Shown here piece after piece: positions 1 through 57,493 of a stretch of 57,493 nucleotides of DNA; positions within the stretch are counted from its first letter, which is position 1; every line of letters starts with the position of its first letter. Below the pieces are notes generated by a model, which was not told where the DNA came from, did no database searches, and saw only the letters and a list, made by a program, of their open reading frames with translations. The DNA is from Cryomorphaceae bacterium (GTDB lineage: Bacteria > Bacteroidota > Bacteroidia > Flavobacteriales > Schleiferiaceae): contig JAFIEY010000196.1 of NCBI GenBank assembly GCA_020832345.1, positions 1-57,493 on the forward strand. The letters are read 5' to 3'. A program made the translations under genes and the position numbers.

Positions 1-37
1 GCAGCGCCAGAGGCAAGAGTATAATGAGCTTTTTCAT
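1..37 (-). CDS. Lipoprotein paralogue, only the 5' end is in the window
   Basis: The complement of these bases starts with ATG (37-35) and encodes the same MKKLIILLPLAL signal start as the gene at 390-1046. Bases 1-148 match 1010-1157 almost perfectly, with an offset of 1009 bp, so this is a third member of the tandem lipoprotein array. The body of the gene lies beyond the left edge. Function is unknown. Confidence 0.7.
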   Translation of the reverse strand, partial: MKKLIILLPLAL

Positions 38-148
38 ATACTGATATGGTGAATAATTGCAAACCAATAAATTGACCCAGCGAATATATTAAATAATTTT
101 GTGTTTTGTGAATTATTTTGTGCAATCAAAAATTATTTTAAGATTCCA
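1..148. repeat. Tandem duplication including lipoprotein start and upstream DNA (partner 1010-1157)
   Basis: The lipoprotein 5' end and about 110 bp of upstream sequence are repeated with a shift of 1009 bp. The match resumes at 291-390 versus 1158-1257, so the duplicated unit includes gene, upstream region and terminator. The one large difference is a 142-bp segment (149-290) present only in the left copy, which contains repeat R1. Near identity of the noncoding parts points to recent duplication, while the coding parts between have diverged. Confidence 0.85.
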
Positions 149-267
149 CTCTAAAAAAGATGATTTCAATCAAAATCGAGGGAATTTTTGAACCGGAGCA
201 AGTGAGGATTCAAAAGTCTATCGACAAGGAAGATTTTGGCAGAAAAGAACTTTTTAGAGCAGACTCA
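149..267 (+). repeat. R1 dispersed repeat, copy A (long form, left end trimmed)
   Basis: This copy shares its core with six other copies in the window (6107, 2261, 10569, 18788, 39577, 48372). It ends with the right terminal repeat ending GACTCA at 267, while the left end lacks the outer TGAGTC. Both arms carry the same substitution relative to the other copies (CTCTAA left, TTAGAG right), so hairpin pairing is kept. An open frame runs through it and gives a spurious 77-residue protein; the same frame is open in copies F and G, but nothing supports translation. Confidence 0.85.
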
Positions 268-357
268 AAACATGTTTATCAAATATTCCAGAAATACATG
301 GTAGTAAAAATAGGGTTTTGGTTAAACATTAGCGTGTGTGATTTAAAAATCCGTAGG

Positions 358-381
358 GCCGGACTGCTCCAACAGTCCGGC
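358..381. terminator. Hairpin terminator between lipoprotein units
   Basis: GCCGGACTG (358-366), a six-base loop and CAGTCCGGC (373-381) form a perfect 9-bp stem, with a T run on the plus side and an A/T-rich run on the minus side. It lies just past the stop codon of the minus-strand lipoprotein gene ending at 390, so it probably ends that transcript and may work in both directions. Confidence 0.8.
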
Positions 382-389
382 TCATTTTT

Positions 390-1046
390 TTAGTATTCAA
401 TTTTGTGGTAGGTGGTGTCGAAAGCGGGAAGCCAGACCGTGTCTCTAAAGAGGGTCTGACCATTGTTTCTGTAAACTCTATAGGGGAAAGAGCGATTAAT
501 ATTCCCTCCCAATAAATATATTTTAGTTACATTTACATGACCAAAATACCTATCTTCTACCCCTCCTCCAAAGTTTATCCATATTTCATCCCCCGGCTGT
601 GGATTAACATTTTCTATATGTAATTTCAGCCATGCGTGGGGAGAAAGGAAAATGTTGCGGGTTTGGTGAACCCCAATTTCTATGGGTTGTTGTAATGCAT
701 TAAAGAAATGTTTGTCGGGCGCAGTTTGGCTGTGGGGTATGCGCAAGTAATGGCTAGCCGTATGGCTTTCAGCAGTAAAATCGAAGTAGAAATAACCGTT
801 AGAATCGGTTTTACCTTCTTGAATTATTTTTTCACCCATCCCTCCAAATAGTGCTCCGCCTCGTGCAATCTGGCGGCAAAGGTTAACTTGGATTTCCTCC
901 GAAGTAACTTTTTGATCCGTTCCGAGCGTCAGCACCCTCCCCTCAACAAAAGTTTCGAGGTTTTTACCTTCTTTTTCTTCTTCTTTTTCAAACAGGCTGC
1001 AAGAATAAAGCAGCGCCAGAGGCAAGAGTATAATGAGCTTTTTCAT
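390..1046 (-). CDS. Putative surface lipoprotein, tandem paralogue
   Basis: About 218 residues from the ATG at 1046. An in-frame start ten codons further upstream would place residues before the signal peptide, so the MKKLIIL start is preferred. The signal sequence ends in a lipobox (LLYSC), followed by an acidic/basic stretch (EKEEEKEG) that is often seen on exported Bacteroidota lipoproteins. The mature part is likely beta-rich: an early segment (ETFVEGRVLT, then DSNGYFYFDF) resembles carboxypeptidase-regulatory or transthyretin-like domains. The last third (SPHAWLKLHIENVNPQPGDE and the TVWLPAFDTTYHKIEY end) is almost the same as in the gene at 1257-1901, while the middle differs. This fits conserved ends with a variable centre. 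No enzyme motif is seen and function is unknown. Confidence 0.75.
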   Translation of the reverse strand: MKKLIILLPLALLYSCSLFEKEEEKEGKNLETFVEGRVLTLGTDQKVTSEEIQVNLCRQIARGGALFGGMGEKIIQEGKTDSNGYFYFDFTAESHTASHYLRIPHSQTAPDKHFFNALQQPIEIGVHQTRNIFLSPHAWLKLHIENVNPQPGDEIWINFGGGVEDRYFGHVNVTKIYLLGGNINRSFPYRVYRNNGQTLFRDTVWLPAFDTTYHKIEY

Positions 1047-1222
1047 ATACTGATATGGTGAATAATTGCAAACCAATAAATTGACCCAGCGAATATATTA
1101 AATAATTTTGTGTTTTGTGAATTATTTTATGCAATCAAAAATTATTTTAAGATTCCAGAGATACATGGTAGTAAAAATAGGGTTTTGGTTAAACATTAGC
1201 GTGTGTGATTTAAAAATCCGTA

Positions 1223-1250
1223 GGGCCGGGCTGTGGCAACAGTCCGGCCC
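1223..1250. terminator. Hairpin terminator downstream of second lipoprotein gene
   Basis: An 11-base arm (1223-1233, GGGCCGGGCTG) pairs with CAGTCCGGCCC (1240-1250) with one G-T wobble, and sits six bases beyond the minus-strand stop codon at 1257. It is the duplicate of the hairpin at 358-381. Confidence 0.78.
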
Positions 1251-1256
1251 ATTCTT

Positions 1257-1901
1257 TTAGTATTCTATTTTGTGGTAGGTGGTGTCGAAAGCAGGCATCC
1301 AGACGGTGTCTTTAATAATTAAATATTCATTATTTCGCTTTAGATTAAAAGTTATAATTCTATTGATATTTCCACCTCCTTGAATTATTTCAATTTCATT
1401 TACCGCACCAAAGTATTGTAAATATACCCCTCCTCCCCAATTTACTGTAAATATATCCCCCGGCTGTGGATTAACATTTTCTATATGTAATTTCAGCCAT
1501 GCGTGGGGGGAAAGGTAAATATTACGGGTTTGGTGTTTGCCGGTTTCTAAATAATGGTAATTTAAAAAAGAAGGGCCATGGTGTTTTCCCGCGCCCTGCA
1601 TCAATCGCACAAAATAGCGTGTATAGTGGTTGTGTGCCGTAAAGGAAAAACTATAATATCCGGTTTCATCGGTGGTGGTTTCATCTACGGTAATTTCTCT
1701 CCCACCAAATATACTTGTCGTTTCTTCATACATCAGTTTTAATGGCATGGGTTGGGTGGTGGGAGGATTTGTGGTCCCGTGTGTCAGCACCCTCCCCTCA
1801 ACAAAAGTTTCAAGGTTTATTTTTTCTTTTTCTTCTTCTTTTTCAAACAGGCTGCAAGAATAAAGCAGGGCTAGAGGCAAGAGTACAATGAGCTTTTTCA
1901 T
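1257..1901 (-). CDS. Putative surface lipoprotein, tandem paralogue
   Basis: 214 residues starting MKKLIVLLPLALLYSC, with a lipobox and the same acidic/basic spacer as its neighbour. The first 40 residues and the last 70 (HAWLKLHIENVNPQPGD, then the AFDTTYHKIEY end) match the gene at 390-1046. The centre, which has TTDETGYYSFSFTAHNHYTRYF in place of the neighbour's equivalent segment, is only distantly similar. The DETGYYSF strand again suggests a carboxypeptidase-regulatory-like beta sandwich. It is probably the oldest member of the array, since its upstream DNA differs more from the other two. Likely outer-membrane anchored; role unknown. Confidence 0.75.
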   Translation of the reverse strand: MKKLIVLLPLALLYSCSLFEKEEEKEKINLETFVEGRVLTHGTTNPPTTQPMPLKLMYEETTSIFGGREITVDETTTDETGYYSFSFTAHNHYTRYFVRLMQGAGKHHGPSFLNYHYLETGKHQTRNIYLSPHAWLKLHIENVNPQPGDIFTVNWGGGVYLQYFGAVNEIEIIQGGGNINRIITFNLKRNNEYLIIKDTVWMPAFDTTYHKIEY

Positions 1902-2260
1902 TAGTTCAGAATTTTTTTCAGCGGTCTAATGGAACCTACACGGTTAATCGTTCTCGTGCATATTAAAGGAAATTTGTCGTGTAGGTTTCATATATCATGG
2001 TTTTTAAAAGTTGCAAACCAAGTAATTGACACAGCGAAAATATTAAATAAAATTTAATTTTGTAAATCTTTTTTAAATAAAATCAAAATTTTAACGATAA
2101 AATCAAAAACATCAGAAATTTCCTATGAGGGTAGTAAATAAAGGGGTTTTTGGTAAATTTAATCCTGAGGAAATAAATAGAGCAAGAGCGTGTATTTTTT
2201 ATAAAAAGTATCACAAAAGCTATGAAAACAATATTTGCAATTTATAAAGAGTGACTTTAT

Positions 2261-2397
2261 TGAGTCCACACCTAAAGGTTCCTTTCTGCCAAAATCTTCC
2301 TTGTCGATAGACTTTTGAATATTCACTAACCGCAAGTTTGCTCCGATTCAAAAATCCCTTCGATTTTGATTGAAATCATTCTTTTTGGATTGGACTC
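2261..2397 (-). repeat. R1 dispersed repeat, copy B (long form, reverse orientation)
   Basis: It runs from TGAGTCCACACC to the inner arm ending TTGGACTCA and contains the complement of the R1 core (TTTCTGCCAAAATCTTCC, then GATTTTGATTGAAATCAT). The left arm has decayed relative to the consensus, so the terminal hairpin is imperfect. Confidence 0.85.
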
Positions 2398-2488
2398 AAA
2401 ATTTGTTTAAAAATATCCTAAACATAAACGTCAAAGAACGTAAATCCCATAAAAAACACCTCAATAATTTTTTCTTCCTAAAACAAAC

Positions 2489-2496
2489 TATCTTTG
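2489..2496 (+). promoter_or_regulatory. Bacteroidota -7 promoter box TATCTTTG
   Basis: TATCTTTG matches TAnnTTTG and lies 15 bp before the ATG at 2512. It argues against the in-frame TTG at 2494, which would lie inside the promoter. Confidence 0.65.
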
Positions 2497-2511
2497 CCGC
2501 AAAAATCCACC

Positions 2512-3651
2512 ATGCGCAACACCCTAAAATGGCTGATTCGCCTCACCGGAGGTTTTATCATTTTTGCTGCCTTGCTTTCCGGGTTGCTCTATATTACCGG
2601 AAATGGGTATTTAATTAAAGGAATTCGAGCGACGTACATGCGCGGAGAAACCTCGGCAACCATAGATGATCGGAAATTTTTCCATCAAAGGGAGATTAAA
2701 GCCTCCAATCCGCAACAGCTTGTTAAACACCCCAATTACGGCAAGTATAAATTGCCCAAAAACATCAGGGCAATGCTCAAAGAGACAAAAACCAGCGCCT
2801 TTGTAATCATCAAAAATGATATGCTGCTGTATGAGGATTATCCCCTCAGTGATGAAGACTTTTTGAGCAACTCTTTTTCAATGGCCAAATCGGTGGTTTC
2901 TCTTCTCGCACAAATTGCCAATGAGGAGGGCACCATTCATTGGAACGACCCAGTAAAGAAATACATCCCCGAACTCAAAGGACCCTATGCAGACTCTTTG
3001 CAGATATGGCACCTCAGTACAATGACTGCCGGGTTGGACTGGGAGGAGCATTACAAAAATCCGCTTTCGGATATGGCCCAAGCTTACTACGGCCCCAACG
3101 TTGACCAAATGATACTGGATCGTGAAATTGTTAATCCACCGGGAAAAAAGTTTACCTACCACAGTGCATCAACCCAACTTTTGGGTATGGTCTTAAGTCG
3201 AGCTACTGGAAAAACACTGAGTGCCTATCTGGAGGAAAAACTTTGGGGTCCACTGGGCATGGAATCGGACGCAACCTGGCACCTCGATGGGGAAGAGGGT
3301 AGTGAACTCGCCTATTGTTGTATAAACGCCACTGCCAGAGATTTTGCCCGACTGGGGATGTTGGTGAAAAATAAAGGAAAGGTAAATGGGGAAGTCATCA
3401 TCCCACAAGGTTTTTTCTTTTGGGCAAATAAGGGCATGTTTTCACCAAAATATGGCTGGTCGTTTTGGGTTACCGGAACAGAATACAAAAAAATTGGATA
3501 CTTTAGAGGCGTTTGGGGTCAATATATTATTCCCCTGCCCGAGAAAGACGTGGTAATCGTGCGTTTGGGAAAAAGGCATTTGCCAATGTCGGATGGCAGT
3601 CACCCCGACGATGTACACGAATTGATTCACTTTGCCCTCGAACAATTGTGA
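2512..3651 (+). CDS. Membrane-anchored class C beta-lactamase-like serine hydrolase
   Basis: 379 residues. An N-terminal membrane segment (about residues 8-30) is followed by a beta-lactamase/transpeptidase-like domain from about residue 80. The catalytic SxxK is S123-M-A-K126 in SFSMAKSVVS, and the second element is Y216-H-S218 (FTYHSAST), a YxS in place of the usual YxN. The family (Pfam Beta-lactamase, PF00144) contains class C lactamases, esterases and DD-peptidases, so substrate cannot be assigned. The start is the ATG at 2512 because the promoter box lies at 2489-2496. The next gene begins 33 bp downstream on the same strand. Probably faces the periplasm. Confidence 0.88.
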   Translation: MRNTLKWLIRLTGGFIIFAALLSGLLYITGNGYLIKGIRATYMRGETSATIDDRKFFHQREIKASNPQQLVKHPNYGKYKLPKNIRAMLKETKTSAFVIIKNDMLLYEDYPLSDEDFLSNSFSMAKSVVSLLAQIANEEGTIHWNDPVKKYIPELKGPYADSLQIWHLSTMTAGLDWEEHYKNPLSDMAQAYYGPNVDQMILDREIVNPPGKKFTYHSASTQLLGMVLSRATGKTLSAYLEEKLWGPLGMESDATWHLDGEEGSELAYCCINATARDFARLGMLVKNKGKVNGEVIIPQGFFFWANKGMFSPKYGWSFWVTGTEYKKIGYFRGVWGQYIIPLPEKDVVIVRLGKRHLPMSDGSHPDDVHELIHFALEQL

Positions 3652-3684
3652 CCGCAAATTGTCAGTTAAAACAAAAACCGAATT

Positions 3685-4278
3685 ATGTTTACCGGAATTA
3701 TTGAGGACGTGGGTCGTGTGACTCAATTGCGCAAATCGGGAAGTAATTTGCACATTACCGTGGCCGGTAAGCTTACACCCGAACTTAAAATTGACCAAAG
3801 CATTGCCCACAACGGCGTTTGCCTTACCGTGGTGGATTTTCCCGATAAGGACGCCTATACGGTTACCGCCATTGATGAAACCCTTAAAAAATCCAATTTG
3901 GGTGATTTGCAAGTGGACGACCTACTCAACCTCGAACGCTGTTTGCGTGCCGGTGGCCGCCTTGATGGTCACATGGTCCAAGGACACGTGGACACCACCG
4001 CCATTTGTGAGGAAATAAAGGACGTTGACGGAAGTTGGTATTTTCGGTTTTCACACCCGGAAGATCCAAACTTTATCACCGTAGAAAAAGGATCCATTTG
4101 CGTGAACGGGATTAGTTTAACGGTCATCGACAGCCATGCCCGGGGATTTTCCGTTGCCATTATTCCATATACCTACGAACACACCAATCTCCATAAAATT
4201 CAAGTGGGTGACCGGGTAAATATAGAATTTGATATTTTGGGAAAGTATATCGCCAGATTAATGCCCAAATACAAATAG
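3685..4278 (+). CDS. ribE: Riboflavin synthase, alpha chain
   Basis: 197 residues beginning MFTGIIEDVG, the family's characteristic start. It converts two molecules of 6,7-dimethyl-8-ribityllumazine into riboflavin and the pyrimidinedione precursor, the last step of riboflavin synthesis. Two lumazine-binding repeats are visible: the first carries NGVCLTVVDF (about residues 43-52) and DGHMVQGHVD (about 93-102), the second NGISLTVID at about 140. Length is normal for the family. It stands away from other riboflavin genes in this window, which is usual for Bacteroidota. It may be transcribed with the upstream hydrolase because the gap is only 33 bp. Confidence 0.96.
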   Translation: MFTGIIEDVGRVTQLRKSGSNLHITVAGKLTPELKIDQSIAHNGVCLTVVDFPDKDAYTVTAIDETLKKSNLGDLQVDDLLNLERCLRAGGRLDGHMVQGHVDTTAICEEIKDVDGSWYFRFSHPEDPNFITVEKGSICVNGISLTVIDSHARGFSVAIIPYTYEHTNLHKIQVGDRVNIEFDILGKYIARLMPKYK

Positions 4279-4327
4279 ACGCCACTTTGGTATTTGTCGG
4301 GAACCATTTTAAGGTTTGGAATTTGTA

Positions 4328-4341
4328 TTAACCCGGGTTAA
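4328..4341. promoter_or_regulatory. Perfect 14-bp palindrome, possible operator
   Basis: TTAACCCGGGTTAA is a perfect palindrome in the 124-bp gap between ribE and the YciI gene. It lies 62 bp before the YciI start. No trailing T run is present, so a protein-binding site is more likely than a terminator. Role is inferred only. Confidence 0.35.
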
Positions 4342-4402
4342 CCTGCCTCCAAATTTTTGAATACTTGTCTGAGCATTTTTTATAAATCTAAAAACCAAAC
4401 TT

Positions 4403-4678
4403 ATGTATCACGTATTGCTTTACACCACGGTAGATGACTATTTGGAAAGACGCGGCGCTTTTCGGGCGGAGCACTTGCAATTGGCGCAAAACGCAAATAA
4501 AACAGGAGATTTGCTGATGGCGGGTGCATTGGCCGAACCCGCTGACGGTGCCATTTTAATTTTTAAAGGCAAAGCCGAAGTCGCTAAAGCCTTTGCGGAA
4601 AACGATCCTTATGTGAAAAACGGACTCATCAAATCCTGGGAAGTCCGCCCGTGGACAGTGGTCATTGGAGGCGAATAA
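4403..4678 (+). CDS. YciI family protein
   Basis: 91 residues with the short ferredoxin-like alpha/beta fold of the YciI family (PF03795): MYHVLLYTTVDDYLERRGAF at the start, HLQLAQ with the family histidine at about residue 23, GDLLMAGALAEP in the centre and FAENDPYVKNGLIKSWEVRPW at the end. The His and the D of ENDPY are the conserved pocket residues. Proteins of this family are thought to be small enzymes or sensors with few proven reactions. The gene may be co-transcribed with the transporter 34 bp downstream. Confidence 0.9.
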   Translation: MYHVLLYTTVDDYLERRGAFRAEHLQLAQNANKTGDLLMAGALAEPADGAILIFKGKAEVAKAFAENDPYVKNGLIKSWEVRPWTVVIGGE

Positions 4679-4712
4679 AAAAGGAGGTTGCGCAAAGAGA
4701 AGTTGATATTTT

Positions 4713-5666
4713 ATGCCCAAAAAACCAATGGAAGAAAATAGTGTGGTGGGGGAAAAGGCGGAGGTTCAAACTGCGGATCCCAAAGAAAATTTGAAGAGAT
4801 GGGCGCTGTTTATTTTTCTTGCATTGGCTTGGGGAAGTTCCTTTCTGCTCATGAAGCGGGGATTGCGTTCGTTTGATTACGCGCAAATTGGTAGTCTGCG
4901 TATCGGCTTTGCCTGGCTTCTGGCGACGTTTATTGCACTTCGGCAATTTAAGAATTTACGGAAAAAAGACATCTGGCCGCTTTTGTTGGTGGGGATATTT
5001 GGCAATGGTTTGCCATATTTTTTATTCCCCCTGGCCATTACCAAACTCGACAGTGGTTTGGTAGGTGTGTTGAATTCAACCGTGCCATTATTCACGTTAC
5101 TTACCGGTGCCTTAATTTTTGGGGTCGCTTTTAAGTCTAAGCAATTGATTGGTGTTCTGGTGGGTTTAAGTGGTGCCATTATACTTTTACAGCCCCAGCC
5201 CGGTGGCGATTGGGGCACCAATATCCTGTACGCAAGTCTTCCCCTGATTGCCAGTGTTTGTTATGCCCTCAGTGTAAATATCATAGGGAAATACCTAAAA
5301 CACTTGCGGAGTATCGCCATTACTTCCTTATCCCTTTTGTTTGTGGGGCCGGTTTGCATTATGTGGTTGTTTTCCTCCACAAACTTTACGGTCATCATGC
5401 AAACGGATGTATTGGCGTGGGAGAACCTCGGTTTGGTAGCGGTATTGGGGATGGTCAATTCTGCATTGGCCATTATTATTTTTAACCAACTTATCAAAAA
5501 TTCCTCACCACTTTTTGCGTCTTCGGTTACCTATTTGATTCCCATTGTAGCGTTGCTCTGGGGGCTTTACGACGGTGAAAATCTCGGTTGGTTGCATATT
5601 TCGGGTATGGCAGTAATTTTGCTTGGTGTATATCTGGTTAATGTGAAGCGCCCGGTTCGAACATAG
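4713..5666 (+). CDS. EamA/DMT-superfamily transporter
   Basis: 317 residues with a charged cytosolic N-terminus of about 30 residues and then ten predicted membrane helices in two homologous five-helix halves, typical of EamA (PF00892) exporters. The marker ALAWGSSFLLMKRGLRS falls in helix 1, followed by FGNGLPYFLFPLAI and LDSGLVGVLNSTVPLFTLL, all usual positions for the family. Members export amino acids or other metabolites; the substrate here is unknown. A strong purine run (AAGGAGG) at 4681 is too far (25 bp) to serve as a normal ribosome-binding site for this ATG. Confidence 0.9.
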   Translation: MPKKPMEENSVVGEKAEVQTADPKENLKRWALFIFLALAWGSSFLLMKRGLRSFDYAQIGSLRIGFAWLLATFIALRQFKNLRKKDIWPLLLVGIFGNGLPYFLFPLAITKLDSGLVGVLNSTVPLFTLLTGALIFGVAFKSKQLIGVLVGLSGAIILLQPQPGGDWGTNILYASLPLIASVCYALSVNIIGKYLKHLRSIAITSLSLLFVGPVCIMWLFSSTNFTVIMQTDVLAWENLGLVAVLGMVNSALAIIIFNQLIKNSSPLFASSVTYLIPIVALLWGLYDGENLGWLHISGMAVILLGVYLVNVKRPVRT

Positions 5667-5696
5667 TCTTCGCAAAATCCCCAATAACATACTGTA

Positions 5697-6050
5697 ATGA
5701 TGCCTTTCACTAAGTTCTTTTCCTTCGCTCGGTTATTTCTATTTCTAATATTTATCGTTGTATGCTCTGGTTGTGAAAAAGAAGGCAGCAAAAGAGTAAA
5801 ATACGAAGTCCGATGCCCCGGAGGATGCAATATTGTTTATAAGAGTGGGATTTATGTACACGAAACTAAGCGGGGAAATTGGAGTGTTTCTCAAAATATA
5901 TCTGAGGGAAGTGAATATTATCTTTTTGCCGTAAAGACCAGCTTAATCGGTGTGCTTAGGGTTCGGGTTTATATCGATGGGGAATTAATCGAGGCCGATG
6001 AAGACAATTCTCCATATTCGTCCATTTCCTTTCGGGGCGAAGTGCAGTGA
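5697..6050 (+). CDS. Small lipoprotein of unknown function
   Basis: 117 residues with a hydrophobic signal (ARLFLFLIFIVV) and a lipobox at CSGC, giving a mature lipoprotein of about 87 residues. Two adjacent ATG codons (5697 and 5700) are possible starts. The mature part has a CPGGC motif, probably a disulfide pair, and alternating beta-strand character (SEYYLFAV, LRVRVYIDGE, SSISFRGEVQ). No family is recognised. It lies 30 bp after the EamA gene and is followed by R1 copy C, which could end the transcript. Confidence 0.7.
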   Translation: MMPFTKFFSFARLFLFLIFIVVCSGCEKEGSKRVKYEVRCPGGCNIVYKSGIYVHETKRGNWSVSQNISEGSEYYLFAVKTSLIGVLRVRVYIDGELIEADEDNSPYSSISFRGEVQ

Positions 6051-6106
6051 GCCTCTTCCATGAAACCATCCTTATGGAGTACAGCAGCATTGTCGTTTAA
6101 ATGGTT

Positions 6107-6163
6107 TGAGTCTGCTCCAAAAAGTCCCTTTCTGCCAAAATCTTCCTTTTTGGAGTGGACTCA
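6107..6163 (-). repeat. R1 dispersed repeat, copy C (short 57-bp form), possible bidirectional terminator
   Basis: TGAGTCTGCTCCAAAAAG at the left pairs with CTTTTTGGAGTGGACTCA at the right over 18 positions, with two wobble pairs in RNA. The loop holds TTTCTGCCAAAATCTTC. The long form's internal 70-90 bp are missing. It lies between the converging small lipoprotein gene and sbcC, where a strong hairpin followed by A/T-rich DNA could stop both transcripts. Confidence 0.88.
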
Positions 6164-6225
6164 ATTGTTTTAAAAACCAAAGGCAACAAAGTCAATGGCG
6201 TTTTCTCGCGAATAGATCCTAGACT

Positions 6226-9216
6226 TTACGCACCAATAATCTCCACCCGACTATACCCCTTCCCGGTAGGTACCACATTCACCTTGGCCGATACGCGTTC
6301 TTTTAACTCCTCCACGTGGGAAATAATCCCCACGGATTTGTTGCCCGTGCTCTGAATGTTTTCTAAGGTCGCAATGGCCTCATTTAGCGAATCGCTATCG
6401 AGCGTACCAAATCCCTCGTCGATGAAAAGGGATTCGATTTTCACGTTCTGCGCCGCCAAATCGGACAAGCCCAAGGCTAAGGCCAAGCTCAACTTAAAGG
6501 TCTCCCCGCCGGAAAGTGAACTCACCGTGCGCGTTGTGCTCCCCAAATGCATGTCCTCCACCATCAGTGAATCAGAATCCTCGGTGTATAAGAGTCGGTA
6601 ACGGTCGCTTAACCCACGCAGGCGGTCGTTGGCGAAAAGCAAGAGTTGTTTTAAGGTGAGTCGTTGGACAAACGAAGAAAACTTCGCCCCGGTAGCATCG
6701 CCAATCATGATGTTGAGCTTGTGCCATATCTCCAAGGCTTTGCGGTCATTCTCTATGGTTTTCATGATCTCCGCGCGCTTTTTTACCTGCTCGCGATTGT
6801 GCTCCAAACGGGTGTTGTTGCGGGTAATGCCGTTGCGAAGATCTTCTAAGAGTTTAACGGCCTCTTTTTGTGACTTTTCACATTCATCCAAACTGCGTTC
6901 ATCGCGATCGTCAATGTCGGCCAATTGGGCGCTGATGGTTTCGCGCTCTCCTTCGATTTTCTGCTGCTTTTCCCGCAATTCTTTTTCCGCAGTGCGCAGT
7001 TTATTCGCTTCATTCTCCGGTAAAATACCCGCACTGAGGTCGTCGATATCGGCAAAACCAAAGGCCGCTATTTCGTGTAAAAGTTTTTGGGATTTTGCAG
7101 TTACTTCTTTGGTGTTTTCCGCTAGGGTTTCCACAAGAGCTTTTAGTTGCTTTCCGGTTCTCTCGATCATTTCCAGCGCCCCGTCACGCATCTGAATGCA
7201 AGCCGAAACCTCGTCGGCAATGCTCTTGCCAGCGTAGAGACCATCGCGTTCGATCGATTTCTCGTTAAACGATTTTTCTAAACCAGGCAATTCTTTGTCG
7301 ATTTTGAGGTACTCGTCTAAATCCCCCAAACAACTCATTTGGCTGCCCAAGGTATCGAGTTTTTTGCGTCGGTCTTTTAGGGTCTGACTTTCTTCTTCCA
7401 AAGGAAATTCGCCATCCTCCCAGCCGAGTTGGTCGTTTAGTCGGGCGATGTTTTTCCGATGCTCTTCAATATCACGCTGAATCGCCAAACGTCGCTCTTC
7501 CAGGGATTTTTGGTTGTTGTCAAAATCCTCGATGCGGGTTTTTAGTCCAACTTCCTCTTTCTCCAATCGTTTGATTTTGTCCTCAATTTCCGTTAAGAGC
7601 TTTTCGCGGGTTTGATCCAATTCCGGCAAATGTTCAGCGTAGGGGTGGTCGGTGGCGCCACAAAGCGGACAAGGCTCTCCCTCTTGGAGTTCTGCACGCT
7701 GAGCCTCCAGACTCGCCTCGCGACGACGCTGCTCTACCTCTATTTTCAGACCATCACGAATGGGCTTATCCTTAGATAACTGCGTCTTTATCTGTTCGAG
7801 ATTTTTCCGATTTTCGAGATGTTTGTCAAGCGCTTTCTTTTGGTCATCGTCAAAATCCCGGAGTTTTTCTGCCAACAACTTGCCTACTTTTAATTGACCT
7901 CGATACGACTCCAAATACCCTTCTCGAATTTCGATCTTCTGTCGGGCATTTTCCAAATTTTCCAGAGAATGAATTCCCAGATCTTCTTGATTTTTTCGAA
8001 TCAGCGTCATCCAGAAATCGGCGTTTTTAGTTTCGTTAAATTCCCCTAAGCGTTTCGCCAGCGAATCACTCATTCGCTTCAAGGCCTTAGCTTGATTTTC
8101 CAAATTTGTTTTCTCCAAATTGATGGACTCGTCGAGCGCCAATATCCGGTCGCGAAAATCACGCAGTTCCTCGTTGAAATTATCCGGAATTTTCCCGAGC
8201 AGCTTCACCGCAATTTCTCCCGCTTTGCGCTTTCTCTCTTCCGAACGATCGAGTTCTTTTTTCGCTTCAAGGATTACTTTTTTATTTCTGTCAACCTCCA
8301 ATTCCTTTTGCCGCAATTCGCTTAGAGGCTCACGAAACTGCGCCAGCTTGTCGTGAAGGGCGAGTCGTTCGCCTTGCACCATCCAAGCCTTCTGCTCCTT
8401 TTCCCAGATGGCAAATCGGGATTGGTTGTCCTTTTTTCGTTTGGACAATTCCAGCTTACGTCTCTTTAAACCAATGACATCCTCCAACAATTTACGCTCT
8501 GTATTGAGTAATTTTACGCGCTCTGCAAAGGAATTTAACTCATCCCCCAGCGTTTTTTGCGTTTCATCATCTAGGACTTCAATCAGGTCGTGTTGCGTTT
8601 GTTTATGTTCGAGGGCAGACTTATCACGTTTGTATCTTTCGAAAACGGCCCTTCCGATGCTGCGATAAATATGCGCACCGGTGATGTCTTCCAGCAACTG
8701 ATCGCGTTCTTTGGTATCGGCTTTTAAAAGTTTAGAAAATTCTCCTTGTGCCAGAAGCATGGCTTTTACGAATTGATCGTAGCTCAAGCCCACGATTTTC
8801 TCCACTTCCTTCACGGTGTCACTGTAGCGGTCGCAGATGATCGCGCCGCTATCCACCTCTGAGAGTTCGTGTTTCGGCTGACGAAAATTATCGCCACCAC
8901 GGGTTTTCGCGATGCTCCAATGTGCGCGGTAGCGTTTGGATTTCACCACAAATTCCACCTCGGCATAGCACTCGTCGGTGTGGTGAGTCAGAATGATGCC
9001 CTGCGATTTTATTTGTTCCGGAGAAATGCGATTGGTGCGGGGAATGCTGCGGTACAAAGCCAGGGTGATGGCGTCGAGTAGGGTAGATTTTCCCGCGCCT
9101 GTGGGGCCGGTAATGGCGAAAAGTCCCGCCTCCGCAAGCACCCCCCGGTCAAAGTCGATGGTGTGTTCGCCGCGAAGCGAGTGAATATTTTTTAGTCGAA
9201 GCGTAGCTATGCGCAT
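6226..9216 (-). CDS. sbcC: Exonuclease subunit SbcC, SMC-like ATPase
   Basis: 996 residues. The N-terminus holds a Walker A motif (GPTGAGKS, residues 37-44). Two long charged coiled-coil arms (about 180-490 and 550-830) flank a zinc hook, CPLCG near residue 515, that joins two protomers. The C-terminus carries the ABC signature LSGGETFKLSLALALG and a Walker B IESLFIDEGFGTLD. With SbcD it forms the bacterial Rad50-Mre11 complex, which cleaves DNA hairpins and blocked ends in repair. Length is normal. It follows sbcD by 13 bp in one operon. The window's many hairpin repeats are plausible substrates for this enzyme. Confidence 0.96.
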   Translation of the reverse strand: MRIATLRLKNIHSLRGEHTIDFDRGVLAEAGLFAITGPTGAGKSTLLDAITLALYRSIPRTNRISPEQIKSQGIILTHHTDECYAEVEFVVKSKRYRAHWSIAKTRGGDNFRQPKHELSEVDSGAIICDRYSDTVKEVEKIVGLSYDQFVKAMLLAQGEFSKLLKADTKERDQLLEDITGAHIYRSIGRAVFERYKRDKSALEHKQTQHDLIEVLDDETQKTLGDELNSFAERVKLLNTERKLLEDVIGLKRRKLELSKRKKDNQSRFAIWEKEQKAWMVQGERLALHDKLAQFREPLSELRQKELEVDRNKKVILEAKKELDRSEERKRKAGEIAVKLLGKIPDNFNEELRDFRDRILALDESINLEKTNLENQAKALKRMSDSLAKRLGEFNETKNADFWMTLIRKNQEDLGIHSLENLENARQKIEIREGYLESYRGQLKVGKLLAEKLRDFDDDQKKALDKHLENRKNLEQIKTQLSKDKPIRDGLKIEVEQRRREASLEAQRAELQEGEPCPLCGATDHPYAEHLPELDQTREKLLTEIEDKIKRLEKEEVGLKTRIEDFDNNQKSLEERRLAIQRDIEEHRKNIARLNDQLGWEDGEFPLEEESQTLKDRRKKLDTLGSQMSCLGDLDEYLKIDKELPGLEKSFNEKSIERDGLYAGKSIADEVSACIQMRDGALEMIERTGKQLKALVETLAENTKEVTAKSQKLLHEIAAFGFADIDDLSAGILPENEANKLRTAEKELREKQQKIEGERETISAQLADIDDRDERSLDECEKSQKEAVKLLEDLRNGITRNNTRLEHNREQVKKRAEIMKTIENDRKALEIWHKLNIMIGDATGAKFSSFVQRLTLKQLLLFANDRLRGLSDRYRLLYTEDSDSLMVEDMHLGSTTRTVSSLSGGETFKLSLALALGLSDLAAQNVKIESLFIDEGFGTLDSDSLNEAIATLENIQSTGNKSVGIISHVEELKERVSAKVNVVPTGKGYSRVEIIGA

Positions 9217-9229
9217 TTTTCAAAAAAAA

Positions 9230-10441
9230 TTAAAGACGGTGATCGTTCAGTGATTCCAGAATTTCGGTAAAGGCTTCCATCAGTGCAGTTTCGTCCTTTG
9301 TGTCGTATTCCTGTTGCAGTCGTTTGCGAAAGATTTCGGTAGGGGAGTACTGGTTGATTTGGTCATCCGCTTCCAAAAGTTCATCCGTACGCTTGAGGTT
9401 CGACTCAAAAGTCACCCTGTAGTCGATGATTTGTACCCCATCCACTGGCGGTTGTTGCACCACTTCCATCAACTGACGGATCACTTCGGCGCTTTCTTGA
9501 GGTTCGTGAACCCGCAGTTCCAGCAAATCGGGCAGCGCACTATCCGATTGGTAGTCGCGTAAGGCAATCATCACCTCCTGGAGCGTGCCGGAAATTCGGT
9601 GCAGTCGGCGCCAAGTCGGGATTTTCAGAGATTGAATGTCAAACGACTTGCCTTGCCATTCCAGGATCAGCACTTGTTTGGCGGTATCGCGTTCACTAAA
9701 ACTCAGCGGGATTGGTGAGCCCGAATAGCGAATATGATCCGCACCCGCGAGTTGCGGTTTGTGGATGTGTCCCAAGGCCACGTAATGCGGATCATCGCCG
9801 AAAATCAGGTGCTCCACTCCGGCTTGGTTACCCACTTGTATATCGCGTTCACTTTCCGAAACCGAGGCCCCGTGTACAAAGAGGTGTCCCATCGCGATAA
9901 ACGGTTTATCGGCATTATGTTCCCGGTAAAAAGCATTTACATTCGCGTAATATTGCCGGATGCCTTCCCGCACCATAGAAGCCTTATCCTCAAACGATTC
10001 CCCTGCCGCCGACTTGCGAATGTCGCGTTCACGCAGAAAAGGTACTGCGGCCACCACCAGCTTTTCACCGCGCACATCCACATCCACAAAAACGTCCTCC
10101 ACCCGGTCTGTTACGGCGCCGATCACCGAAATATCCAGCGCCTTTAGCAAGTCCTTCGGTGCGTTTAGCACCGCCGGCGAATCATGATTTCCCCCCGTGA
10201 TGATGATTTTACAAGCATGCGACAATTTAATCGCTCGTCGCAAAAAATCGTAGTACTGTTGTAGCGCCGCCTGCGACGGATTACTCATGTCAAACAAATC
10301 GCCCGACATCAGCAGCACATCCACCCTTTCAGACTCAATGGTGAGCAGCAGCCAGTCCAGAAACCGCGCAATATCTTCAGACAAATCCACCTTGCGAAGT
10401 TGCTTTCCCAGGTGCCAATCGGCGGTGTGGAGAATTTTCAT
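9230..10441 (-). CDS. sbcD: Exonuclease subunit SbcD, Mre11-like nuclease
   Basis: 403 residues beginning MKILHTADWHLGKQL. Metallophosphatase motifs appear in order: D-x-H in TADWHLG, GDLFD, GGNHDS, GHLFVHG and GHIHKPQ, the two-manganese active site of Mre11/SbcD. The C-terminal part holds the capping domain that contacts SbcC. It acts as the nuclease of the SbcCD complex, giving 3'-5' exonuclease and hairpin endonuclease activity. It lies upstream of sbcC with a 13-bp gap. No clear TAnnTTTG box is seen immediately upstream. Confidence 0.96.
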   Translation of the reverse strand: MKILHTADWHLGKQLRKVDLSEDIARFLDWLLLTIESERVDVLLMSGDLFDMSNPSQAALQQYYDFLRRAIKLSHACKIIITGGNHDSPAVLNAPKDLLKALDISVIGAVTDRVEDVFVDVDVRGEKLVVAAVPFLRERDIRKSAAGESFEDKASMVREGIRQYYANVNAFYREHNADKPFIAMGHLFVHGASVSESERDIQVGNQAGVEHLIFGDDPHYVALGHIHKPQLAGADHIRYSGSPIPLSFSERDTAKQVLILEWQGKSFDIQSLKIPTWRRLHRISGTLQEVMIALRDYQSDSALPDLLELRVHEPQESAEVIRQLMEVVQQPPVDGVQIIDYRVTFESNLKRTDELLEADDQINQYSPTEIFRKRLQQEYDTKDETALMEAFTEILESLNDHRL

Positions 10442-10568
10442 AATCTAGCGTTTATAGCGGCAACCAAGCCATTCAATAATCATTTCGTGGTGTATTCCCT
10501 TTCAAAGTTCCCGAACAACCAAACATTTATAAAAAAGGACTACAGCCCCGCAATTTAGCGTAAATAAA

Positions 10569-10625
10569 TGATTCTGCTCCAAAAAGTCCATTTCTGTCAA
10601 AATCATCCTTTTTGGAGTGGACTCA
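10569..10625 (-). repeat. R1 dispersed repeat, copy D (short form)
   Basis: A 57-bp short copy with TTCTGCTCCAAAAAG at the left and CTTTTTGGAGTGGACTCA at the right. The loop reads TTTCTGTCAAAATCATC. It differs from copy C at a few positions but has the same internal deletion. It sits in the gap between the divergent sbcD and aminotransferase genes. Confidence 0.85.
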
Positions 10626-11293
10626 TAAATCGATTCACAAACCAAAACAAGCCGGTCGCGCCCGAGATTTTATGTCCTTCGATTAGTTTTTCCATGGCGC
10701 CCGCCGGCCCATTCACTTTTCAGTGCGTCATTCATACTTGGGAGAGGGCCGTCGCCGGGCCGTCCGCTTGTAGTCCTCGGAGCCGTGCCCACAGCAGACG
10801 GGGCGGACGGGGTCTGCTCCTACCGTCGCAGCCTCCGTGGCCCACGCTGCTGTATGGGTCACTTGCTCCTGTGGGCTACCGCTTCCGTCCCTGGCGCGGT
10901 GGGTCGTATATATCATTGGTCGGAATTGGATATATGGGGTACGTCTCGAAATTCCACCCTTTGCCTACAAAAGTGACGTTCTACGACCTTTTATTGACTT
11001 TTTGCATTAACCCTAAGCCCAATATCATTATACCTTGCCAAAAACGCAATACATTGAATGTGTTTCCTGCTGTTTTACAATAATAAAAGTAGCGATTTTT
11101 GATCGTTTGCTCACTTAAGATTTATTCTTAGCACATAATTTACAGCTAAATTAGTTTTCTGTTTGTCAGCTGAAAATCGTCCACACATTTTTTATTTGCT
11201 TTTGATGATTTTAACACGTACCTTATGGAAATAATTATTTTACAAGACTTTAGTTCTTTTTAATAGTTAAAAACATAAAGACGCAATCAATAA
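10626..11293. other. Intergenic region containing an unexplained GC-rich island (about 10667-10925)
   Basis: There is no credible gene. About 260 bp (10667-10925) are clearly richer in G+C than the rest of the window, with short self-complementary runs such as GACGGGGCGGACGGGG and GTCGCCGGGCCGTCCGC, so a structured RNA or a foreign fragment is possible. Short open frames cross it on both strands but lack any family signature and have unusual composition. The right part (10926-11293) is ordinary A/T-rich DNA and probably holds the promoter of the next operon, though no exact TAnnTTTG box is seen. Confidence 0.5.
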
Positions 11294-12622
11294 ATGATAT
11301 CAGAAAAAGCCCAATCAAAGGTTCTTTTAGAAAGGAGAAAAAAAATAGTCGCCAATGGCGTTGGTGTGTTTAACACCGCTACGGTAAAACACGCAAGTGG
11401 CGCCATCATAACAGATGTAGATGGCAACGAACTTATCGACTTCGCCGGTGGCATAGGTGTCGTCAACGCAGGACATTGTCCGGAACCGGTGGTAAAGGCC
11501 ATTTGCGAACAAGCGGCAAAATACCTCCACACCAGTTTTAATGTCGTTACTTACGAACCATATATAGCCTTGTGCGAAGAACTCGCCGAAATACTTCCCC
11601 ACGGAAAAGACACCAAGGCAATGCTCATCAGCACGGGAGCCGAAGCGGTGGAAAACGCGATTAAAATCGCCCGCCAAGCAACTAAACGCCCTGCCATCAT
11701 TTGCTTTACCGAGGCATATCACGGACGCACCTTGATGGGCATGACCCTCACCAGCAAAGTAAACTACAAAACATCGTCCGGCCCTTTCGCCCCAGAAGTT
11801 TACCGCATTCCCTTTCCTAATTTTTACAAATACCATGTGAATCAAAATATGGACGAATTTGTGGAAACCGAGCTTATCCGACTGCGCGAAAGCGCACATA
11901 GTTTGGTGGACATCAAAACCGTTGCGGCCATCATCATTGAACCCATACAGGGCGAAGGAGGGTTTAACCCTGTGCCTCAAAAATATTTGGAAGGTCTAAG
12001 GGCCTTTTGTGATGAACACGGTGTTTTGCTCATCATGGACGAAATTCAAAGTGGCTTTTGCCGCACCGGCCATTGGGCAAGCTGGCAACACTACAATGTA
12101 CAACCAGACATAAGTACATACGCCAAATCATTGGGGTCTGGATTGCCCATCGCGGCTGTACTGGGCAGAGCCGAAATAATGGACGCTGCTGCTTCAGGCA
12201 CCATTGGCGGAACATACATAGGCAGTCCGGTATGCTGCGCCGCTGCTTTGGCCACCATACAATACATGAAGGACTTAAACCTGAATCAACGCGCCATTCA
12301 CATAGGGGAAATTGTAATTGACCGCATGACAAGCCTTCAAAACGAGTTCCCGGAAATAGGTGATGTACGCGGCGTTGGCGCCATGATAGGTATCGAATTC
12401 ATCAAAGACGAAGACCCCGGAAGCCCAAATACAGAGCTTTGTAATAACATAGTCAAAGGCTGTGCGGAAGAAGGACTAATTCTCATTAGCGCGGGAACGT
12501 TTAAAAATGTCATCCGCATCCTTTCACCACTTGTCATTACCGACAAAGAATTACACCGTGGACTGGACATCATTGAAAGACAAATTAGAAAGTATAGTCC
12601 CGGGAAAACGCAACAGGTCTAA
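11294..12622 (+). CDS. gabT: Class III aminotransferase, probable 4-aminobutyrate aminotransferase
   Basis: 442 residues of the PLP-dependent fold-type I class III family. Visible are the cofactor-binding STGAEAVENAIK, EAYHGRT, the aspartate loop MDEIQSGFCRTG, and the Schiff-base lysine K278 in TYAKSLGSGLP. These agree best with GABA or related omega-amino acid aminotransferases, which move the terminal amino group to 2-oxoglutarate. The dehydrogenase at 19195-20550 would oxidise the resulting succinate semialdehyde. It leads a co-directional set of genes for decarboxylation and amide hydrolysis. Alternative substrates are putrescine, beta-alanine or acetylornithine, so the symbol is a best guess. 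Confidence 0.8.
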   Translation: MISEKAQSKVLLERRKKIVANGVGVFNTATVKHASGAIITDVDGNELIDFAGGIGVVNAGHCPEPVVKAICEQAAKYLHTSFNVVTYEPYIALCEELAEILPHGKDTKAMLISTGAEAVENAIKIARQATKRPAIICFTEAYHGRTLMGMTLTSKVNYKTSSGPFAPEVYRIPFPNFYKYHVNQNMDEFVETELIRLRESAHSLVDIKTVAAIIIEPIQGEGGFNPVPQKYLEGLRAFCDEHGVLLIMDEIQSGFCRTGHWASWQHYNVQPDISTYAKSLGSGLPIAAVLGRAEIMDAAASGTIGGTYIGSPVCCAAALATIQYMKDLNLNQRAIHIGEIVIDRMTSLQNEFPEIGDVRGVGAMIGIEFIKDEDPGSPNTELCNNIVKGCAEEGLILISAGTFKNVIRILSPLVITDKELHRGLDIIERQIRKYSPGKTQQV

Positions 12623-12704
12623 TCGACATTTCAAATGTCGTTGTCGTGACAGCCGTTTTTCCCAAAACCATTTTGAACCAAAAAAAAGCACTAAAACAAT
12701 TAGA

Positions 12705-13637
12705 ATGAAGCCATTTGCAATAGCAGGAATACAAATGAAGATATCAGCCGTCGCGTCTAACGTAGAGATGATGAAGCTGAAGCTGGATATAACCATGAAC
12801 CTCTACCCTTGGGTAGATATGGTTGTGTTTAGCGAGTTGTGCGGATTTGGCCCATTAACCTATACCGCACAGGAAATACCCGGAACGTTTGAAAAGGAAA
12901 TGCAGGCAATGGCAAAGAAATACGGAATCTGGTTGCTTCCGGGTTCCATTTTTGAAAAGAGCGAGGGAAATATTTACAACACGGCCACGGTCATCAACCC
13001 CAACGGGGAAATCGTTACGCGTTACCGAAAGATGTTTCCGTTTTTTCCCTACGAAGTTGGCGTTACGCCCGGATCGGAGTTTTGTGTGTTTGACGTACCC
13101 GGCGTTGCCCGTTTTGGCCTTTCCATTTGTTACGACATGTGGTTTCCGGAAACCGTGCGCACGCTTGCCGTAATGGGCGCTGAGGTCATACTCCACCCCA
13201 CAATGACCGGCACCATAGACCGTGACATCGAGTTGTCTATCGTTCGGGCAATGGCCGCCGTAAATCAATGTTACTTTTTCGATGTCAATGGACTGGAGTC
13301 CGGTGGCAGCGGCCGATCCATTGTTTGTGGACCGGACGGTCGTGTGATTTATCAGGCGGAGGGCAACGAAGAAATTTTCCCACTTGAACTCAACATTGAA
13401 CGCGTTCAAAGAAGTCGCGAACTGGGCGTACTGAGATTGGGACAGCCTTTAAAGAGTTTTAGAGACCACATAGGACAGTTTGGCATTTATCAGCCGGGCG
13501 CGCATTTGCCTTATTTGAATTCCCTGGGGTCACTCATCAAGCCGAGCAAACTCGATGATTTGACAAAATTAAAAATGCAAGAACATCAATATGAACCACC
13601 TACAAGCCCTTCAGGATTTAAGGGTTATGAGGAATAA
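12705..13637 (+). CDS. Carbon-nitrogen hydrolase (nitrilase superfamily)
   Basis: 310 residues from the ATG at 12705. Longer upstream readings overlap the aminotransferase and lack homology, so MKPFAIAGIQMK is chosen. The catalytic triad is visible as E44 (FSELCGFG), K109 (YRKMFPFF) and C142 (ICYDMWFPE). The family cleaves amides, nitriles and carbamoyl groups; N-carbamoylputrescine amidase and omega-amidase belong here. In this cluster it could release the amine or acid from an amide intermediate of polyamine breakdown. The stop is followed two bases later by the next gene, so they are certainly co-transcribed. Confidence 0.88.
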   Translation: MKPFAIAGIQMKISAVASNVEMMKLKLDITMNLYPWVDMVVFSELCGFGPLTYTAQEIPGTFEKEMQAMAKKYGIWLLPGSIFEKSEGNIYNTATVINPNGEIVTRYRKMFPFFPYEVGVTPGSEFCVFDVPGVARFGLSICYDMWFPETVRTLAVMGAEVILHPTMTGTIDRDIELSIVRAMAAVNQCYFFDVNGLESGGSGRSIVCGPDGRVIYQAEGNEEIFPLELNIERVQRSRELGVLRLGQPLKSFRDHIGQFGIYQPGAHLPYLNSLGSLIKPSKLDDLTKLKMQEHQYEPPTSPSGFKGYEE

Positions 13638-13639
13638 AA

Positions 13640-14047
13640 ATGAACAACATGGGAGGAACACGGCCAAACAAAAAAACGACCATTAACAACTGCATATCCT
13701 GGTTTGAGATTCCAGCAATCAATTTCCAGCAATCGGTTGACTTCTACAATCACATCTTTGGATTTGAGATGGAAGTCAATCACAGCGGCAATTATGCCAT
13801 GGCTTTTTTTCCGTCTGTAAACGGTATAGGCGGTGCAATTGTGGCCGGACCGGGCTCCACACCCGGTGTTTCGGGTCCGTTGATCTACCTCAATGCCGGT
13901 GAAGATTTGAACGTTGTTTTAAATCGAATAGAGCCGGCGGGCGGACGGATTGTGATGTCCAAAACACGCATCGATGAAGATTCAGGTTGTTTTGCCATTT
14001 TCATCGATTCGGAAGGCAATAAACTTGCACTTCACTCCAATAAATAG
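13640..14047 (+). CDS. VOC (glyoxalase/bleomycin-resistance-like) family protein
   Basis: 135 residues with one VOC domain: WFEIPAINFQQSVDFYNHIFGFEM at residues 21-44, then GPLIYLNAGEDLNVVLNRIEPAGGRI, and a closing DSEGNKLALHS. The family uses a paired beta-alpha-beta-beta-beta module that often binds a metal through His and Glu. The specific reaction is unknown. It begins two bases after the hydrolase gene and ends inside the first bases of repeat R2. In this context it may act on an intermediate or be a detoxifying partner, which is inference only. Confidence 0.85.
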   Translation: MNNMGGTRPNKKTTINNCISWFEIPAINFQQSVDFYNHIFGFEMEVNHSGNYAMAFFPSVNGIGGAIVAGPGSTPGVSGPLIYLNAGEDLNVVLNRIEPAGGRIVMSKTRIDEDSGCFAIFIDSEGNKLALHSNK

Positions 14048-14227
14048 TGTCTGTCTATAAATCTGATAGCTGCGTTATGCCTGCCTTTACCGAAGGTTTT
14101 AGGGCTTGGTAAAAAATAGGTCATTTACTTCAGTAAACGCACTGTTTTTCCCCGATAGCTATCGGGGTCGCAAGCCTTGCTCTCGCACTTTCTAGCCTAG
14201 CCACAGACTTTATGGACAAGCTGTAAA
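14046..14227 (+). repeat. R2 dispersed repeat, first copy
   Basis: About 182 bp beginning AGTGTCTGTC and ending near GACAAGCTGTAA. It matches 18934-19119 over its whole length, sharing TAGCTGCGTTATGCCTGCC, CCGAAGGTTTTAGGGCT and GCAAGCCTTGCTCTCG. It contains the perfect palindrome CCCCGATAGCTATCGGGG, which has decayed in the other copy. The ends GTCTGTC and GACA(A/G)GC are weakly inverted. No protein is encoded. Confidence 0.85.
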
Positions 14228-14356
14228 TAGAGTCAAAAATCCAAGTCTTTGATAAGAACCCGCCAATCAGAGATGCTGAAATTATGGAGATAAAAGCAAG
14301 TTTTGGCGGCTCAATGAGACCTCTGAAAAATAATTAAGACTGAATAAAAATCTATT
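14228..14356. other. Short spacer with possible degenerate reading frame
   Basis: Between R2 and the decarboxylase start, one frame stays open for about 36 codons to a stop at 14337 and contains FDKNPPIRDAEIM and SFGGSMRPLKNN. It has no good start because the repeat supplies an upstream stop. It could be the tail of a gene cut by the R2 insertion, or chance. No promoter box is seen. Confidence 0.2.
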
Positions 14357-17101
14357 ATGCCAGAAACACTACCCCTTAGTTCCCCCCACTACAACGTCAC
14401 TCAACTTCGACTGGAAACGTGGAACACGCTTAAAAACGAAACCGCAAAGCTTCAGAAATGCAATCGAGGCTCTACCGACGAAAGAGATTTGAAAAACGAT
14501 GTTCGCCGTCTTTTCGCGAAGCTTGAAGGGATAGAGAGTTATTTCGCCTTTCCCGGACTCATTCGCTTACGGGCCTTAAACGACATGCTCAATCGCATGG
14601 AGCACACCGCACTGGCCAATAAGGTTTCGGTAATCACAAAACTACTCGTAAGCGACAAGTACAGGAGCAACCCCGATTTTTTCGATGAAGATGAAGAGGG
14701 CATTGAGGTCCTTGAAAACGGCGAACACACCATTGGGGTCAAAAAAAACTACTTCGAAGTATTGTTTGTCGAGGACATCTCCGTTCAAGAGGAAAACAAA
14801 CTAAGAAGTGACCTCAGAGATCTTCGCGGCGCAAACGAGCAGTTCAATTACGGAATCGTAGTGCAACGAAGCTTTGAAGACGCTATGATTGCCCTGCACT
14901 TCAATTACAACATACAAGCAGTGGTGGTGAGATACGCGCCCCCTTACCACTCCAAAAAAATAACGCCCCTGCTCAAACCTTTTCTTCAAAGTGTTTTAAA
15001 ACTTGGGTTGGCGTCTCATCCGCAAACCGAACTCGGCCCTGTTTTGGGCAAACTCATCAAAAAGTTTCGCCCGGAACTCGACACTTACTACGTCACCGAT
15101 ACCTCTCTGAGCAATTTAAAGGACAGTACGTTAAAGAGTTTTAGACGCATTTTTTACCGCACGGAAGACCTTCAGGAACTGCACCTCACCATTTTGAGAG
15201 GCATCAGTGAGCGCTACGAAACACCCTTTTTCTCGGCCCTGAAAGAATACAGCAAAAAGCCAACCGGGGTATTTCACGCCATGCCAATTTCCCGGGGCAA
15301 CTCCATTTTCAAATCGAGGTGGATTAATGATTTTGGAAATTTCTACGGGCGAAATATGTTTCTCGCAGAAACCTCCTCCACTTCCGGCGGATTGGACTCC
15401 CTGCTGCAACCTACCGGATCGTTGAAAAAAGCGCAAACAAAGGCCAGCGAAGCATACGGATCGCTCAATACATTTTTCGTCACAAACGGAACGTCCACGG
15501 CCAACAAAATAGTCGTGCAAGCTTTGGTAAAACCCGGAGATGTCATTCTTATCGATCGCGATTGCCACAAATCGCATCACTACGGACTCGTGTTGGCCGG
15601 CGCCTATCCGGTCTATCTGGATTCATACCCCATAGAAAAGTATTCCATGTACGGTGCGGTGCCATTAAAGCAAATCAAAGAAAAACTACTGCGCTTAAAA
15701 GAAGCCGGTCGGATGGACTTGGTGAAAATGCTGCTGCTGACTAACTGCACCTTCGATGGGCTAGTTTACAACGTAGAGCGCGTAATGGAGGAAATACTGG
15801 CCATCAAGCCGGATATGATTTTCCTTTGGGATGAAGCGTGGTTTGCATTTGCCGGATTCACCTACAATTACAAGCAACGAACGGGAATGTTTGTCGCAAA
15901 AAAACTGCACGAAAAATACCGAAGCAGCAGTTATCGGGACACCTACAACGAGCACATCAAACATTTAAAGAAAGGCGAAATCCCCACCCTTCCGGATCCG
16001 GATAAGGTTCGAATTAGAGTGTATTCCACTCAGAGCACCCACAAAACCCTGAGCAGTTTTAGACAGGGGTCGATGATTCACATTTGGGACGAGGATTTTC
16101 ACCGAAAAAGTGAAAACACCTTTTTGGAATCCTATATGACACATACCTCCACTTCACCAAACTATCAAATGCTGGCATCTCTGGACGCTGGGCGCAGACA
16201 GGTGCAATTTGAAGGCTACGAACTGGTCGAAAAAAGCATTGAAATGGCCATGGTGCTGCGGGCGAAAATTAACGACCACCACCGATTAAATAAGTACTTT
16301 GATGTTTTGACGCTGAGCGACTTTATTCCAAAGGAATATCGAAAATCGGGACTGTCGGAATACTACAATCGCAAAAGTGGATGGAACCGAATGGAAACGG
16401 CCTGGGAAAACGACGAGTTTGTCCTCGATCCCACCAAAATCACCTTACACATTGGCAAAACCGGGGTGGACGGCGATACGTTTAAAAACAAGTACCTGAT
16501 GGATAAATTTAATATCCAGATCAATAAAACCTCGCGAAACACGGTTTTATTCATGACCAACATTGGTACCACCAGAGGCAGTGTAACCTACCTTACCAAT
16601 GCGCTTCTCAAAATTGCCGATGAACTGGACAAGGAATTTCTGTCTCTCAACGACAATGAAACCAAAATTAGACAGGAGAAAATCCACTCCCTGACCAAAG
16701 ACTTTCCGCCCCTACCGGATTTTAGTTATTTCCACCATTCATTTCAGGCCGTTCCCGGCGTTCCGGGCGGCAACATCAGAGATGCGTTTTTCCTGGCTTA
16801 CAACGAGGAAAACTACGAATACATACCCATGGAAGCATGTCTGGCTTCTATGGAAGGAGGGCGAACGCTGGTCGCTTCGTCCTTCATCATTCCCTACCCA
16901 CCGGGGTTCCCTGTGCTTGTTCCCGGACAAGTTATAAGCATTGAAATCATCCGTTTTCTAACGGCCATTGATGTGTCTGAAATTCACGGATACAGGGCAG
17001 ACCTCGGGCTTCGAGTTTTTAAAGAAGTCGTTCTTAACAGACAAAAAACCGTGACGTCAATGGGTATTTCGGGAAATACCTCCAAAAAACAATCTAATTA
17101 A
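14357..17101 (+). CDS. Orn/Lys/Arg family basic amino acid decarboxylase
   Basis: 914 residues, longer than typical AdiA/LdcI-type enzymes of about 715-755. The order is a 110-residue helical N-terminus, a wing-like region (about 115-260), and the PLP fold-type I core from about 300: FFVTNGTSTANKIV, DRDCHKSHHY, WDEAWFAFAGF, and STHKT with the Schiff-base lysine K563. The C-terminal domain follows (YIPMEACLASMEGG and PYPPGFPVLVPGQ). The family removes CO2 from arginine, lysine or ornithine to give agmatine, cadaverine or putrescine. The ATP-grasp gene begins 11 bp later, so the two form one transcript. Which amino acid it uses cannot be read from the sequence; arginine is favoured by analogy. 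Confidence 0.88.
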   Translation: MPETLPLSSPHYNVTQLRLETWNTLKNETAKLQKCNRGSTDERDLKNDVRRLFAKLEGIESYFAFPGLIRLRALNDMLNRMEHTALANKVSVITKLLVSDKYRSNPDFFDEDEEGIEVLENGEHTIGVKKNYFEVLFVEDISVQEENKLRSDLRDLRGANEQFNYGIVVQRSFEDAMIALHFNYNIQAVVVRYAPPYHSKKITPLLKPFLQSVLKLGLASHPQTELGPVLGKLIKKFRPELDTYYVTDTSLSNLKDSTLKSFRRIFYRTEDLQELHLTILRGISERYETPFFSALKEYSKKPTGVFHAMPISRGNSIFKSRWINDFGNFYGRNMFLAETSSTSGGLDSLLQPTGSLKKAQTKASEAYGSLNTFFVTNGTSTANKIVVQALVKPGDVILIDRDCHKSHHYGLVLAGAYPVYLDSYPIEKYSMYGAVPLKQIKEKLLRLKEAGRMDLVKMLLLTNCTFDGLVYNVERVMEEILAIKPDMIFLWDEAWFAFAGFTYNYKQRTGMFVAKKLHEKYRSSSYRDTYNEHIKHLKKGEIPTLPDPDKVRIRVYSTQSTHKTLSSFRQGSMIHIWDEDFHRKSENTFLESYMTHTSTSPNYQMLASLDAGRRQVQFEGYELVEKSIEMAMVLRAKINDHHRLNKYFDVLTLSDFIPKEYRKSGLSEYYNRKSGWNRMETAWENDEFVLDPTKITLHIGKTGVDGDTFKNKYLMDKFNIQINKTSRNTVLFMTNIGTTRGSVTYLTNALLKIADELDKEFLSLNDNETKIRQEKIHSLTKDFPPLPDFSYFHHSFQAVPGVPGGNIRDAFFLAYNEENYEYIPMEACLASMEGGRTLVASSFIIPYPPGFPVLVPGQVISIEIIRFLTAIDVSEIHGYRADLGLRVFKEVVLNRQKTVTSMGISGNTSKKQSN

Positions 17102-17112
17102 AAACACCAATC

Positions 17113-18783
17113 ATGGCTAATAAAAAGCAATCAGAAACCAATTCTAAGAAACCAACGAGCAACAAGGCCAAAGCGGCAAATGTTACCGGAAAGGATGACG
17201 CCAAAATTCCCAAACGAGACAACTCAAGCTCAACGCCTAAAAAAGCAGCAAAACCCGTAGCAAGCAAGGTGGCATCCGGAAAGGTGGCAACCAAACTGAA
17301 AACACCATCCACAACGGGGAAAACGCCTGGAAAAAACACATTAAACGGTGTTTCCGATATCCGGCGATCGTTTCACAAAAACGAAGAACCCCTGTACTTT
17401 ATAAGTGCCACAAACTTCAACCTACTCGGTGCCGACGAATGGATAAAAGGGTTTAAGTTCATCACGTACATCGAGTGCTTTGACGGATTACACCCCAATG
17501 TTTTTTCTCCAAAAGAAGAGATTCCCCACAATGAGTTTGAGGGCATAGAAGACATCAACAATTACTTGCTCCAGCATCCCGAAGTTCAAAACTATCTCAA
17601 AACCAGATCGGTTGACGGAAGGGCGGGCAAGGCCATGTTTCTCATGTTCAATGAAGAAACCGAAAAACTCGCGGAAAAGTTGGGACTGGAAATCATGTTT
17701 CCCAAAGCAGAAATGCGAACTTTTCTCGACAACAAAGTCAACACCAACCGCATCGCTGAAAGAGCCGGTGTAGCATGTGTGCCCTATGTGCTGTCTCCCG
17801 TAAAAAACTACGAACACCTGAGGGAAGTTTCTGAAGAACTAGGCAATGAGCTTGTCATTCAGTCGCCTTTTGGAGACTCCGGACACACAACCTTTTTCAT
17901 TTCCAATGAGGAAGAGTACGACAAGTACGCCGAAGAAATCGAAGCAGAAGAGGAGGTGAAAATCATGAAGCGCATTCGATGCCGTGGTTCTGCCATTGAA
18001 GCTTGTGTTACCCGCCACGGAACAATCGTCGCCCCACTTATGACCGAACTGGTCGGTTTTAAAGAACTAACCCCTTACGAAGGCGGTTGGTGTGGAAACG
18101 AAATATATCCGAATGCCTTTACACCCGAATTGAGAAAGAAGGCCATCAAATATACACAGCTGTTTGGAAATCAACTGAGGGAAGAAGGCTATAAAGGTTA
18201 TTTTGAATTGGACTTCTTAATCGATCAGGACAATGGTGAAATCTATCTCGGCGAGCTCAACCCAAGGGTTACCGGCGCGAGTTCCATTACGAACCATGCC
18301 GTATTTGCACTTGCCGACGCACCCCTATTCATCTTTCACATCATGGAATGGATGGACATTGACTACAAGCTCGATGTAAAAGCACTCAACAGACGGTGGG
18401 CTAAACAGGACAACCTCGATGGATGGAGTCAATTGATCATCAAGCATACCGCCGACACCATAGAGTACGTCACTGCATCACCACGATCGGGAATCTGGCG
18501 CATGTACGACACCGGTCATATCCAATTTGATCGAATGGACACCCACCGCAGGGCCGTGGAAAACGAAAATGAAGCCTTCTTTCTCCGAATTGCCAAAGAC
18601 GGCGACTACCTTTACGAAGGCGCCGATATGGGCATACTCGTAACACGAGGCCGGATGATGACGGATGACTTCAATTTGAACAACCGCGCAAAACATTGGA
18701 TTAAAGCCATTCGCGCTCAGTTTGCATCGGAGATGGTAGAGGATAAGACTAAGCCTAAGCTAACGGGCAGCCTCACAAAATAA
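17113..18783 (+). CDS. ATP-grasp domain enzyme with long basic N-terminal tail
   Basis: 556 residues. The first 75 or so are low-complexity and rich in Lys, Thr, Ser, Pro and Ala, like histone H1 tails. The rest is an ATP-grasp fold resembling biotin carboxylase and D-Ala-D-Ala ligase-type enzymes: LVIQSPFGDSGHTTFFI (phosphate loop region, about residue 250), KIMKRIRCRGSAIEACV, and the metal site GYFELDFLI...YLGELNPRVTGAS (about 367-395). Such enzymes activate a carboxylate with ATP and join it to an amine or other nucleophile. No biotin-carrier or carboxyltransferase gene is nearby, which makes biotin carboxylase unlikely. Placed 11 bp behind the decarboxylase, it may ligate the amine product to an acid such as glutamate. 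That role is inference. Confidence 0.8.
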   Translation: MANKKQSETNSKKPTSNKAKAANVTGKDDAKIPKRDNSSSTPKKAAKPVASKVASGKVATKLKTPSTTGKTPGKNTLNGVSDIRRSFHKNEEPLYFISATNFNLLGADEWIKGFKFITYIECFDGLHPNVFSPKEEIPHNEFEGIEDINNYLLQHPEVQNYLKTRSVDGRAGKAMFLMFNEETEKLAEKLGLEIMFPKAEMRTFLDNKVNTNRIAERAGVACVPYVLSPVKNYEHLREVSEELGNELVIQSPFGDSGHTTFFISNEEEYDKYAEEIEAEEEVKIMKRIRCRGSAIEACVTRHGTIVAPLMTELVGFKELTPYEGGWCGNEIYPNAFTPELRKKAIKYTQLFGNQLREEGYKGYFELDFLIDQDNGEIYLGELNPRVTGASSITNHAVFALADAPLFIFHIMEWMDIDYKLDVKALNRRWAKQDNLDGWSQLIIKHTADTIEYVTASPRSGIWRMYDTGHIQFDRMDTHRRAVENENEAFFLRIAKDGDYLYEGADMGILVTRGRMMTDDFNLNNRAKHWIKAIRAQFASEMVEDKTKPKLTGSLTK

Positions 18784-18787
18784 GAAG

Positions 18788-18931
18788 TGAGTCCACTCCA
18801 AAAAGTCCCTTTCTGCCAAAATATTCCTTGTCAGTAGTTTTTCAAATCCTCACTAACAATTAGTTAGCTCCGGTTTAAAAACCCCTTCCGCGTCGATTTT
18901 GATTGAAATCATCCTTTTTGGAGTGGACTCA
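18788..18931 (-). repeat. R1 dispersed repeat, copy E (long form, 144 bp)
   Basis: Both ends are intact: TGAGTCCACTCCAAAAAG at the left and CTTTTTGGAGTGGACTCA at the right form an 18-bp perfect inverted repeat. The body contains the longer variant with an extra AATTAGTTAGCT segment shared with copy F. It starts four bases after the ATP-grasp stop codon and ends two bases before R2 copy 2, so the two repeat families abut. Confidence 0.9.
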
Positions 18932-18933
18932 GA

Positions 18934-19119
18934 AGTGTCTGTCTGGAAAGTCCGATAGCTGCGTTATGCCTGCCTTTACCGAAGGTTTTAGGGCTCAGTA
19001 TAAAAATGCTCATTTACTTTATGTAAACTGCGCTTTTTCCCCAATATCTATCGGGGTTGCAAGCCTTGCTCTCGAACTTTCTACACTGGCCACTTTGACT
19101 TTATTGACAGGCTGTAAGT
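18934..19119 (+). repeat. R2 dispersed repeat, second copy
   Basis: About 186 bp, same orientation as 14046-14227 and 4.9 kb away. The palindrome of the first copy has become CCCCAATATCTATCGGGG. Together the copies bracket the decarboxylase and ATP-grasp genes. Confidence 0.85.
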
Positions 19120-19194
19120 AATCTTTGTAAGCAAACACGAATGGCAGGGATCGTTTATAGACGCCAAAATACATTAACCTCAAAACAACAAACC

Positions 19195-20550
19195 ATGGAA
19201 TTTCACAGCATAAACCCGTACAATGGAAAGCGTGTTGGAACGTACACTGCGCTTACAACCGAGGCGCTGGACAACAAGCTCAACAAATCGGAAGAGGCAT
19301 TTGTGAGTTGGCGTCAAAAACCGCTTTCACACAGAACAAATCTGTTAAAAAAGACGGCTCTATTGCTTCGCGAAAACAGACGTGAATACGCGCAAGCGAT
19401 AACGATGGAAATGGGAAAGCCCATCTCTGAATCACTGGCAGAAATCGACAAATGCGCATGGGTATGTGATTACTATGCAGAAAACGCAGAATCGTTTCTG
19501 GCATCTGAGACCATCAAAACCGATGCAGCACAAAGTTTTGTGAGGCACGACCCCATCGGCACAGTATTGGCCATTATGCCCTGGAACTTCCCGTTTTGGC
19601 AAGTCTTGCGCTTTGCCGCTCCCACTTTAACCGCTGGAAACACAGGACTTTTAAAGCATGCGCCCAACGTCTTCGGGTGCGCTGTAAAAATTGAAGAGCT
19701 ATTCACCAAAGCCGGTTATCCGGAGGGTGTGTTTCAAAATTTAATCATTCATCACGATCAAACCGAAAGGATCGTTTCCCATAAGGCAGTAAAAGCGGTT
19801 ACCCTTACCGGAAGCGAAACCGCCGGTTCGGCCGTAGCCCAAATCTCCGGAAAGTACATCAAAAAAAGCCTGCTGGAGCTGGGTGGAAGCAATGCCTTTA
19901 TCGTATTAGATGATGCCAATATCGATCGGGCTGTAAAAACTGCTGTTTCGGCTCGAATGCTCAACGGCGGCCAAAGCTGCATTGCGGCCAAGCGCTTTAT
20001 CCTCATGGCCTCCATATACGATGTGTTTGTTGCGAAGTTTACAGAGGCCGTACGGAAATTAAATGCCGGCGACACAAATGATGAAACCACCCAAATCGGA
20101 CCACTGGCCAGAAGAGACTTAGCTGACCAGCTCAACAAACAAGTGAAAGATTCCGTTGCTCGTGGCGCAGAGTTACTGCTTGGCGGTGGTCGTGACAACT
20201 GCTTTCACGAACCAACCGTGTTGGGAAACGTAATGCCCGGCATGCCTGCATTTGATGAAGAAACCTTTGGTCCGTTGGCCGCAATGATTAAAGCAAAGGA
20301 TATGGATCACGCCTATTCGTTGTCTCAACAATCAAACTATGGTTTGGGTGTATGCGTCTTTACTGAAGACACGGAGAAAGCCCTTGAATACGCCCACAAA
20401 ATTAGCGACGGCGCATATTTCATCAACGAATTGGTTAAATCAGACCCGAGGTTACCGTTTGGTGGCAGCGGCCTTTCAGGCTATGGACGCGAGCTCTCAA
20501 AAGACGGCATGATGGAGTTTGTAAATCGTAAAACCGTGTATGTGAAGTAG
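19195..20550 (+). CDS. NAD(P)-dependent aldehyde dehydrogenase, probable succinate-semialdehyde dehydrogenase
   Basis: 451 residues from the ATG at 19195 (MEFHSINPYNGKR); a start 18 codons earlier adds residues with no counterpart in the family. ALDH superfamily markers are MPWNFPFWQ, LTGSETAGSA, the general base E228 in LLELGGSN and the catalytic C262 in NGGQSCIAAKR, with EETFGPLAAM and PFGGSGLSGYGRE near the end. The family oxidises aldehydes to acids. Its short length and the SINPYNG start match the SSADH/GabD-like branch. With the aminotransferase it would finish GABA breakdown to succinate. It is separated from the ATP-grasp gene by two repeats. Confidence 0.88.
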   Translation: MEFHSINPYNGKRVGTYTALTTEALDNKLNKSEEAFVSWRQKPLSHRTNLLKKTALLLRENRREYAQAITMEMGKPISESLAEIDKCAWVCDYYAENAESFLASETIKTDAAQSFVRHDPIGTVLAIMPWNFPFWQVLRFAAPTLTAGNTGLLKHAPNVFGCAVKIEELFTKAGYPEGVFQNLIIHHDQTERIVSHKAVKAVTLTGSETAGSAVAQISGKYIKKSLLELGGSNAFIVLDDANIDRAVKTAVSARMLNGGQSCIAAKRFILMASIYDVFVAKFTEAVRKLNAGDTNDETTQIGPLARRDLADQLNKQVKDSVARGAELLLGGGRDNCFHEPTVLGNVMPGMPAFDEETFGPLAAMIKAKDMDHAYSLSQQSNYGLGVCVFTEDTEKALEYAHKISDGAYFINELVKSDPRLPFGGSGLSGYGRELSKDGMMEFVNRKTVYVK

Positions 20551-20912
20551 GATGGAGGTTGCCTTTTTTACGCCATTCCGCTCATGAGCTCAACTACTTT
20601 GGTTTAACCATACCTGCTAATCGCAGGCCACATATCGCGAGGGAAAAGTCATTCATGTCGTATTGACTTTAACAAAGAGACATTAAACCCACATGCTAAA
20701 GACATTATCAGTCGCTTTGTATCATTGCCATTTTACGATGAAGGAGCTGCCAAAATCAAACGATGTTATTTTGTGAGGCCAAGATTAATTCAATAGTTTC
20801 CCGCACATTTAACAATTTTCCAAGTATCTGTTTTCCTATTTTTGACACTTCAAGCAAAACTGCACTTTACAATCGCGTTAAAAAAAAATGATCGATCAAA
20901 AAGCAAGTATCT
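20551..20912. other. Intergenic region, no clear feature
   Basis: No promoter box or RNA is evident. One plus-strand frame stays open for roughly 60 codons to a stop near 20795 (it contains RIDFNKETLNPHAKDIIS and LPFYDEGAAKIKR) but has no start codon and no recognised family. It may be a gene remnant. Confidence 0.35.
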
Positions 20913-21239
20913 ATGGCCGCATTTACCGTAAGTCGCTACATCCCGCCCTTTAAAGTCACCGACAGCTTCAGTGCTTTTCGCGTGGTCGCCTTTTTTGAGG
21001 GCAGTTCATATTTGCTTCTGATGATTACCATGGTATTGAAATACGGATTAGACATGCCAAAACCCAATTTAATAGTGGGCATGGCACACGGCGTCCTCTT
21101 CATCGCCTATGTGATACTCCTGCTTCCAACGGCCCGACAAATGCGCTGGAACGTCGGTAAAATTATCTACGCTTTTATCCTTTCACTGATTCCATTTGGA
21201 ACCTTTTACGGCGAGGGTCATGTTTGGGGGGAGCGGTAA
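20913..21239 (+). CDS. DUF3817 family small membrane protein
   Basis: 108 residues with three predicted membrane helices. The family signature is visible: FRVVAFFEGSSYLLLMITMVLK, then VGMAHGVLFIAYVILL, matching DUF3817/YdzA-like inner-membrane proteins. Function is unknown across the family. It stands alone, followed by the repeat array at 21317. Confidence 0.85.
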   Translation: MAAFTVSRYIPPFKVTDSFSAFRVVAFFEGSSYLLLMITMVLKYGLDMPKPNLIVGMAHGVLFIAYVILLLPTARQMRWNVGKIIYAFILSLIPFGTFYGEGHVWGER

Positions 21240-21316
21240 TTAGCCACTAATGCCTCAAATATTAAATATACACAATTCCAATCATTCGCGTTAATCGTGG
21301 CAAAAAAACAGCAACA

Positions 21317-21660
21317 ATCCACAAAAATTAGTCGCTAAAAATATTTGCCACGAATCACACAATTTTTCACGAATAAATCCACCAACCATTCGTGTACGTT
21401 CGTGACCATTCGTGGCTGAATAAAATCCGGCACCTATCCACAAAAATTAGTCGCTAAAAAAATTTGCCACGAATCACACGAATTTCCACGAATAAATCCA
21501 CCAACCATTCGTGTACATTTGACCATTCGTGGCTGAAAAAAAACACGGCAACAATCCACAAAAATTAGTCGCTAAAAATATTTGCCACGAATCACACAAA
21601 TTTCCACGAATAAATCCACCAACCATTCGTGTACATTCGTGACCATTCGTGGCTGAAAAT
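21317..21660. repeat. R3a tandem array, three units of about 118 bp
   Basis: Three head-to-tail units start at about 21317, 21436 and 21554. Each contains ATCCACAAAAATTAGTCGCT, then CCACGAATCACAC, ATTCGTGTAC and CCATTCGTGGCTGAA. The CCACGAAT and ATTCGTGG parts are complementary, so every unit can fold into a long imperfect hairpin. Unit 2 lacks a few bases. The array lies immediately upstream of the GxxExxY gene. Confidence 0.92.
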
Positions 21661-21737
21661 CATCTGTGGTATTAATACTTCAAGATAAAATTTACACATA
21701 ACATGAAATTAGTAACCACAATTACAATTATAAGTAG

Positions 21738-21745
21738 TATATTTG
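21738..21745 (+). promoter_or_regulatory. -7 promoter box TATATTTG of the GxxExxY gene
   Basis: Exact TAnnTTTG match 22 bp before the ATG at 21768. Confidence 0.6.
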
Positions 21746-21767
21746 TGGTAATAAAAATTACACATTT

Positions 21768-22145
21768 ATGGAAACAAGTATTGTATATAAGAAGGAGGCA
21801 TACCTAATCATTGGTAAATGCATGGAGGTCCACAATGAATTAGGTCATGGCTTTTTGGAGTCTGTTTACAAATCAGCCCTGGAGATTGCCTTTACAATGG
21901 ACGGCATTCAATACCAAAGAGAGAAGCCTTATTCGGTTTACTACAAGGACTTTTTATTGCCACAAAAGTTTTATGCGGATTTCGTGGTTATGGATAACAT
22001 AATTTTGGAAGTGAAGTGTGTCTCAAAGCTAGGCAACGAACATATCGCACAAACTCTCAATTATTTAAAAGTTTCCGGTAATAAACTTGCACTATTGGTG
22101 AATTTCGGTAAAGACAGGTTGGAGTACCAAAGACTAATCCTTTGA
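21768..22145 (+). CDS. GxxExxY family protein (PD-(D/E)xK-like fold)
   Basis: 125 residues with the name-giving motif G-F-L-E-S-V-Y at about residues 28-34 (ELGHGFLESVYKSAL). Later come FYADFVVMDNIILEVKCV, which has the D...E-x-K pattern of PD-(D/E)xK nucleases, and the closing LNYLKVSGNKLALLVNFG. The family (TIGR04256) is widespread in Bacteroidota and other environmental bacteria and has no proven function. Full length. Here it is flanked on both sides by CACGAAT hairpin repeats, an association that may be functional. Confidence 0.92.
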   Translation: METSIVYKKEAYLIIGKCMEVHNELGHGFLESVYKSALEIAFTMDGIQYQREKPYSVYYKDFLLPQKFYADFVVMDNIILEVKCVSKLGNEHIAQTLNYLKVSGNKLALLVNFGKDRLEYQRLIL

Positions 22146-22169
22146 AGAGGCCACCAACAAAATCAACAT

Positions 22170-22350
22170 CTCCACGAAAAAATATTTACCACGAATAATG
22201 CATTTTTACATTCGTGTTCATTCGTGCAATTCGTGGCAATCAAAAAAGAATTTGTGGCTTTCACATAGCCGCGCAAGGTTTAGCCACGAATGCACACGAA
22301 TTTTCACGAATGATGTGTTTTTATTCGTGTTTATTGGTATAATTCGTGGC
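22170..22350. repeat. R3b CACGAAT hairpin repeats, two units
   Basis: One unit spans 22170-22238 and another 22283-22350. The second reads GCCACGAATGCACACGAA at its left and ends AATTCGTGGC, an imperfect hairpin with several ACGAAT/ATTCGT pairs. The same unit recurs twice at 23696-23877. Confidence 0.88.
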
Positions 22351-22469
22351 AATCAAAAATAAATTGTGGCAGAGACTTAAAGATTAGAAAACGTCTTTGT
22401 AAAGGTTGGTGAATACACAACGCGTGATGGATGTATCCGCCTTAAAACATAACCTTTGGCGAATAAATT

Positions 22470-22521
22470 CACTAAAAGTTATGACTTTTGGTGAAAGTAT
22501 AATCTTGATTCGCTATATTTG
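22470..22521 (+). promoter_or_regulatory. Promoter with overlapping inverted repeat before the DUF4143 ATPase
   Basis: TATATTTG (22514-22521) is an exact -7 box 12 bp before the ATG at 22533. An inverted repeat CACTAAAAGT / ACTTTTGGTG (22470-22479, 22484-22493) with one mismatch overlaps the expected -33 region and looks like a repressor site. Confidence 0.55.
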
Positions 22522-22532
22522 CAAATAAAAAC

Positions 22533-23660
22533 ATGTATGTAAGGTCTTTAGCGGAAGCCATTAAAAAGCGAAAGAATTCGGGCAAAGCAATTGTTTTGCT
22601 CGGGCCAAGACAAGTTGGAAAAACCACGCTCATTGAGCATTTGCTCGAAGAAGAAGCGTTTTTGTTTTTAGATGGTGATGATCCTGGAATTCGCAATTTG
22701 CTCTTTGAGCCAAACACGGTGCAAATTCGTTCCATTATCGGCAATCATAAATACGTGTTTATCGATGAAGCGCAGCGGATAAACAATATTGGTCTAACGA
22801 TGAAAATCATTACTGACCGCTTTAAACATGTTCAATTATTTGCAAGTGGTTCATCTTCATTTGATTTAAGTTCAAGTGTCAATGAGCCGCTTACTGGTAG
22901 GAAATGGGAGTTTCAATTATTTCCAATTTCCTGGGAAGAATACGAAACCCATCACGGATACCTTCACGCCCATCAAACATTGGAAAACAGGTTGATTTAC
23001 GGATTCTATCCCGATGTGTTGAACCACCCGGGTGATGAGTATAGTGTGCTTGAAAACCTGACGTCCAGCTATTTATACAGAGATATTTTAGCTTATGCAG
23101 GAATACGAAAACCCGAAGTTCTCGATAAACTGGTACAAGCTTTGGCTCTTCAAGTTGGTAGTGAAGTCAATTACACTGAATTGGCTCAACTGGTGAATGT
23201 CGATAAAAACACCGTTGCCAAATACATCGATATTTTAGAAAAGGGCTATGTCGTCTTTAGACTCAATAGTTTTAGTCGGAATTTACGCAACGAAATCAAA
23301 ACCAATAACAAAATATATTTCTACGACAATGGGATTCGTAATTTGGTCATACGGAATTTCAGTCCTTTACACGAACGCAGTGATAAGGGGGCGCTTTGGG
23401 AAAATTTTCTCATTGCAGAAAGGGTAAAGCAAAATGCCTATTATCAACGAATGGCGCGCACATACTTTTGGCGAACAAAACAACAGCAAGAGGTGGATTT
23501 TGTAGAGGAGCGAAACGGAAAGATTTACGGCTATGAATTTAAATGGAGCATGAAAAAATCCGCTAAAATCCCTAAAACATTCACCAATGCATATAATGCA
23601 GAAACAATGATTGTTCACAGCGAAAATTTTAGAGAATTTGTTGTTTTGTCCAAGAGTTAA
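22533..23660 (+). CDS. AAA ATPase with DUF4143 domain
   Basis: 375 residues. The N-terminal AAA_14 domain has Walker A GPRQVGKTT (about residues 24-32) and Walker B YVFIDEAQRI (about 74-83). A winged-helix segment follows (NYTELAQLVNVDKNTVAKYI). The C-terminal DUF4143 part has a PD-(D/E)xK-like pattern: EVDFVEERNGKIYGYEFKWS. Proteins of this type are common in mobile or repeat-rich regions and their task is unproven. Full length and apparently intact. It shares the repeat-flanked block with the GxxExxY gene. Confidence 0.9.
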   Translation: MYVRSLAEAIKKRKNSGKAIVLLGPRQVGKTTLIEHLLEEEAFLFLDGDDPGIRNLLFEPNTVQIRSIIGNHKYVFIDEAQRINNIGLTMKIITDRFKHVQLFASGSSSFDLSSSVNEPLTGRKWEFQLFPISWEEYETHHGYLHAHQTLENRLIYGFYPDVLNHPGDEYSVLENLTSSYLYRDILAYAGIRKPEVLDKLVQALALQVGSEVNYTELAQLVNVDKNTVAKYIDILEKGYVVFRLNSFSRNLRNEIKTNNKIYFYDNGIRNLVIRNFSPLHERSDKGALWENFLIAERVKQNAYYQRMARTYFWRTKQQQEVDFVEERNGKIYGYEFKWSMKKSAKIPKTFTNAYNAETMIVHSENFREFVVLSKS

Positions 23661-23695
23661 TCGAACAATCCAAAAATCACCACGCATAAAGCTCA

Positions 23696-23877
23696 GCCAC
23701 GAATGCACACGAATCTTCACGAATGATTTGTTTTTATTCGTGTTTATTGGTGCTATTCGTGGCTACACAAAAGTATTTGAGGCCACAACATCACCACGCA
23801 TAAAGCTAGGCCACGAATGCACACGAATCTTCACGAATGATTTGTTTTTATTCGTGTTTATTGGTGTAATTCGTGGC
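23696..23877. repeat. R3b CACGAAT hairpin repeats, two further units
   Basis: Units at 23696-23763 and 23810-23877 are nearly identical to each other and to 22283-22350. Both are preceded by CACCACGCATAAAGCT. With the R3a array they surround the GxxExxY and DUF4143 genes on both sides. Confidence 0.9.
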
Positions 23878-23910
23878 AATAAAAGTGAATTAGCGGCAAA
23901 AGAATAGAAT

Positions 23911-23955
23911 AACTTTCATTTATTATTGAAAGTTCAGAAACGTGTTGTATATTTG
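23911..23955 (+). promoter_or_regulatory. Perfect inverted repeat and promoter of the GbsR/MarR-type regulator
   Basis: AACTTTCA (23911-23918) and TGAAAGTT (23927-23934) are a perfect 8-bp inverted repeat with an 8-bp gap, about 14 bp upstream of the -7 box TATATTTG (23948-23955). The ATG follows four bases later, so the mRNA is probably leaderless. The dyad fits an autoregulatory operator for the encoded dimeric winged-helix protein. Confidence 0.7.
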
Positions 23956-23959
23956 TGGC

Positions 23960-24463
23960 ATGGAATTCAAAGAAGCAAAATTAAAATTTATTGAATCGTG
24001 GGGAGCACTTGGTGGACAATGGGGCATTAATAAAACTATGGCCCAAATCCACGCACTTTTGATGGTAACTGATGAGTCGCTTTCCATGGAGGAGGTAATG
24101 GCGGAGCTGAATATTTCACGCGGTAATGCGTCGATGAACTTGCGCGCGTTAATGGATTGGGGCATCGTATATAAAACCTATAAATCCGGTGAACGGAAAG
24201 AATACTTTGTTGCCGAAAAAGATCTGAACGAACTGGCCATCAAAATTTCTCAAGAACGAAGCAAAAGAGAAATCAAACCCGCTTTAAAAGTGCTAAAGGA
24301 GGTGTCTTCACTCAAAAATCCCAAAAACAAAGAAGAAGTGCATTTTGTGAAACAAACCACTAAACTCTACAAGTTTGTTGGCAAGGCCGATAATGTCATT
24401 GATAAAATTATCGAGTATAAAGACAATTGGCTCTCACAACTCTTCACCAAACTCATCAAGTGA
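23960..24463 (+). CDS. GbsR/MarR-type transcriptional regulator
   Basis: 167 residues from the ATG at 23960; an in-frame GTG at 23942 lies upstream of the promoter box and is excluded. The winged-helix region contains INKTMAQIHALLMVTDESLSMEEVMAELNISRGNASMNLRALMDWG (split across residues 25-70) and the wing YKTYKSGERKEYFV. Family members bind inverted repeats as dimers; the one in front of this gene is a good candidate site. It leads a three-gene operon with a membrane protein and an epimerase. What it senses is unknown. Confidence 0.88.
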   Translation: MEFKEAKLKFIESWGALGGQWGINKTMAQIHALLMVTDESLSMEEVMAELNISRGNASMNLRALMDWGIVYKTYKSGERKEYFVAEKDLNELAIKISQERSKREIKPALKVLKEVSSLKNPKNKEEVHFVKQTTKLYKFVGKADNVIDKIIEYKDNWLSQLFTKLIK

Positions 24464-24518
24464 TTTTTTTTAATTTTAATTTTCAATGTTTTCTGAAATT
24501 TCAATAACAATAAGCGCC

Positions 24519-24908
24519 ATGAAAACCATCACACGAATCAATTTATTTGCCATCAGTTTACCCGTTGTTCTTTTGTTGGGCTTTCTCATCTTTGGAGGAT
24601 CCGTTGTTATATTTGCTATGTGGTCAACCATGCTAACTGGCGCAATACAGGTCATTTTGAGTCTAATATTGGCTTTAAAAACTAAAGGAAATCGCCAAAT
24701 CCTTCGCTACATCAGCTTTGTAGCCATCTACTTTGTGATGCTCTATACAGAATCCGTTTTAGGTGCGTTTCCCTTCACCAAAACTGCCGTTTTTAACCAA
24801 GTCTTTTTTGGTTTATCCGTAACCATTCCCGTCGTCTTGGCGATTTATCTCACTATGATTATTTACGATTTGGAAGGTGGGAAAATGACACAAAAACAGA
24901 AACCATGA
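24519..24908 (+). CDS. Small membrane protein of unknown function
   Basis: 129 residues from the ATG at 24519 (MKTITRINLFAIS); an upstream ATG at 24486 would add eleven residues and cannot be excluded. Four hydrophobic segments are visible (VVLLLGFLIFGG, WSTMLTGAIQVILSLILAL, FVAIYFVMLYTE, TIPVVLAIYLTMIIY). No family is recognised. Its stop overlaps the next start by four bases (ATGA), so translation is coupled to the epimerase gene. Confidence 0.75.
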   Translation: MKTITRINLFAISLPVVLLLGFLIFGGSVVIFAMWSTMLTGAIQVILSLILALKTKGNRQILRYISFVAIYFVMLYTESVLGAFPFTKTAVFNQVFFGLSVTIPVVLAIYLTMIIYDLEGGKMTQKQKP

Positions 24909-25822
24909 ACTCAAGTAAAATGATCCTTGCCGGAGGAACCGGCTTTCTCGGACAAGTGCTATTAGCCTACTTCAAACCTCGATTTCAAAGCATTGTGGTG
25001 CTCACAAGAGGCTCTAATCGTTTCCATGAAAATGTACAATACGTTCGTTGGGATGCAGAAAATCTAGGTGCATGGCAAAATGAACTGGAAAATGCTGCGG
25101 TACTCATTAACCTTACGGGGAAGTCGGTAAACTGTAGATATACCGCCAAAAACAAGTCGATGATACTGGCTTCGCGTATCAATAGTACTCGTGTATTGAA
25201 TCAGGCGGTGCTGCGCTGCCATACTCCGCCCCGGCACTTTATCAATTCCTCAACAGCTACCATATACCGCGATGCCTACGACAAGAAGATGGACGAGTAC
25301 ACCGGGGAAATTGGTCATGATTTTTCCATGGATGTGGCCAAGCGTTGGGAAGCGGAGTTTTTTGGAACGGATACGCCCAAGACACGAAAAACCGCCATCC
25401 GCACTTCCATTGTTTTGGGTAAAAACGGCGGTGCCTTCTTGCCGCTCAAGCGCATTACAGCTCTAGGACTGGGCGGAAAACAGGGTTCCGGAAAGCAGTT
25501 TGTCAGCTGGATTCATAGTCTCGACTTCGCCCGTGCTTTAGACTTTATTCTGGAAAAGGAACTCGAGGGTGTTATCAATGTCACAGCACCCAATCCCATC
25601 ACAAACGCCAACTTTATGGCTGTCCTTCGCAAAGCAATGGGCATGCCCCTTGGCCTAAATGCCCCCAAAGCTCTACTCGAAATCGGTACATTCTTCCTGC
25701 AAACGGAAACCGAGCTCGTCCTAAAAAGCCGCAACGTCATTCCTAAACGCCTATTGGAAGCGGGATTTGTTTTCCAGTATGAGGAGGCGGGGATGGCCGT
25801 AAGGGAGATTGTGGGTGAATGA
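24905..25822 (+). CDS. TIGR01777 family NAD(P)-dependent epimerase-like protein
   Basis: 305 residues of the extended SDR type (SDR39U1/YfcH-like). The N-terminal Rossmann motif is ILAGGTGFLGQ (G-G-T-G-F-L-G) and the family also shows VLINLTGKSVNCRY, FINSSTATIYRD, GKQFVSWIHSLDFARAL and NVTAPNPITNANFM. The C-terminal DUF1731 part is VLKSRNVIPKRLLEAGFVFQY. The reaction is not known. It is last in the regulator-led operon and its start overlaps the stop of the membrane protein gene. Confidence 0.92.
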   Translation: MNSSKMILAGGTGFLGQVLLAYFKPRFQSIVVLTRGSNRFHENVQYVRWDAENLGAWQNELENAAVLINLTGKSVNCRYTAKNKSMILASRINSTRVLNQAVLRCHTPPRHFINSSTATIYRDAYDKKMDEYTGEIGHDFSMDVAKRWEAEFFGTDTPKTRKTAIRTSIVLGKNGGAFLPLKRITALGLGGKQGSGKQFVSWIHSLDFARALDFILEKELEGVINVTAPNPITNANFMAVLRKAMGMPLGLNAPKALLEIGTFFLQTETELVLKSRNVIPKRLLEAGFVFQYEEAGMAVREIVGE

Positions 25823-25829
25823 TGCAGTC

Positions 25830-26468
25830 TTACAAAAACCGCTCACGATGATGCTTTAAATTTTCCAAGGAAGGATGTAGAGATTGATCCTGTGGTAAAA
25901 CAATCTCTTGACCGTGAAATTGTCTAAGGTTGTATGGCGATTGTTGATTTTCGGTAAAATGAGCGTGTACCACCACCCGGTAATCATCGGAAATACTGAG
26001 TAGTCCGCGATCGAAGGCGCGGTGGATGGTGGGGTTTAGGGCGATGCCGTTGGTGATGGTGTCGTCGTAAGATTCGGCAAAGGGCACGATGTGGCAGGCG
26101 TCGATCATGGAAATATTAGAAGTGGCATCTAGGCGCATACCGGAAACGGCACAGGTGTAGTTATAGATTTTAGGGATTTCACGCTTAAACACACCACTGC
26201 GGATGAAGATTTCTTCTTGAAAGAGGTTGTCATCAAGTTGTTGCTTAAGATTTAGAATTTTTCTACGATAGACTTCGGAAGATTCGTGTAACATATTTGC
26301 ATCAGGCAGGTCTGCGTTGAAGTTTGTGTCTATTGCATTGGGGAAGTAGTGTTCCAGCAAACTGATTTTAAAAATATCTCGACTTTCAGGCTGGACAAGA
26401 AATTCGGATAAGGTTTTATCAATAAAGACGCAATTTACAGCAGTGTTCAAATTAGCAAAGCTGCGCAT
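25830..26468 (-). pseudogene. HNH restriction endonuclease, probably N-terminally truncated
   Basis: 212 residues starting MRSFANLN. The HNH core is visible: YTCAVSGMR, then IDACHIVPFAESYDD, and NGIALNPTIHRAFDRGLLSI. Relatives (HNH restriction enzymes, some of which read phosphorothioate or methylated DNA) usually carry about 100 more residues before the MRSF-like position, holding a DNA-reading domain. Here a stop codon lies in frame only about seven codons upstream of this ATG, so that domain is missing. The break lies within 100 bp of the left edge of the restriction island. It may still give a nuclease domain. It converges on the epimerase gene with a 7-bp gap. Confidence 0.65.
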
Positions 26469-26543
26469 GGAGCTCTTTGAGGCAATCTAAGTTTCACAAC
26501 TGGGGTTTGCCAAAAAATTAATAACCGGCAAAAAAGTAATTAG

Positions 26544-26551
26544 TACCTTTG
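26544..26551 (+). promoter_or_regulatory. -7 promoter box TACCTTTG at the left edge of the island
   Basis: Exact TAnnTTTG match 21 bp before the ATG at 26573. It would drive the two-gene unit at 26573-27785. Confidence 0.6.
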
Positions 26552-26572
26552 TATGAAATTTAATTATAGGAA

Positions 26573-27496
26573 ATGAGTATAGACCTTAAAAAAGGTATTT
26601 CATTGAAAATTGAAGGAGAGCTTGGCAAACACCAAACACTTTCCATCGACAAACTGATAGAGATTTCTAAGTCTTTACAGGAATTGGTCTTTTCTGTAAT
26701 CAGAAATGAATTGGAGGTTGAGAAAGGAATTAACCTAGATAACTTCAAATTAGAATTATCCGACTTTTCAGGTGGTAGTGCAATACCAACTTTTGTTTTG
26801 CCACACCACAAACAGCAATCAATCCATCCTGTCGAAACCCAAACCAAAGATTTAGAAACTAAGCTTGAAGAGGCCTTTCAGATAATGCATTCCGGTAATT
26901 ACGGTCAACTGAAAGAAAAATATCCTGATTTTATCCGGAGGAATGAAATGGTAAATTCAATTTACAACCTCTCTAATTCATTTAACAACTCCCCTGTATA
27001 CATTGGAGAATATGACCGAGAGACAAATAAATTTAAGGAAAATTTCAAGGCTAAAAAATTCAGGACATCAGTTAAAAACAGCTTAATAATCAAAGTAGAT
27101 AACGAGAATAGTACAAGCGAAGAAAGTGCATTTGCTGAAATTAAATTGATAACTAGAGGCAATAAAGCTACTAGGAAACAGATTACATCAATTATCTCAA
27201 AAGACAATCATTCTCTCTCCTACTCTCCAAATGAAATACAAATCAACAATCGTCATTACATTTTTAATTTCCCTTTAAGATGTCTATATAAATTTGAAGA
27301 TAATGTACACTTCATTCAAAATGAAATGCTTGATTTAATTGGCACCGGTGATAATGAAAATGACGCTGAAAACTCTTTTAAAGAAGAATTCGATTATTTA
27401 TACAATCGTTTGCAGGATTTAGAAAAAAATCAACTTACGAAGAGAATGAATAAAATTAAAGCAGCGTTTGAATTTATTATTAAATCTGTTGATTAA
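26573..27496 (+). CDS. Unknown 307-residue protein, paired with a HicA-like protein
   Basis: No family is recognised. The start MSIDLKKGISLKIEGELGKH leads into a predicted amphipathic helix (LIEISKSLQELVFSVIRNEL), then a glycine/serine turn (DFSGGSAIPTFVLP), a mixed alpha/beta middle, and a coiled-coil-prone C-terminus (FKEEFDYLYNRLQDLEKNQL). No signal peptide or membrane segment. The sequence is A/T-rich like the following restriction genes. The next gene starts one base after its stop codon, so the two are one unit. Its place at the edge of a defence island suggests a toxin-antitoxin or anti-phage role, which is inference. Confidence 0.8.
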   Translation: MSIDLKKGISLKIEGELGKHQTLSIDKLIEISKSLQELVFSVIRNELEVEKGINLDNFKLELSDFSGGSAIPTFVLPHHKQQSIHPVETQTKDLETKLEEAFQIMHSGNYGQLKEKYPDFIRRNEMVNSIYNLSNSFNNSPVYIGEYDRETNKFKENFKAKKFRTSVKNSLIIKVDNENSTSEESAFAEIKLITRGNKATRKQITSIISKDNHSLSYSPNEIQINNRHYIFNFPLRCLYKFEDNVHFIQNEMLDLIGTGDNENDAENSFKEEFDYLYNRLQDLEKNQLTKRMNKIKAAFEFIIKSVD

Positions 27497-27497
27497 A

Positions 27498-27785
27498 ATG
27501 GCGTTAAACAAGAAAAAAACATATAAAAATCTGAAGAAAAAAGGATTCGTTGACTCAACACGAAAAAGCGATGACCACTTATATTTAGAATTATTTCATG
27601 AAGGAAAATTAGTGCTTTACACAAAAATTAGTCACGGAAGCTCTAAAGATATCGGCAAATCATTAATATCTCAAATGGCTCGTCAATGCAACTTGAACAC
27701 CAATGATTTTAAAGATTTAGCTAATTGCCCTCTGTCAAAAGAAGCTTATTACAAAATACTAGACGATAACGATTATTTAGAATGA
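27498..27785 (+). CDS. HicA-like small protein, possible toxin
   Basis: 95 residues from the ATG at 27498. A small alpha-beta-beta-alpha pattern is visible: KTYKNLKKKGFVDSTRKSDD, LYLELFHEGKLVLYTKISHG and KSLISQMARQCNLNTNDFKDL. KISHGSSKDIG resembles the strand and catalytic-histidine loop of HicA mRNA interferases (dsRNA-binding fold), with histidines at about residues 23 and 41. It also has an unusual conserved end, CPLSKEAYYKIL. No HicB antitoxin is nearby; the 307-residue gene upstream would have to be the partner. The identity as a toxin is not established. Confidence 0.65.
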   Translation: MALNKKKTYKNLKKKGFVDSTRKSDDHLYLELFHEGKLVLYTKISHGSSKDIGKSLISQMARQCNLNTNDFKDLANCPLSKEAYYKILDDNDYLE

Positions 27786-27897
27786 TATGCAAATTGTGAT
27801 TGGGTGAATCATTTTAAAAGTCAGGAATACTTTTTATCTTGAAAAATGACATAATCAGAATTTAAAGTTTATTTTAGCCTCCTGATCCTTTAATGAA

Positions 27898-28092
27898 ATG
27901 AACAGAATTAAAGCAGTACTTACTGAAAAAGGGATAAAGCAAACGTGGCTGGCTAACCAACTGGGTAAAAGCTACAATATGGTGAATGGATATGTGCAAA
28001 ACAGACAACAACCAAGGCTTGAAATACTAACTGAAGTTGCAAAAATTCTTGATGTTGACATCAAAGAGCTAATCGTTTCAACGAAAAACTAA
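27898..28092 (+). CDS. XRE-type helix-turn-helix protein, probable controller of the restriction system
   Basis: 64 residues, essentially one Cro/C1-type HTH domain: KGIKQTWLANQLGKSYNMVNGYVQNRQQP then LEILTEVAKILDVDIKELI, in the normal helix order. It is immediately followed (2 bp) by the vsr gene and the methyltransferase. Small HTH proteins at this position usually act as C proteins that time expression of restriction genes. A 112-bp gap precedes it and no exact -7 box is seen there. Confidence 0.9.
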   Translation: MNRIKAVLTEKGIKQTWLANQLGKSYNMVNGYVQNRQQPRLEILTEVAKILDVDIKELIVSTKN

Positions 28093-28094
28093 GA

Positions 28095-28523
28095 ATGGCT
28101 GATGTACACGATATAGCTACCAGAAGCTACAACATGAGCAAAATAAAGGGCAAGGACACAAAGCCCGAAATGCTTTTGCGCAAATATCTTCATTCAAAGG
28201 GGTTGCGATATCGGCTTCACAACAAAAACCTTCCCGGAAAACCTGATGTAATTCTCAAAAAATACCGCACTGTTATTTTTGTAAATGGTTGCTTCTGGCA
28301 TGGACACAAAGGGTGCAAATACTTTGTAATTCCAAAAACAAGAACGAGATGGTGGATAGAAAAAATTGAAGAAACAAAAAAAAGAGATAGTAAATCAATA
28401 AGGGACTTAAAAGAGCTCGGCTGGAATCCGATGATCGTATGGGAATGTGAGTTAAAGCCAGAGAAGAGAAATGATACCCTTGAAAAAACTTACTTCGCAA
28501 TAATAAAAGAAGATAAATATTAA
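28095..28523 (+). CDS. vsr: Very short patch repair endonuclease
   Basis: 142 residues with Vsr family motifs: ATRSYNMSKIKGKDTKPE, LHNKNLPGKPDVILKKYRTVIFVNGCFWHGH and CKYFVIPKTRTRWW. The catalytic aspartate is in GKPDVIL and the two histidines in FWHGH. Vsr nicks DNA beside T:G mismatches that arise when 5-methylcytosine deaminates, so it is the usual companion of a cytosine-C5 methyltransferase, here the next gene. Gene junctions are 2 bp upstream and 0 bp downstream, so it is within one operon. Confidence 0.96.
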   Translation: MADVHDIATRSYNMSKIKGKDTKPEMLLRKYLHSKGLRYRLHNKNLPGKPDVILKKYRTVIFVNGCFWHGHKGCKYFVIPKTRTRWWIEKIEETKKRDSKSIRDLKELGWNPMIVWECELKPEKRNDTLEKTYFAIIKEDKY

Positions 28524-29633
28524 ATGACCAAAAAGAAAACGGATTTCAAATTCATTGACCTGTTTGCAGGGATTGGCGGCTTTCATATAGCCATGCACGA
28601 ACATGGTGGCAAATGTGTATTTGCATCAGAAATTGATAAATTTGCGCGCAAGACTTATGAGCATAACTTTAGAAATTTATCGCCCGAGATTTTTGAAAAC
28701 GGTAATTTTAATGAAGACATTACAGATTCTAAGCTTGACTACTCAAACATACCGGATTTTGATATTCTTTGTGCAGGCTTCCCTTGTCAGCCTTTTTCAC
28801 ATGCCGGGTTAAAAAAAGGATTTGATGATACAAGAGGAACCTTGTTTTTCAATATCAAAGAAATTGTCAGAGCAAAAATTGAAGCTAATAACCACAATAA
28901 AAAAGCTGTAATTCCTAAAGTCCTTCTCTTAGAAAATGTAAAGGGCTTTAAAAACCATGATAAAGGAAATACTTTTAAGGTTGTAGTTAGAACTTTAAAC
29001 GAATTAGGTTATGAAGTTGCCGCCGAAGTATTGAACAGCAAACACTTTGGTGTTCCTCAAAATAGAGAAAGGATTTTCATTGTAGCGTGGCACAGAGATT
29101 CTATTAACAAAACTCACTTTAAGTTTCCATTCGGACTTAATGAAAACAATGAAGTGATCTTTGAAAAGGAAAAACGTGACGAAGAAGCAAAGAAAATTTG
29201 TGTTGGTAATATTCTCCTAAAAGCTAAAGAGCTGGATAAACTGGAAAGTAGAGACCAAAAAACATACACCATTTCGGAAAAACTCTGGTCTGGTCATAAA
29301 AGAAGAAGGATTAAACATGCGGAAAAGGGAAATGGTTTCGGATATTCCTTATTCAATGCAAAATCACCTTATACCAGTACTATTTCAGCGAGGTATTATA
29401 AGGACGGCAGTGAAATCCTTATAGAACAAAAAGGAATAGAAAACAGACCTGAGAGGCCAAGAAAACTTCATCCAATTGAGGCTGCCCGTCTTCAGGGCTA
29501 TCCTATAGACACTTGGTATGAAATCCCTGTTTCAGATAACCAGGCATACAAACAATTTGGGAATAGTGTTTCTATTCCTGTGGTTAAAACAATAGCGTCA
29601 GAGATAATCACACAACTATTAAAAGCAAAATAA
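28524..29633 (+). CDS. DNA (cytosine-5) methyltransferase
   Basis: 369 residues with all standard C5-MTase motifs: I (FIDLFAGIGGFHIAMHEHG), IV with the catalytic cysteine (CAGFPCQPFSHAG), VI (LLENVKGF), VIII (QNRERIFIV) and X (KQFGNSVSIPV). The target recognition domain lies between about residues 200 and 310; its specificity cannot be read. It protects host DNA from the nuclease encoded downstream. One methyltransferase implies a palindromic site, unlike LlaJI and BsuMI, which have two. It is followed one base later by the McrB-like gene. Confidence 0.96.
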   Translation: MTKKKTDFKFIDLFAGIGGFHIAMHEHGGKCVFASEIDKFARKTYEHNFRNLSPEIFENGNFNEDITDSKLDYSNIPDFDILCAGFPCQPFSHAGLKKGFDDTRGTLFFNIKEIVRAKIEANNHNKKAVIPKVLLLENVKGFKNHDKGNTFKVVVRTLNELGYEVAAEVLNSKHFGVPQNRERIFIVAWHRDSINKTHFKFPFGLNENNEVIFEKEKRDEEAKKICVGNILLKAKELDKLESRDQKTYTISEKLWSGHKRRRIKHAEKGNGFGYSLFNAKSPYTSTISARYYKDGSEILIEQKGIENRPERPRKLHPIEAARLQGYPIDTWYEIPVSDNQAYKQFGNSVSIPVVKTIASEIITQLLKAK

Positions 29634-29634
29634 T

Positions 29635-31275
29635 ATGGAATGGCTAGACTTTTCAGAATTCGAAAATACCGACTCAAAATTCACAGCTGAACTACCCGAC
29701 AAAGGGGGGTATGTTACATTTAGCAATTCGGGCAAAGGAAGTGAAAAAAAATATTTCACTTTGAGCCTTGATTCATTTTTATTTTGCCTGAAGGATATTC
29801 TAAATAATCATTCAAATTTTCTGGGACATGAAAAATATGACGAGAAAGAGTGGAGGGACATAGGAAGTAAATACTTTACAGATAAAACTGCTAAAGCACA
29901 GTGCACAGTTCAAACCAAGCCAATGTTTGCAACCCTAAGCAAGATTATAATGTGGGCAAATAAGCCAACTTATAATTCTAATAATCCTGAGGATAGAATT
30001 ATACTTGATGGTACCGCATTAAATCAAGCAGTTAATAAACTTGAAGTTTTATCAAACATTTTTTCACCCACACAAAAGCTGGAAAAAGTAAAGAAAAACA
30101 TTAAAACCACACCCCAGGTTCAATTTGATATTACTTCCTTTATTGAAAGCCTGAATATAACCGGATTAGCATATTCAAATAGGCTAATCACCAGGTTTAT
30201 TTCATCCCTCCTCTCCAAACCCTTCGTCATTCTCACAGGCCTGTCCGGCTCAGGAAAAACCAAACTCGCCCAGGCTTTTGTGCAGTGGGTTTGTCAAAAC
30301 GAAAGTCAGTATCGCATTATTCCCGTAGGCGCTGACTGGACGAATCGTGAGCCTCTTCTGGGGTACCCCAACGGCCTGGATGAAACCAAGTATGTCTCTC
30401 CTGATAGCGGTGCATTAGATCTTATTTTGGAGGCCTCTGAGAAACCTGATCTTCCACATTTCATGATACTCGATGAAATGAACCTGAGTCATGTTGAAAG
30501 ATATTTTGCGGACTTTTTGAGTATCATGGAATCAGAAGACACCATAAAGCTTTATTCAGGTGAAGAACGCACAGACAGCACCAATAAAACTATTAAAAAT
30601 GAGATACCTTTGCCAGATAACCTATTCATTATAGGCACCGTAAACATCGATGAAACAACATACATGTTTAGTCCTAAAGTTTTAGACAGAGCCAATGTGA
30701 TAGAGTTTAGAATTTCGCCAAAAGAAATGAAAGACTTTTTGGGTAGTAGCCAAAAACCTATAATGAAAAACCTATTTGTAAATGGAAAGAAGGAACAAGG
30801 TGGTTTAGGGCAAAATATGGCGGTTGATTTTTTGAATAAGGCGAAAAATAGTGAAATAAATCACGGGCTGGATATTGGCATACTGAACGATTTCTTTGTT
30901 GAATTACAGAATGTGGGCGCTGAGTTTGGTTACAGAAGCGCGTCGGAAATTGCGCTGCTACTCACCAAACTCGATGATGATATTTCAGTGGATGAAAAAA
31001 TAGACATTGCCATTATGCAAAAACTGTTGCCAAAGCTGCATGGGTCGCGAAAAAAACTTTCAGGGCCACTGGAATCTTTGGCCGGTTTTTGCATTAAGAA
31101 AAAAAGCCCCTATGACGATGCAAACAGACGTGAAGCATACAAGAAATACATAAACGATAACAGAAGTGAAGCCGAAAAAGCTAATCTCATAAAATACCCG
31201 CTTTCTTTTGAGAAGATTGAGCGCATGTACAAAAATGCTATTGACAACGGATTCACAAGTTATGCAGAAGCTTAA
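29635..31275 (+). CDS. McrB-like AAA+ GTPase/ATPase of a restriction system
   Basis: 546 residues. The N-terminal 180 residues are not recognised and are probably the DNA-reading part. The AAA+ core has Walker A GLSGSGKTKLAQAF (about residue 202), the signature NREPLLGYPNGLDE, Walker B MILDEMNLSHVERYFADFL and sensor GTVNIDETTYMFSPKVLDRAN, all typical for the McrB/AAA_5 group. McrB proteins translocate along DNA and drive a McrC nuclease. Its C-terminal stop overlaps the next start by one base (TAATG). Together with a C5-methyltransferase this arrangement matches LlaJI (R1) and BsuMI restriction systems. Confidence 0.9.
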   Translation: MEWLDFSEFENTDSKFTAELPDKGGYVTFSNSGKGSEKKYFTLSLDSFLFCLKDILNNHSNFLGHEKYDEKEWRDIGSKYFTDKTAKAQCTVQTKPMFATLSKIIMWANKPTYNSNNPEDRIILDGTALNQAVNKLEVLSNIFSPTQKLEKVKKNIKTTPQVQFDITSFIESLNITGLAYSNRLITRFISSLLSKPFVILTGLSGSGKTKLAQAFVQWVCQNESQYRIIPVGADWTNREPLLGYPNGLDETKYVSPDSGALDLILEASEKPDLPHFMILDEMNLSHVERYFADFLSIMESEDTIKLYSGEERTDSTNKTIKNEIPLPDNLFIIGTVNIDETTYMFSPKVLDRANVIEFRISPKEMKDFLGSSQKPIMKNLFVNGKKEQGGLGQNMAVDFLNKAKNSEINHGLDIGILNDFFVELQNVGAEFGYRSASEIALLLTKLDDDISVDEKIDIAIMQKLLPKLHGSRKKLSGPLESLAGFCIKKKSPYDDANRREAYKKYINDNRSEAEKANLIKYPLSFEKIERMYKNAIDNGFTSYAEA

Positions 31276-33677
31276 TGATCGAGATGCAAACCAAGACTTC
31301 TGAAATAAAGATTCCGTTATTAAGCCGTCCTGATATACACTTGTGTATTTATGGCAACAAGGTTGACACCCTAAAGGTATTGGGTCAGGAATTGGCAGCA
31401 GAAAGAGGGGAATCACCGTGGCAGTTATTAGAAGGGTGTTTTTATAATTATTATTTTGAAAAAGAGGGGCAATCATTTAACGATTTTCAAATTGAAGAAA
31501 ATGTAGTCGTCAAAAATTCATTACGAAAAGGAGTTTCTGAGGGTAGAATTTCTCCAAATATTTACGTTGGCAGTCTTGAAATTAACATCGTAAACAAATC
31601 CACAAAAGATCATGTTGAAACGATTTATGTGGAAGTGTTGCCGACCAAACTGGATGCGACAGAAGAGAGAAAAGAGGATAGCAGCTACATTGCTAATTAT
31701 GAGTTTATGTTGGATGAAATTGCGGAAAAAAGTACTGTGCTTTTGCTGCAAATAGAATCACCTGTTTATCAAAATTTTGAGGTGGATTTTAACTCAGATC
31801 CTAAAACAATATATCAGCGATTTGCATTTGTAAAATCACTTTTAAATAATGAAGAGTTTTGGGAATCTATCCAGAAAATAATCAGTGCTCCCACATCCAG
31901 ATGGAATACAGAATCAGAGCAAATGGATGTTCAAAAGGTTCGCAGAATAAATAGTAAAACGGTAAGACAACTTACGAGTGGCAGCAACCGGGTTAAGTTT
32001 AATCGCCAAAACACATCACTTGACAGTGTTCCTCAAAAAATTGTAGCATCCAGAAAGGTGGAGACCTTTGATACACACGAAAACAGATTTATTAAGTATG
32101 CCCTTCACGTATTCTTGCAGTTTATAAGAGAATGTGAACATGTTTTCTCGAAACATAAGTACGAAAAAAGCAGAAAAGAAGCTTCCTCCATGGCGGCGCT
32201 TCTGGAAAACCAAATACACCATCCATTTTTTACCGACATCTTAAAACCAACCGTATTAAAGTTAAACAGTCCTGCTTTACAACGAAAAAGTGGTTACAGA
32301 GAAATTTTGAATGCCTGGCTCAGGTTTGATTTATCTCTACGGTTAATTTGGAGGGGCGGTGATGATGTCTATAAAGCAGGTAAAAGAGATATTGCTGTTC
32401 TCTATGAATATTGGCTGTTTTTCAAACTATATGATTTAATGGTCAGTAAGTTCAAATTATCTGAAATAATACATGAAGACAGTGAAACTAAAGAAGTCAA
32501 TAAACATGAACATCTGATTGACACTACAAAAGATGGCGTGCAGCTAATTGTGAAATCTGGTTCATTCACAGCACTTGAGTGCGTATACAACGATAGTGGT
32601 TGGGCGTTTAATGTAAGGTTCTCGTATAATAAAACATTTTCAGGAAAAACTGTTTATTCAGCAAATAAAGAAGGAAGTTGGACAAAACCATTAAGACCCG
32701 ATTACACGCTAAGTATCTGGCCAAAAACCTTAACTTCTGAAGAAGCAGAAGCAAAGGAACAAATGGTTCATATACACTTTGATTCAAAATATAAGGTTCA
32801 ACATTTTACCATCCCCGAAACTGTTGATGAAATTGAGGACACAGATGATCTGGATGACACCACCAAAAAGATTGATAGTTTAGTCCTGGAAAAAAGAAAT
32901 GAATTAAAAGGGGTATACAAAAACGCCGACTTAATGAAAATGCATGCGTATAAGGATGCCATTAGAAGGACAGCTGGTGCATATATTCTTTATCCGGGGA
33001 CGGAAATTCAAAAACCATTAAGCGGCTTTCATGAAATTATACCTGGTTTAGGTGCATTTCCGGTAAGACCTCAAAAAGGAGATACTGGAATTAGTGAGTT
33101 ATCAAAATTTATCGATGAGGTAATAGCAAACTTTAAATTTTCCGCCTCACAGAAAAGAAAGTATGCGCTAAAAACGTATGAAACTTTTAAAGGAAAACCT
33201 CCAACGGTAAGTGAAGATTATCCGTTACCATACAATCTAATTCCGGATGAAATCTATGTTCTCGTTGGCTTCTATAAATCCAAAGAACATCTTGAATGGA
33301 TAAAAACAAATAAATTATACAATTTTAGAATGGATCGCTCCAGAGGAGCCCTTATATTAAACAAGGAAGCTCTTTCGGCAAAGTATCTGTTACTTCACAC
33401 ATTTGGCGATAATAATTCTAAGATATTATTGAAAATTGGTGGAGATGGATTTAGGGTAACAAGTAAAGAAACACTGAAACGTTTAGGGTATCCTTCTTCA
33501 CCAAGTCAGGAGAATTATTTAGTAGTAAAAATAGAACATTCGGAAGTGCCTGGCTTTGGAAATATGAGCTGGGACTTCAAAAGATTAAAAGGCTACAAAC
33601 GATCTCAAAATTCAGCATTTCCATTTACCGTAAGTCTGGCTGATTTAATGAAGAGCGGAAGAGTTGAAAAGGATTAA
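31275..33677 (+). CDS. McrC-like nuclease subunit with DUF2357 domain
   Basis: 800 residues. The N-terminal half fits DUF2357 (region about residues 90-330, ending in RKVETFDTHENRFIKYAL). The C-terminal half contains YEYWLFFKL and a PD-(D/E)xK-like nuclease: RPDYTLSIWP, then VHIHFDSKYKVQ (about 495-510), and MHAYKDAIRRTAGAYILYPG. LlaJI.R2 and BsuMI YdjA-type partners of McrB-like proteins have the same architecture. An additional domain of about 170 residues follows the nuclease (IPDEIYVLVGFYKSKEHLEWI), with unknown role. It closes the operon. Confidence 0.88.
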   Translation: MIEMQTKTSEIKIPLLSRPDIHLCIYGNKVDTLKVLGQELAAERGESPWQLLEGCFYNYYFEKEGQSFNDFQIEENVVVKNSLRKGVSEGRISPNIYVGSLEINIVNKSTKDHVETIYVEVLPTKLDATEERKEDSSYIANYEFMLDEIAEKSTVLLLQIESPVYQNFEVDFNSDPKTIYQRFAFVKSLLNNEEFWESIQKIISAPTSRWNTESEQMDVQKVRRINSKTVRQLTSGSNRVKFNRQNTSLDSVPQKIVASRKVETFDTHENRFIKYALHVFLQFIRECEHVFSKHKYEKSRKEASSMAALLENQIHHPFFTDILKPTVLKLNSPALQRKSGYREILNAWLRFDLSLRLIWRGGDDVYKAGKRDIAVLYEYWLFFKLYDLMVSKFKLSEIIHEDSETKEVNKHEHLIDTTKDGVQLIVKSGSFTALECVYNDSGWAFNVRFSYNKTFSGKTVYSANKEGSWTKPLRPDYTLSIWPKTLTSEEAEAKEQMVHIHFDSKYKVQHFTIPETVDEIEDTDDLDDTTKKIDSLVLEKRNELKGVYKNADLMKMHAYKDAIRRTAGAYILYPGTEIQKPLSGFHEIIPGLGAFPVRPQKGDTGISELSKFIDEVIANFKFSASQKRKYALKTYETFKGKPPTVSEDYPLPYNLIPDEIYVLVGFYKSKEHLEWIKTNKLYNFRMDRSRGALILNKEALSAKYLLLHTFGDNNSKILLKIGGDGFRVTSKETLKRLGYPSSPSQENYLVVKIEHSEVPGFGNMSWDFKRLKGYKRSQNSAFPFTVSLADLMKSGRVEKD

Positions 33678-33968
33678 CAACAGGTTTTGCACCCCCCCCC
33701 CTAAAAAAAATCCACCCATCCGTCATCTTTTCAAAAATATTTCGTACTTTGCATTGCAATTCAAACGTATCTTTTTTTTCATTTAACTTTTGACCTCCTT
33801 TGAAAAATCAACTGAAAAAACATTTTTGCAGTTAGTTTTAAATTGCTGAGTATTTTTATTGGGCATTTTTAATCTGTGCTTGCTCCTGGGTTTAAATCTC
33901 CAACTTAAATTATATTTCTGGTTTAGACTGACTGGTTCGTAGTATTTTGAATTTCTAATTTTGTACCG
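33678..33968. other. Intergenic region with a ten-base C tract
   Basis: A run of ten C residues (33692-33701) followed by eight A residues lies 14 bp after the restriction operon. No transcript terminator hairpin is seen. The rest is A/T-rich; a near-match to the promoter box (GTACTTTG, one base short of spacing) lies around 33743. No gene. Confidence 0.5.
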
Positions 33969-36900
33969 ATGACACCACCTAAACCGGACTACAGTAGTTT
34001 TTTCTATCTAAACCCACTTCCCTCTTGGGTTTATGATATTCATACGTTCCAAATCCTCGACGTCAATCAGGCGGCGATTGACCACTATGGATTTACTAAA
34101 CAGGAATTTTTAAATCTGTCGATTAAGGATCTTCGACCTAAAAATGAAATTCCAACTTTGGTCAGACTACAAAAGGAATCTGAACGAAAGGGTAAAAATA
34201 TTTATTTCGGGGTCTTTACACATCAAAAAAAAGATGGCAAGCGGATTCGAATGAAAATCAATGGGCATAAACTAGACGATGTGGCCATCGAATCCATGAT
34301 GGTCATGGGTCAAGATGTGACCTCCGAGGAATTGCATTTAAAACAACTCGTGGAATCCGAATCGAGACGTAAAGCCGCATCCTCTATCGCCAGGGTCGGC
34401 TACTGGCGGTTGGATCCAGACGCCAAATCGCTGTCCTGGACCGATGAGGTGTATGATATTTGGGGACTAAAAAAAGATGAATTCGACCTGAATTACAATC
34501 ATTTCTTGCAAACCATTCACCCCGATGATCGAGTGGCTTTTGAAGCTGAACAACGGGCCTCATTTGCCGGCGATAAAACGCACGACATTACGCATCGCAT
34601 CGTTTTACCCGATGGCCGAATTCGATGGGTACACCAGCTCGGTCGGTTGGTGACCAATGAGTACGATAATACCATTGCCTTTGAAGGAACGGTTCAGGAT
34701 GTCACCGCACACAAAGAAGAAGAACACCGTCTGAAACTGCTCGAAAGCGTCATCACCAATACCCACGACGCGGTTTTGATTACCGACGCCAACCCCTTAC
34801 ACGAACCCGGACCGAAAATTATCTATGTCAATGATGCTTTTACCAAAATGACCGGCTATTTTCCGGATGAGATTATTGGAAAAACGCCCCGCATTTTGCA
34901 AGGCCCCAAATCTGACCAAGAAGCTCTGGCTCGCCTTGGTCGGGCTCTTCGTAATTTTGAATCCTGCGAAATCACGACCATCAACTACAAAAAAACCGGC
35001 GAGGAGTTTTGGGTCAACTTCTCCGTTTCTCCTGTTTCAAATGAACACGGTAAGGTCACACATTTTATCGCCATTGAAAGGGATGTAACCGAACAAAAGG
35101 AAAAAGAGCTGGAGAAAGAACTGCTGGGAAAAATTAGTTTGGACTTTAGTATTGAGTATGATCTATTGGATTCAGCTAAAAATCTTTGTAAAACCCTCTG
35201 TGAATACGGCGAATTCGATTTTGTGGAGCTTTGGTTGCCCAATCTTGAAAACACAAAAATTCAGTTAGTTGCGCATCAACCCGCCACGCAAAAAGCTGAA
35301 ATTTTTTACGAGTTGAGTAAGGATGTAAAATCCTTTCAATTGGCCGAAGGACTTCCCGGACGGGTCTGGCAAAAGGAATCCGCCATGCTTTGGAAGGAGA
35401 TAAACAAAAAAGAGGAGTTTGTGCGCAAAGAAGCGGCTGAAAAGGCGGGGATTAACACTGCCCTGGGAATCCCTCTTAGCGCGATGCAAGAACTTGCCGG
35501 GGTTTTGATCATTGGAACGCATCGGGAAGAATCTCACTTGCAGAAGTATGTTAATGTATTTAAACAGTTGCCACATTATGTCGGGTCAGAATTAAACCGA
35601 AAGAAGCTCGAAAAAGATTTGCAACATATCTACAACGCCATACCCGATATCGTTTGTATTACCGATCTCCATGGTAAATTCTTGAAAATAAACAAAAGTG
35701 GATGCGATCTCATTGGTTACGACAAAAATGAAATCATCAATGCCACTTTTGAAAAGTTTGTTCACCCCGATGACTTAGACAACTCTCACAAGGATTTGGC
35801 AAGGCTAAACAAGGGCTTTAAAACGTATGGTTTTGAAAACCGCTATGTCACCAAAAGTGGAAAAATCATTTGGCTGAGTTGGACCAGTAACACCAATTTG
35901 CAAGAAGGACTTATTTACGCTACGGCCAGAAATATTTCGGTGGAAAAGAAATTGCGAGAACTGAATAAGCAAGCCTCAAAATTGGCCAGAATTGGTAGTT
36001 GGGAAGTCGATTTGGTGCAAAACAAAGTATTTTGGTCGGATATGGTACACGAAATACACGAAACAGACCCAAATACTTTTGTGCCCTATATGGAATCTTC
36101 CATGAATTTTTACCGCGAAGATTTTCGGGAAATGGTATATGAGGCAGCGAATAAATGTTTAGAATCCAACTCCCCGTTTGATTATGAAGCCGTAATCCAA
36201 ACTGCCAAAAAGAACGAAAGATGGATTCGGGCAATTGGTCATGCAGAAATTGTGGATGGGAAATTCCACCGCATTTTTGGAAGTTTTCAGGATATTCACC
36301 AACAAAAATTAAATGAAATCGCTTTGAAAAAAAGCGTAAAGTCGCTTGAAGATTATAAATTTTCCCTCGATCAGTCTGCAATTATCGCTTTTACGGACAA
36401 GGAAGGCGTCATCACTCATGTGAACGACAATTTCTGTAAAATTTCGCAATACGAGAGAAGCGAGCTAATAGGCAATACCCACCAATTGATCAATTCCAAC
36501 CATCATCCCAAATCGTTTTTTGTGGATTTATGGAAAACCATAGCCTCGGGAAAGGTATGGCGAGGAGAAATTAAAAACCTGGCAAAAGACGGTTCGCATT
36601 ACTGGGTTGATACCACCATTGTTCCATTTTTAGACGAAAAGAAGCAACCCTTTCAGTACCTCGCCATTAGGTTTGATGTAACCTCCCGGAAAGCCGCGGA
36701 TGAAAAAGTTATTAAAACCCTGGAAGAGAAGACTAAAATCCTCGAGAGTATTGGGGAGGCTTTTTTTGCCGTGGACAAAAACTGGATTGTGACTTACTGG
36801 AATAAAGAGGCGGAAAAATTGGTGGGTAAAAAAAGGAAAGAAATTCTGGGAAAAAATTTGTGGTCGGAATTTCCAGATGCGCTCGAATTGGAATTTGGCG

Positions 36901-38198
36901 TGCAATACCATTTGGCCCTAAAAACCGGAACCAATGTAAATTTTGAGGAATATTATCCCGCCATGCAAAAGTGGCTGGAGGTTTCCGCCTATCCGTCCAA
37001 TGAAGGTTTGTCGGTATTTTTTAAAGACATTACCCGCAAAAAAGAAGCAGAAATGCACTTGCACATTGCCAACGAGCGTTTTGAGAAAGTTTCGGAAGCC
37101 ACTAACGATGCGATATGGGATTGGAATATAAAGGAAAACACCCTGTATTGGGGTGATGGCTACGCTAAACTATTCGGATTTAAAGGCGATAAATTCACTA
37201 CCTCAATTAACGCCTGGAGCAATCACATCCATCCGGAATTTAAGGACCAAGTGGTAAAAAGCGTTTTTGACGTGCTCAAAGATTCAAAACAGACCCATTG
37301 GACAGCGGAGTACTCTTTTCAAAAAAGTGACAGATCTTATGTAGATGTCGTTGACAATGGGGTGGTCATTAGAGACCTAAACGGGGAGGCCATTCGCATG
37401 GTCGGAGCGGTGAGAGATATTTCCGAACGCAAGAACTTCGAAAAGCAGTTGCTCAATCTTAACCAGTCTTTATTGCAGCATGCTCGCGATCTCGAATTGT
37501 CCAATGAACAGCTCGAACAATTTGCCTTCATCGCCTCTCACGATTTACAAGAACCATTGCGCATGATCTCCAGTTTTTTAGATCAACTCAAGCGCAAATA
37601 CAACGACCAACTCGATGCCAAAGCCCACCAATACATTTTTTATGCGACGGATGGGGCCAAGCGAATGAAACAAATCATCCTCGATCTTTTGGAATACTCA
37701 CGTGCCGGAAAGTTTTCAGATGCCCTGGAAGAAACCAACCTCAACGAAATTGTAGCCGATTATCAACTTCTCAGAAGAAAGGTAATTGCCGAATGTTCAG
37801 CCGTTTTTAATATTGAAAAACTTCCGGTAATTCAGTTTTATAAAGCGCCTCTTGTGCAGACATTACACTGCTTGCTCGACAATGCCATGAAGTATGCCCG
37901 AGAAAATGTTCAGCCGATAATCAGTGTTTCCGCCGAAGAAAATGACGATTTTCAGATAATTCGCATACAGGACAATGGGATTGGAATTGAATCGCATTTT
38001 TTTGAAAAGATTTTTGTAATTTTCCAGCGACTTCACAACAGGGATAAATTTGAAGGCACCGGCATTGGACTTTCCATTGCCAAAAAACACGTAGAGTCTT
38101 GGGGTGGAACAATATGGCTGGAGTCCACACCCAACGAAGGATCGATATTTTATTTTTCCATACCAAAAAAACACACAGCAAATGGGGCTTTGCAATAG
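33969..38198 (+). CDS. Multi-PAS/GAF hybrid-input sensor histidine kinase
   Basis: 1409 residues, no membrane segment, so a soluble sensor. Domains in approximate order: three PAS (8-378), GAF (about 380-540), five more PAS/PAC (about 545-1165), HisKA (about 1175-1250) and HATPase_c (1285-1400). The phosphorylated histidine is in FIASHDLQEPLRM, with N box LLDNAMKYA, G1 DNGIGIE and G2 GTGIGLSIAKKHVE. PAS 3 has the LOV-like region ITDANPLHEPGPKIIYVNDAFTKMTGY but no NCRFLQ cysteine motif. The HisKA type is the bacteriophytochrome-like one that pairs with Rcp1-type response regulators, such as the one at 39733. Signal unknown. Confidence 0.93.
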   Translation: MTPPKPDYSSFFYLNPLPSWVYDIHTFQILDVNQAAIDHYGFTKQEFLNLSIKDLRPKNEIPTLVRLQKESERKGKNIYFGVFTHQKKDGKRIRMKINGHKLDDVAIESMMVMGQDVTSEELHLKQLVESESRRKAASSIARVGYWRLDPDAKSLSWTDEVYDIWGLKKDEFDLNYNHFLQTIHPDDRVAFEAEQRASFAGDKTHDITHRIVLPDGRIRWVHQLGRLVTNEYDNTIAFEGTVQDVTAHKEEEHRLKLLESVITNTHDAVLITDANPLHEPGPKIIYVNDAFTKMTGYFPDEIIGKTPRILQGPKSDQEALARLGRALRNFESCEITTINYKKTGEEFWVNFSVSPVSNEHGKVTHFIAIERDVTEQKEKELEKELLGKISLDFSIEYDLLDSAKNLCKTLCEYGEFDFVELWLPNLENTKIQLVAHQPATQKAEIFYELSKDVKSFQLAEGLPGRVWQKESAMLWKEINKKEEFVRKEAAEKAGINTALGIPLSAMQELAGVLIIGTHREESHLQKYVNVFKQLPHYVGSELNRKKLEKDLQHIYNAIPDIVCITDLHGKFLKINKSGCDLIGYDKNEIINATFEKFVHPDDLDNSHKDLARLNKGFKTYGFENRYVTKSGKIIWLSWTSNTNLQEGLIYATARNISVEKKLRELNKQASKLARIGSWEVDLVQNKVFWSDMVHEIHETDPNTFVPYMESSMNFYREDFREMVYEAANKCLESNSPFDYEAVIQTAKKNERWIRAIGHAEIVDGKFHRIFGSFQDIHQQKLNEIALKKSVKSLEDYKFSLDQSAIIAFTDKEGVITHVNDNFCKISQYERSELIGNTHQLINSNHHPKSFFVDLWKTIASGKVWRGEIKNLAKDGSHYWVDTTIVPFLDEKKQPFQYLAIRFDVTSRKAADEKVIKTLEEKTKILESIGEAFFAVDKNWIVTYWNKEAEKLVGKKRKEILGKNLWSEFPDALELEFGVQYHLALKTGTNVNFEEYYPAMQKWLEVSAYPSNEGLSVFFKDITRKKEAEMHLHIANERFEKVSEATNDAIWDWNIKENTLYWGDGYAKLFGFKGDKFTTSINAWSNHIHPEFKDQVVKSVFDVLKDSKQTHWTAEYSFQKSDRSYVDVVDNGVVIRDLNGEAIRMVGAVRDISERKNFEKQLLNLNQSLLQHARDLELSNEQLEQFAFIASHDLQEPLRMISSFLDQLKRKYNDQLDAKAHQYIFYATDGAKRMKQIILDLLEYSRAGKFSDALEETNLNEIVADYQLLRRKVIAECSAVFNIEKLPVIQFYKAPLVQTLHCLLDNAMKYARENVQPIISVSAEENDDFQIIRIQDNGIGIESHFFEKIFVIFQRLHNRDKFEGTGIGLSIAKKHVESWGGTIWLESTPNEGSIFYFSIPKKHTANGALQ

Positions 38199-38222
38199 CG
38201 AAAGTCTTTGATAAACAAAATA

Positions 38223-39569
38223 ATGATTTCCAAATTAAGAAACATCGTAAATCGAAATTGCATCTCCAGAGATGAGAACACCACGACCCTGAAATACTGG
38301 AGCGAGGTCGTTTTCGCCAATTGTGTTTTCGCATTGGTTCCACTAAGTTTATTGGCCATTATTCCAGCGGTTATTATTTGTTTGAAGAAGGAATCCTATA
38401 TGATATTGTGGTTCGATCTTTTTTGTTTTACTATGTTGATCATTGTGGCTTATTTTCCGGGGATGACGGTGAGAATTAGAAAAATAATGTTGATGTCATT
38501 GTTGTTTCTGGCCGCATTTGTCCTTTTGCTCGAATTGGGAAGTTTTGGCCCGGGACTCGTTTATTTGCTATCTGCCACCATTTTTATACTGTTGCTTTTT
38601 CCCGGAAAAAAAACCATCATCCCATTTGTACTAACCCTACTGTTTTGTGTTGGATACGGTTTTTTAATTCACATCAACTTCGCCAACATCTCCGTCGATC
38701 CAAATATCAACGTGTTGGAATGGATTGCCATCTCATCAAATGTTTTGTTTATTTCCGCCATTCTTACTTTGATGATTCCCTTCTTTTTGTCAAAACTTGA
38801 ATCTACCTTAGAGGAGAAGGTTTTGTTGCTCGAATCGGTGCGGAAGAAGAACCTTGAACTCAATAAATCCATCGAGGAAGTTAAGACTAAAAATGCCGAA
38901 CTCGAACAATTTGCATTTATCGCCTCGCACGATTTGCAAGAACCCCTGCGCATGATTGCCAGCTTTATGGCCTTGCTCAAAAAGAAATACGAAAATAAAT
39001 TGGACGACAAAGCGCATCAGTATATCAATTTTGCCACGGGAGGTGCCAAACGGATGAAACAAATCATTCAGGATCTGCTATTGTACTCCGGTGCCGGCAA
39101 AAATCCCGAGCCGATGGAGGAGGTAGATTTAAACGAAATTCTGTTGGACTATCAACTATTGAGAAACAAGTTGATTTCCGAACGCTCAGCCGAAATTAAT
39201 GTTGAGAGACTTCCAATTGTTCATGTTCAAAAGACGCCAATTGTACAGACCGTACACAGTTTGCTCGACAATGCCATCAATTATACAAAAGATAACTTTC
39301 CGCCAGAAATCAGCATTTTTGCCGAGGAAATTGAGGATTTTTGGAAAATATGTATTCGCGATAACGGAATTGGCATCGACCCATTATTTTTTGAAAAGAT
39401 TTTTGTAATTTTCCAGCGACTTCACAACAGGGGTGATTATGAGGGAACGGGCATTGGGTTGGCCGTTGCCAAGAAACACGTGGAGTTATGGGGAGGAGAA
39501 ATCTGGCTGGAATCCGAATTGGAAAAAGGAAGCACATTTTATTTTACCCTGCCGAAAAATGTCTCGTAA
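38223..39569 (+). CDS. Membrane-bound sensor histidine kinase, sister of the upstream kinase
   Basis: 448 residues from the ATG at 38223; a TTG at 38208 is possible. Six hydrophobic segments (about residues 34-185) are followed by a coiled coil and a HisKA/HATPase pair whose sequence follows the upstream kinase closely: FIASHDLQEPLRMIASFM, AHQYINFATGGAKRMKQIIQDLL, DNGIGIDPLFFEKIFVIFQRLHNRG. The DNA at both 3' ends is also close to identical over short runs, so the catalytic half was duplicated. It has no PAS input and instead a membrane sensor. It lies 24 bp behind the large kinase. Confidence 0.92.
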   Translation: MISKLRNIVNRNCISRDENTTTLKYWSEVVFANCVFALVPLSLLAIIPAVIICLKKESYMILWFDLFCFTMLIIVAYFPGMTVRIRKIMLMSLLFLAAFVLLLELGSFGPGLVYLLSATIFILLLFPGKKTIIPFVLTLLFCVGYGFLIHINFANISVDPNINVLEWIAISSNVLFISAILTLMIPFFLSKLESTLEEKVLLLESVRKKNLELNKSIEEVKTKNAELEQFAFIASHDLQEPLRMIASFMALLKKKYENKLDDKAHQYINFATGGAKRMKQIIQDLLLYSGAGKNPEPMEEVDLNEILLDYQLLRNKLISERSAEINVERLPIVHVQKTPIVQTVHSLLDNAINYTKDNFPPEISIFAEEIEDFWKICIRDNGIGIDPLFFEKIFVIFQRLHNRGDYEGTGIGLAVAKKHVELWGGEIWLESELEKGSTFYFTLPKNVS

Positions 39570-39576
39570 TAACAAC

Positions 39577-39714
39577 TAAGTCCAATCCAAAAATGATGAT
39601 TTCAATCAAAATCGAGGGGATTTTTGAACCGCAGCTAACTAATTGGTAGTGAAAATTCAAAAATCTACCGACAAGGAAGATTTTGAAAGAAAGGGATTTT
39701 TTGGCGCAGACTCA
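39577..39714 (+). repeat. R1 dispersed repeat, copy F (long form)
   Basis: Core shared with copies A and G, with the longer variant (CAGCTAACTAATTGGTAGTG) seen also in copy E. Left end reads TAAGTCCAATCC and right end GGCGCAGACTCA; the terminal hairpin is weaker than in copies C and E. The plus-strand frame through it is open and runs in frame into the next gene's ATG at 39733. Confidence 0.85.
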
Positions 39715-39732
39715 CAACTTAATTATTTAGTT

Positions 39733-40158
39733 ATGAAGCCAGCTCACATTTTATTGGTCGAAGACAATGAAGGAGATATTCTCCTCACCCTCGACGCTTT
39801 TGAAGAGTCAAAAATGAAAACAGAAATATCAGTGGCCAGAAACGGACAAGAGGCGCTAGATATGCTTTTTAAAAAGGGGGCGTACAAAGACGCCAAAAAG
39901 CCCGATCTCATTTTATTGGATATCAACATTCCCATTTTTAACGGCCATGAGGTGTTGAAAAAAATAAAGGCCGATCCGGAATTAAAAATGATACCCGTCG
40001 TGATGCTCACAACTTCCTCAAACCCCAAGGATGTGACTTTGGCCTTTGAAAACCACACCAATAGTTATGTCAACAAGCCGCTTCAAATGGAAGATTTCTT
40101 GACCGCCATTTTAAAAATTGAAGATTTCTGGCTAAAACTTTCCACACTGGCTGAGTAA
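39733..40158 (+). CDS. Response regulator, receiver-only (Rcp1-type)
   Basis: 141 residues from the ATG at 39733 (MKPAHILLVEDNEGD). An in-frame extension into R1 copy F is not believed. Receiver-domain residues: acidic pair in VEDNEGD, phosphoacceptor aspartate in ILLDINIPIFNGHEVL, T/S in VMLTTSSNP and lysine in SYVNKPLQ. There is no output domain. Such regulators take the phosphate from bacteriophytochrome-like kinases, two of which lie directly upstream. Confidence 0.93.
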   Translation: MKPAHILLVEDNEGDILLTLDAFEESKMKTEISVARNGQEALDMLFKKGAYKDAKKPDLILLDINIPIFNGHEVLKKIKADPELKMIPVVMLTTSSNPKDVTLAFENHTNSYVNKPLQMEDFLTAILKIEDFWLKLSTLAE

Positions 40159-40203
40159 ACCAATTACGGTCAATTAACACCCCGGCTAATCCTTTTGCAT
40201 TTG

Positions 40204-40211
40204 TACTTTTG
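40204..40211 (+). promoter_or_regulatory. -7 promoter box TACTTTTG of rnpA
   Basis: Exact TAnnTTTG match 17 bp before the ATG at 40229. The bases after it, GCGCCCAAT, are the same as those after the rimP promoter. Confidence 0.6.
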
Positions 40212-40228
40212 CGCCCAATCAAAAATTC

Positions 40229-40612
40229 ATGCGAGAAACGTCGCAATCATTGCCGAAAACCGAAAGACTGTCTTCCAAAATTCTTTGGGGAGAAGTTGTG
40301 CGCAAGGGCACTACCTTTTTTCAATTTCCCGTAAAGGCTTGGATTTGTCCTATTGGCGATCAACTCAATTTGCAAGTGGCTTTTGTCGCGCCAAAAAAGC
40401 GTTTTAGAAAAGCGGTGGCCCGCAATCGGCAAAAGCGATTGCTGCGGGAAGCGTATCGCCTGTCGCCTCATCGTCCGGCGTGCCATATTCACTACGCAAT
40501 GGTGTTTTTGAGTGTCGCACCCGAAGATGTGTCATTTTCAACCGTTCAAAAAGGAATGGATAAACTACTTTTGCAATTCAAAAACCAAATGAATGACCAC
40601 CACGGAAATTGA
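40229..40612 (+). CDS. rnpA: Ribonuclease P protein component
   Basis: 127 residues with the family motif VAPKKRFRKAVARNRQKRLLRE (an RNR-type RNA-binding signature, about residues 53-74). The protein assists the RNA subunit of RNase P in trimming tRNA 5' ends. Length is normal. Unusually, rpmH is not next to it, and its 3' end overlaps the start of the methyltransferase gene by 20 bases. Confidence 0.93.
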   Translation: MRETSQSLPKTERLSSKILWGEVVRKGTTFFQFPVKAWICPIGDQLNLQVAFVAPKKRFRKAVARNRQKRLLREAYRLSPHRPACHIHYAMVFLSVAPEDVSFSTVQKGMDKLLLQFKNQMNDHHGN

Positions 40613-41300
40613 GTCAACCATAGAAATTCCGGTTGCCGATGCATCTACCGCAGTCAGGGCCAGTGAAGCGCAGTTTATTCACGATTTTTTGCTTCAATTA
40701 GACAACCCGAAAACCCTGGAAATTGGCTTTGGATATGGTCGTTCGGCTTGCTATATCATGGCGGCCACAAATTTGCCTCACACCGTGATGGATCCCTTTC
40801 AAGACAACTACAACCGTCAGGCTTTGGCCAATGTAGAAAAATGCGGTTTTGGCAATCGTCTGACCCTTATTGAAGATTTCAGCCACAACGTGCTGCCCAA
40901 AATGGTTGGCGAGGGTAAAAAATTCGATTTTATCTTTATCGACGGCGATCACAAATTCGACGGCATTTTTGTGGATTTCTATTATGTTGACATGTTGCTC
41001 AACGAAGGCGGCTTTGCCTTGTTTCACGATACCTGGATGCGAAGCACGCAATTGGTCATGTCGTTTATCAACAAAAACCGGAAGGATTACCGCAAAATGA
41101 TGATTGGGCAAAACAACATGGGACTTTACCAAAAAACAGGCAATGACGAGCGCAACGGCATGCATTTTCGGGAGTTCTACACCACCCGTCGAATAATCAA
41201 ACACGCATTTATTCAGTGGATTTGGGGGCCAAAAAAAGGACTGATTAAATCTTTGGTTTTGGCAATTAAAGAAAAAATCCGCCCCACAAAAAGCAGGTAA
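40593..41300 (+). CDS. Class I SAM-dependent methyltransferase
   Basis: 235 residues. SAM-binding motif I is KTLEIGFGYGRSA (about residues 39-51). Motif-like segments PHTVMDPFQ, FDFIFIDGDHKFDGIFVDF and FALFHDTW fit the Methyltransf_24 group (sugar, cephalosporin hydroxylase or catechol type). A basic C-terminal tail (IKSLVLAIKEKIRPTKSR) may touch the membrane or nucleic acid. Substrate unknown. Its overlap with rnpA suggests co-transcription. Confidence 0.85.
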   Translation: MTTTEIESTIEIPVADASTAVRASEAQFIHDFLLQLDNPKTLEIGFGYGRSACYIMAATNLPHTVMDPFQDNYNRQALANVEKCGFGNRLTLIEDFSHNVLPKMVGEGKKFDFIFIDGDHKFDGIFVDFYYVDMLLNEGGFALFHDTWMRSTQLVMSFINKNRKDYRKMMIGQNNMGLYQKTGNDERNGMHFREFYTTRRIIKHAFIQWIWGPKKGLIKSLVLAIKEKIRPTKSR

Positions 41301-41334
41301 TTTATTTGGTGCGCAAAACTACTTTTTGCAAAAA

Positions 41335-41544
41335 TTATTTGCACTCACCTTTGGAGACAACTTCAACATTGTGACACCCCGCTTCACAAGCATTGCCATA
41401 AGTCTTCCCATCGCAACCACAAACTGGATCATAAATCATAGGACAAATACAATCTTCCACTCTTTCGGCTGGCCCGCATTTTTCATTGTTGCAGCTGGAG
41501 GAAGCCGTCAAAAAAAGTGAAAGGGAAATAAATAAGGTTTTCAT
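41335..41544 (-). CDS. Kazal-type protease inhibitor lipoprotein
   Basis: 69 residues. A signal peptide ([18 protein letters not shown]) has a lipobox-like SSSC, followed by one Kazal domain with the spacing [21 protein letters not shown], then [13 protein letters not shown] and EC. The family blocks serine proteases by a loop near the second cysteine. The bacterial role is probably protection from secreted proteases. Complete despite its size. Confidence 0.85.
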
Positions 41545-41561
41545 GGGGTTTTTTATTAAAA

Positions 41562-41882
41562 CTAAGAACCTAAATTTTTAGGACTTGCAGTTCGGATATA
41601 GATATACCAAAACGGGATAAAGGAAAGAACAAAAGCGCCGACCAACAATACAACCCAAACGAAGCGCATGGTGGTATCGGGAATTTTATACGCTTTCCAA
41701 ATGTAGAGGATTTGAAAGGAAACAATGGCTACCACGGACAAAGAGATAAACACCAATTCGGGCATGCTGGCATTGAGTTCGGTGGAAAATATAACCGACA
41801 CCATAAATTGCAAGATGATTAATACCAAAATCGCAAGAGGCGCCAGTAAATACATGATTGCGTACTGAGGAGATTTTTTCAT
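41562..41882 (-). CDS. Small integral membrane protein, unknown function
   Basis: 106 residues from the ATG at 41882 ([18 protein letters not shown]). Three to four hydrophobic helices: [66 protein letters not shown] longer reading to 41990 adds a charged stretch with no signal of function. No family recognised. Confidence 0.7.
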
Positions 41883-42142
41883 GGTGAGAATTGAAGGTTG
41901 AATTTTATGTGCATCACGCAAAAGCCATGTATAGAAAGTGAAGCACAAGTCTTTCGGCCATGGCAGTGTCATTCGCGAATATATAATCATTTTGGTTAAT
42001 GTGGGTAAACTTATCGAATTTTTATCTTTTTACAAAGACAAACTAAAACAACATGTTAAATTTTGTAGGTTTAGTTGTCTTAAAAAATTATTTAACGTAC
42101 ATTCGCAGTAATTAAAAATTATTAACCACCAAAACACGTATT

Positions 42143-42673
42143 ATGAAAAAAGTACTTATGGCGCTTACCGCCATTGGAATGATTTCTTTAACAGCATGCT
42201 CATCTGATGATGAGGGATCAATGGAACAGGAACTTGAAGGTCAATGGACATACGAAGAAGCCGAGTATGAGTCAGATGAGCCGCATGAAGACACCGTCAG
42301 CTCTGGAAACCAATACACGCTATTTAAAGTGGAGATGACTGGCGGAAATGGTGCTGTTGATTTCCAATTAGATCCCAACAAAACCATGCCTTCTGGGGAA
42401 AATGATTTTAATATTACCACGGCAATGATGATGAATGGTGACACTATGACTACTACGACCATTCAAGCATCAATTAACTTAATTGATGAGGGAAACTTTT
42501 CTGTAGAAAGCAATGGCCGTTTGATGATTTATGTTATGGGAAGCCAAACAGAAATGGAATACAACATCAGCGGAGATGAATTGACCCTTACCAAGGCCGA
42601 TTTTGATTTCGGTAGTGCTTTTGGACAAAGTTCAGCTAAAGGCAACTTGAGCGTTGTACTTAAGCGGATGTAG
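42143..42673 (+). CDS. Lipocalin-like lipoprotein
   Basis: 176 residues with signal MKKVLMALTAIGMISLTAC and lipobox LTAC, then an acidic stretch (SSDDEGSMEQELEGQW). The mature part has the ELEGQWTYEEAE start and repeated strands (TMTTTTIQASINLIDEG, RLMIYVMGSQTEMEYNISGDELTLT) of the lipocalin-like calycin families common in Bacteroidota. Probably outer-membrane anchored; ligand unknown. A strong terminator follows at 42694. Confidence 0.8.
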   Translation: MKKVLMALTAIGMISLTACSSDDEGSMEQELEGQWTYEEAEYESDEPHEDTVSSGNQYTLFKVEMTGGNGAVDFQLDPNKTMPSGENDFNITTAMMMNGDTMTTTTIQASINLIDEGNFSVESNGRLMIYVMGSQTEMEYNISGDELTLTKADFDFGSAFGQSSAKGNLSVVLKRM

Positions 42674-42693
42674 AATTCAGCATGCTATTTTTT

Positions 42694-42729
42694 AAAAAGC
42701 CCATCGGTTAATTTCCGGTGGGCTTTTTT
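42694..42729 (+). terminator. Rho-independent terminator
   Basis: AAAAAGCCCATCGG (from 42694) pairs with CCGGTGGGCTTTTT over a seven-base loop, with one G-T pair, ending in a T run, 21 bp after the lipoprotein stop codon. Confidence 0.92.
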
Positions 42730-42991
42730 GTTTCCACATCCCATAAATGTCACCGATATTTGCACTTTTATTATTTGTCTTTACCAAATGCGCCGACCTT
42801 TTAGATGAGGTTTGATGGTTTTTATTCCAATGCTTTACCACAAAAGGCAAATGATTGTTTTAAAACCATCAATCGGAAATTGAACGGGGATTACTGGATA
42901 AGACGTAATTACTTCACGCTTTCTCCTTTTGCCAGGAGAATTTTGAAGCGCAAAATTTGATAAACTGTTTTTTTGAACTAATGAAAGATTT

Positions 42992-45043
42992 ATGAAGATT
43001 TCCAAAGATATTTTGAGCAATGCCTGGTCGCTGATGACCACTGCACGCGCCATGAGCGACCTTTATGAGGAAAACAAGGAAGTTGCCGCCAAATACGTTC
43101 ACGCTTGCTCCAGAGGTCACGAGGCTGTTCAACTCGCCCTCGGCATGCAGCTAAAGTCCCATGACTTTGTCGCACCATACTACCGCGACGACAGCATACT
43201 TCTCGGCATTGGCATGCGTCCCTATGACTTGATGTTGCAATTGCTTGCCAAACGTGACGACCCGTTTTCCGGGGGACGCACCTATTATTCTCATCCGAGT
43301 TTGAATAACCCGGATATGCCCAAAATCCCGCATCAAAGTTCGGCCACCGGCATGCAGGCCATCCCTATTACCGGAGTTGCAATGGGACTCCAATACCGTG
43401 AATTGCTGGGCTTGGATACCGAAAAGAACAATCCCATCGCCGTTTGCTCCATCGGTGATGCCGCCATGACGGAAGGGGAAGTGAGTGAGGCGCTGCAAAT
43501 GGCGGTTTTGAAAAAATTGCCCATTATGTACTTCGTTCAAGACAACGAATGGGATATTTCCGCCCACTCCTCAGAAACCCGTGCCCAAAACGCAGCGGAA
43601 TTTGCAGCGGGATTTAAGGGTTTGGAAGTCTTTAGTATTGACGGTGCCAATTTTGCCCAAAGTTGGGAAACCGTAGAAAAGGCCATTGAAATCATTCGTA
43701 CCGAAAGACGTCCGGTTTTATTACACGCATCGGTTCCTTTGTTGGGCCACCACACATCCGGGGTGCGCAAGGAGTGGTATCGGGATGATTTGGAAGAACA
43801 CGCATTGAGAGATCCGTTGCCCGCCATGGAAAAATTCTTGCTGGAAAATAATTTTGACCAGGACGAAATTGATACCATACGAAGTGTCAGCGCTAAAAAA
43901 GTTGAAGCAGATTACCGCGAGGCACTGGAAGCAGAAGACCCCAGACCGGAGGATTTGTTTGATTACGATTTTGCACCAACACCCATCACCGAAGAAAAAG
44001 GTGAAAGAGAACCTGCCGGTCGGGAGCGAACGGTGATGGTCGATAGCGCTTTATTTGCCATTCGGGAATTGATGAGCAAACACCCGGAATGTCTGCTTTA
44101 CGGACAGGATGTTGGCAAGCGGTTGGGTGGCGTATTTCGCGAAGCCGCAACCCTGGGTCAGCAGTTCGGCGACGACCGGGTATTCAACACGCCCATTCAG
44201 GAAGCTTTTATCATCGGGAGTACGGTCGGCATGGCCGCCACTGGATTGCGCCCCATCGTGGAGGTTCAGTTTGCCGATTATATTTGGCCGGGACTCAATC
44301 AGCTATTTACCGAACTCAGTCGTTCATATTATTTAAGCAACGGAAAATGGCCGGCCAGCGCGGTAATTCGTGTGCCCATTGGTGCATACGGTTCCGGCGG
44401 GCCTTATCACTCTTCCTCCGTTGAAAGTATCGTGAGTAATATCCGAGGCATAAAGGTCGCTTACCCCAGTACTGGTGCAGATTTAAAAGGTCTCATGAAA
44501 TCTGCCTATTATGACCCCAACCCTGTGGTCATGCTCGAACATAAAGGATTATATTGGAGCAAAATAAAAGGCACTGAAGATGCCAAAACCATCGAACCCG
44601 ATGAAGATTACGTAATTCCTTTCGGCAAGGGAAGAATTGCCCTGGAAGCCGATTCGGATGAAATTAATAATGGAAAAGCCGCCCTTGTTGTTACCTATGG
44701 AATGGGCGTGTATTGGGCAAAAACAGCTGCCAAAAACTTCCCGGGCAGGGTGGAAATCCTCGATTTGCGAACCCTCGTTCCACTCGATGAAGAATTGATT
44801 TTTGATCGGGTGAAGGCCATCGGTCATGTTTTGGTTGTCACGGAAGAGTCTGTCCCCAACGGATTTGCCCAGGCCCTTGCCGGAAATATTCAAGAAAATT
44901 GCTTTTCCTATTTAGATGCACCGGTTGGGGTAATCGGCAGTGAAACCTTACCGGCCATTCCACTTAATTCCACGTTGGAAGCCACCATGATTCCTAATGC
45001 GGAAAAGGTGCAAAAGCGTTTGGAAAAACTATTAAACTACTAA
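42992..45043 (+). CDS. 2-oxo acid dehydrogenase E1, fused alpha and beta subunits
   Basis: 683 residues. The alpha half (about 1-320) has the thiamine-diphosphate motif GDAAMTEGEVSEALQMA...DNEW and HASVPLLGHHTSG. The beta half (about 345-683) begins VMVDSALFAIRELMSKHPE and contains IQEAFIIGSTVGMAATGLRPIVEVQFADYI and RVPIGAYGSGGPYHS. Such fused E1 proteins in Bacteroidota serve branched-chain 2-oxo acid dehydrogenase complexes, decarboxylating 2-oxoisovalerate and relatives onto lipoyl E2. No E2 or E3 gene is in the window. An out-of-frame ATG 11 bp upstream is not used. The patatin gene follows after 5 bp. Confidence 0.92.
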   Translation: MKISKDILSNAWSLMTTARAMSDLYEENKEVAAKYVHACSRGHEAVQLALGMQLKSHDFVAPYYRDDSILLGIGMRPYDLMLQLLAKRDDPFSGGRTYYSHPSLNNPDMPKIPHQSSATGMQAIPITGVAMGLQYRELLGLDTEKNNPIAVCSIGDAAMTEGEVSEALQMAVLKKLPIMYFVQDNEWDISAHSSETRAQNAAEFAAGFKGLEVFSIDGANFAQSWETVEKAIEIIRTERRPVLLHASVPLLGHHTSGVRKEWYRDDLEEHALRDPLPAMEKFLLENNFDQDEIDTIRSVSAKKVEADYREALEAEDPRPEDLFDYDFAPTPITEEKGEREPAGRERTVMVDSALFAIRELMSKHPECLLYGQDVGKRLGGVFREAATLGQQFGDDRVFNTPIQEAFIIGSTVGMAATGLRPIVEVQFADYIWPGLNQLFTELSRSYYLSNGKWPASAVIRVPIGAYGSGGPYHSSSVESIVSNIRGIKVAYPSTGADLKGLMKSAYYDPNPVVMLEHKGLYWSKIKGTEDAKTIEPDEDYVIPFGKGRIALEADSDEINNGKAALVVTYGMGVYWAKTAAKNFPGRVEILDLRTLVPLDEELIFDRVKAIGHVLVVTEESVPNGFAQALAGNIQENCFSYLDAPVGVIGSETLPAIPLNSTLEATMIPNAEKVQKRLEKLLNY

Positions 45044-45048
45044 AAATC

Positions 45049-45825
45049 ATGGCAGGAATTGGACTTTGTTTGAGCGGTGGTGGTGCACGTGGTCTGGCAC
45101 ATCTTGGTGTGCTAAAAGCCTTGGATGAGTTGGAAGTACCCATCGAAATGATTAGTGGAACCAGTGCAGGAGCTATTGCCGGATCGATGTATGCCGCAGG
45201 ACTTTCACCGGAAACCATTCTTGAAAAGGTGAGAACTAAATCCGTTTTTGATGTTTTTAAATTGGCTTTGGGTAAAAGTGGTTTATCCGAAATGAAGTAT
45301 TTGAGAAATATATTGGTGGAGTCCTGTGGGGATCTTCAATTTTCGGATTTAAAAATCCCCTTTGTCGCCTGTTTGGCTGATCTCCGCAGCGGCATGGCTG
45401 AAATGATCTCCGAAGGGGACTTGGTGGATGCAGTTATCGCTTCTGCTTCCATTCCAATTATTTTTGAACCAGTAGAAAAAGACGGAAAACTTTATGTGGA
45501 CGGAGGCGTACTCAACAACCTTCCCGTAGAGCCCTTATTGGAAAAAAATCTGAAAATAATTGGGGTCAACATTAACGTACACGGTGAATCGAGGGAATTA
45601 CCCAACAAAATGAAAAACGTAGCCGAGCGCATTTTCGATTTAACGCTTTGGTATCCCACGAAAAAACGCTTTGAAAAATGTGACGTGCAAATTGATGTCA
45701 CCGAAGCATTTACCTTTGGCTTATTTGAATTTAACAAAGGTGATGAACTCTTTGAAATTGGTTATAGAGCAACCATGAAACAAAAAGATGAAATCCAAAA
45801 ACTGATCAGCGAAGTCAGTTCTTAG
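45049..45825 (+). CDS. Patatin-like phospholipase (RssA-type)
   Basis: 258 residues. The anion hole GGGARGLAHLGVLKAL (residues 9-24), the nucleophile elbow GTSAGAIAG (G-x-S-x-G) and the catalytic aspartate in YVDGGVLNNLPVE are all present. The enzyme hydrolyses acyl esters of phospholipids or related lipids. It lies 5 bp after the E1 gene. Its 3' end overlaps the convergent lipoprotein gene by 11 bases. Confidence 0.93.
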   Translation: MAGIGLCLSGGGARGLAHLGVLKALDELEVPIEMISGTSAGAIAGSMYAAGLSPETILEKVRTKSVFDVFKLALGKSGLSEMKYLRNILVESCGDLQFSDLKIPFVACLADLRSGMAEMISEGDLVDAVIASASIPIIFEPVEKDGKLYVDGGVLNNLPVEPLLEKNLKIIGVNINVHGESRELPNKMKNVAERIFDLTLWYPTKKRFEKCDVQIDVTEAFTFGLFEFNKGDELFEIGYRATMKQKDEIQKLISEVSS

Positions 45826-46213
45826 TCATGGTGCCGGAAACTTCATCGTTTCCCGATCCATCATCAATGGAAAAAGATATGGATGCCGATTCAAAGGATC
45901 CGTCCATTTGTGCCGATCCCGCAACGATAAAGCCCTCGCGTTCCTGCACAGGGATAATCATCTTCATGACATCAATTTCCGCGGAAAGCCAAAAGTCCTG
46001 ACCTTGAGCATACAGTCCGCGAATGACCACTTTATCGTCCACCAGACTTTGTGCTCGCGAAATATTCACCGTGTAGGTTTGGGGCGCAAATTCGCCCTTG
46101 GTTTCCCGAACCGTCCAAGTGCCTACCCAATCGTCAACGGGGTCGTCGTCGTCATCGGGCAAACAAGCCGGTATTGCGAGTATTGCCAAAAATACCCAAA
46201 GTTTACGCATCAT
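45815..46213 (-). CDS. Small lipoprotein with acidic spacer
   Basis: 132 residues: signal MMRKLWVFLAILAIPAC with lipobox IPAC, then a DDDDDPVDD tract and a beta-rich mature domain (WVGTWTVRETKGEF, FESASISFSIDDGSGNDEVSGTMTKN) similar to lipocalin-like proteins. Function unknown. The start overlaps the stop of the OmpH-like gene by 4 bases, so the two are co-translated, and the tail overlaps the patatin gene. Confidence 0.78.
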   Translation of the reverse strand: MMRKLWVFLAILAIPACLPDDDDDPVDDWVGTWTVRETKGEFAPQTYTVNISRAQSLVDDKVVIRGLYAQGQDFWLSAEIDVMKMIIPVQEREGFIVAGSAQMDGSFESASISFSIDDGSGNDEVSGTMTKN

Positions 46214-46854
46214 TTTTTCTTTTTACCTTCTTCTTTTTTATTTCCTTCTTTTTCCTTGCGGTGACGAGCATTGAGTTCCTCAGCCATTTCATCGGTAATA
46301 TCAAATGCATCGTTTGCCCAAACCAGACTTCCGCCCAATTCCAGCATAAACACCATATCGAGGTTGAGTTTTTCCTGAACCCTGTTGATGGCATCGGTCA
46401 CTTCTTCGTAAAGTCCGCGATTGAGTTCGCGTTCCTCACCCATAAATTCCTGGCTTTTGCGCTCGCGCCATGCCATTAGCTCCTGCTGTTTCATTTCCAA
46501 TTCTTGCTGAGCCATTTGCAATTCTCTTTCGCTCATCCTTGGTGCTTCCTCTTCAAGTACCTTCAAATTTTCCTGAAACACTCTGGTTTTCCGTTCCCAT
46601 TCGCGCTCCATAATTTTCATCTTGCCCTCCAATTCTTTTTGAAGTTCCTTGTGTCGTTCGTAGGTCGTCAGCAAACTATCTGTGCGAATAAAACCAATTT
46701 TATAGGTGCCATCACCATTTAATTCCGAACGAATTTCTGCTTTTTCAGAATCTTTGTCGTCGCCTTTAGCCTCATTGCCTGAGGTTAGCTGAATGCCCAA
46801 AATAACGGCAATGCCTATGGCGAAAATAATGTTGAAAATGGATTGCTTGTTCAT
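46210..46854 (-). CDS. OmpH/Skp-like periplasmic chaperone
   Basis: 214 residues. One N-terminal membrane or signal segment (IIFAIGIAVILGIQLTSG) without a clear cleavage site, then a long coiled coil from about residue 65 to 150 (EGKMKIMEREWERKTRVFQ, ELQMAQQELEMKQQELMAW) and a core that starts YKIGFIRTDSLLTTYE and ends NLDMVFMLELGGSLVWANDAFDIT, which matches the OmpH family (PF03938). It ends in a lysine-rich tail. The usual job is to escort outer-membrane proteins. It is transcribed with the following lipoprotein. Confidence 0.88.
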   Translation of the reverse strand: MNKQSIFNIIFAIGIAVILGIQLTSGNEAKGDDKDSEKAEIRSELNGDGTYKIGFIRTDSLLTTYERHKELQKELEGKMKIMEREWERKTRVFQENLKVLEEEAPRMSERELQMAQQELEMKQQELMAWRERKSQEFMGEERELNRGLYEEVTDAINRVQEKLNLDMVFMLELGGSLVWANDAFDITDEMAEELNARHRKEKEGNKKEEGKKKK

Positions 46855-46870
46855 GTTTTATATTTTGTGG

Positions 46871-46878
46871 CAAAAATA
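46871..46878 (-). promoter_or_regulatory. -7 promoter box of the OmpH-like gene
   Basis: The complement reads TATTTTTG, an exact TAnnTTTG, 16 bp before the ATG at 46854. Confidence 0.5.
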
Positions 46879-46931
46879 GGGTGAACAAGTGAGTTAGAAA
46901 GGGCTAATCAATTAAATTGCGATATCACCCC

Positions 46932-48359
46932 TTAAAAATGGTAATTTAACGCTAAAGTCGTGTGCAATAAATTCACGCGATTCATAATAAATTCGGCGGG
47001 TAAGTCCTTTTGTGTTGCTTTTATTTTTGTGGAAATTAGGATATAAGTTTCCAGCCCTTTCAACAATCCGCCGTGGTCGTAATGAAAATCGAGATTGGCG
47101 TGAATGTAAGACGGAATTCCGTATTTATTGAGTTTCGCCTCATGGGGATCAGGGCGTTTCATGTGTCCCAGCGAAAAGGAAGAAACCCACGGTGATTTGT
47201 GGTGTTCATACGCCAGTTTTATCGAACTTGCGTGCACATCACCCATGCCCTCAGCCCTTTCACGGGGAATAAAACTGAAAAAGGGTTCTCGACCCCACTC
47301 CCGGGGAAATTGGTATCTACCGTGTGATGTGATTCGATTGTAATTGAGTGAAGTTTTCCAACGGCCAAAATTTTTTCCCACCCGCAAACCAAAAACGTAA
47401 GACTGGTGATCGGCTTGCACGTAGGACAATAATTGATCTGCGTTTCCACCAGTACCCACCCCGTGTTGTCCAATGGCTTGAAATCCCGCCAACCAATGGT
47501 TTTTTGATTTTTCATCGGAAGTATAATCCATCTGAATCATGGCTGTATTAAAAACATTGTCCACGTAAAAATCCCATATATGTAACGCCCACTTTTTATT
47601 AAATCGATGGTGAAGGCCAAAAATCCCCACCCCCCGTGAGTTTACGTTTCCTGCGTATTGGGCGTTATTTCCAAAGACATCCCGACCGGATGGATGTGCG
47701 CCCATGGACTCCCCAGTGTTGTACCACCGAATAGTAGAGCGGGGAGAAAAACTGTAAATATATCCGCCTTCGAGGGTGGTATTTTCCCATTCGCGGGCAC
47801 GGACGTAAAACCCTTCTACGCCGGTGGGGCGCATTCGTCCGTCTTGCAAATTGATAAAGGGTGTGTTGATGAGTAATTTGCCAAAAGTTAATTCCGTTTC
47901 GCGAAAGCTATATTGGATAAAGAGTTCCTCCAACCTGTCCATGTCTTCAGTATTGTGCGGGTTGGTAATATCAAACAAAGCGATTTCGTAACGGCTGAGC
48001 ATTCCGGTGGCGGGATCTGGATTTTGCAAATTATGGGATCCGATATTAAAAATATAAAAACCACTGACGCCCATGGAGAATCCCCGGTATCGTGCAGATT
48101 CAAAACGCAGGCCGCCCCCTGCAGCGTTCGCCGCAAAGTCTTGCATCGAACCCTCATTGTGGGTTGACATAAACATATATCTAAAATGGCCATGCGTTGT
48201 TCCGCCCTTAAAAGCCCCCAAAATAGAAGTACTGTCGGCGGTTTTTTTACTGCCACCCCGCCAAATATTGGGTTGTTCCGGCACATCTTGGTGTTGTGCC
48301 CAAAGAAAGCCTCCCCCGTTGAGCAAAAGCCCAACAGAAATAATTACTTTTTTAAACAT
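46932..48359 (-). CDS. OprD-like outer-membrane porin
   Basis: 475 residues from the ATG at 48359. An upstream reading to 48404 only runs through repeat R1 copy G and is excluded. Signal peptide MFKKVIISVGLLLNGGGFLWA. The mature protein is rich in alternating strands and aromatic pairs, with GHFRYMFMSTHNEG, EELFIQYSFRETELTFGKLLINTPF, FGLRVGKNFGRWKTSLNYN and the closing phenylalanine (TLALNYHF) needed by the BAM complex. The pattern fits the OprD/alginate-type family of small-molecule porins. Substrate unknown. Near the start is a WRGGSKKTADSTSILG stretch. Confidence 0.82.
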   Translation of the reverse strand: MFKKVIISVGLLLNGGGFLWAQHQDVPEQPNIWRGGSKKTADSTSILGAFKGGTTHGHFRYMFMSTHNEGSMQDFAANAAGGGLRFESARYRGFSMGVSGFYIFNIGSHNLQNPDPATGMLSRYEIALFDITNPHNTEDMDRLEELFIQYSFRETELTFGKLLINTPFINLQDGRMRPTGVEGFYVRAREWENTTLEGGYIYSFSPRSTIRWYNTGESMGAHPSGRDVFGNNAQYAGNVNSRGVGIFGLHHRFNKKWALHIWDFYVDNVFNTAMIQMDYTSDEKSKNHWLAGFQAIGQHGVGTGGNADQLLSYVQADHQSYVFGLRVGKNFGRWKTSLNYNRITSHGRYQFPREWGREPFFSFIPRERAEGMGDVHASSIKLAYEHHKSPWVSSFSLGHMKRPDPHEAKLNKYGIPSYIHANLDFHYDHGGLLKGLETYILISTKIKATQKDLPAEFIMNRVNLLHTTLALNYHF

Positions 48360-48371
48360 GATTTTTATTTG

Positions 48372-48498
48372 TGAGACCACTCCAAAAAGGATGACTTCAA
48401 TCAAAATCGAGGGGATTTTTGAACCGGAGCAAGTGAGGATTCAAAAATTTACCGACAAGGAAGATTTTGGCAGAAAGGGACTTTTTGGAGCAGACTCA
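48372..48498 (+). repeat. R1 dispersed repeat, copy G (long form, short variant of the core)
   Basis: From GTGAGACCACTCCAAAAAGG to CTTTTTGGAGCAGACTCA. Nearly identical to copy A but with both ends preserved; the plus frame is open as in A and F. It sits 13 bp upstream of the porin start and 32 bp from the rhodanese gene's stop. Confidence 0.88.
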
Positions 48499-48529
48499 TT
48501 TGTCAAAAAGCCATTGTGGTGATTTTGGC

Positions 48530-48832
48530 TTAAACCAGCGCATCAACGGAGCCCCAGCCTCCGCCGTTGATCACATCGTATCCGTTTTGTTTTAGGATGC
48601 GTTTAGCCATGGCGCTACGACTACCAGTTCGGCAAAAAACCACGACCTTTTTATTTTGGGGAATCTTTTTCAAATTATGCGAAAGCTTGTCGAGCGGCAC
48701 ATTGACGGCACCTTTGACCGTTCCCGTTTTAAATTCGCCCGGTGTTCGGACATCCAGAAGGGTTGCCCCTTGGTCAATGTACGCCTTAATCTGTTTTTGT
48801 TTTCCGCCAAAAAGTGCTGAGAATATGCCCAT
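48530..48832 (-). CDS. Rhodanese-like domain protein
   Basis: 100 residues with one rhodanese domain: TLLDVRTPGEFKTGTVKGAVNVPL, then the active-site loop VVFCRTGSRSAMA with the catalytic cysteine (about residue 68), and INGGGWGSVDAL at the end. Such proteins transfer sulfur or act as small sulfurtransferase modules in thiol chemistry. It stands alone. Confidence 0.93.
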   Translation of the reverse strand: MGIFSALFGGKQKQIKAYIDQGATLLDVRTPGEFKTGTVKGAVNVPLDKLSHNLKKIPQNKKVVVFCRTGSRSAMAKRILKQNGYDVINGGGWGSVDALV

Positions 48833-48845
48833 GGTTCTTTTTGTG

Positions 48846-48853
48846 CAAAGGTA
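48846..48853 (-). promoter_or_regulatory. -7 promoter box TACCTTTG of the rhodanese gene
   Basis: Exact TAnnTTTG on the minus strand, 13 bp before the ATG at 48832. Confidence 0.6.
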
Positions 48854-48961
48854 ATCTACTTTTATTGCGCAGATACATGACCAAAGTCACGTAAAATCAC
48901 CTTGTAATTTTCCAATAAAATGCCCATTAAAACCCTATATTTATTTTTCATCTGATACCCA

Positions 48962-48991
48962 TTGTTATGTGTTAAAAAGTTTATACCTTTG
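48962..48991 (+). promoter_or_regulatory. Promoter of the rimP-nusA-infB operon
   Basis: TTG (48962-48964), 19 bp, then TACCTTTG (48984-48991). Both parts and the spacing match the Bacteroidota primary sigma factor consensus. Confidence 0.75.
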
Positions 48992-49000
48992 CGCCCAATT

Positions 49001-49025
49001 AAGAGGGGACATTGTGTCCCCTCTT
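49001..49025 (+). promoter_or_regulatory. Leader hairpin upstream of rimP, possible attenuator
   Basis: AAGAGGGGACA (49001-49011) and TGTCCCCTCTT (49015-49025) form a perfect 11-bp stem with a three-base loop, followed by a short T-rich run. It lies about 10-35 nt downstream of the promoter box and 12 bp before the rimP start, where folding could stop transcription or block translation. rimP leaders with regulatory structures are known in other bacteria. Confidence 0.8.
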
Positions 49026-49037
49026 TTATTAGGTTGT

Positions 49038-49502
49038 ATGATAGATAAGCAAAAAGTAGCTGCCCTATGCGAAGAGGCGCTCAGTGCCTTTGACGGGTTT
49101 TTAGTTGAACTGACAGTTGACGAGCACAACAACATTCAGGTATTGGCAGATACCGATGCGGGAATTACCATTGAGCAACTCAAGCAGGTAAGCCGTAATG
49201 TAGAAGGCAATCTCGACCGGGAAACCGCTGATTTCATGTTGACGGTAAGTTCACCCGGGTTGAGCCGACCCCTCGACAGTTACAGAATGTACCGTAAAAA
49301 TGATGGCAGGGAGGTTAAGGTGAAAACCAAAACCGGAGAAAAGTTAACGGGCATATTAGAAGTAATTGACGAGCAGACCATAGAATTGCGGTGGACCACC
49401 AGGGAACCCAAGCCCATTGGCAAGGGAAAAGTAACCGTAGAAAAAAACCAGCGCCTCGCGTTGGATGAGATACAAGAAACCAAACTCAAAATATCGATTT
49501 AA
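49038..49502 (+). CDS. rimP: Ribosome maturation factor RimP
   Basis: 154 residues from the ATG at 49038; a longer reading would cross the promoter and hairpin. Family features: EALSAFDGFLVELTVDEHNNIQVLADTDAG and TADFMLTVSSPGLSRPL, the SPG-x-x-R motif of the central domain, and the SH3-like C-terminus KVKTKTGEKLTGILEVID. It assists assembly of the 30S subunit. It is first in the rimP-nusA-infB operon. Confidence 0.95.
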   Translation: MIDKQKVAALCEEALSAFDGFLVELTVDEHNNIQVLADTDAGITIEQLKQVSRNVEGNLDRETADFMLTVSSPGLSRPLDSYRMYRKNDGREVKVKTKTGEKLTGILEVIDEQTIELRWTTREPKPIGKGKVTVEKNQRLALDEIQETKLKISI

Positions 49503-49514
49503 TACCATAACGCC

Positions 49515-50750
49515 ATGGACAATAAGGCCATTATCGACTCATTTACGGAGTTTAAAGAAGATAAAAATATCGACAGGGTAACTTTGATGGCCATCATCGA
49601 GGATGCCTTTCGACAGCAGTTGCGTAAGAAGTTTGAAACCGACGAAAACTTTGACATCATTGTAAATCCCGACAAGGGAGACCTGGAAATTTGGCAAAAC
49701 CGCACCATCGTAGCTGATGATGATCTTGAAGATGAAGCTACGGAAATTGCCCTTTCTGAAGCCCTTAAAATTGAAGAGGATTTTGAAATCGGCGAGGAAG
49801 TTTCCCAGCCGGTAAAACTTATTGACCTCGGTCGTCGTTTTATCCTGGCTTTCCGTCAGGGCCTTTTGCAGAAAATTCAGGAGCACGACAACGCGCTTAT
49901 TTACAAGCGTTATAAAGATATGGAAGGTGAAATCATTACCGGAGAGATTCACCATGTTCGTCCGAGAGCGGTTATCATTTACGACGACGACGATAACGAA
50001 CTTATTTTGCCCAAAGACCAACAAATTCCCCGGGATTTTTACCGGAAAGGGGACACCCTTCGCGCGGTTGTTAAGGGGGTAGAATTTCGCGGAACCAAAC
50101 CGCAAATCATACTTTCCCGCACCGACCCACGATTCCTTGCTAAATTGTTTGAACAAGAAATCCCCGAAGTATTTGACGGTTTAATTCTGGTCAAAAAGGT
50201 AGCACGTATCCCCGGAGAAAAAGCGAAAGTGGCTGTCGAATCACTCGACGACCGCATCGATCCGGTAGGCGCATGCGTGGGCATGAAGGGAAGTAGAATT
50301 CACGGTGTCGTTCGCGAATTAGGCAACGAAAACATCGACGTAATCAACTTCACTCATAACATGAACCTGTTGATTACACGTGCACTTAGTCCCGCCAAGG
50401 TCACCTCCATCACCATCGATGAAGAAACCAAAAGGGCGGAAGTCTTTCTCAATGCAGATCAGGTTTCACTGGCCATCGGAAAAAATGGCTACAACATTCG
50501 TTTGGCCGGTATGTTGACCGGTTACGAAATTGATGTTTACCGCGATAGCGAAGAGGAAGAAGACGTAATTCTGAGCGAATTCGAAGATGAAATTGAATCT
50601 TGGGTTATCGATGAATTGCGCGCCATAGGTTGCGATACCGCCAAAAGTGTGCTTAAATATAGCGTACAAGAACTGGTAGATCGCACCGACCTGGAGGAAG
50701 AAACCGTGAAGGAAGTCCAGGCCATCTTGCGAAGCGAATTTGAAGAATAA
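49515..50750 (+). CDS. nusA: Transcription termination/antitermination factor NusA
   Basis: 411 residues. N-terminal RNA polymerase-binding domain (1-130), S1 domain (about 135-200, including EGEIITGEIHHVRPRAVII), then two KH domains (GACVGMKGSRIHGVVRELGNENIDVI and VSLAIGKNGYNIRLAGMLTGYEIDV, with their GxxG loops KGSR and KNGY). It ends with a single HhH-like segment (IDELRAIGCDTAKSVLKYS). It modulates pausing, termination and antitermination. It starts 12 bp after rimP. Confidence 0.96.
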   Translation: MDNKAIIDSFTEFKEDKNIDRVTLMAIIEDAFRQQLRKKFETDENFDIIVNPDKGDLEIWQNRTIVADDDLEDEATEIALSEALKIEEDFEIGEEVSQPVKLIDLGRRFILAFRQGLLQKIQEHDNALIYKRYKDMEGEIITGEIHHVRPRAVIIYDDDDNELILPKDQQIPRDFYRKGDTLRAVVKGVEFRGTKPQIILSRTDPRFLAKLFEQEIPEVFDGLILVKKVARIPGEKAKVAVESLDDRIDPVGACVGMKGSRIHGVVRELGNENIDVINFTHNMNLLITRALSPAKVTSITIDEETKRAEVFLNADQVSLAIGKNGYNIRLAGMLTGYEIDVYRDSEEEEDVILSEFEDEIESWVIDELRAIGCDTAKSVLKYSVQELVDRTDLEEETVKEVQAILRSEFEE

Positions 50751-50812
50751 GAATTCAAAGAATAATAGTACCTTCGCACCCAGTATTGTAAAAAAACAGT
50801 AAAACTTCGTTA

Positions 50813-53800
50813 ATGAGTAAGGCTCCACAGCGTTTGTCCAAAGTAATCAGAGAGTTAAATATCTCTCTCAACCGAGCAGTTGAATTTCTCACTGCGAAAG
50901 GAGTTGAGGTAGATGCAAATCCCAATGTGAAAATCAATGAGGATGTTTACGACTTGCTGGTTGACGAATTTGAACAGGACAAAACCAAAAAAGAAAAGTC
51001 TGAACAAGTAAGCCAGCAGCAAAAGGAGGAAAAGGAAATATTTAAGTCTAAGGATGATAAGTCTGTTGTAAAGGCTAAATCAAACCAGCTTTCCGGCCCC
51101 AAAACCGTTGGTAAGATTGATTTAGACAACCTTGGTAAAAAGCAAGTAGAGGCTAAAAAGGAAGAAGAAAAGCCCGCACCCGTGGTTGAAAAACCCGTTG
51201 TGGAGGAAAAATCTGAGCCGGTTGCAAAACCTGTGGTGGAAACCATAAAAGAAGCGGAAAAACCCGCTTCTGAAGATCCCAAACCCAAAGTAGAAAAGGA
51301 AAAACCTGCAGAGGAAGTCAAAGCAAAACAAACGGAACAAAAGGTTGAAGAACCTAAAAAGCCCGTTGAAGAAAAACCTGAACCCAAAACTGAAAAGCCG
51401 AAAGTTGAAGAGCTAAAAGCCGAAAAAGTAGAAAAAGCTGAACAATCAGAAAAAACGGAGACGGTAAAAGAAAAAGCGCCTGAGACGAAAGCGCCCGAAA
51501 ATCCCGAAGCCAAAAAGGAGGAACCCGCAAAGGAAAAGCCTGTAGCTGAAAAACCCGTTGAGGAAAAGCCGAAAGAAGAAAAGCCGGTTGCTGAAAAACC
51601 AACCGAAGAGACGCCCAAAGTAGAATCACCGGCGGAAGGCAAACCTATTGATCCTAATAATATTGCCACAAAATATCAAAAACTTTCAGGCCCTAATTTT
51701 ACCGGACAAAAAATTGACCTCGAACAGTTTAAGAAGAAAAAGAAAAAGGTTGCGTCCTCATCCGGACAACCCGATAAAAAAGCTGAGGCTAAAAAACCCG
51801 GCACGCCTGCCACAAGTGATGACAAGAAAAAACGTCGTCGTATTCACAAGGATGTAAAACCCGGAGCTGGAGGTGCCGGAAAACGACCACCAGCAAAAGG
51901 TGGCCGCAGAACCCCTACCGCAACCCCAGAGCTTACAGAAGAGCAAATCCAAAAGCAAATCAAGGAAACCCTTGAAAAACTTACCGGAGGTAAAAAATCT
52001 AAGGGATCTAAATTCCGCCGGGCCAAAAAAGAAGAACGACGGGAACAGGAAGCCCATGATCAAATGCAACAAGACTTGCAAGGATCAGTCATTAAACTCA
52101 CCGAATTTGTTACGGTGGGTGAACTCGCGACCATGATGGACAAGCCGGTTACGGACATCATCATGACTTGTATGCAATTGGGTCTTATGGTGACCATGAA
52201 CCAACGCCTCGATGCCGAAACCCTCAGTATTGTTGCCGAGGAATACGGATTTAACGTGGAATTCGTTAGTGCCGAAGTAACGGATATGATTGAAGATGTT
52301 GCAGAGGAAGATGAAAAAGATCTCATCGCTCGTCCGCCCATCGTTACTGTTATGGGTCACGTTGACCACGGTAAAACATCTCTTCTCGACCATATCCGAA
52401 GTGCCAATGTAATTGCCGGAGAAAGCGGGGGAATCACCCAGCATATCGGTGCCTATACGGTAGAGTTGGACGGCGGTCAGCATATTACCTTCCTGGATAC
52501 TCCGGGTCACGAAGCCTTTACCGCCATGCGTGCCAGGGGTGCTCAAGTCACCGACATTGCCATTATTGTGGTTGCCGCAGACGACGATGTGATGCCCCAA
52601 ACCAAAGAGGCCATTTCACACGCGCAAGCTGCCGGGGTGCCCATTATTTTTGCCATAAATAAAATTGACAAACCGGGTGCTAATCCAGAAAAAGTAAAAG
52701 AGAGTCTGGCCAATATGAACCTCCTCGTCGAAGATTGGGGTGGTAAAATACAGTCGCAGGAAATATCCGCCCTCAAGGGAATCAACATTTCCGAATTACT
52801 CGATAAAGTCCTTTTAGAAGCAGAATTACTCGAACTCAAAGCAAATCCCAACCGAAACGCCAACGGTACCGTGGTAGAAGCCACGCTCGATAAAGGACGA
52901 GGTTATGTAACGACCTTGCTCGTGCAACGCGGAACATTGAAAGTTGGAGATGTGTTGTTGGCCGGACAATATTCCGGACGGGTAAGGGCCATGATGGACG
53001 AACGCGGAAAACCCATTAAGGAAGCAGGGCCTTCTACACCAGTGAGTATTCTCGGTTTGGACGGAGCGCCCATGGCCGGTGATAAATTTAACGTGATGGA
53101 TGATGAAAAAGAAGCGCGTGGCATCGCCGCCCGTCGTCAGCAACTCCAGCGCGAACAAAGCACCCGGACGCAGAAAAACATTACCCTCGAAGAAATTGGA
53201 CGCCGCTTGGCATTGGGCGACTTTAAAGAGCTCAACATCATCCTCAAATGTGATGTGGACGGTTCTGTCGAAGCCCTTTCTGATTCTCTACAGCGCCTGA
53301 GCACTGCCGAAATTGCGGTGAATATTGTACACAAAGCCGTGGGTCAAATTACCGAATCGGACGTTCTACTCGCAACGGCATCCAATGCAATTGTGATTGG
53401 GTTTAACGTACGACCTTCGGCAAATGCACGTAAAATTGCAGAAAAAGAATCTGTAGATATCCGAAATTACGCAATCATTTACGATGCCATCAATGAAGTA
53501 AAAGATGCGATGGAAGGTATGCTTTCTCCAGAAGTGAAAGAGAAAATTACCTGTAACGTAGAAGTTAGAGAGACCTTTAAAATATCCAAAGTTGGCACCA
53601 TTGCCGGCTGTATGGTCCTCGATGGCACCATCAAGCGCAGCAGTCGTGTTCGTATCATCCGCGACGGTGTGGTTGTTTACACTGGAGAGCTCGGTTCGCT
53701 TAAACGCTTCAAAGACGATGTCAAGGAAGTGCAGAAAGGATATGAGTGTGGTTTGAATATTCAAAACTTCAACGACATTAAAGTAGGTGACATTGTAGAA

Positions 53801-53836
53801 GGATTTGAAGAAGTAGAGGTGAAAAAGACTTTGTAA
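50813..53836 (+). CDS. infB: Translation initiation factor IF-2
   Basis: 1007 residues. An N-terminal IF2_N helix ([22 protein letters not shown]) is followed by a low-complexity stretch of Lys, Pro, Glu and Val repeats (about 60-295). The G domain starts at about 510: G1 [10 protein letters not shown]2 [11 protein letters not shown]3 DTPGHEAF, G4 NKIDKPGAN and G5 SALKG. Domains II-IV follow. The protein positions initiator tRNA on the 30S subunit. A weak internal promoter-like box TACCTTCG lies at 50769-50776 between nusA and infB. The repeat stretch is longer than in most relatives. Confidence 0.97.
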
Positions 53837-53848
53837 CCTAATTGCCCA

Positions 53849-54865
53849 ATGGAAAGAATTGCGGTCACCGGTGCAACCGGCTTGCTTGGGGCGCATTTTC
53901 TTTGGTATGCCGTTCAAGCATACAAAGGGGTTGTGGGTATTTGTCGAGACCCCAAAAAGACCGCCCAGGTACGTGAAGTTTTTCGCCATTACGATTCCGA
54001 ACGTTCGGATGCTTTATTTGAACAAATAGTGTGGCGAACCGCGGATTTGTGTACCCATCTCGAAGTAGAGGACGCAATTTCCGGGGTAGATATCGTTTTT
54101 CATTTGGCCGCTCGGGTAAGCTTCGATGCCCGGGAAAAGAAGTCATTGATTGCCTATAACGAGTTGTTGGCCGAAACCGTCGTCAACGCGTGTTTGTACC
54201 ACAAAATCCCGCGGCTTGTACATCTTAGTTCTGTGGCAGCATTGGGTAGAAAAACCGATCATGCGGATGCAATAGACGAATCAACGCATTGGGAAAACAG
54301 CAAGCAAAATTCCGTTTATGCCCTAAGTAAATACCGCGCTGAAATGGAGGCGTGGCGTGGCATGGAGGAAGGTCTTGAAGTTTTGGTCATCTGTCCGCCC
54401 ATCATTTTGGGCCCCGGATTCTGGAAGCAGAGTTCCGGTAAATTATACCCCACGGTGGCCAAGGGACTGCCTTTTTATACTCATGGAGAAAACGGCTTTG
54501 TTGATGTTCGAGATTTGAGCAAGGCCATGATTCAACTTGTGCAAGCGGGAAAGTGGAATGAAAAATTCATCGTTTCCGGAGTACATCTCAGTTATCGCGA
54601 ACTGTTTAATGCCATGGCCAAAAAGGCCGGAGCCAAACTGCCTTATATTCACCTTAATCCTTTTCTGGGGAATATCCTTTGGCGTTTAGAAAGCATACGG
54701 TCGCGCATTTCCGGGGCACAACCACTTATCTCCAAAGAAACCTTTCGTAGCAGTCAGGGGAAGTATCGTTATATTTCGGACAAACTCATCCGCACGATTG
54801 ATTTTTCATTTACGCCCATCGAATCGACCATTTCCTGGATTGGTGATTGGTACAAAAACGCGTAA
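53849..54865 (+). CDS. NAD-dependent epimerase/dehydratase family protein
   Basis: 338 residues, extended SDR. Rossmann motif VTGATGLLGAHFLWY (residues 5-19) and the catalytic tyrosine-lysine pair in SVYALSKYRAEME, with FHLAARVSF and FVDVRDLSKAMIQL. Resembles dihydroflavonol reductase-like or 3-beta-HSD-like groups. Substrate unknown. It begins 12 bp after infB and probably shares its transcript. Confidence 0.92.
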   Translation: MERIAVTGATGLLGAHFLWYAVQAYKGVVGICRDPKKTAQVREVFRHYDSERSDALFEQIVWRTADLCTHLEVEDAISGVDIVFHLAARVSFDAREKKSLIAYNELLAETVVNACLYHKIPRLVHLSSVAALGRKTDHADAIDESTHWENSKQNSVYALSKYRAEMEAWRGMEEGLEVLVICPPIILGPGFWKQSSGKLYPTVAKGLPFYTHGENGFVDVRDLSKAMIQLVQAGKWNEKFIVSGVHLSYRELFNAMAKKAGAKLPYIHLNPFLGNILWRLESIRSRISGAQPLISKETFRSSQGKYRYISDKLIRTIDFSFTPIESTISWIGDWYKNA

Positions 54866-54874
54866 TTTAGCGTT

Positions 54875-55390
54875 ATGAAATTCCACATACTCCTTATGCT
54901 TAAATCAAAAATTCACCTCAGTGTTTTGGGGGTTTTGTTATTTGTCAATTCGGCTTTTTCGCATCCGTTTTACGTTTCGCTATTGGAAATGCATTACAAT
55001 GAAAATTCCAATCGCTGGGAATGTGCCATGCGTATTTTTACCGATGATTTAGAATTGGGCATATCAAATTCGCTCAAAACGCCAGGGGTGTCCCTTGAGG
55101 GTAAGGAAGCGCAAAACGATTCACTGGTTTGGGTATTTGTCCAAAAGCACTTTGAGATTCCCGGCAGCAAAATGACCTGGATAGGCCGGGAAGGCGACCC
55201 CGATGCCCAATGGATATATTTTGAAGTTTCTGCACCAGAAGCTCAGTTGGTTGAACTGCGTTGGGACGGTTTGGCGAGGTGGCTGCCCGGACAGAAAAAC
55301 GTATTACACATTCACCGTGATCGAAAACTCATACGTACTTACCTGTATGATGCGAAAAAGTCAATCCAAACCGTTGATTTAGGTGGATAA
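54875..55390 (+). CDS. DUF6702 family exported protein
   Basis: 171 residues with a signal segment (IHLSVLGVLLFVNSAFS) and a mature start HPFYVSLLEMHYNENSN, the typical signature of DUF6702, along with MRIFTDDLELGIS. A start at the second methionine (54899) is possible. Function unknown in the family. It follows the epimerase gene by 9 bp. Confidence 0.85.
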   Translation: MKFHILLMLKSKIHLSVLGVLLFVNSAFSHPFYVSLLEMHYNENSNRWECAMRIFTDDLELGISNSLKTPGVSLEGKEAQNDSLVWVFVQKHFEIPGSKMTWIGREGDPDAQWIYFEVSAPEAQLVELRWDGLARWLPGQKNVLHIHRDRKLIRTYLYDAKKSIQTVDLGG

Positions 55391-55397
55391 TTGCCCC

Positions 55398-55745
55398 TTA
55401 CTTCTTGTTGCTATTGCTGAGTTTGGGGTTGTTGTGATGTCGGTCTTTATCGCGCAGTGCCTTTTTTTTCATTCGGGCATCAAAGGATTTTTGTAAATCG
55501 GTATTGGTTTGATTGGCCAAACACAGCACCACGAAAAGTACGTCGGCCAATTCCTCACCCAAGTCCTTATCCTTATCGGAAGGTTTTTCACTTTGTTCCC
55601 CGTACCTTCTCGCGATGATTCTTGCCACTTCCCCCACTTCCTCGGTGAGCTGGGCCATGTTGGTTAATTCATTAAAATACCGAACACCGATGGTGGAAAT
55701 CCATTCATCAACTTCCTTTTGCAATGCTTCAATGGGTGGTAACAT
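55398..55745 (-). CDS. MazG-like nucleotide pyrophosphohydrolase
   Basis: 115 residues. The metal-binding pattern is E-x-x-E ... E-x-x-D: LTEEVGEVARIIARRYGE at 34-51 and LGEELADVLFVVLCLANQT at 67-85. The family hydrolyses nucleoside triphosphates to monophosphates and pyrophosphate. The C-terminus is charged. It faces the DUF6702 gene tail to tail, 7 bp apart. Confidence 0.93.
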   Translation of the reverse strand: MLPPIEALQKEVDEWISTIGVRYFNELTNMAQLTEEVGEVARIIARRYGEQSEKPSDKDKDLGEELADVLFVVLCLANQTNTDLQKSFDARMKKKALRDKDRHHNNPKLSNSNKK

Positions 55746-55768
55746 AATTAATTTTTTTATTCCTGAAC

Positions 55769-56392
55769 CTATCCACCACGGACAAAAATACTCAGATTAA
55801 AACCGATAAAAAGGTGAATGCGCCTGAGGTTTGCCTCGCCACGTGCAAAGACATCAAGGCTAAAATTATCACCCTGGTACATACTAAACGTCACATCAAA
55901 GGGAATACCGATGGCCCGATAAGCAATGTCGTGATGCCAAATCGTGTAAATACCACCTGACAATGATCCGTCGATTTCATCTCCACGGGCATTTCCCCTT
56001 GTCATCGACAACCCCACCGCAATCCGCACCGTTTCGTCGGGTTTAAATCCGTAGAGCAATCCGTATGAGCGAATAAATCTGATGGGATATCTCCTAGGGA
56101 AAAGGAAGCTATTTCCCGCACTGACATTTTCTTGTCCGGAAATATATCGAAACCCAAAATAGGAGTCTTCCCATTCCAGTCCGAGCGCCAGGTTGTGTGC
56201 CCAGCCGTTATTCAATTCAAATCCACCGCCAAATTCTGCCCGGAGATACCAAATTTCCTTTTGGCTATCCTTTTGCTCGTCCCATCTTTGTCCGAAAACA
56301 GAGCCGGAAAGCAGTACAGCGCAAAGCAAAAATCCAGGTTTCCATTGACGGGAAAACAAAAGACAAAAACGCTTTAGGGTAAATATCCGCAT
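55769..56392 (-). CDS. Putative outer-membrane protein of unknown function
   Basis: 207 residues from the ATG at 56392 (MRIFTLKRFCLLFSRQW); a longer reading upstream would cross the promoter. Signal segment LLCAVLLSGSVFGQ. The mature part alternates polar and aromatic residues in probable beta strands (WYLRAEFGGGFELNN, GLEWEDSYFGFRYISG, YRAIGIPFDVTFSMYQGDN) and ends with RIHLFIGFNLSIFVRGG. Likely an eight- to ten-stranded barrel. No known family. It stands 23 bp upstream of the MazG-like gene's start and may be co-transcribed. Confidence 0.75.
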   Translation of the reverse strand: MRIFTLKRFCLLFSRQWKPGFLLCAVLLSGSVFGQRWDEQKDSQKEIWYLRAEFGGGFELNNGWAHNLALGLEWEDSYFGFRYISGQENVSAGNSFLFPRRYPIRFIRSYGLLYGFKPDETVRIAVGLSMTRGNARGDEIDGSLSGGIYTIWHHDIAYRAIGIPFDVTFSMYQGDNFSLDVFARGEANLRRIHLFIGFNLSIFVRGG

Positions 56393-56395
56393 AAT

Positions 56396-56428
56396 GCAAA
56401 AGTAATACGTAAGTTTTACGTATGTTTG
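56396..56428. promoter_or_regulatory. Divergent promoters around a perfect inverted repeat
   Basis: On the minus strand TACTTTTG (56403-56396) lies 3 bp from the ATG of the outer-membrane protein, so its mRNA is nearly leaderless. On the plus strand TATGTTTG (56421-56428) faces the tRNA-like unit. Between them TACGTAA (56406-56412) and TTACGTA (56416-56422) form a perfect dyad with a three-base gap, a possible shared operator. Confidence 0.6.
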
Positions 56429-56471
56429 CCGCCAGAAAAAAAAGGCTAACAATTGTTGGTTTAAAAATTAC

Positions 56472-56520
56472 AGGTCTAAAGATCAGTTGGTTAGAATACC
56501 TGACTCCCCCGATAATTTTC
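56472..56520 (+). pseudogene. tRNA-like 5' half, degenerate, interrupted
   Basis: GGTCTAAAGATCAGTTGGTT, then AGAATACCTGACT, corresponds to the acceptor, D-arm and anticodon-stem 5' strand of a tRNA-Ile-like sequence, with several changes from the better copy at 57327. The homology stops after CCCCCGATAATTTTC, the left arm of a palindrome whose right arm is at 57132-57144. So the unit has been split by about 610 bp. Confidence 0.65.
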
Positions 56521-57131
56521 AGCTTTTTTATTTTACATTTCAATTTTAGTTTACGCCTCTAAATGCTCAAACACATTTTGTTGATTGAGTTGAATTCACT
56601 AAAATATGACGGTTAAAATTACAGGGCTACTGTTTATATTTAGTCTAAATAACTGCAGCTAAACATTTTATTTTTTAATATCTTGGTGTTTGCTATATTT
56701 CCGCCATAATTTACTTTAGTTATGAAAAAGAATCTAAACACAAACCAACTGACAAGTCTTGATCTGGAAAAGTTGAACATCAGTGAAGGCGACAAAGTAT
56801 CCCGTAAGTTCATGATGCTTATTGAGGGCACTTATGGCATTGGCGTGAAAAAAAGCATTGAAAAGTATGGATATACTGAACAGCGATACTACCAGATCAA
56901 GAAGGATTTTGCGGAGAATGGATACGAAGCCCTAATTGATCAAAAGCGAGGCCCTAGGGATAAGCATATTCGCAAAAAACAGATTGAAATGCAAATCATC
57001 CGCTTGCGGTTTCTCGACCCTGAATCTAACGCAGCTGTTATCGCGCAAAAGCTAAGCCAGATGGGTATCAAAATTAGCCAAAGAAGCGTTGAGCGTACCA
57101 TTACGGAGTATGGCCTACAAAAAACAACTCT
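56521..57131. mobile_element. Segment inserted in the first tRNA-like unit, carries an HTH gene
   Basis: This DNA separates the two halves of a unit that is uninterrupted at 57327-57394, so it looks like an insertion. It contains one gene (56722-57135). No clear terminal repeats beyond the host palindrome are seen. About 200 bp before the gene are A/T-rich with a near-match promoter TATATTTC at about 56693. Confidence 0.45.
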
Positions 57132-57135
57132 ATAA
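56722..57135 (+). CDS. Helix-turn-helix protein, probable truncated transposase N-terminus
   Basis: 137 residues. The region IEKYGYTEQRYYQIKKDF (an HTH) then ENGYEALIDQKRGPRDKHI resembles the N-terminal DNA-binding part of Bacteroidota transposases, and the second half (RLRFLDPESNAAVIAQKL, IKISQRSVERTITEYGLQKT) is a second winged-helix-like module. There is no catalytic DDE core. The stop codon (57133-57135) lies in the right arm of the palindrome of the tRNA-like repeat, so the reading frame ends exactly at the junction. That suggests a cut-off transposase or a small standalone regulator. Confidence 0.6.
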   Translation: MKKNLNTNQLTSLDLEKLNISEGDKVSRKFMMLIEGTYGIGVKKSIEKYGYTEQRYYQIKKDFAENGYEALIDQKRGPRDKHIRKKQIEMQIIRLRFLDPESNAAVIAQKLSQMGIKISQRSVERTITEYGLQKTTL

Positions 57136-57277
57136 TTATCGGGGCAGGCGGTCTCTGGTTAAGGTTTATTTTACATAAACAGAACCAATTCAATTCGGAA
57201 AATTTGGCAAAAAACTATTTGATAAACTTCGCGGAAAAGGTGATGTCAAAACTTTCCAACATTTAGAAAGTTTAATG

Positions 57278-57285
57278 TATATTTG
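57278..57285 (+). promoter_or_regulatory. -7 promoter box TATATTTG of the tRNA-like unit
   Basis: Exact TAnnTTTG match 42 bp upstream of the tRNA-like start. The matching position in the older copy is TATGTTTG at 56421. Confidence 0.55.
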
Positions 57286-57326
57286 CCGCCGGAAAAAGTG
57301 CTAACAATTGTTGGTAAAAAATTTCC

Positions 57327-57394
57327 GGGCCTATAGCTCAGTTGGTTAGAGCACCTGACTCCCCCGAAAATTATCGGGGCAGGTGGTCTCTGGT
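57327..57394 (+). pseudogene. tRNA-Ile-like sequence with a palindrome in the anticodon loop
   Basis: GGGCCTATAGCTCAGTTGGT and the following bases match the acceptor strand, D arm and start of the anticodon stem of a typical bacterial tRNA-Ile. After CCTGACT the anticodon loop is replaced by a palindrome close to CCCCGATAATTATCGGGG, followed by CAGGTGGTCTCTGGTT, i.e. the stem, variable loop and start of the T arm. The T loop and 3' acceptor strand are absent (TTAAGATTT follows). It cannot be a working tRNA. Confidence 0.7.
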
Positions 57395-57493
57395 TAAGAT
57401 TTATTTTACATAAACAGAACCAATTCAATTCGGAAAATTTGGCAAAAAACTATTTGATAAACTTCGCGGAAAAGGTGATGTCAAAACTTTCCA

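What the first reader, a model, noticed from the sequence alone, without database searches (positions are those of the whole stretch)
11294..20550. Polyamine/GABA cluster that may be a Puu-like pathway from unrelated enzymes
Six co-directional genes encode an omega-aminotransferase, nitrilase-type hydrolase, VOC protein, Orn/Lys/Arg decarboxylase, ATP-grasp enzyme and semialdehyde dehydrogenase. In the Puu route a ligase adds glutamate to putrescine, later enzymes oxidise it, a hydrolase frees GABA, and an aminotransferase and dehydrogenase finish. Here the ATP-grasp protein could replace the PuuA ligase and the nitrilase the PuuD hydrolase. No PuuB-like oxidase is present, so the aminotransferase or another enzyme would have to act on the amine. 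The ligase role is a hypothesis.
Basis: partly seen in the sequence, partly recalled or inferred. Interest (0 to 1): 0.8.

Follow-up and report, generated by a model that had tools for sequence, protein, structure and literature searches.

The report
Decarboxylase and ATP-grasp pair, GABA cluster
A real, widely shared bacterial gene cluster pairs a decarboxylase of unknown substrate with an uncharacterised ATP-using enzyme and GABA-breakdown enzymes; it may be an untested version of the "protect, oxidise, release" way of eating polyamines, built from enzymes unrelated to the known ones.

Summary
The six genes are present as described and form a conserved unit. In 149 sampled genomes, 9 of 9 with the decarboxylase (DC) hold the ATP-grasp gene (ATPG), and 9 of 10 the reverse. 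The order AT-NIT-VOC-DC-ATPG-(C45)-ALDH recurs in Bacteroidota; rearranged forms occur in Proteobacteria. Many loci add a gene the window lacks, a C45-type amidohydrolase beside ATPG, a better PuuD analogue than the nitrilase; yet two relatives keep the window's six genes without it.

ATPG is named biotin carboxylase in NCBIfam but lacks that enzyme's bicarbonate base, so a ligase is more plausible. In three plasmid loci ATPG and C45 sit in an arginine/ornithine-to-GABA operon, which fits a protect/deprotect role. Against it: no amine oxidase in the cluster, no substrate tested, and three genomes with DC and ATPG where neither hydrolase was found. DC is a homologue of M. tuberculosis Rv2531c, activity unknown.

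Verdict: observation confirmed; interpretation partly supported; new variant of a known kind, moderate confidence.

The parts
11294..12622 (+). class III aminotransferase (AT), GABA-aminotransferase-like
   Evidence: PF00202 2.9e-121; best NCBIfam models are GABA transaminases, below their cut-offs; best PDB match 1sf2, 4-aminobutyrate aminotransferase, 8.9e-109; 41% identical to PuuE
12705..13637 (+). nitrilase-superfamily amidohydrolase (NIT)
   Evidence: PF00795 6.3e-31; Glu, Lys and Cys (43, 108, 141 counted from base 12708) kept in at least 95% of 50 aligned NITs; ATG at 12705
13640..14047 (+). VOC / glyoxalase-fold protein, role unknown
   Evidence: PF00903 7.8e-07; same strand and near ATPG in 28 of 53 full-flank loci
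14357..17101 (+). Orn/Lys/Arg-type PLP decarboxylase (DC), homologue of Rv2531c
   Evidence: OKR_DC_1 2.5e-76; PDB 9n0n 1.3e-241; PLP lysine K563, D492 and H404 kept in 18 of 18 family members aligned
17113..18783 (+). ATP-grasp protein (ATPG), candidate amino acid:amine ligase; residues 1-73 Lys-rich and low confidence in the model
   Evidence: NF005096 829 bits, cut-off 684; ATP-grasp fold in AlphaFold2 model; metal-site D367/E381/N383 and R385 kept, BC base E296 replaced by A389
19141..20550 (+). aldehyde dehydrogenase of the Sad/YneI succinate-semialdehyde type (ALDH); true start probably 19195
   Evidence: PF00171 4.1e-130; best PDB matches succinate-semialdehyde dehydrogenases 3vz1, 4it9 and Sad 8qms; no NCBIfam cut-off reached among the 25 rows shown
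18784..19140 (.). gap where many relatives carry the C45 hydrolase gene; holds an 18-nt perfect inverted repeat instead
   Evidence: of the ten best tblastn hits of 47 C45 proteins on the window (best E 0.073) none lies here; inverted repeat 18788-18805/18914-18931

Best explanation
A Puu-style catabolic route from an ornithine/arginine-family amino acid to GABA and succinate, built from enzymes unrelated to PuuA and PuuD. DC removes the carboxyl group of the amino acid. ATPG uses ATP to couple an amino acid, most likely glutamate, to the amine, masking it and preventing cyclisation. The free end is oxidised to an aldehyde and then an acid. An amidohydrolase (C45 where present, NIT in the window's lineage) releases the masked omega-amino acid (GABA). 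AT and the Sad-type ALDH turn GABA into succinate. Shown: gene order, families, intact catalytic residues, co-occurrence. Inferred: every substrate, the ligase reaction, the order of steps. Unassigned: the amine-oxidising step (AT or an unlinked enzyme).
For: DC and ATPG co-occur (9 of 9 and 9 of 10). GABA-AT-like and SSADH-type enzymes lie in the cluster. ATPG is 50-76% identical to the window's in a 26-sequence alignment across phyla. It keeps ATP-grasp metal residues but not BC's E296. A C45 hydrolase is on the same strand near ATPG in 40 of 53 full-flank loci, with a Cys kept in at least 95% of 47 aligned. In Shinella, XES5 and RAC02, ATPG-C45 sits with an ornithine-racemase-like/arginase fusion, a D-amino acid dehydrogenase, RidA, an AruI-type decarboxylase (over cut-off), a ureohydrolase and an ALDH, an Arg/Orn-to-GABA type of operon. 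Cupriavidus pBB1 has an ALDH whose best model is PuuC (below cut-off) near NIT-ATPG-C45. Glu/Leu/Phe/Val-type dehydrogenase or glutamate-synthase-family genes lie near some loci. The fold list includes BesA (Z 16.5), a gamma-glutamyl ligase by recall.
Against: By sequence ATPG is nearest to biotin carboxylases and carbamoyl-phosphate synthase, not to amino-acid ligases, and BesA's Z is tied with theirs. In three genomes (G041, G100, G115) DC and ATPG are present but no NIT (E 1e-20) and no C45 (E 1e-10) was found, so hydrolysis is not always part of the system. No amine oxidase is in the cluster. DC lacks the acidic residue at the CadA E526 site (N723, 18 of 18), so a plain Lys/Orn substrate is uncertain. 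The window's genome has no C45. The Shinella-type operon can also be read as a guanidino (2-ketoarginine) route that has no free amine to mask, and the XES5 plasmid holds a DC of its own elsewhere. The route needs AT and ALDH to act twice or helpers elsewhere.
Confidence: 0.4

Rival explanations
1. Biosynthesis and recycling of an aminoacyl-amine. DC and ATPG together make an amide (an amino acid coupled to a biogenic amine) that the cell uses as solute, store or secreted compound; the hydrolases, AT and ALDH only break it down again in some species.
For: DC-ATPG is the most constant core (DC near ATPG in 49 of 53 loci); in G041, G100 and G115 it occurs without any NIT or C45 found in the genome. 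Three annotated proteobacterial loci add peptide-type or other ABC transporter genes. Onishia/Halomonas loci place it inside what looks like an ectoine-utilisation operon.
Against: Most Bacteroidota loci carry GABA-type catabolic genes in the same cluster (over all loci AT 33 of 53, ALDH 32 of 53). The Shinella-type operon reads as catabolic.
Confidence: 0.22
2. The ligase acts first. ATPG masks the side-chain amine of ornithine (or lysine), and DC acts on the N-acylated amino acid, perhaps with loss of the amino group so that it yields the aldehyde directly. This would explain why no amine oxidase is present.
For: In Shinella-type operons the place beside ATPG is taken by racemase, D-amino acid dehydrogenase, RidA and a 2-oxo acid decarboxylase, which together could turn an amino acid into an aldehyde, while ATPG, C45 and an ALDH stay. 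DC has Asn at the CadA E526 site and Gln at a Glu shared by AdiA, CadA and SpeC, 18 of 18.
Against: The same Asn and Gln occur in the AspT-linked DCs without ATPG and in Rv2531c, so they are not tied to the ligase. XES5 has a DC elsewhere on the same plasmid, so replacement of DC there is not shown. No precedent for oxidative decarboxylation was tested here.
Confidence: 0.1
3. ATPG is a bicarbonate-using carboxylase or carbamoyl-forming enzyme, as its database name suggests, and the nitrilase removes a carbamoyl group.
For: NF005096 is named biotin carboxylase. BC, PurK and CPSase are the nearest folds, BC and CPSase the nearest sequences. NIT's best NCBIfam model is N-carbamoylputrescine amidase.
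Against: BC base E296 is replaced. None of the six genes is a biotin carrier or carboxyltransferase. NIT scores 80 bits against a cut-off of 410 for that amidase.
Confidence: 0.08
4. The DC substrate is not Orn/Arg but lysine or 2,4-diaminobutyrate, so the route ends in glutarate or beta-alanine.
For: In Onishia/Halomonas DC lies among genes that match ectoine utilisation, whose intermediate is diaminobutyrate (recalled), and Phyllobacterium has a DC near eutBC. One S. meliloti DC is near ectB.
Against: The window's enzymes are GABA-AT and succinate-semialdehyde types, and the ornithine-racemase-like/arginase fusion points to C5 amino acids.
Confidence: 0.12

Closest known systems
E. coli Puu pathway (PuuA ligase, PuuB oxidase, PuuC, PuuD hydrolase, PuuE, then Sad/GabD)
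   Same: proposed logic of masking an amine, oxidising, hydrolysing to GABA; a GABA aminotransferase (41% to PuuE) and a Sad-type dehydrogenase
   Different: no PuuA, PuuB or PuuD homologue in the window; ligase would be ATP-grasp and hydrolase C45 or nitrilase; a decarboxylase is built in
Rv2531c, probable amino acid decarboxylase (PDB 9n0n, 9n0o)
   Same: near full-length homologue of the window's DC, 1.3e-241; its activity is not clarified according to PMC12910592 (passages seen)
   Different: window DC is paired with ATPG; what lies beside Rv2531c was not examined; other DC relatives are paired with AspT-type antiporters
BesA, ATP-grasp gamma-glutamyl ligase (PDB 8yi6; function recalled)
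   Same: ATP-grasp fold, Z 16.5, 356 residues aligned
   Different: 13% identity, Z tied with biotin carboxylase, PurK and CPSase; not among the sequence matches
Biotin carboxylase (AccC)
   Same: nearest sequence and fold; metal residues kept
   Different: bicarbonate base E296 absent; no biotin carrier or carboxyltransferase gene among the six

Membership tests
E. coli Puu pathway | PuuA glutamine-synthetase-type ligase in the cluster | tested here: not met
   tblastn of PuuA against the window: best E 0.66; the rest of the genome was not searched for PuuA
E. coli Puu pathway | PuuB flavin oxidase | tested here: not met
   no hit in window; best in own genome 28% identity, 38.9 bits
E. coli Puu pathway | PuuD hydrolase in the cluster | tested here: not met
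   no hit in window
E. coli Puu pathway | PuuD hydrolase elsewhere in the genome | tested here: inconclusive
   four partial PF07722 matches of 31-36 bits, all over the Pfam cut-off of 20.5, but the family also rings in 14 of 14 control genomes
E. coli Puu pathway | GABA aminotransferase (PuuE) | tested here: met
   41% identity over 417 columns; family level only, curated cut-offs not reached in the rows shown
E. coli Puu pathway | gamma-glutamylated intermediates | not testable with these tools
   needs enzyme assays or metabolomics
Biotin carboxylase | ATP-grasp metal and phosphate residues (AccC E276, E288, N290, R292) | tested here: met
   D367, E381, N383 and R385 aligned by hhalign; letters checked
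Biotin carboxylase | bicarbonate base E296 | tested here: not met
   A389 in the window; in the 26 rows Ala in all but three (one Cys, two Val); alignment; role of E296 recalled
Biotin carboxylase | biotin carrier / carboxyltransferase partner in the cluster | tested here: not met
   none among the six genes
Orn/Lys/Arg decarboxylase superfamily | PLP lysine and cofactor-site residues | tested here: met
   K563, D492, A494, H404, S380 and S560 in 18 of 18
Lysine/ornithine decarboxylase proper | acidic residue at CadA E526 for the side-chain amine (role recalled) | tested here: not met
   Asn in 18 of 18; SpeC has Glu, AdiA Thr
Nitrilase superfamily | Glu-Lys-Cys triad | tested here: met
   kept in at least 95% of 50 aligned proteins
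N-carbamoylputrescine amidase (AguB) | curated score TIGR03381 | tested here: not met
   80.1 bits against 410.25; none of three matches in the genome reaches it
ATP-grasp gamma-glutamyl ligase (BesA-like) | structural match clearly above other ATP-grasp enzymes | tested here: inconclusive
   Z 16.5, tied with BC, PurK and CPSase

The most novel reading that the evidence does not exclude
ATPG and its amidohydrolases form a protect/deprotect cassette that different bacteria plug into different ways of shortening ornithine-type amino acids: the DC in Bacteroidota, or racemase plus dehydrogenase plus 2-oxo acid decarboxylase in Shinella. The DC then acts on the N-glutamyl amino acid and yields the aldehyde directly, so no amine oxidase is needed: a new GABA route and a new reaction for the family of Rv2531c.
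Probability: 0.08. Interest if true: 0.85.

Novelty: new variant of a known kind. Interest (0 to 1): 0.6.

Why it matters
If true, it would be a polyamine/ornithine-to-GABA route in which the ligase and hydrolase of the Puu pathway are replaced by unrelated proteins. It would give a function to a protein family now named biotin carboxylase in databases, and a lead for the unknown substrate of Rv2531c and its relatives. It occurs in marine Bacteroidota, in Onishia/Halomonas and on rhizobial plasmids, in one case beside nifHDKEN, so it bears on polyamine and GABA turnover in seas and root nodules.

Tried and rejected
DC-ATPG fusion: an open frame of 1504 aa in one genome suggested a fusion. tblastn showed DC and ATPG in different frames, so it was rejected.

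AguB role for NIT: the best NCBIfam model is AguB, but far below its cut-off.

Remnant of C45 in the gap: not among the ten best hits, the only ones looked at.

DC substrate from sequence: comparison with AdiA, CadA and SpeC shows family-wide changes but does not name a substrate, because the AspT-linked DCs share them.

AspT-linked DCs (L093-L096) hint at an amino acid/amine antiport role for that branch; no characterised member was found. Papers on S. meliloti polyamines (PMC10385936 and PMC4960864; passages only) name odc1, odc2, sma0680 and sma0682, which I did not compare with this family. The Rv2531c structure paper itself is not held.

Structure: the ATPG model (mean pLDDT 71.6; residues 1-73, 101-113, 314-334, 387-400 and 546-556 below 50) is too weak at the substrate loops to read a binding site. 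The second structure job was not used. Ligase families other than BesA that are missing from the 50 rows are not excluded.

Literature: PRK06524 (0 papers), a six-term cluster search (0), a gamma-glutamyl/ATP-grasp/putrescine search (0), and gamma-glutamylputrescine with ATP-grasp (1 paper, on fungal FluG, seen as listing and start of abstract only) gave no description of this cluster. A search for BesA brought nothing useful in its ten rows. The library holds open-licence papers only.

L083 and L051 are the same contig (length 173,096) and are both in the counts of 63 and 53. Three Onishia taeanensis loci, and L076/L077/L100, are near copies. Full flank means at least 6 kb before and 3.5 kb after ATPG; only same-strand genes within 9 kb and over set scores count. 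NIT on the opposite strand in L076, L077 and L100 and the aminotransferases of Onishia/Halomonas (low score) are therefore not counted. The scan used stretches of the window's own protein and so favours close relatives. Whether Shinella and RAC02 hold a DC elsewhere is not known: only 40 of 391 records were listed.


Full report
Observation. The nitrilase start is corrected to 12705 and the dehydrogenase start probably to 19195. Gaps are 82, 2, 309, 11 and 357 bases. The tight parts are NIT-VOC and DC-ATPG.

Who they are. AT is GabT-like (PDB 1sf2, 8.9e-109) and 41% identical to PuuE. ALDH is closest to Sad/YneI-type succinate-semialdehyde dehydrogenases and only 27% identical to PuuC. DC is a near full-length homologue of PDB 9n0n, "probable amino acid decarboxylase" (1.3e-241). 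A 2026 review lists 9N0O for M. tuberculosis Rv2531c and says that the structural study did not clarify its activity (PMC12910592, passages seen). ATPG matches NCBIfam NF005096, "biotin carboxylase", far above cut-off (829 against 684), with no close solved relative.

Is ATPG a biotin carboxylase? The aligned metal residues are kept (AccC E276/E288/N290/R292 against D367/E381/N383/R385), but the bicarbonate base E296 is A389 (the role of E296 is recalled). In 26 aligned family members this place is Ala in all but three, one Cys and two Val. None of the six genes is a biotin carrier or carboxyltransferase. The AlphaFold2 model gives an ATP-grasp fold with best matches to BC, PurK and CPSase; BesA, a gamma-glutamyl ligase by recall, is in the list at Z 16.5 against 18.3 for the best row. 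So a carboxylate-amine ligase is more plausible than a carboxylase, but the fold does not prove it.

Conservation. A scan of GTDB genomes gave 43 loci; 32 plasmid records have a match to ATPG, 23 of them over at least 80% of it, and I laid out 11 of the 32. Of 63 loci with ATPG (one contig counted twice), 53 had enough flank. Of these 53, DC is near in 49, NIT in 41, C45 in 40, AT in 33, ALDH in 32 and VOC in 28, on the same strand within 9 kb and above set scores. In an independent draw of 149 genomes of the class, ATPG is over cut-off in 10 and DC in 9, with 9 shared (Fisher p = 1.3e-13, without correction for kinship). In the window's own family 5 of 37 genomes have ATPG at 1e-50 or better (4 of them over cut-off), in its genus 1 of 5, and in the other 23 genomes of the order none: patchy, as expected of a gene set that moves or is often lost. 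Two family members carry exactly the window's six genes and no C45 in the stretch; a third has AT-NIT-DC-ATPG-C45 with a distant ALDH (27%) and no VOC hit; the fourth is a 3.3-kb contig with a partial ATPG and C45.

The seventh gene. Between ATPG and ALDH many loci carry a C45-type autoproteolytic hydrolase (PF03417; NF040521 over cut-off in 5 of 5 such proteins scanned with that library), with a Cys kept in at least 95% of 47 aligned proteins. By recall this family includes isopenicillin N acyltransferase, which handles an alpha-aminoadipyl amide, a near analogue of a gamma-glutamyl amide, and Tan, which hydrolyses beta-alanyl amines. That makes it the natural partner of an amide-forming ligase. 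The window's genome has none. Of the 40 full-flank loci with C45, 32 also have NIT on the same strand, so NIT and C45 are probably not simple substitutes. Five loci with an amidase of one sequence cluster (L063, L070, L079-L081; PF01425 in the three scanned) show no NIT in the stretch.

Context elsewhere. (1) Onishia/Halomonas L064-L068: NIT-ATPG-C45-DC sits between M24-peptidase, AstE-type and Lrp-type genes and SSADH-like, aminotransferase, PALP and OCD genes (families scanned in L064), which resemble an ectoine-utilisation set (recalled; the PALP gene clusters with an annotated EutB). (2) Roseobacter ponti: gabT, a glutamate-synthase-family gene on the other strand, NIT, DC, ATPG, C45, then ABC genes. 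(3) Rhizobium plasmids: DC-ATPG in three annotated records, followed by C45, ABC genes and an amidase in two of them; one record has nifHDKEN beside the cluster. (4) Shinella zoogloeoides, Roseateles sp. XES5 (marked unverified in its record) and Sinorhizobium sp. RAC02: no DC beside ATPG; instead an agmatinase-type ureohydrolase and an AruI-type decarboxylase (both over cut-off in XES5), an ALDH (best models betaine-aldehyde, then HpaE, then aminobutyraldehyde dehydrogenase, all below cut-off), ATPG, C45, a D-amino acid dehydrogenase, an ornithine-racemase-like (397 bits, cut-off 480)/arginase fusion and RidA (RAC02 has no annotation and was matched by clustering). XES5 has a DC elsewhere on the same plasmid. 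(5) Cupriavidus pBB1: an ALDH whose best model is PuuC (656 bits, cut-off 850), NIT, ATPG, C45 and a MocR-type regulator, with no DC in the stretch. (6) Three genomes with VOC-DC-ATPG and neither NIT nor C45 found; a urea transporter gene lies upstream, divergent, in these three.

How it most likely works. The common thread is an ornithine/arginine-type amino acid turned into a compound that ends as GABA, plus an ATP-grasp enzyme and one or more amidohydrolases. In the Puu pathway the ligase masks one amine so that the aldehyde cannot cyclise (recalled). The same need would exist in the Shinella operon if ornithine is its substrate, since the 2-oxo acid and the aldehyde of ornithine would cyclise; ATPG and C45 are among the genes that the rest of that operon does not explain. 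If arginine itself is oxidised there, no free amine needs masking, and this support falls away. I think ATPG and C45 are a protect/deprotect pair and that the window's cluster is a Puu-like route in which NIT does the release. Glutamate as the masking group is a guess, helped by Glu/Leu/Phe/Val-type dehydrogenase or glutamate-synthase-family genes near some loci. The amine-oxidising step is open.

What speaks against it. DC and ATPG can occur without either hydrolase; ATPG's nearest relatives are not ligases of this kind; and DC lacks the acidic side-chain residue of lysine and ornithine decarboxylases (N723 at CadA E526, 18 of 18; the role of E526 is recalled). The AspT-linked branch of DC (L093-L096) lies on plasmids that are not among the 32 with an ATPG match, so DC can work without the ligase. 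These facts leave room for a biosynthetic reading and for a ligase-first order.

Verdict. Observation confirmed. Interpretation partly supported: the Puu-like logic has gained support from context; the assignment of the nitrilase as PuuD equivalent holds at best for the C45-less variant; the ligase reaction is untested.

Noticed in passing
window 18788-18931: Perfect 18-nt inverted repeat with 108 nt between the arms in the ATPG-ALDH gap; 14 bases of its right arm occur again at 6146 and 10608, so it may be a small repeated or mobile element.
   Followed up: partly
L076 13798-15582; clustered copies in L077 and L100: Ornithine-racemase-like domain (397 bits, cut-off 480) fused to an arginase-family domain, near a D-amino acid dehydrogenase and RidA.
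   Followed up: partly
L093-L096: Second branch of the DC family (42-44% identical to the window's) sits beside aspartate-alanine-type antiporters and, in two, aspartate 4-decarboxylase, with no ATPG in the stretch; looks like a decarboxylase/antiporter system of unknown substrate.
   Followed up: partly
L089 15060-17267, L090 4345-6552, L091 4392-6602: Urea transporter joined to an M23 peptidase domain (scanned in L090, others by clustering), divergent from the minimal VOC-DC-ATPG unit in three genomes of two families.
   Followed up: no
L079 1-12471: On a Rhizobium leguminosarum plasmid the DC-ATPG-C45 genes lie next to nifHDKEN.
   Followed up: no
L033, L034, L062, L072, L064-L068, L076, L077, L100, L093: An Lrp/AsnC-type regulator of one sequence cluster recurs near the gene set in Bacteroidota and Proteobacteria, and near the ATPG-less DC of L093.
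   Followed up: partly
window 6226-10441, minus strand: Two genes that read by eye as SbcC and SbcD nuclease subunits lie upstream; no family search was run on them.
   Followed up: no
window 21768-24463: GxxExxY protein, AAA/DUF4143 ATPase and a CudC-like regulator (below its cut-off) follow the cluster.
   Followed up: no
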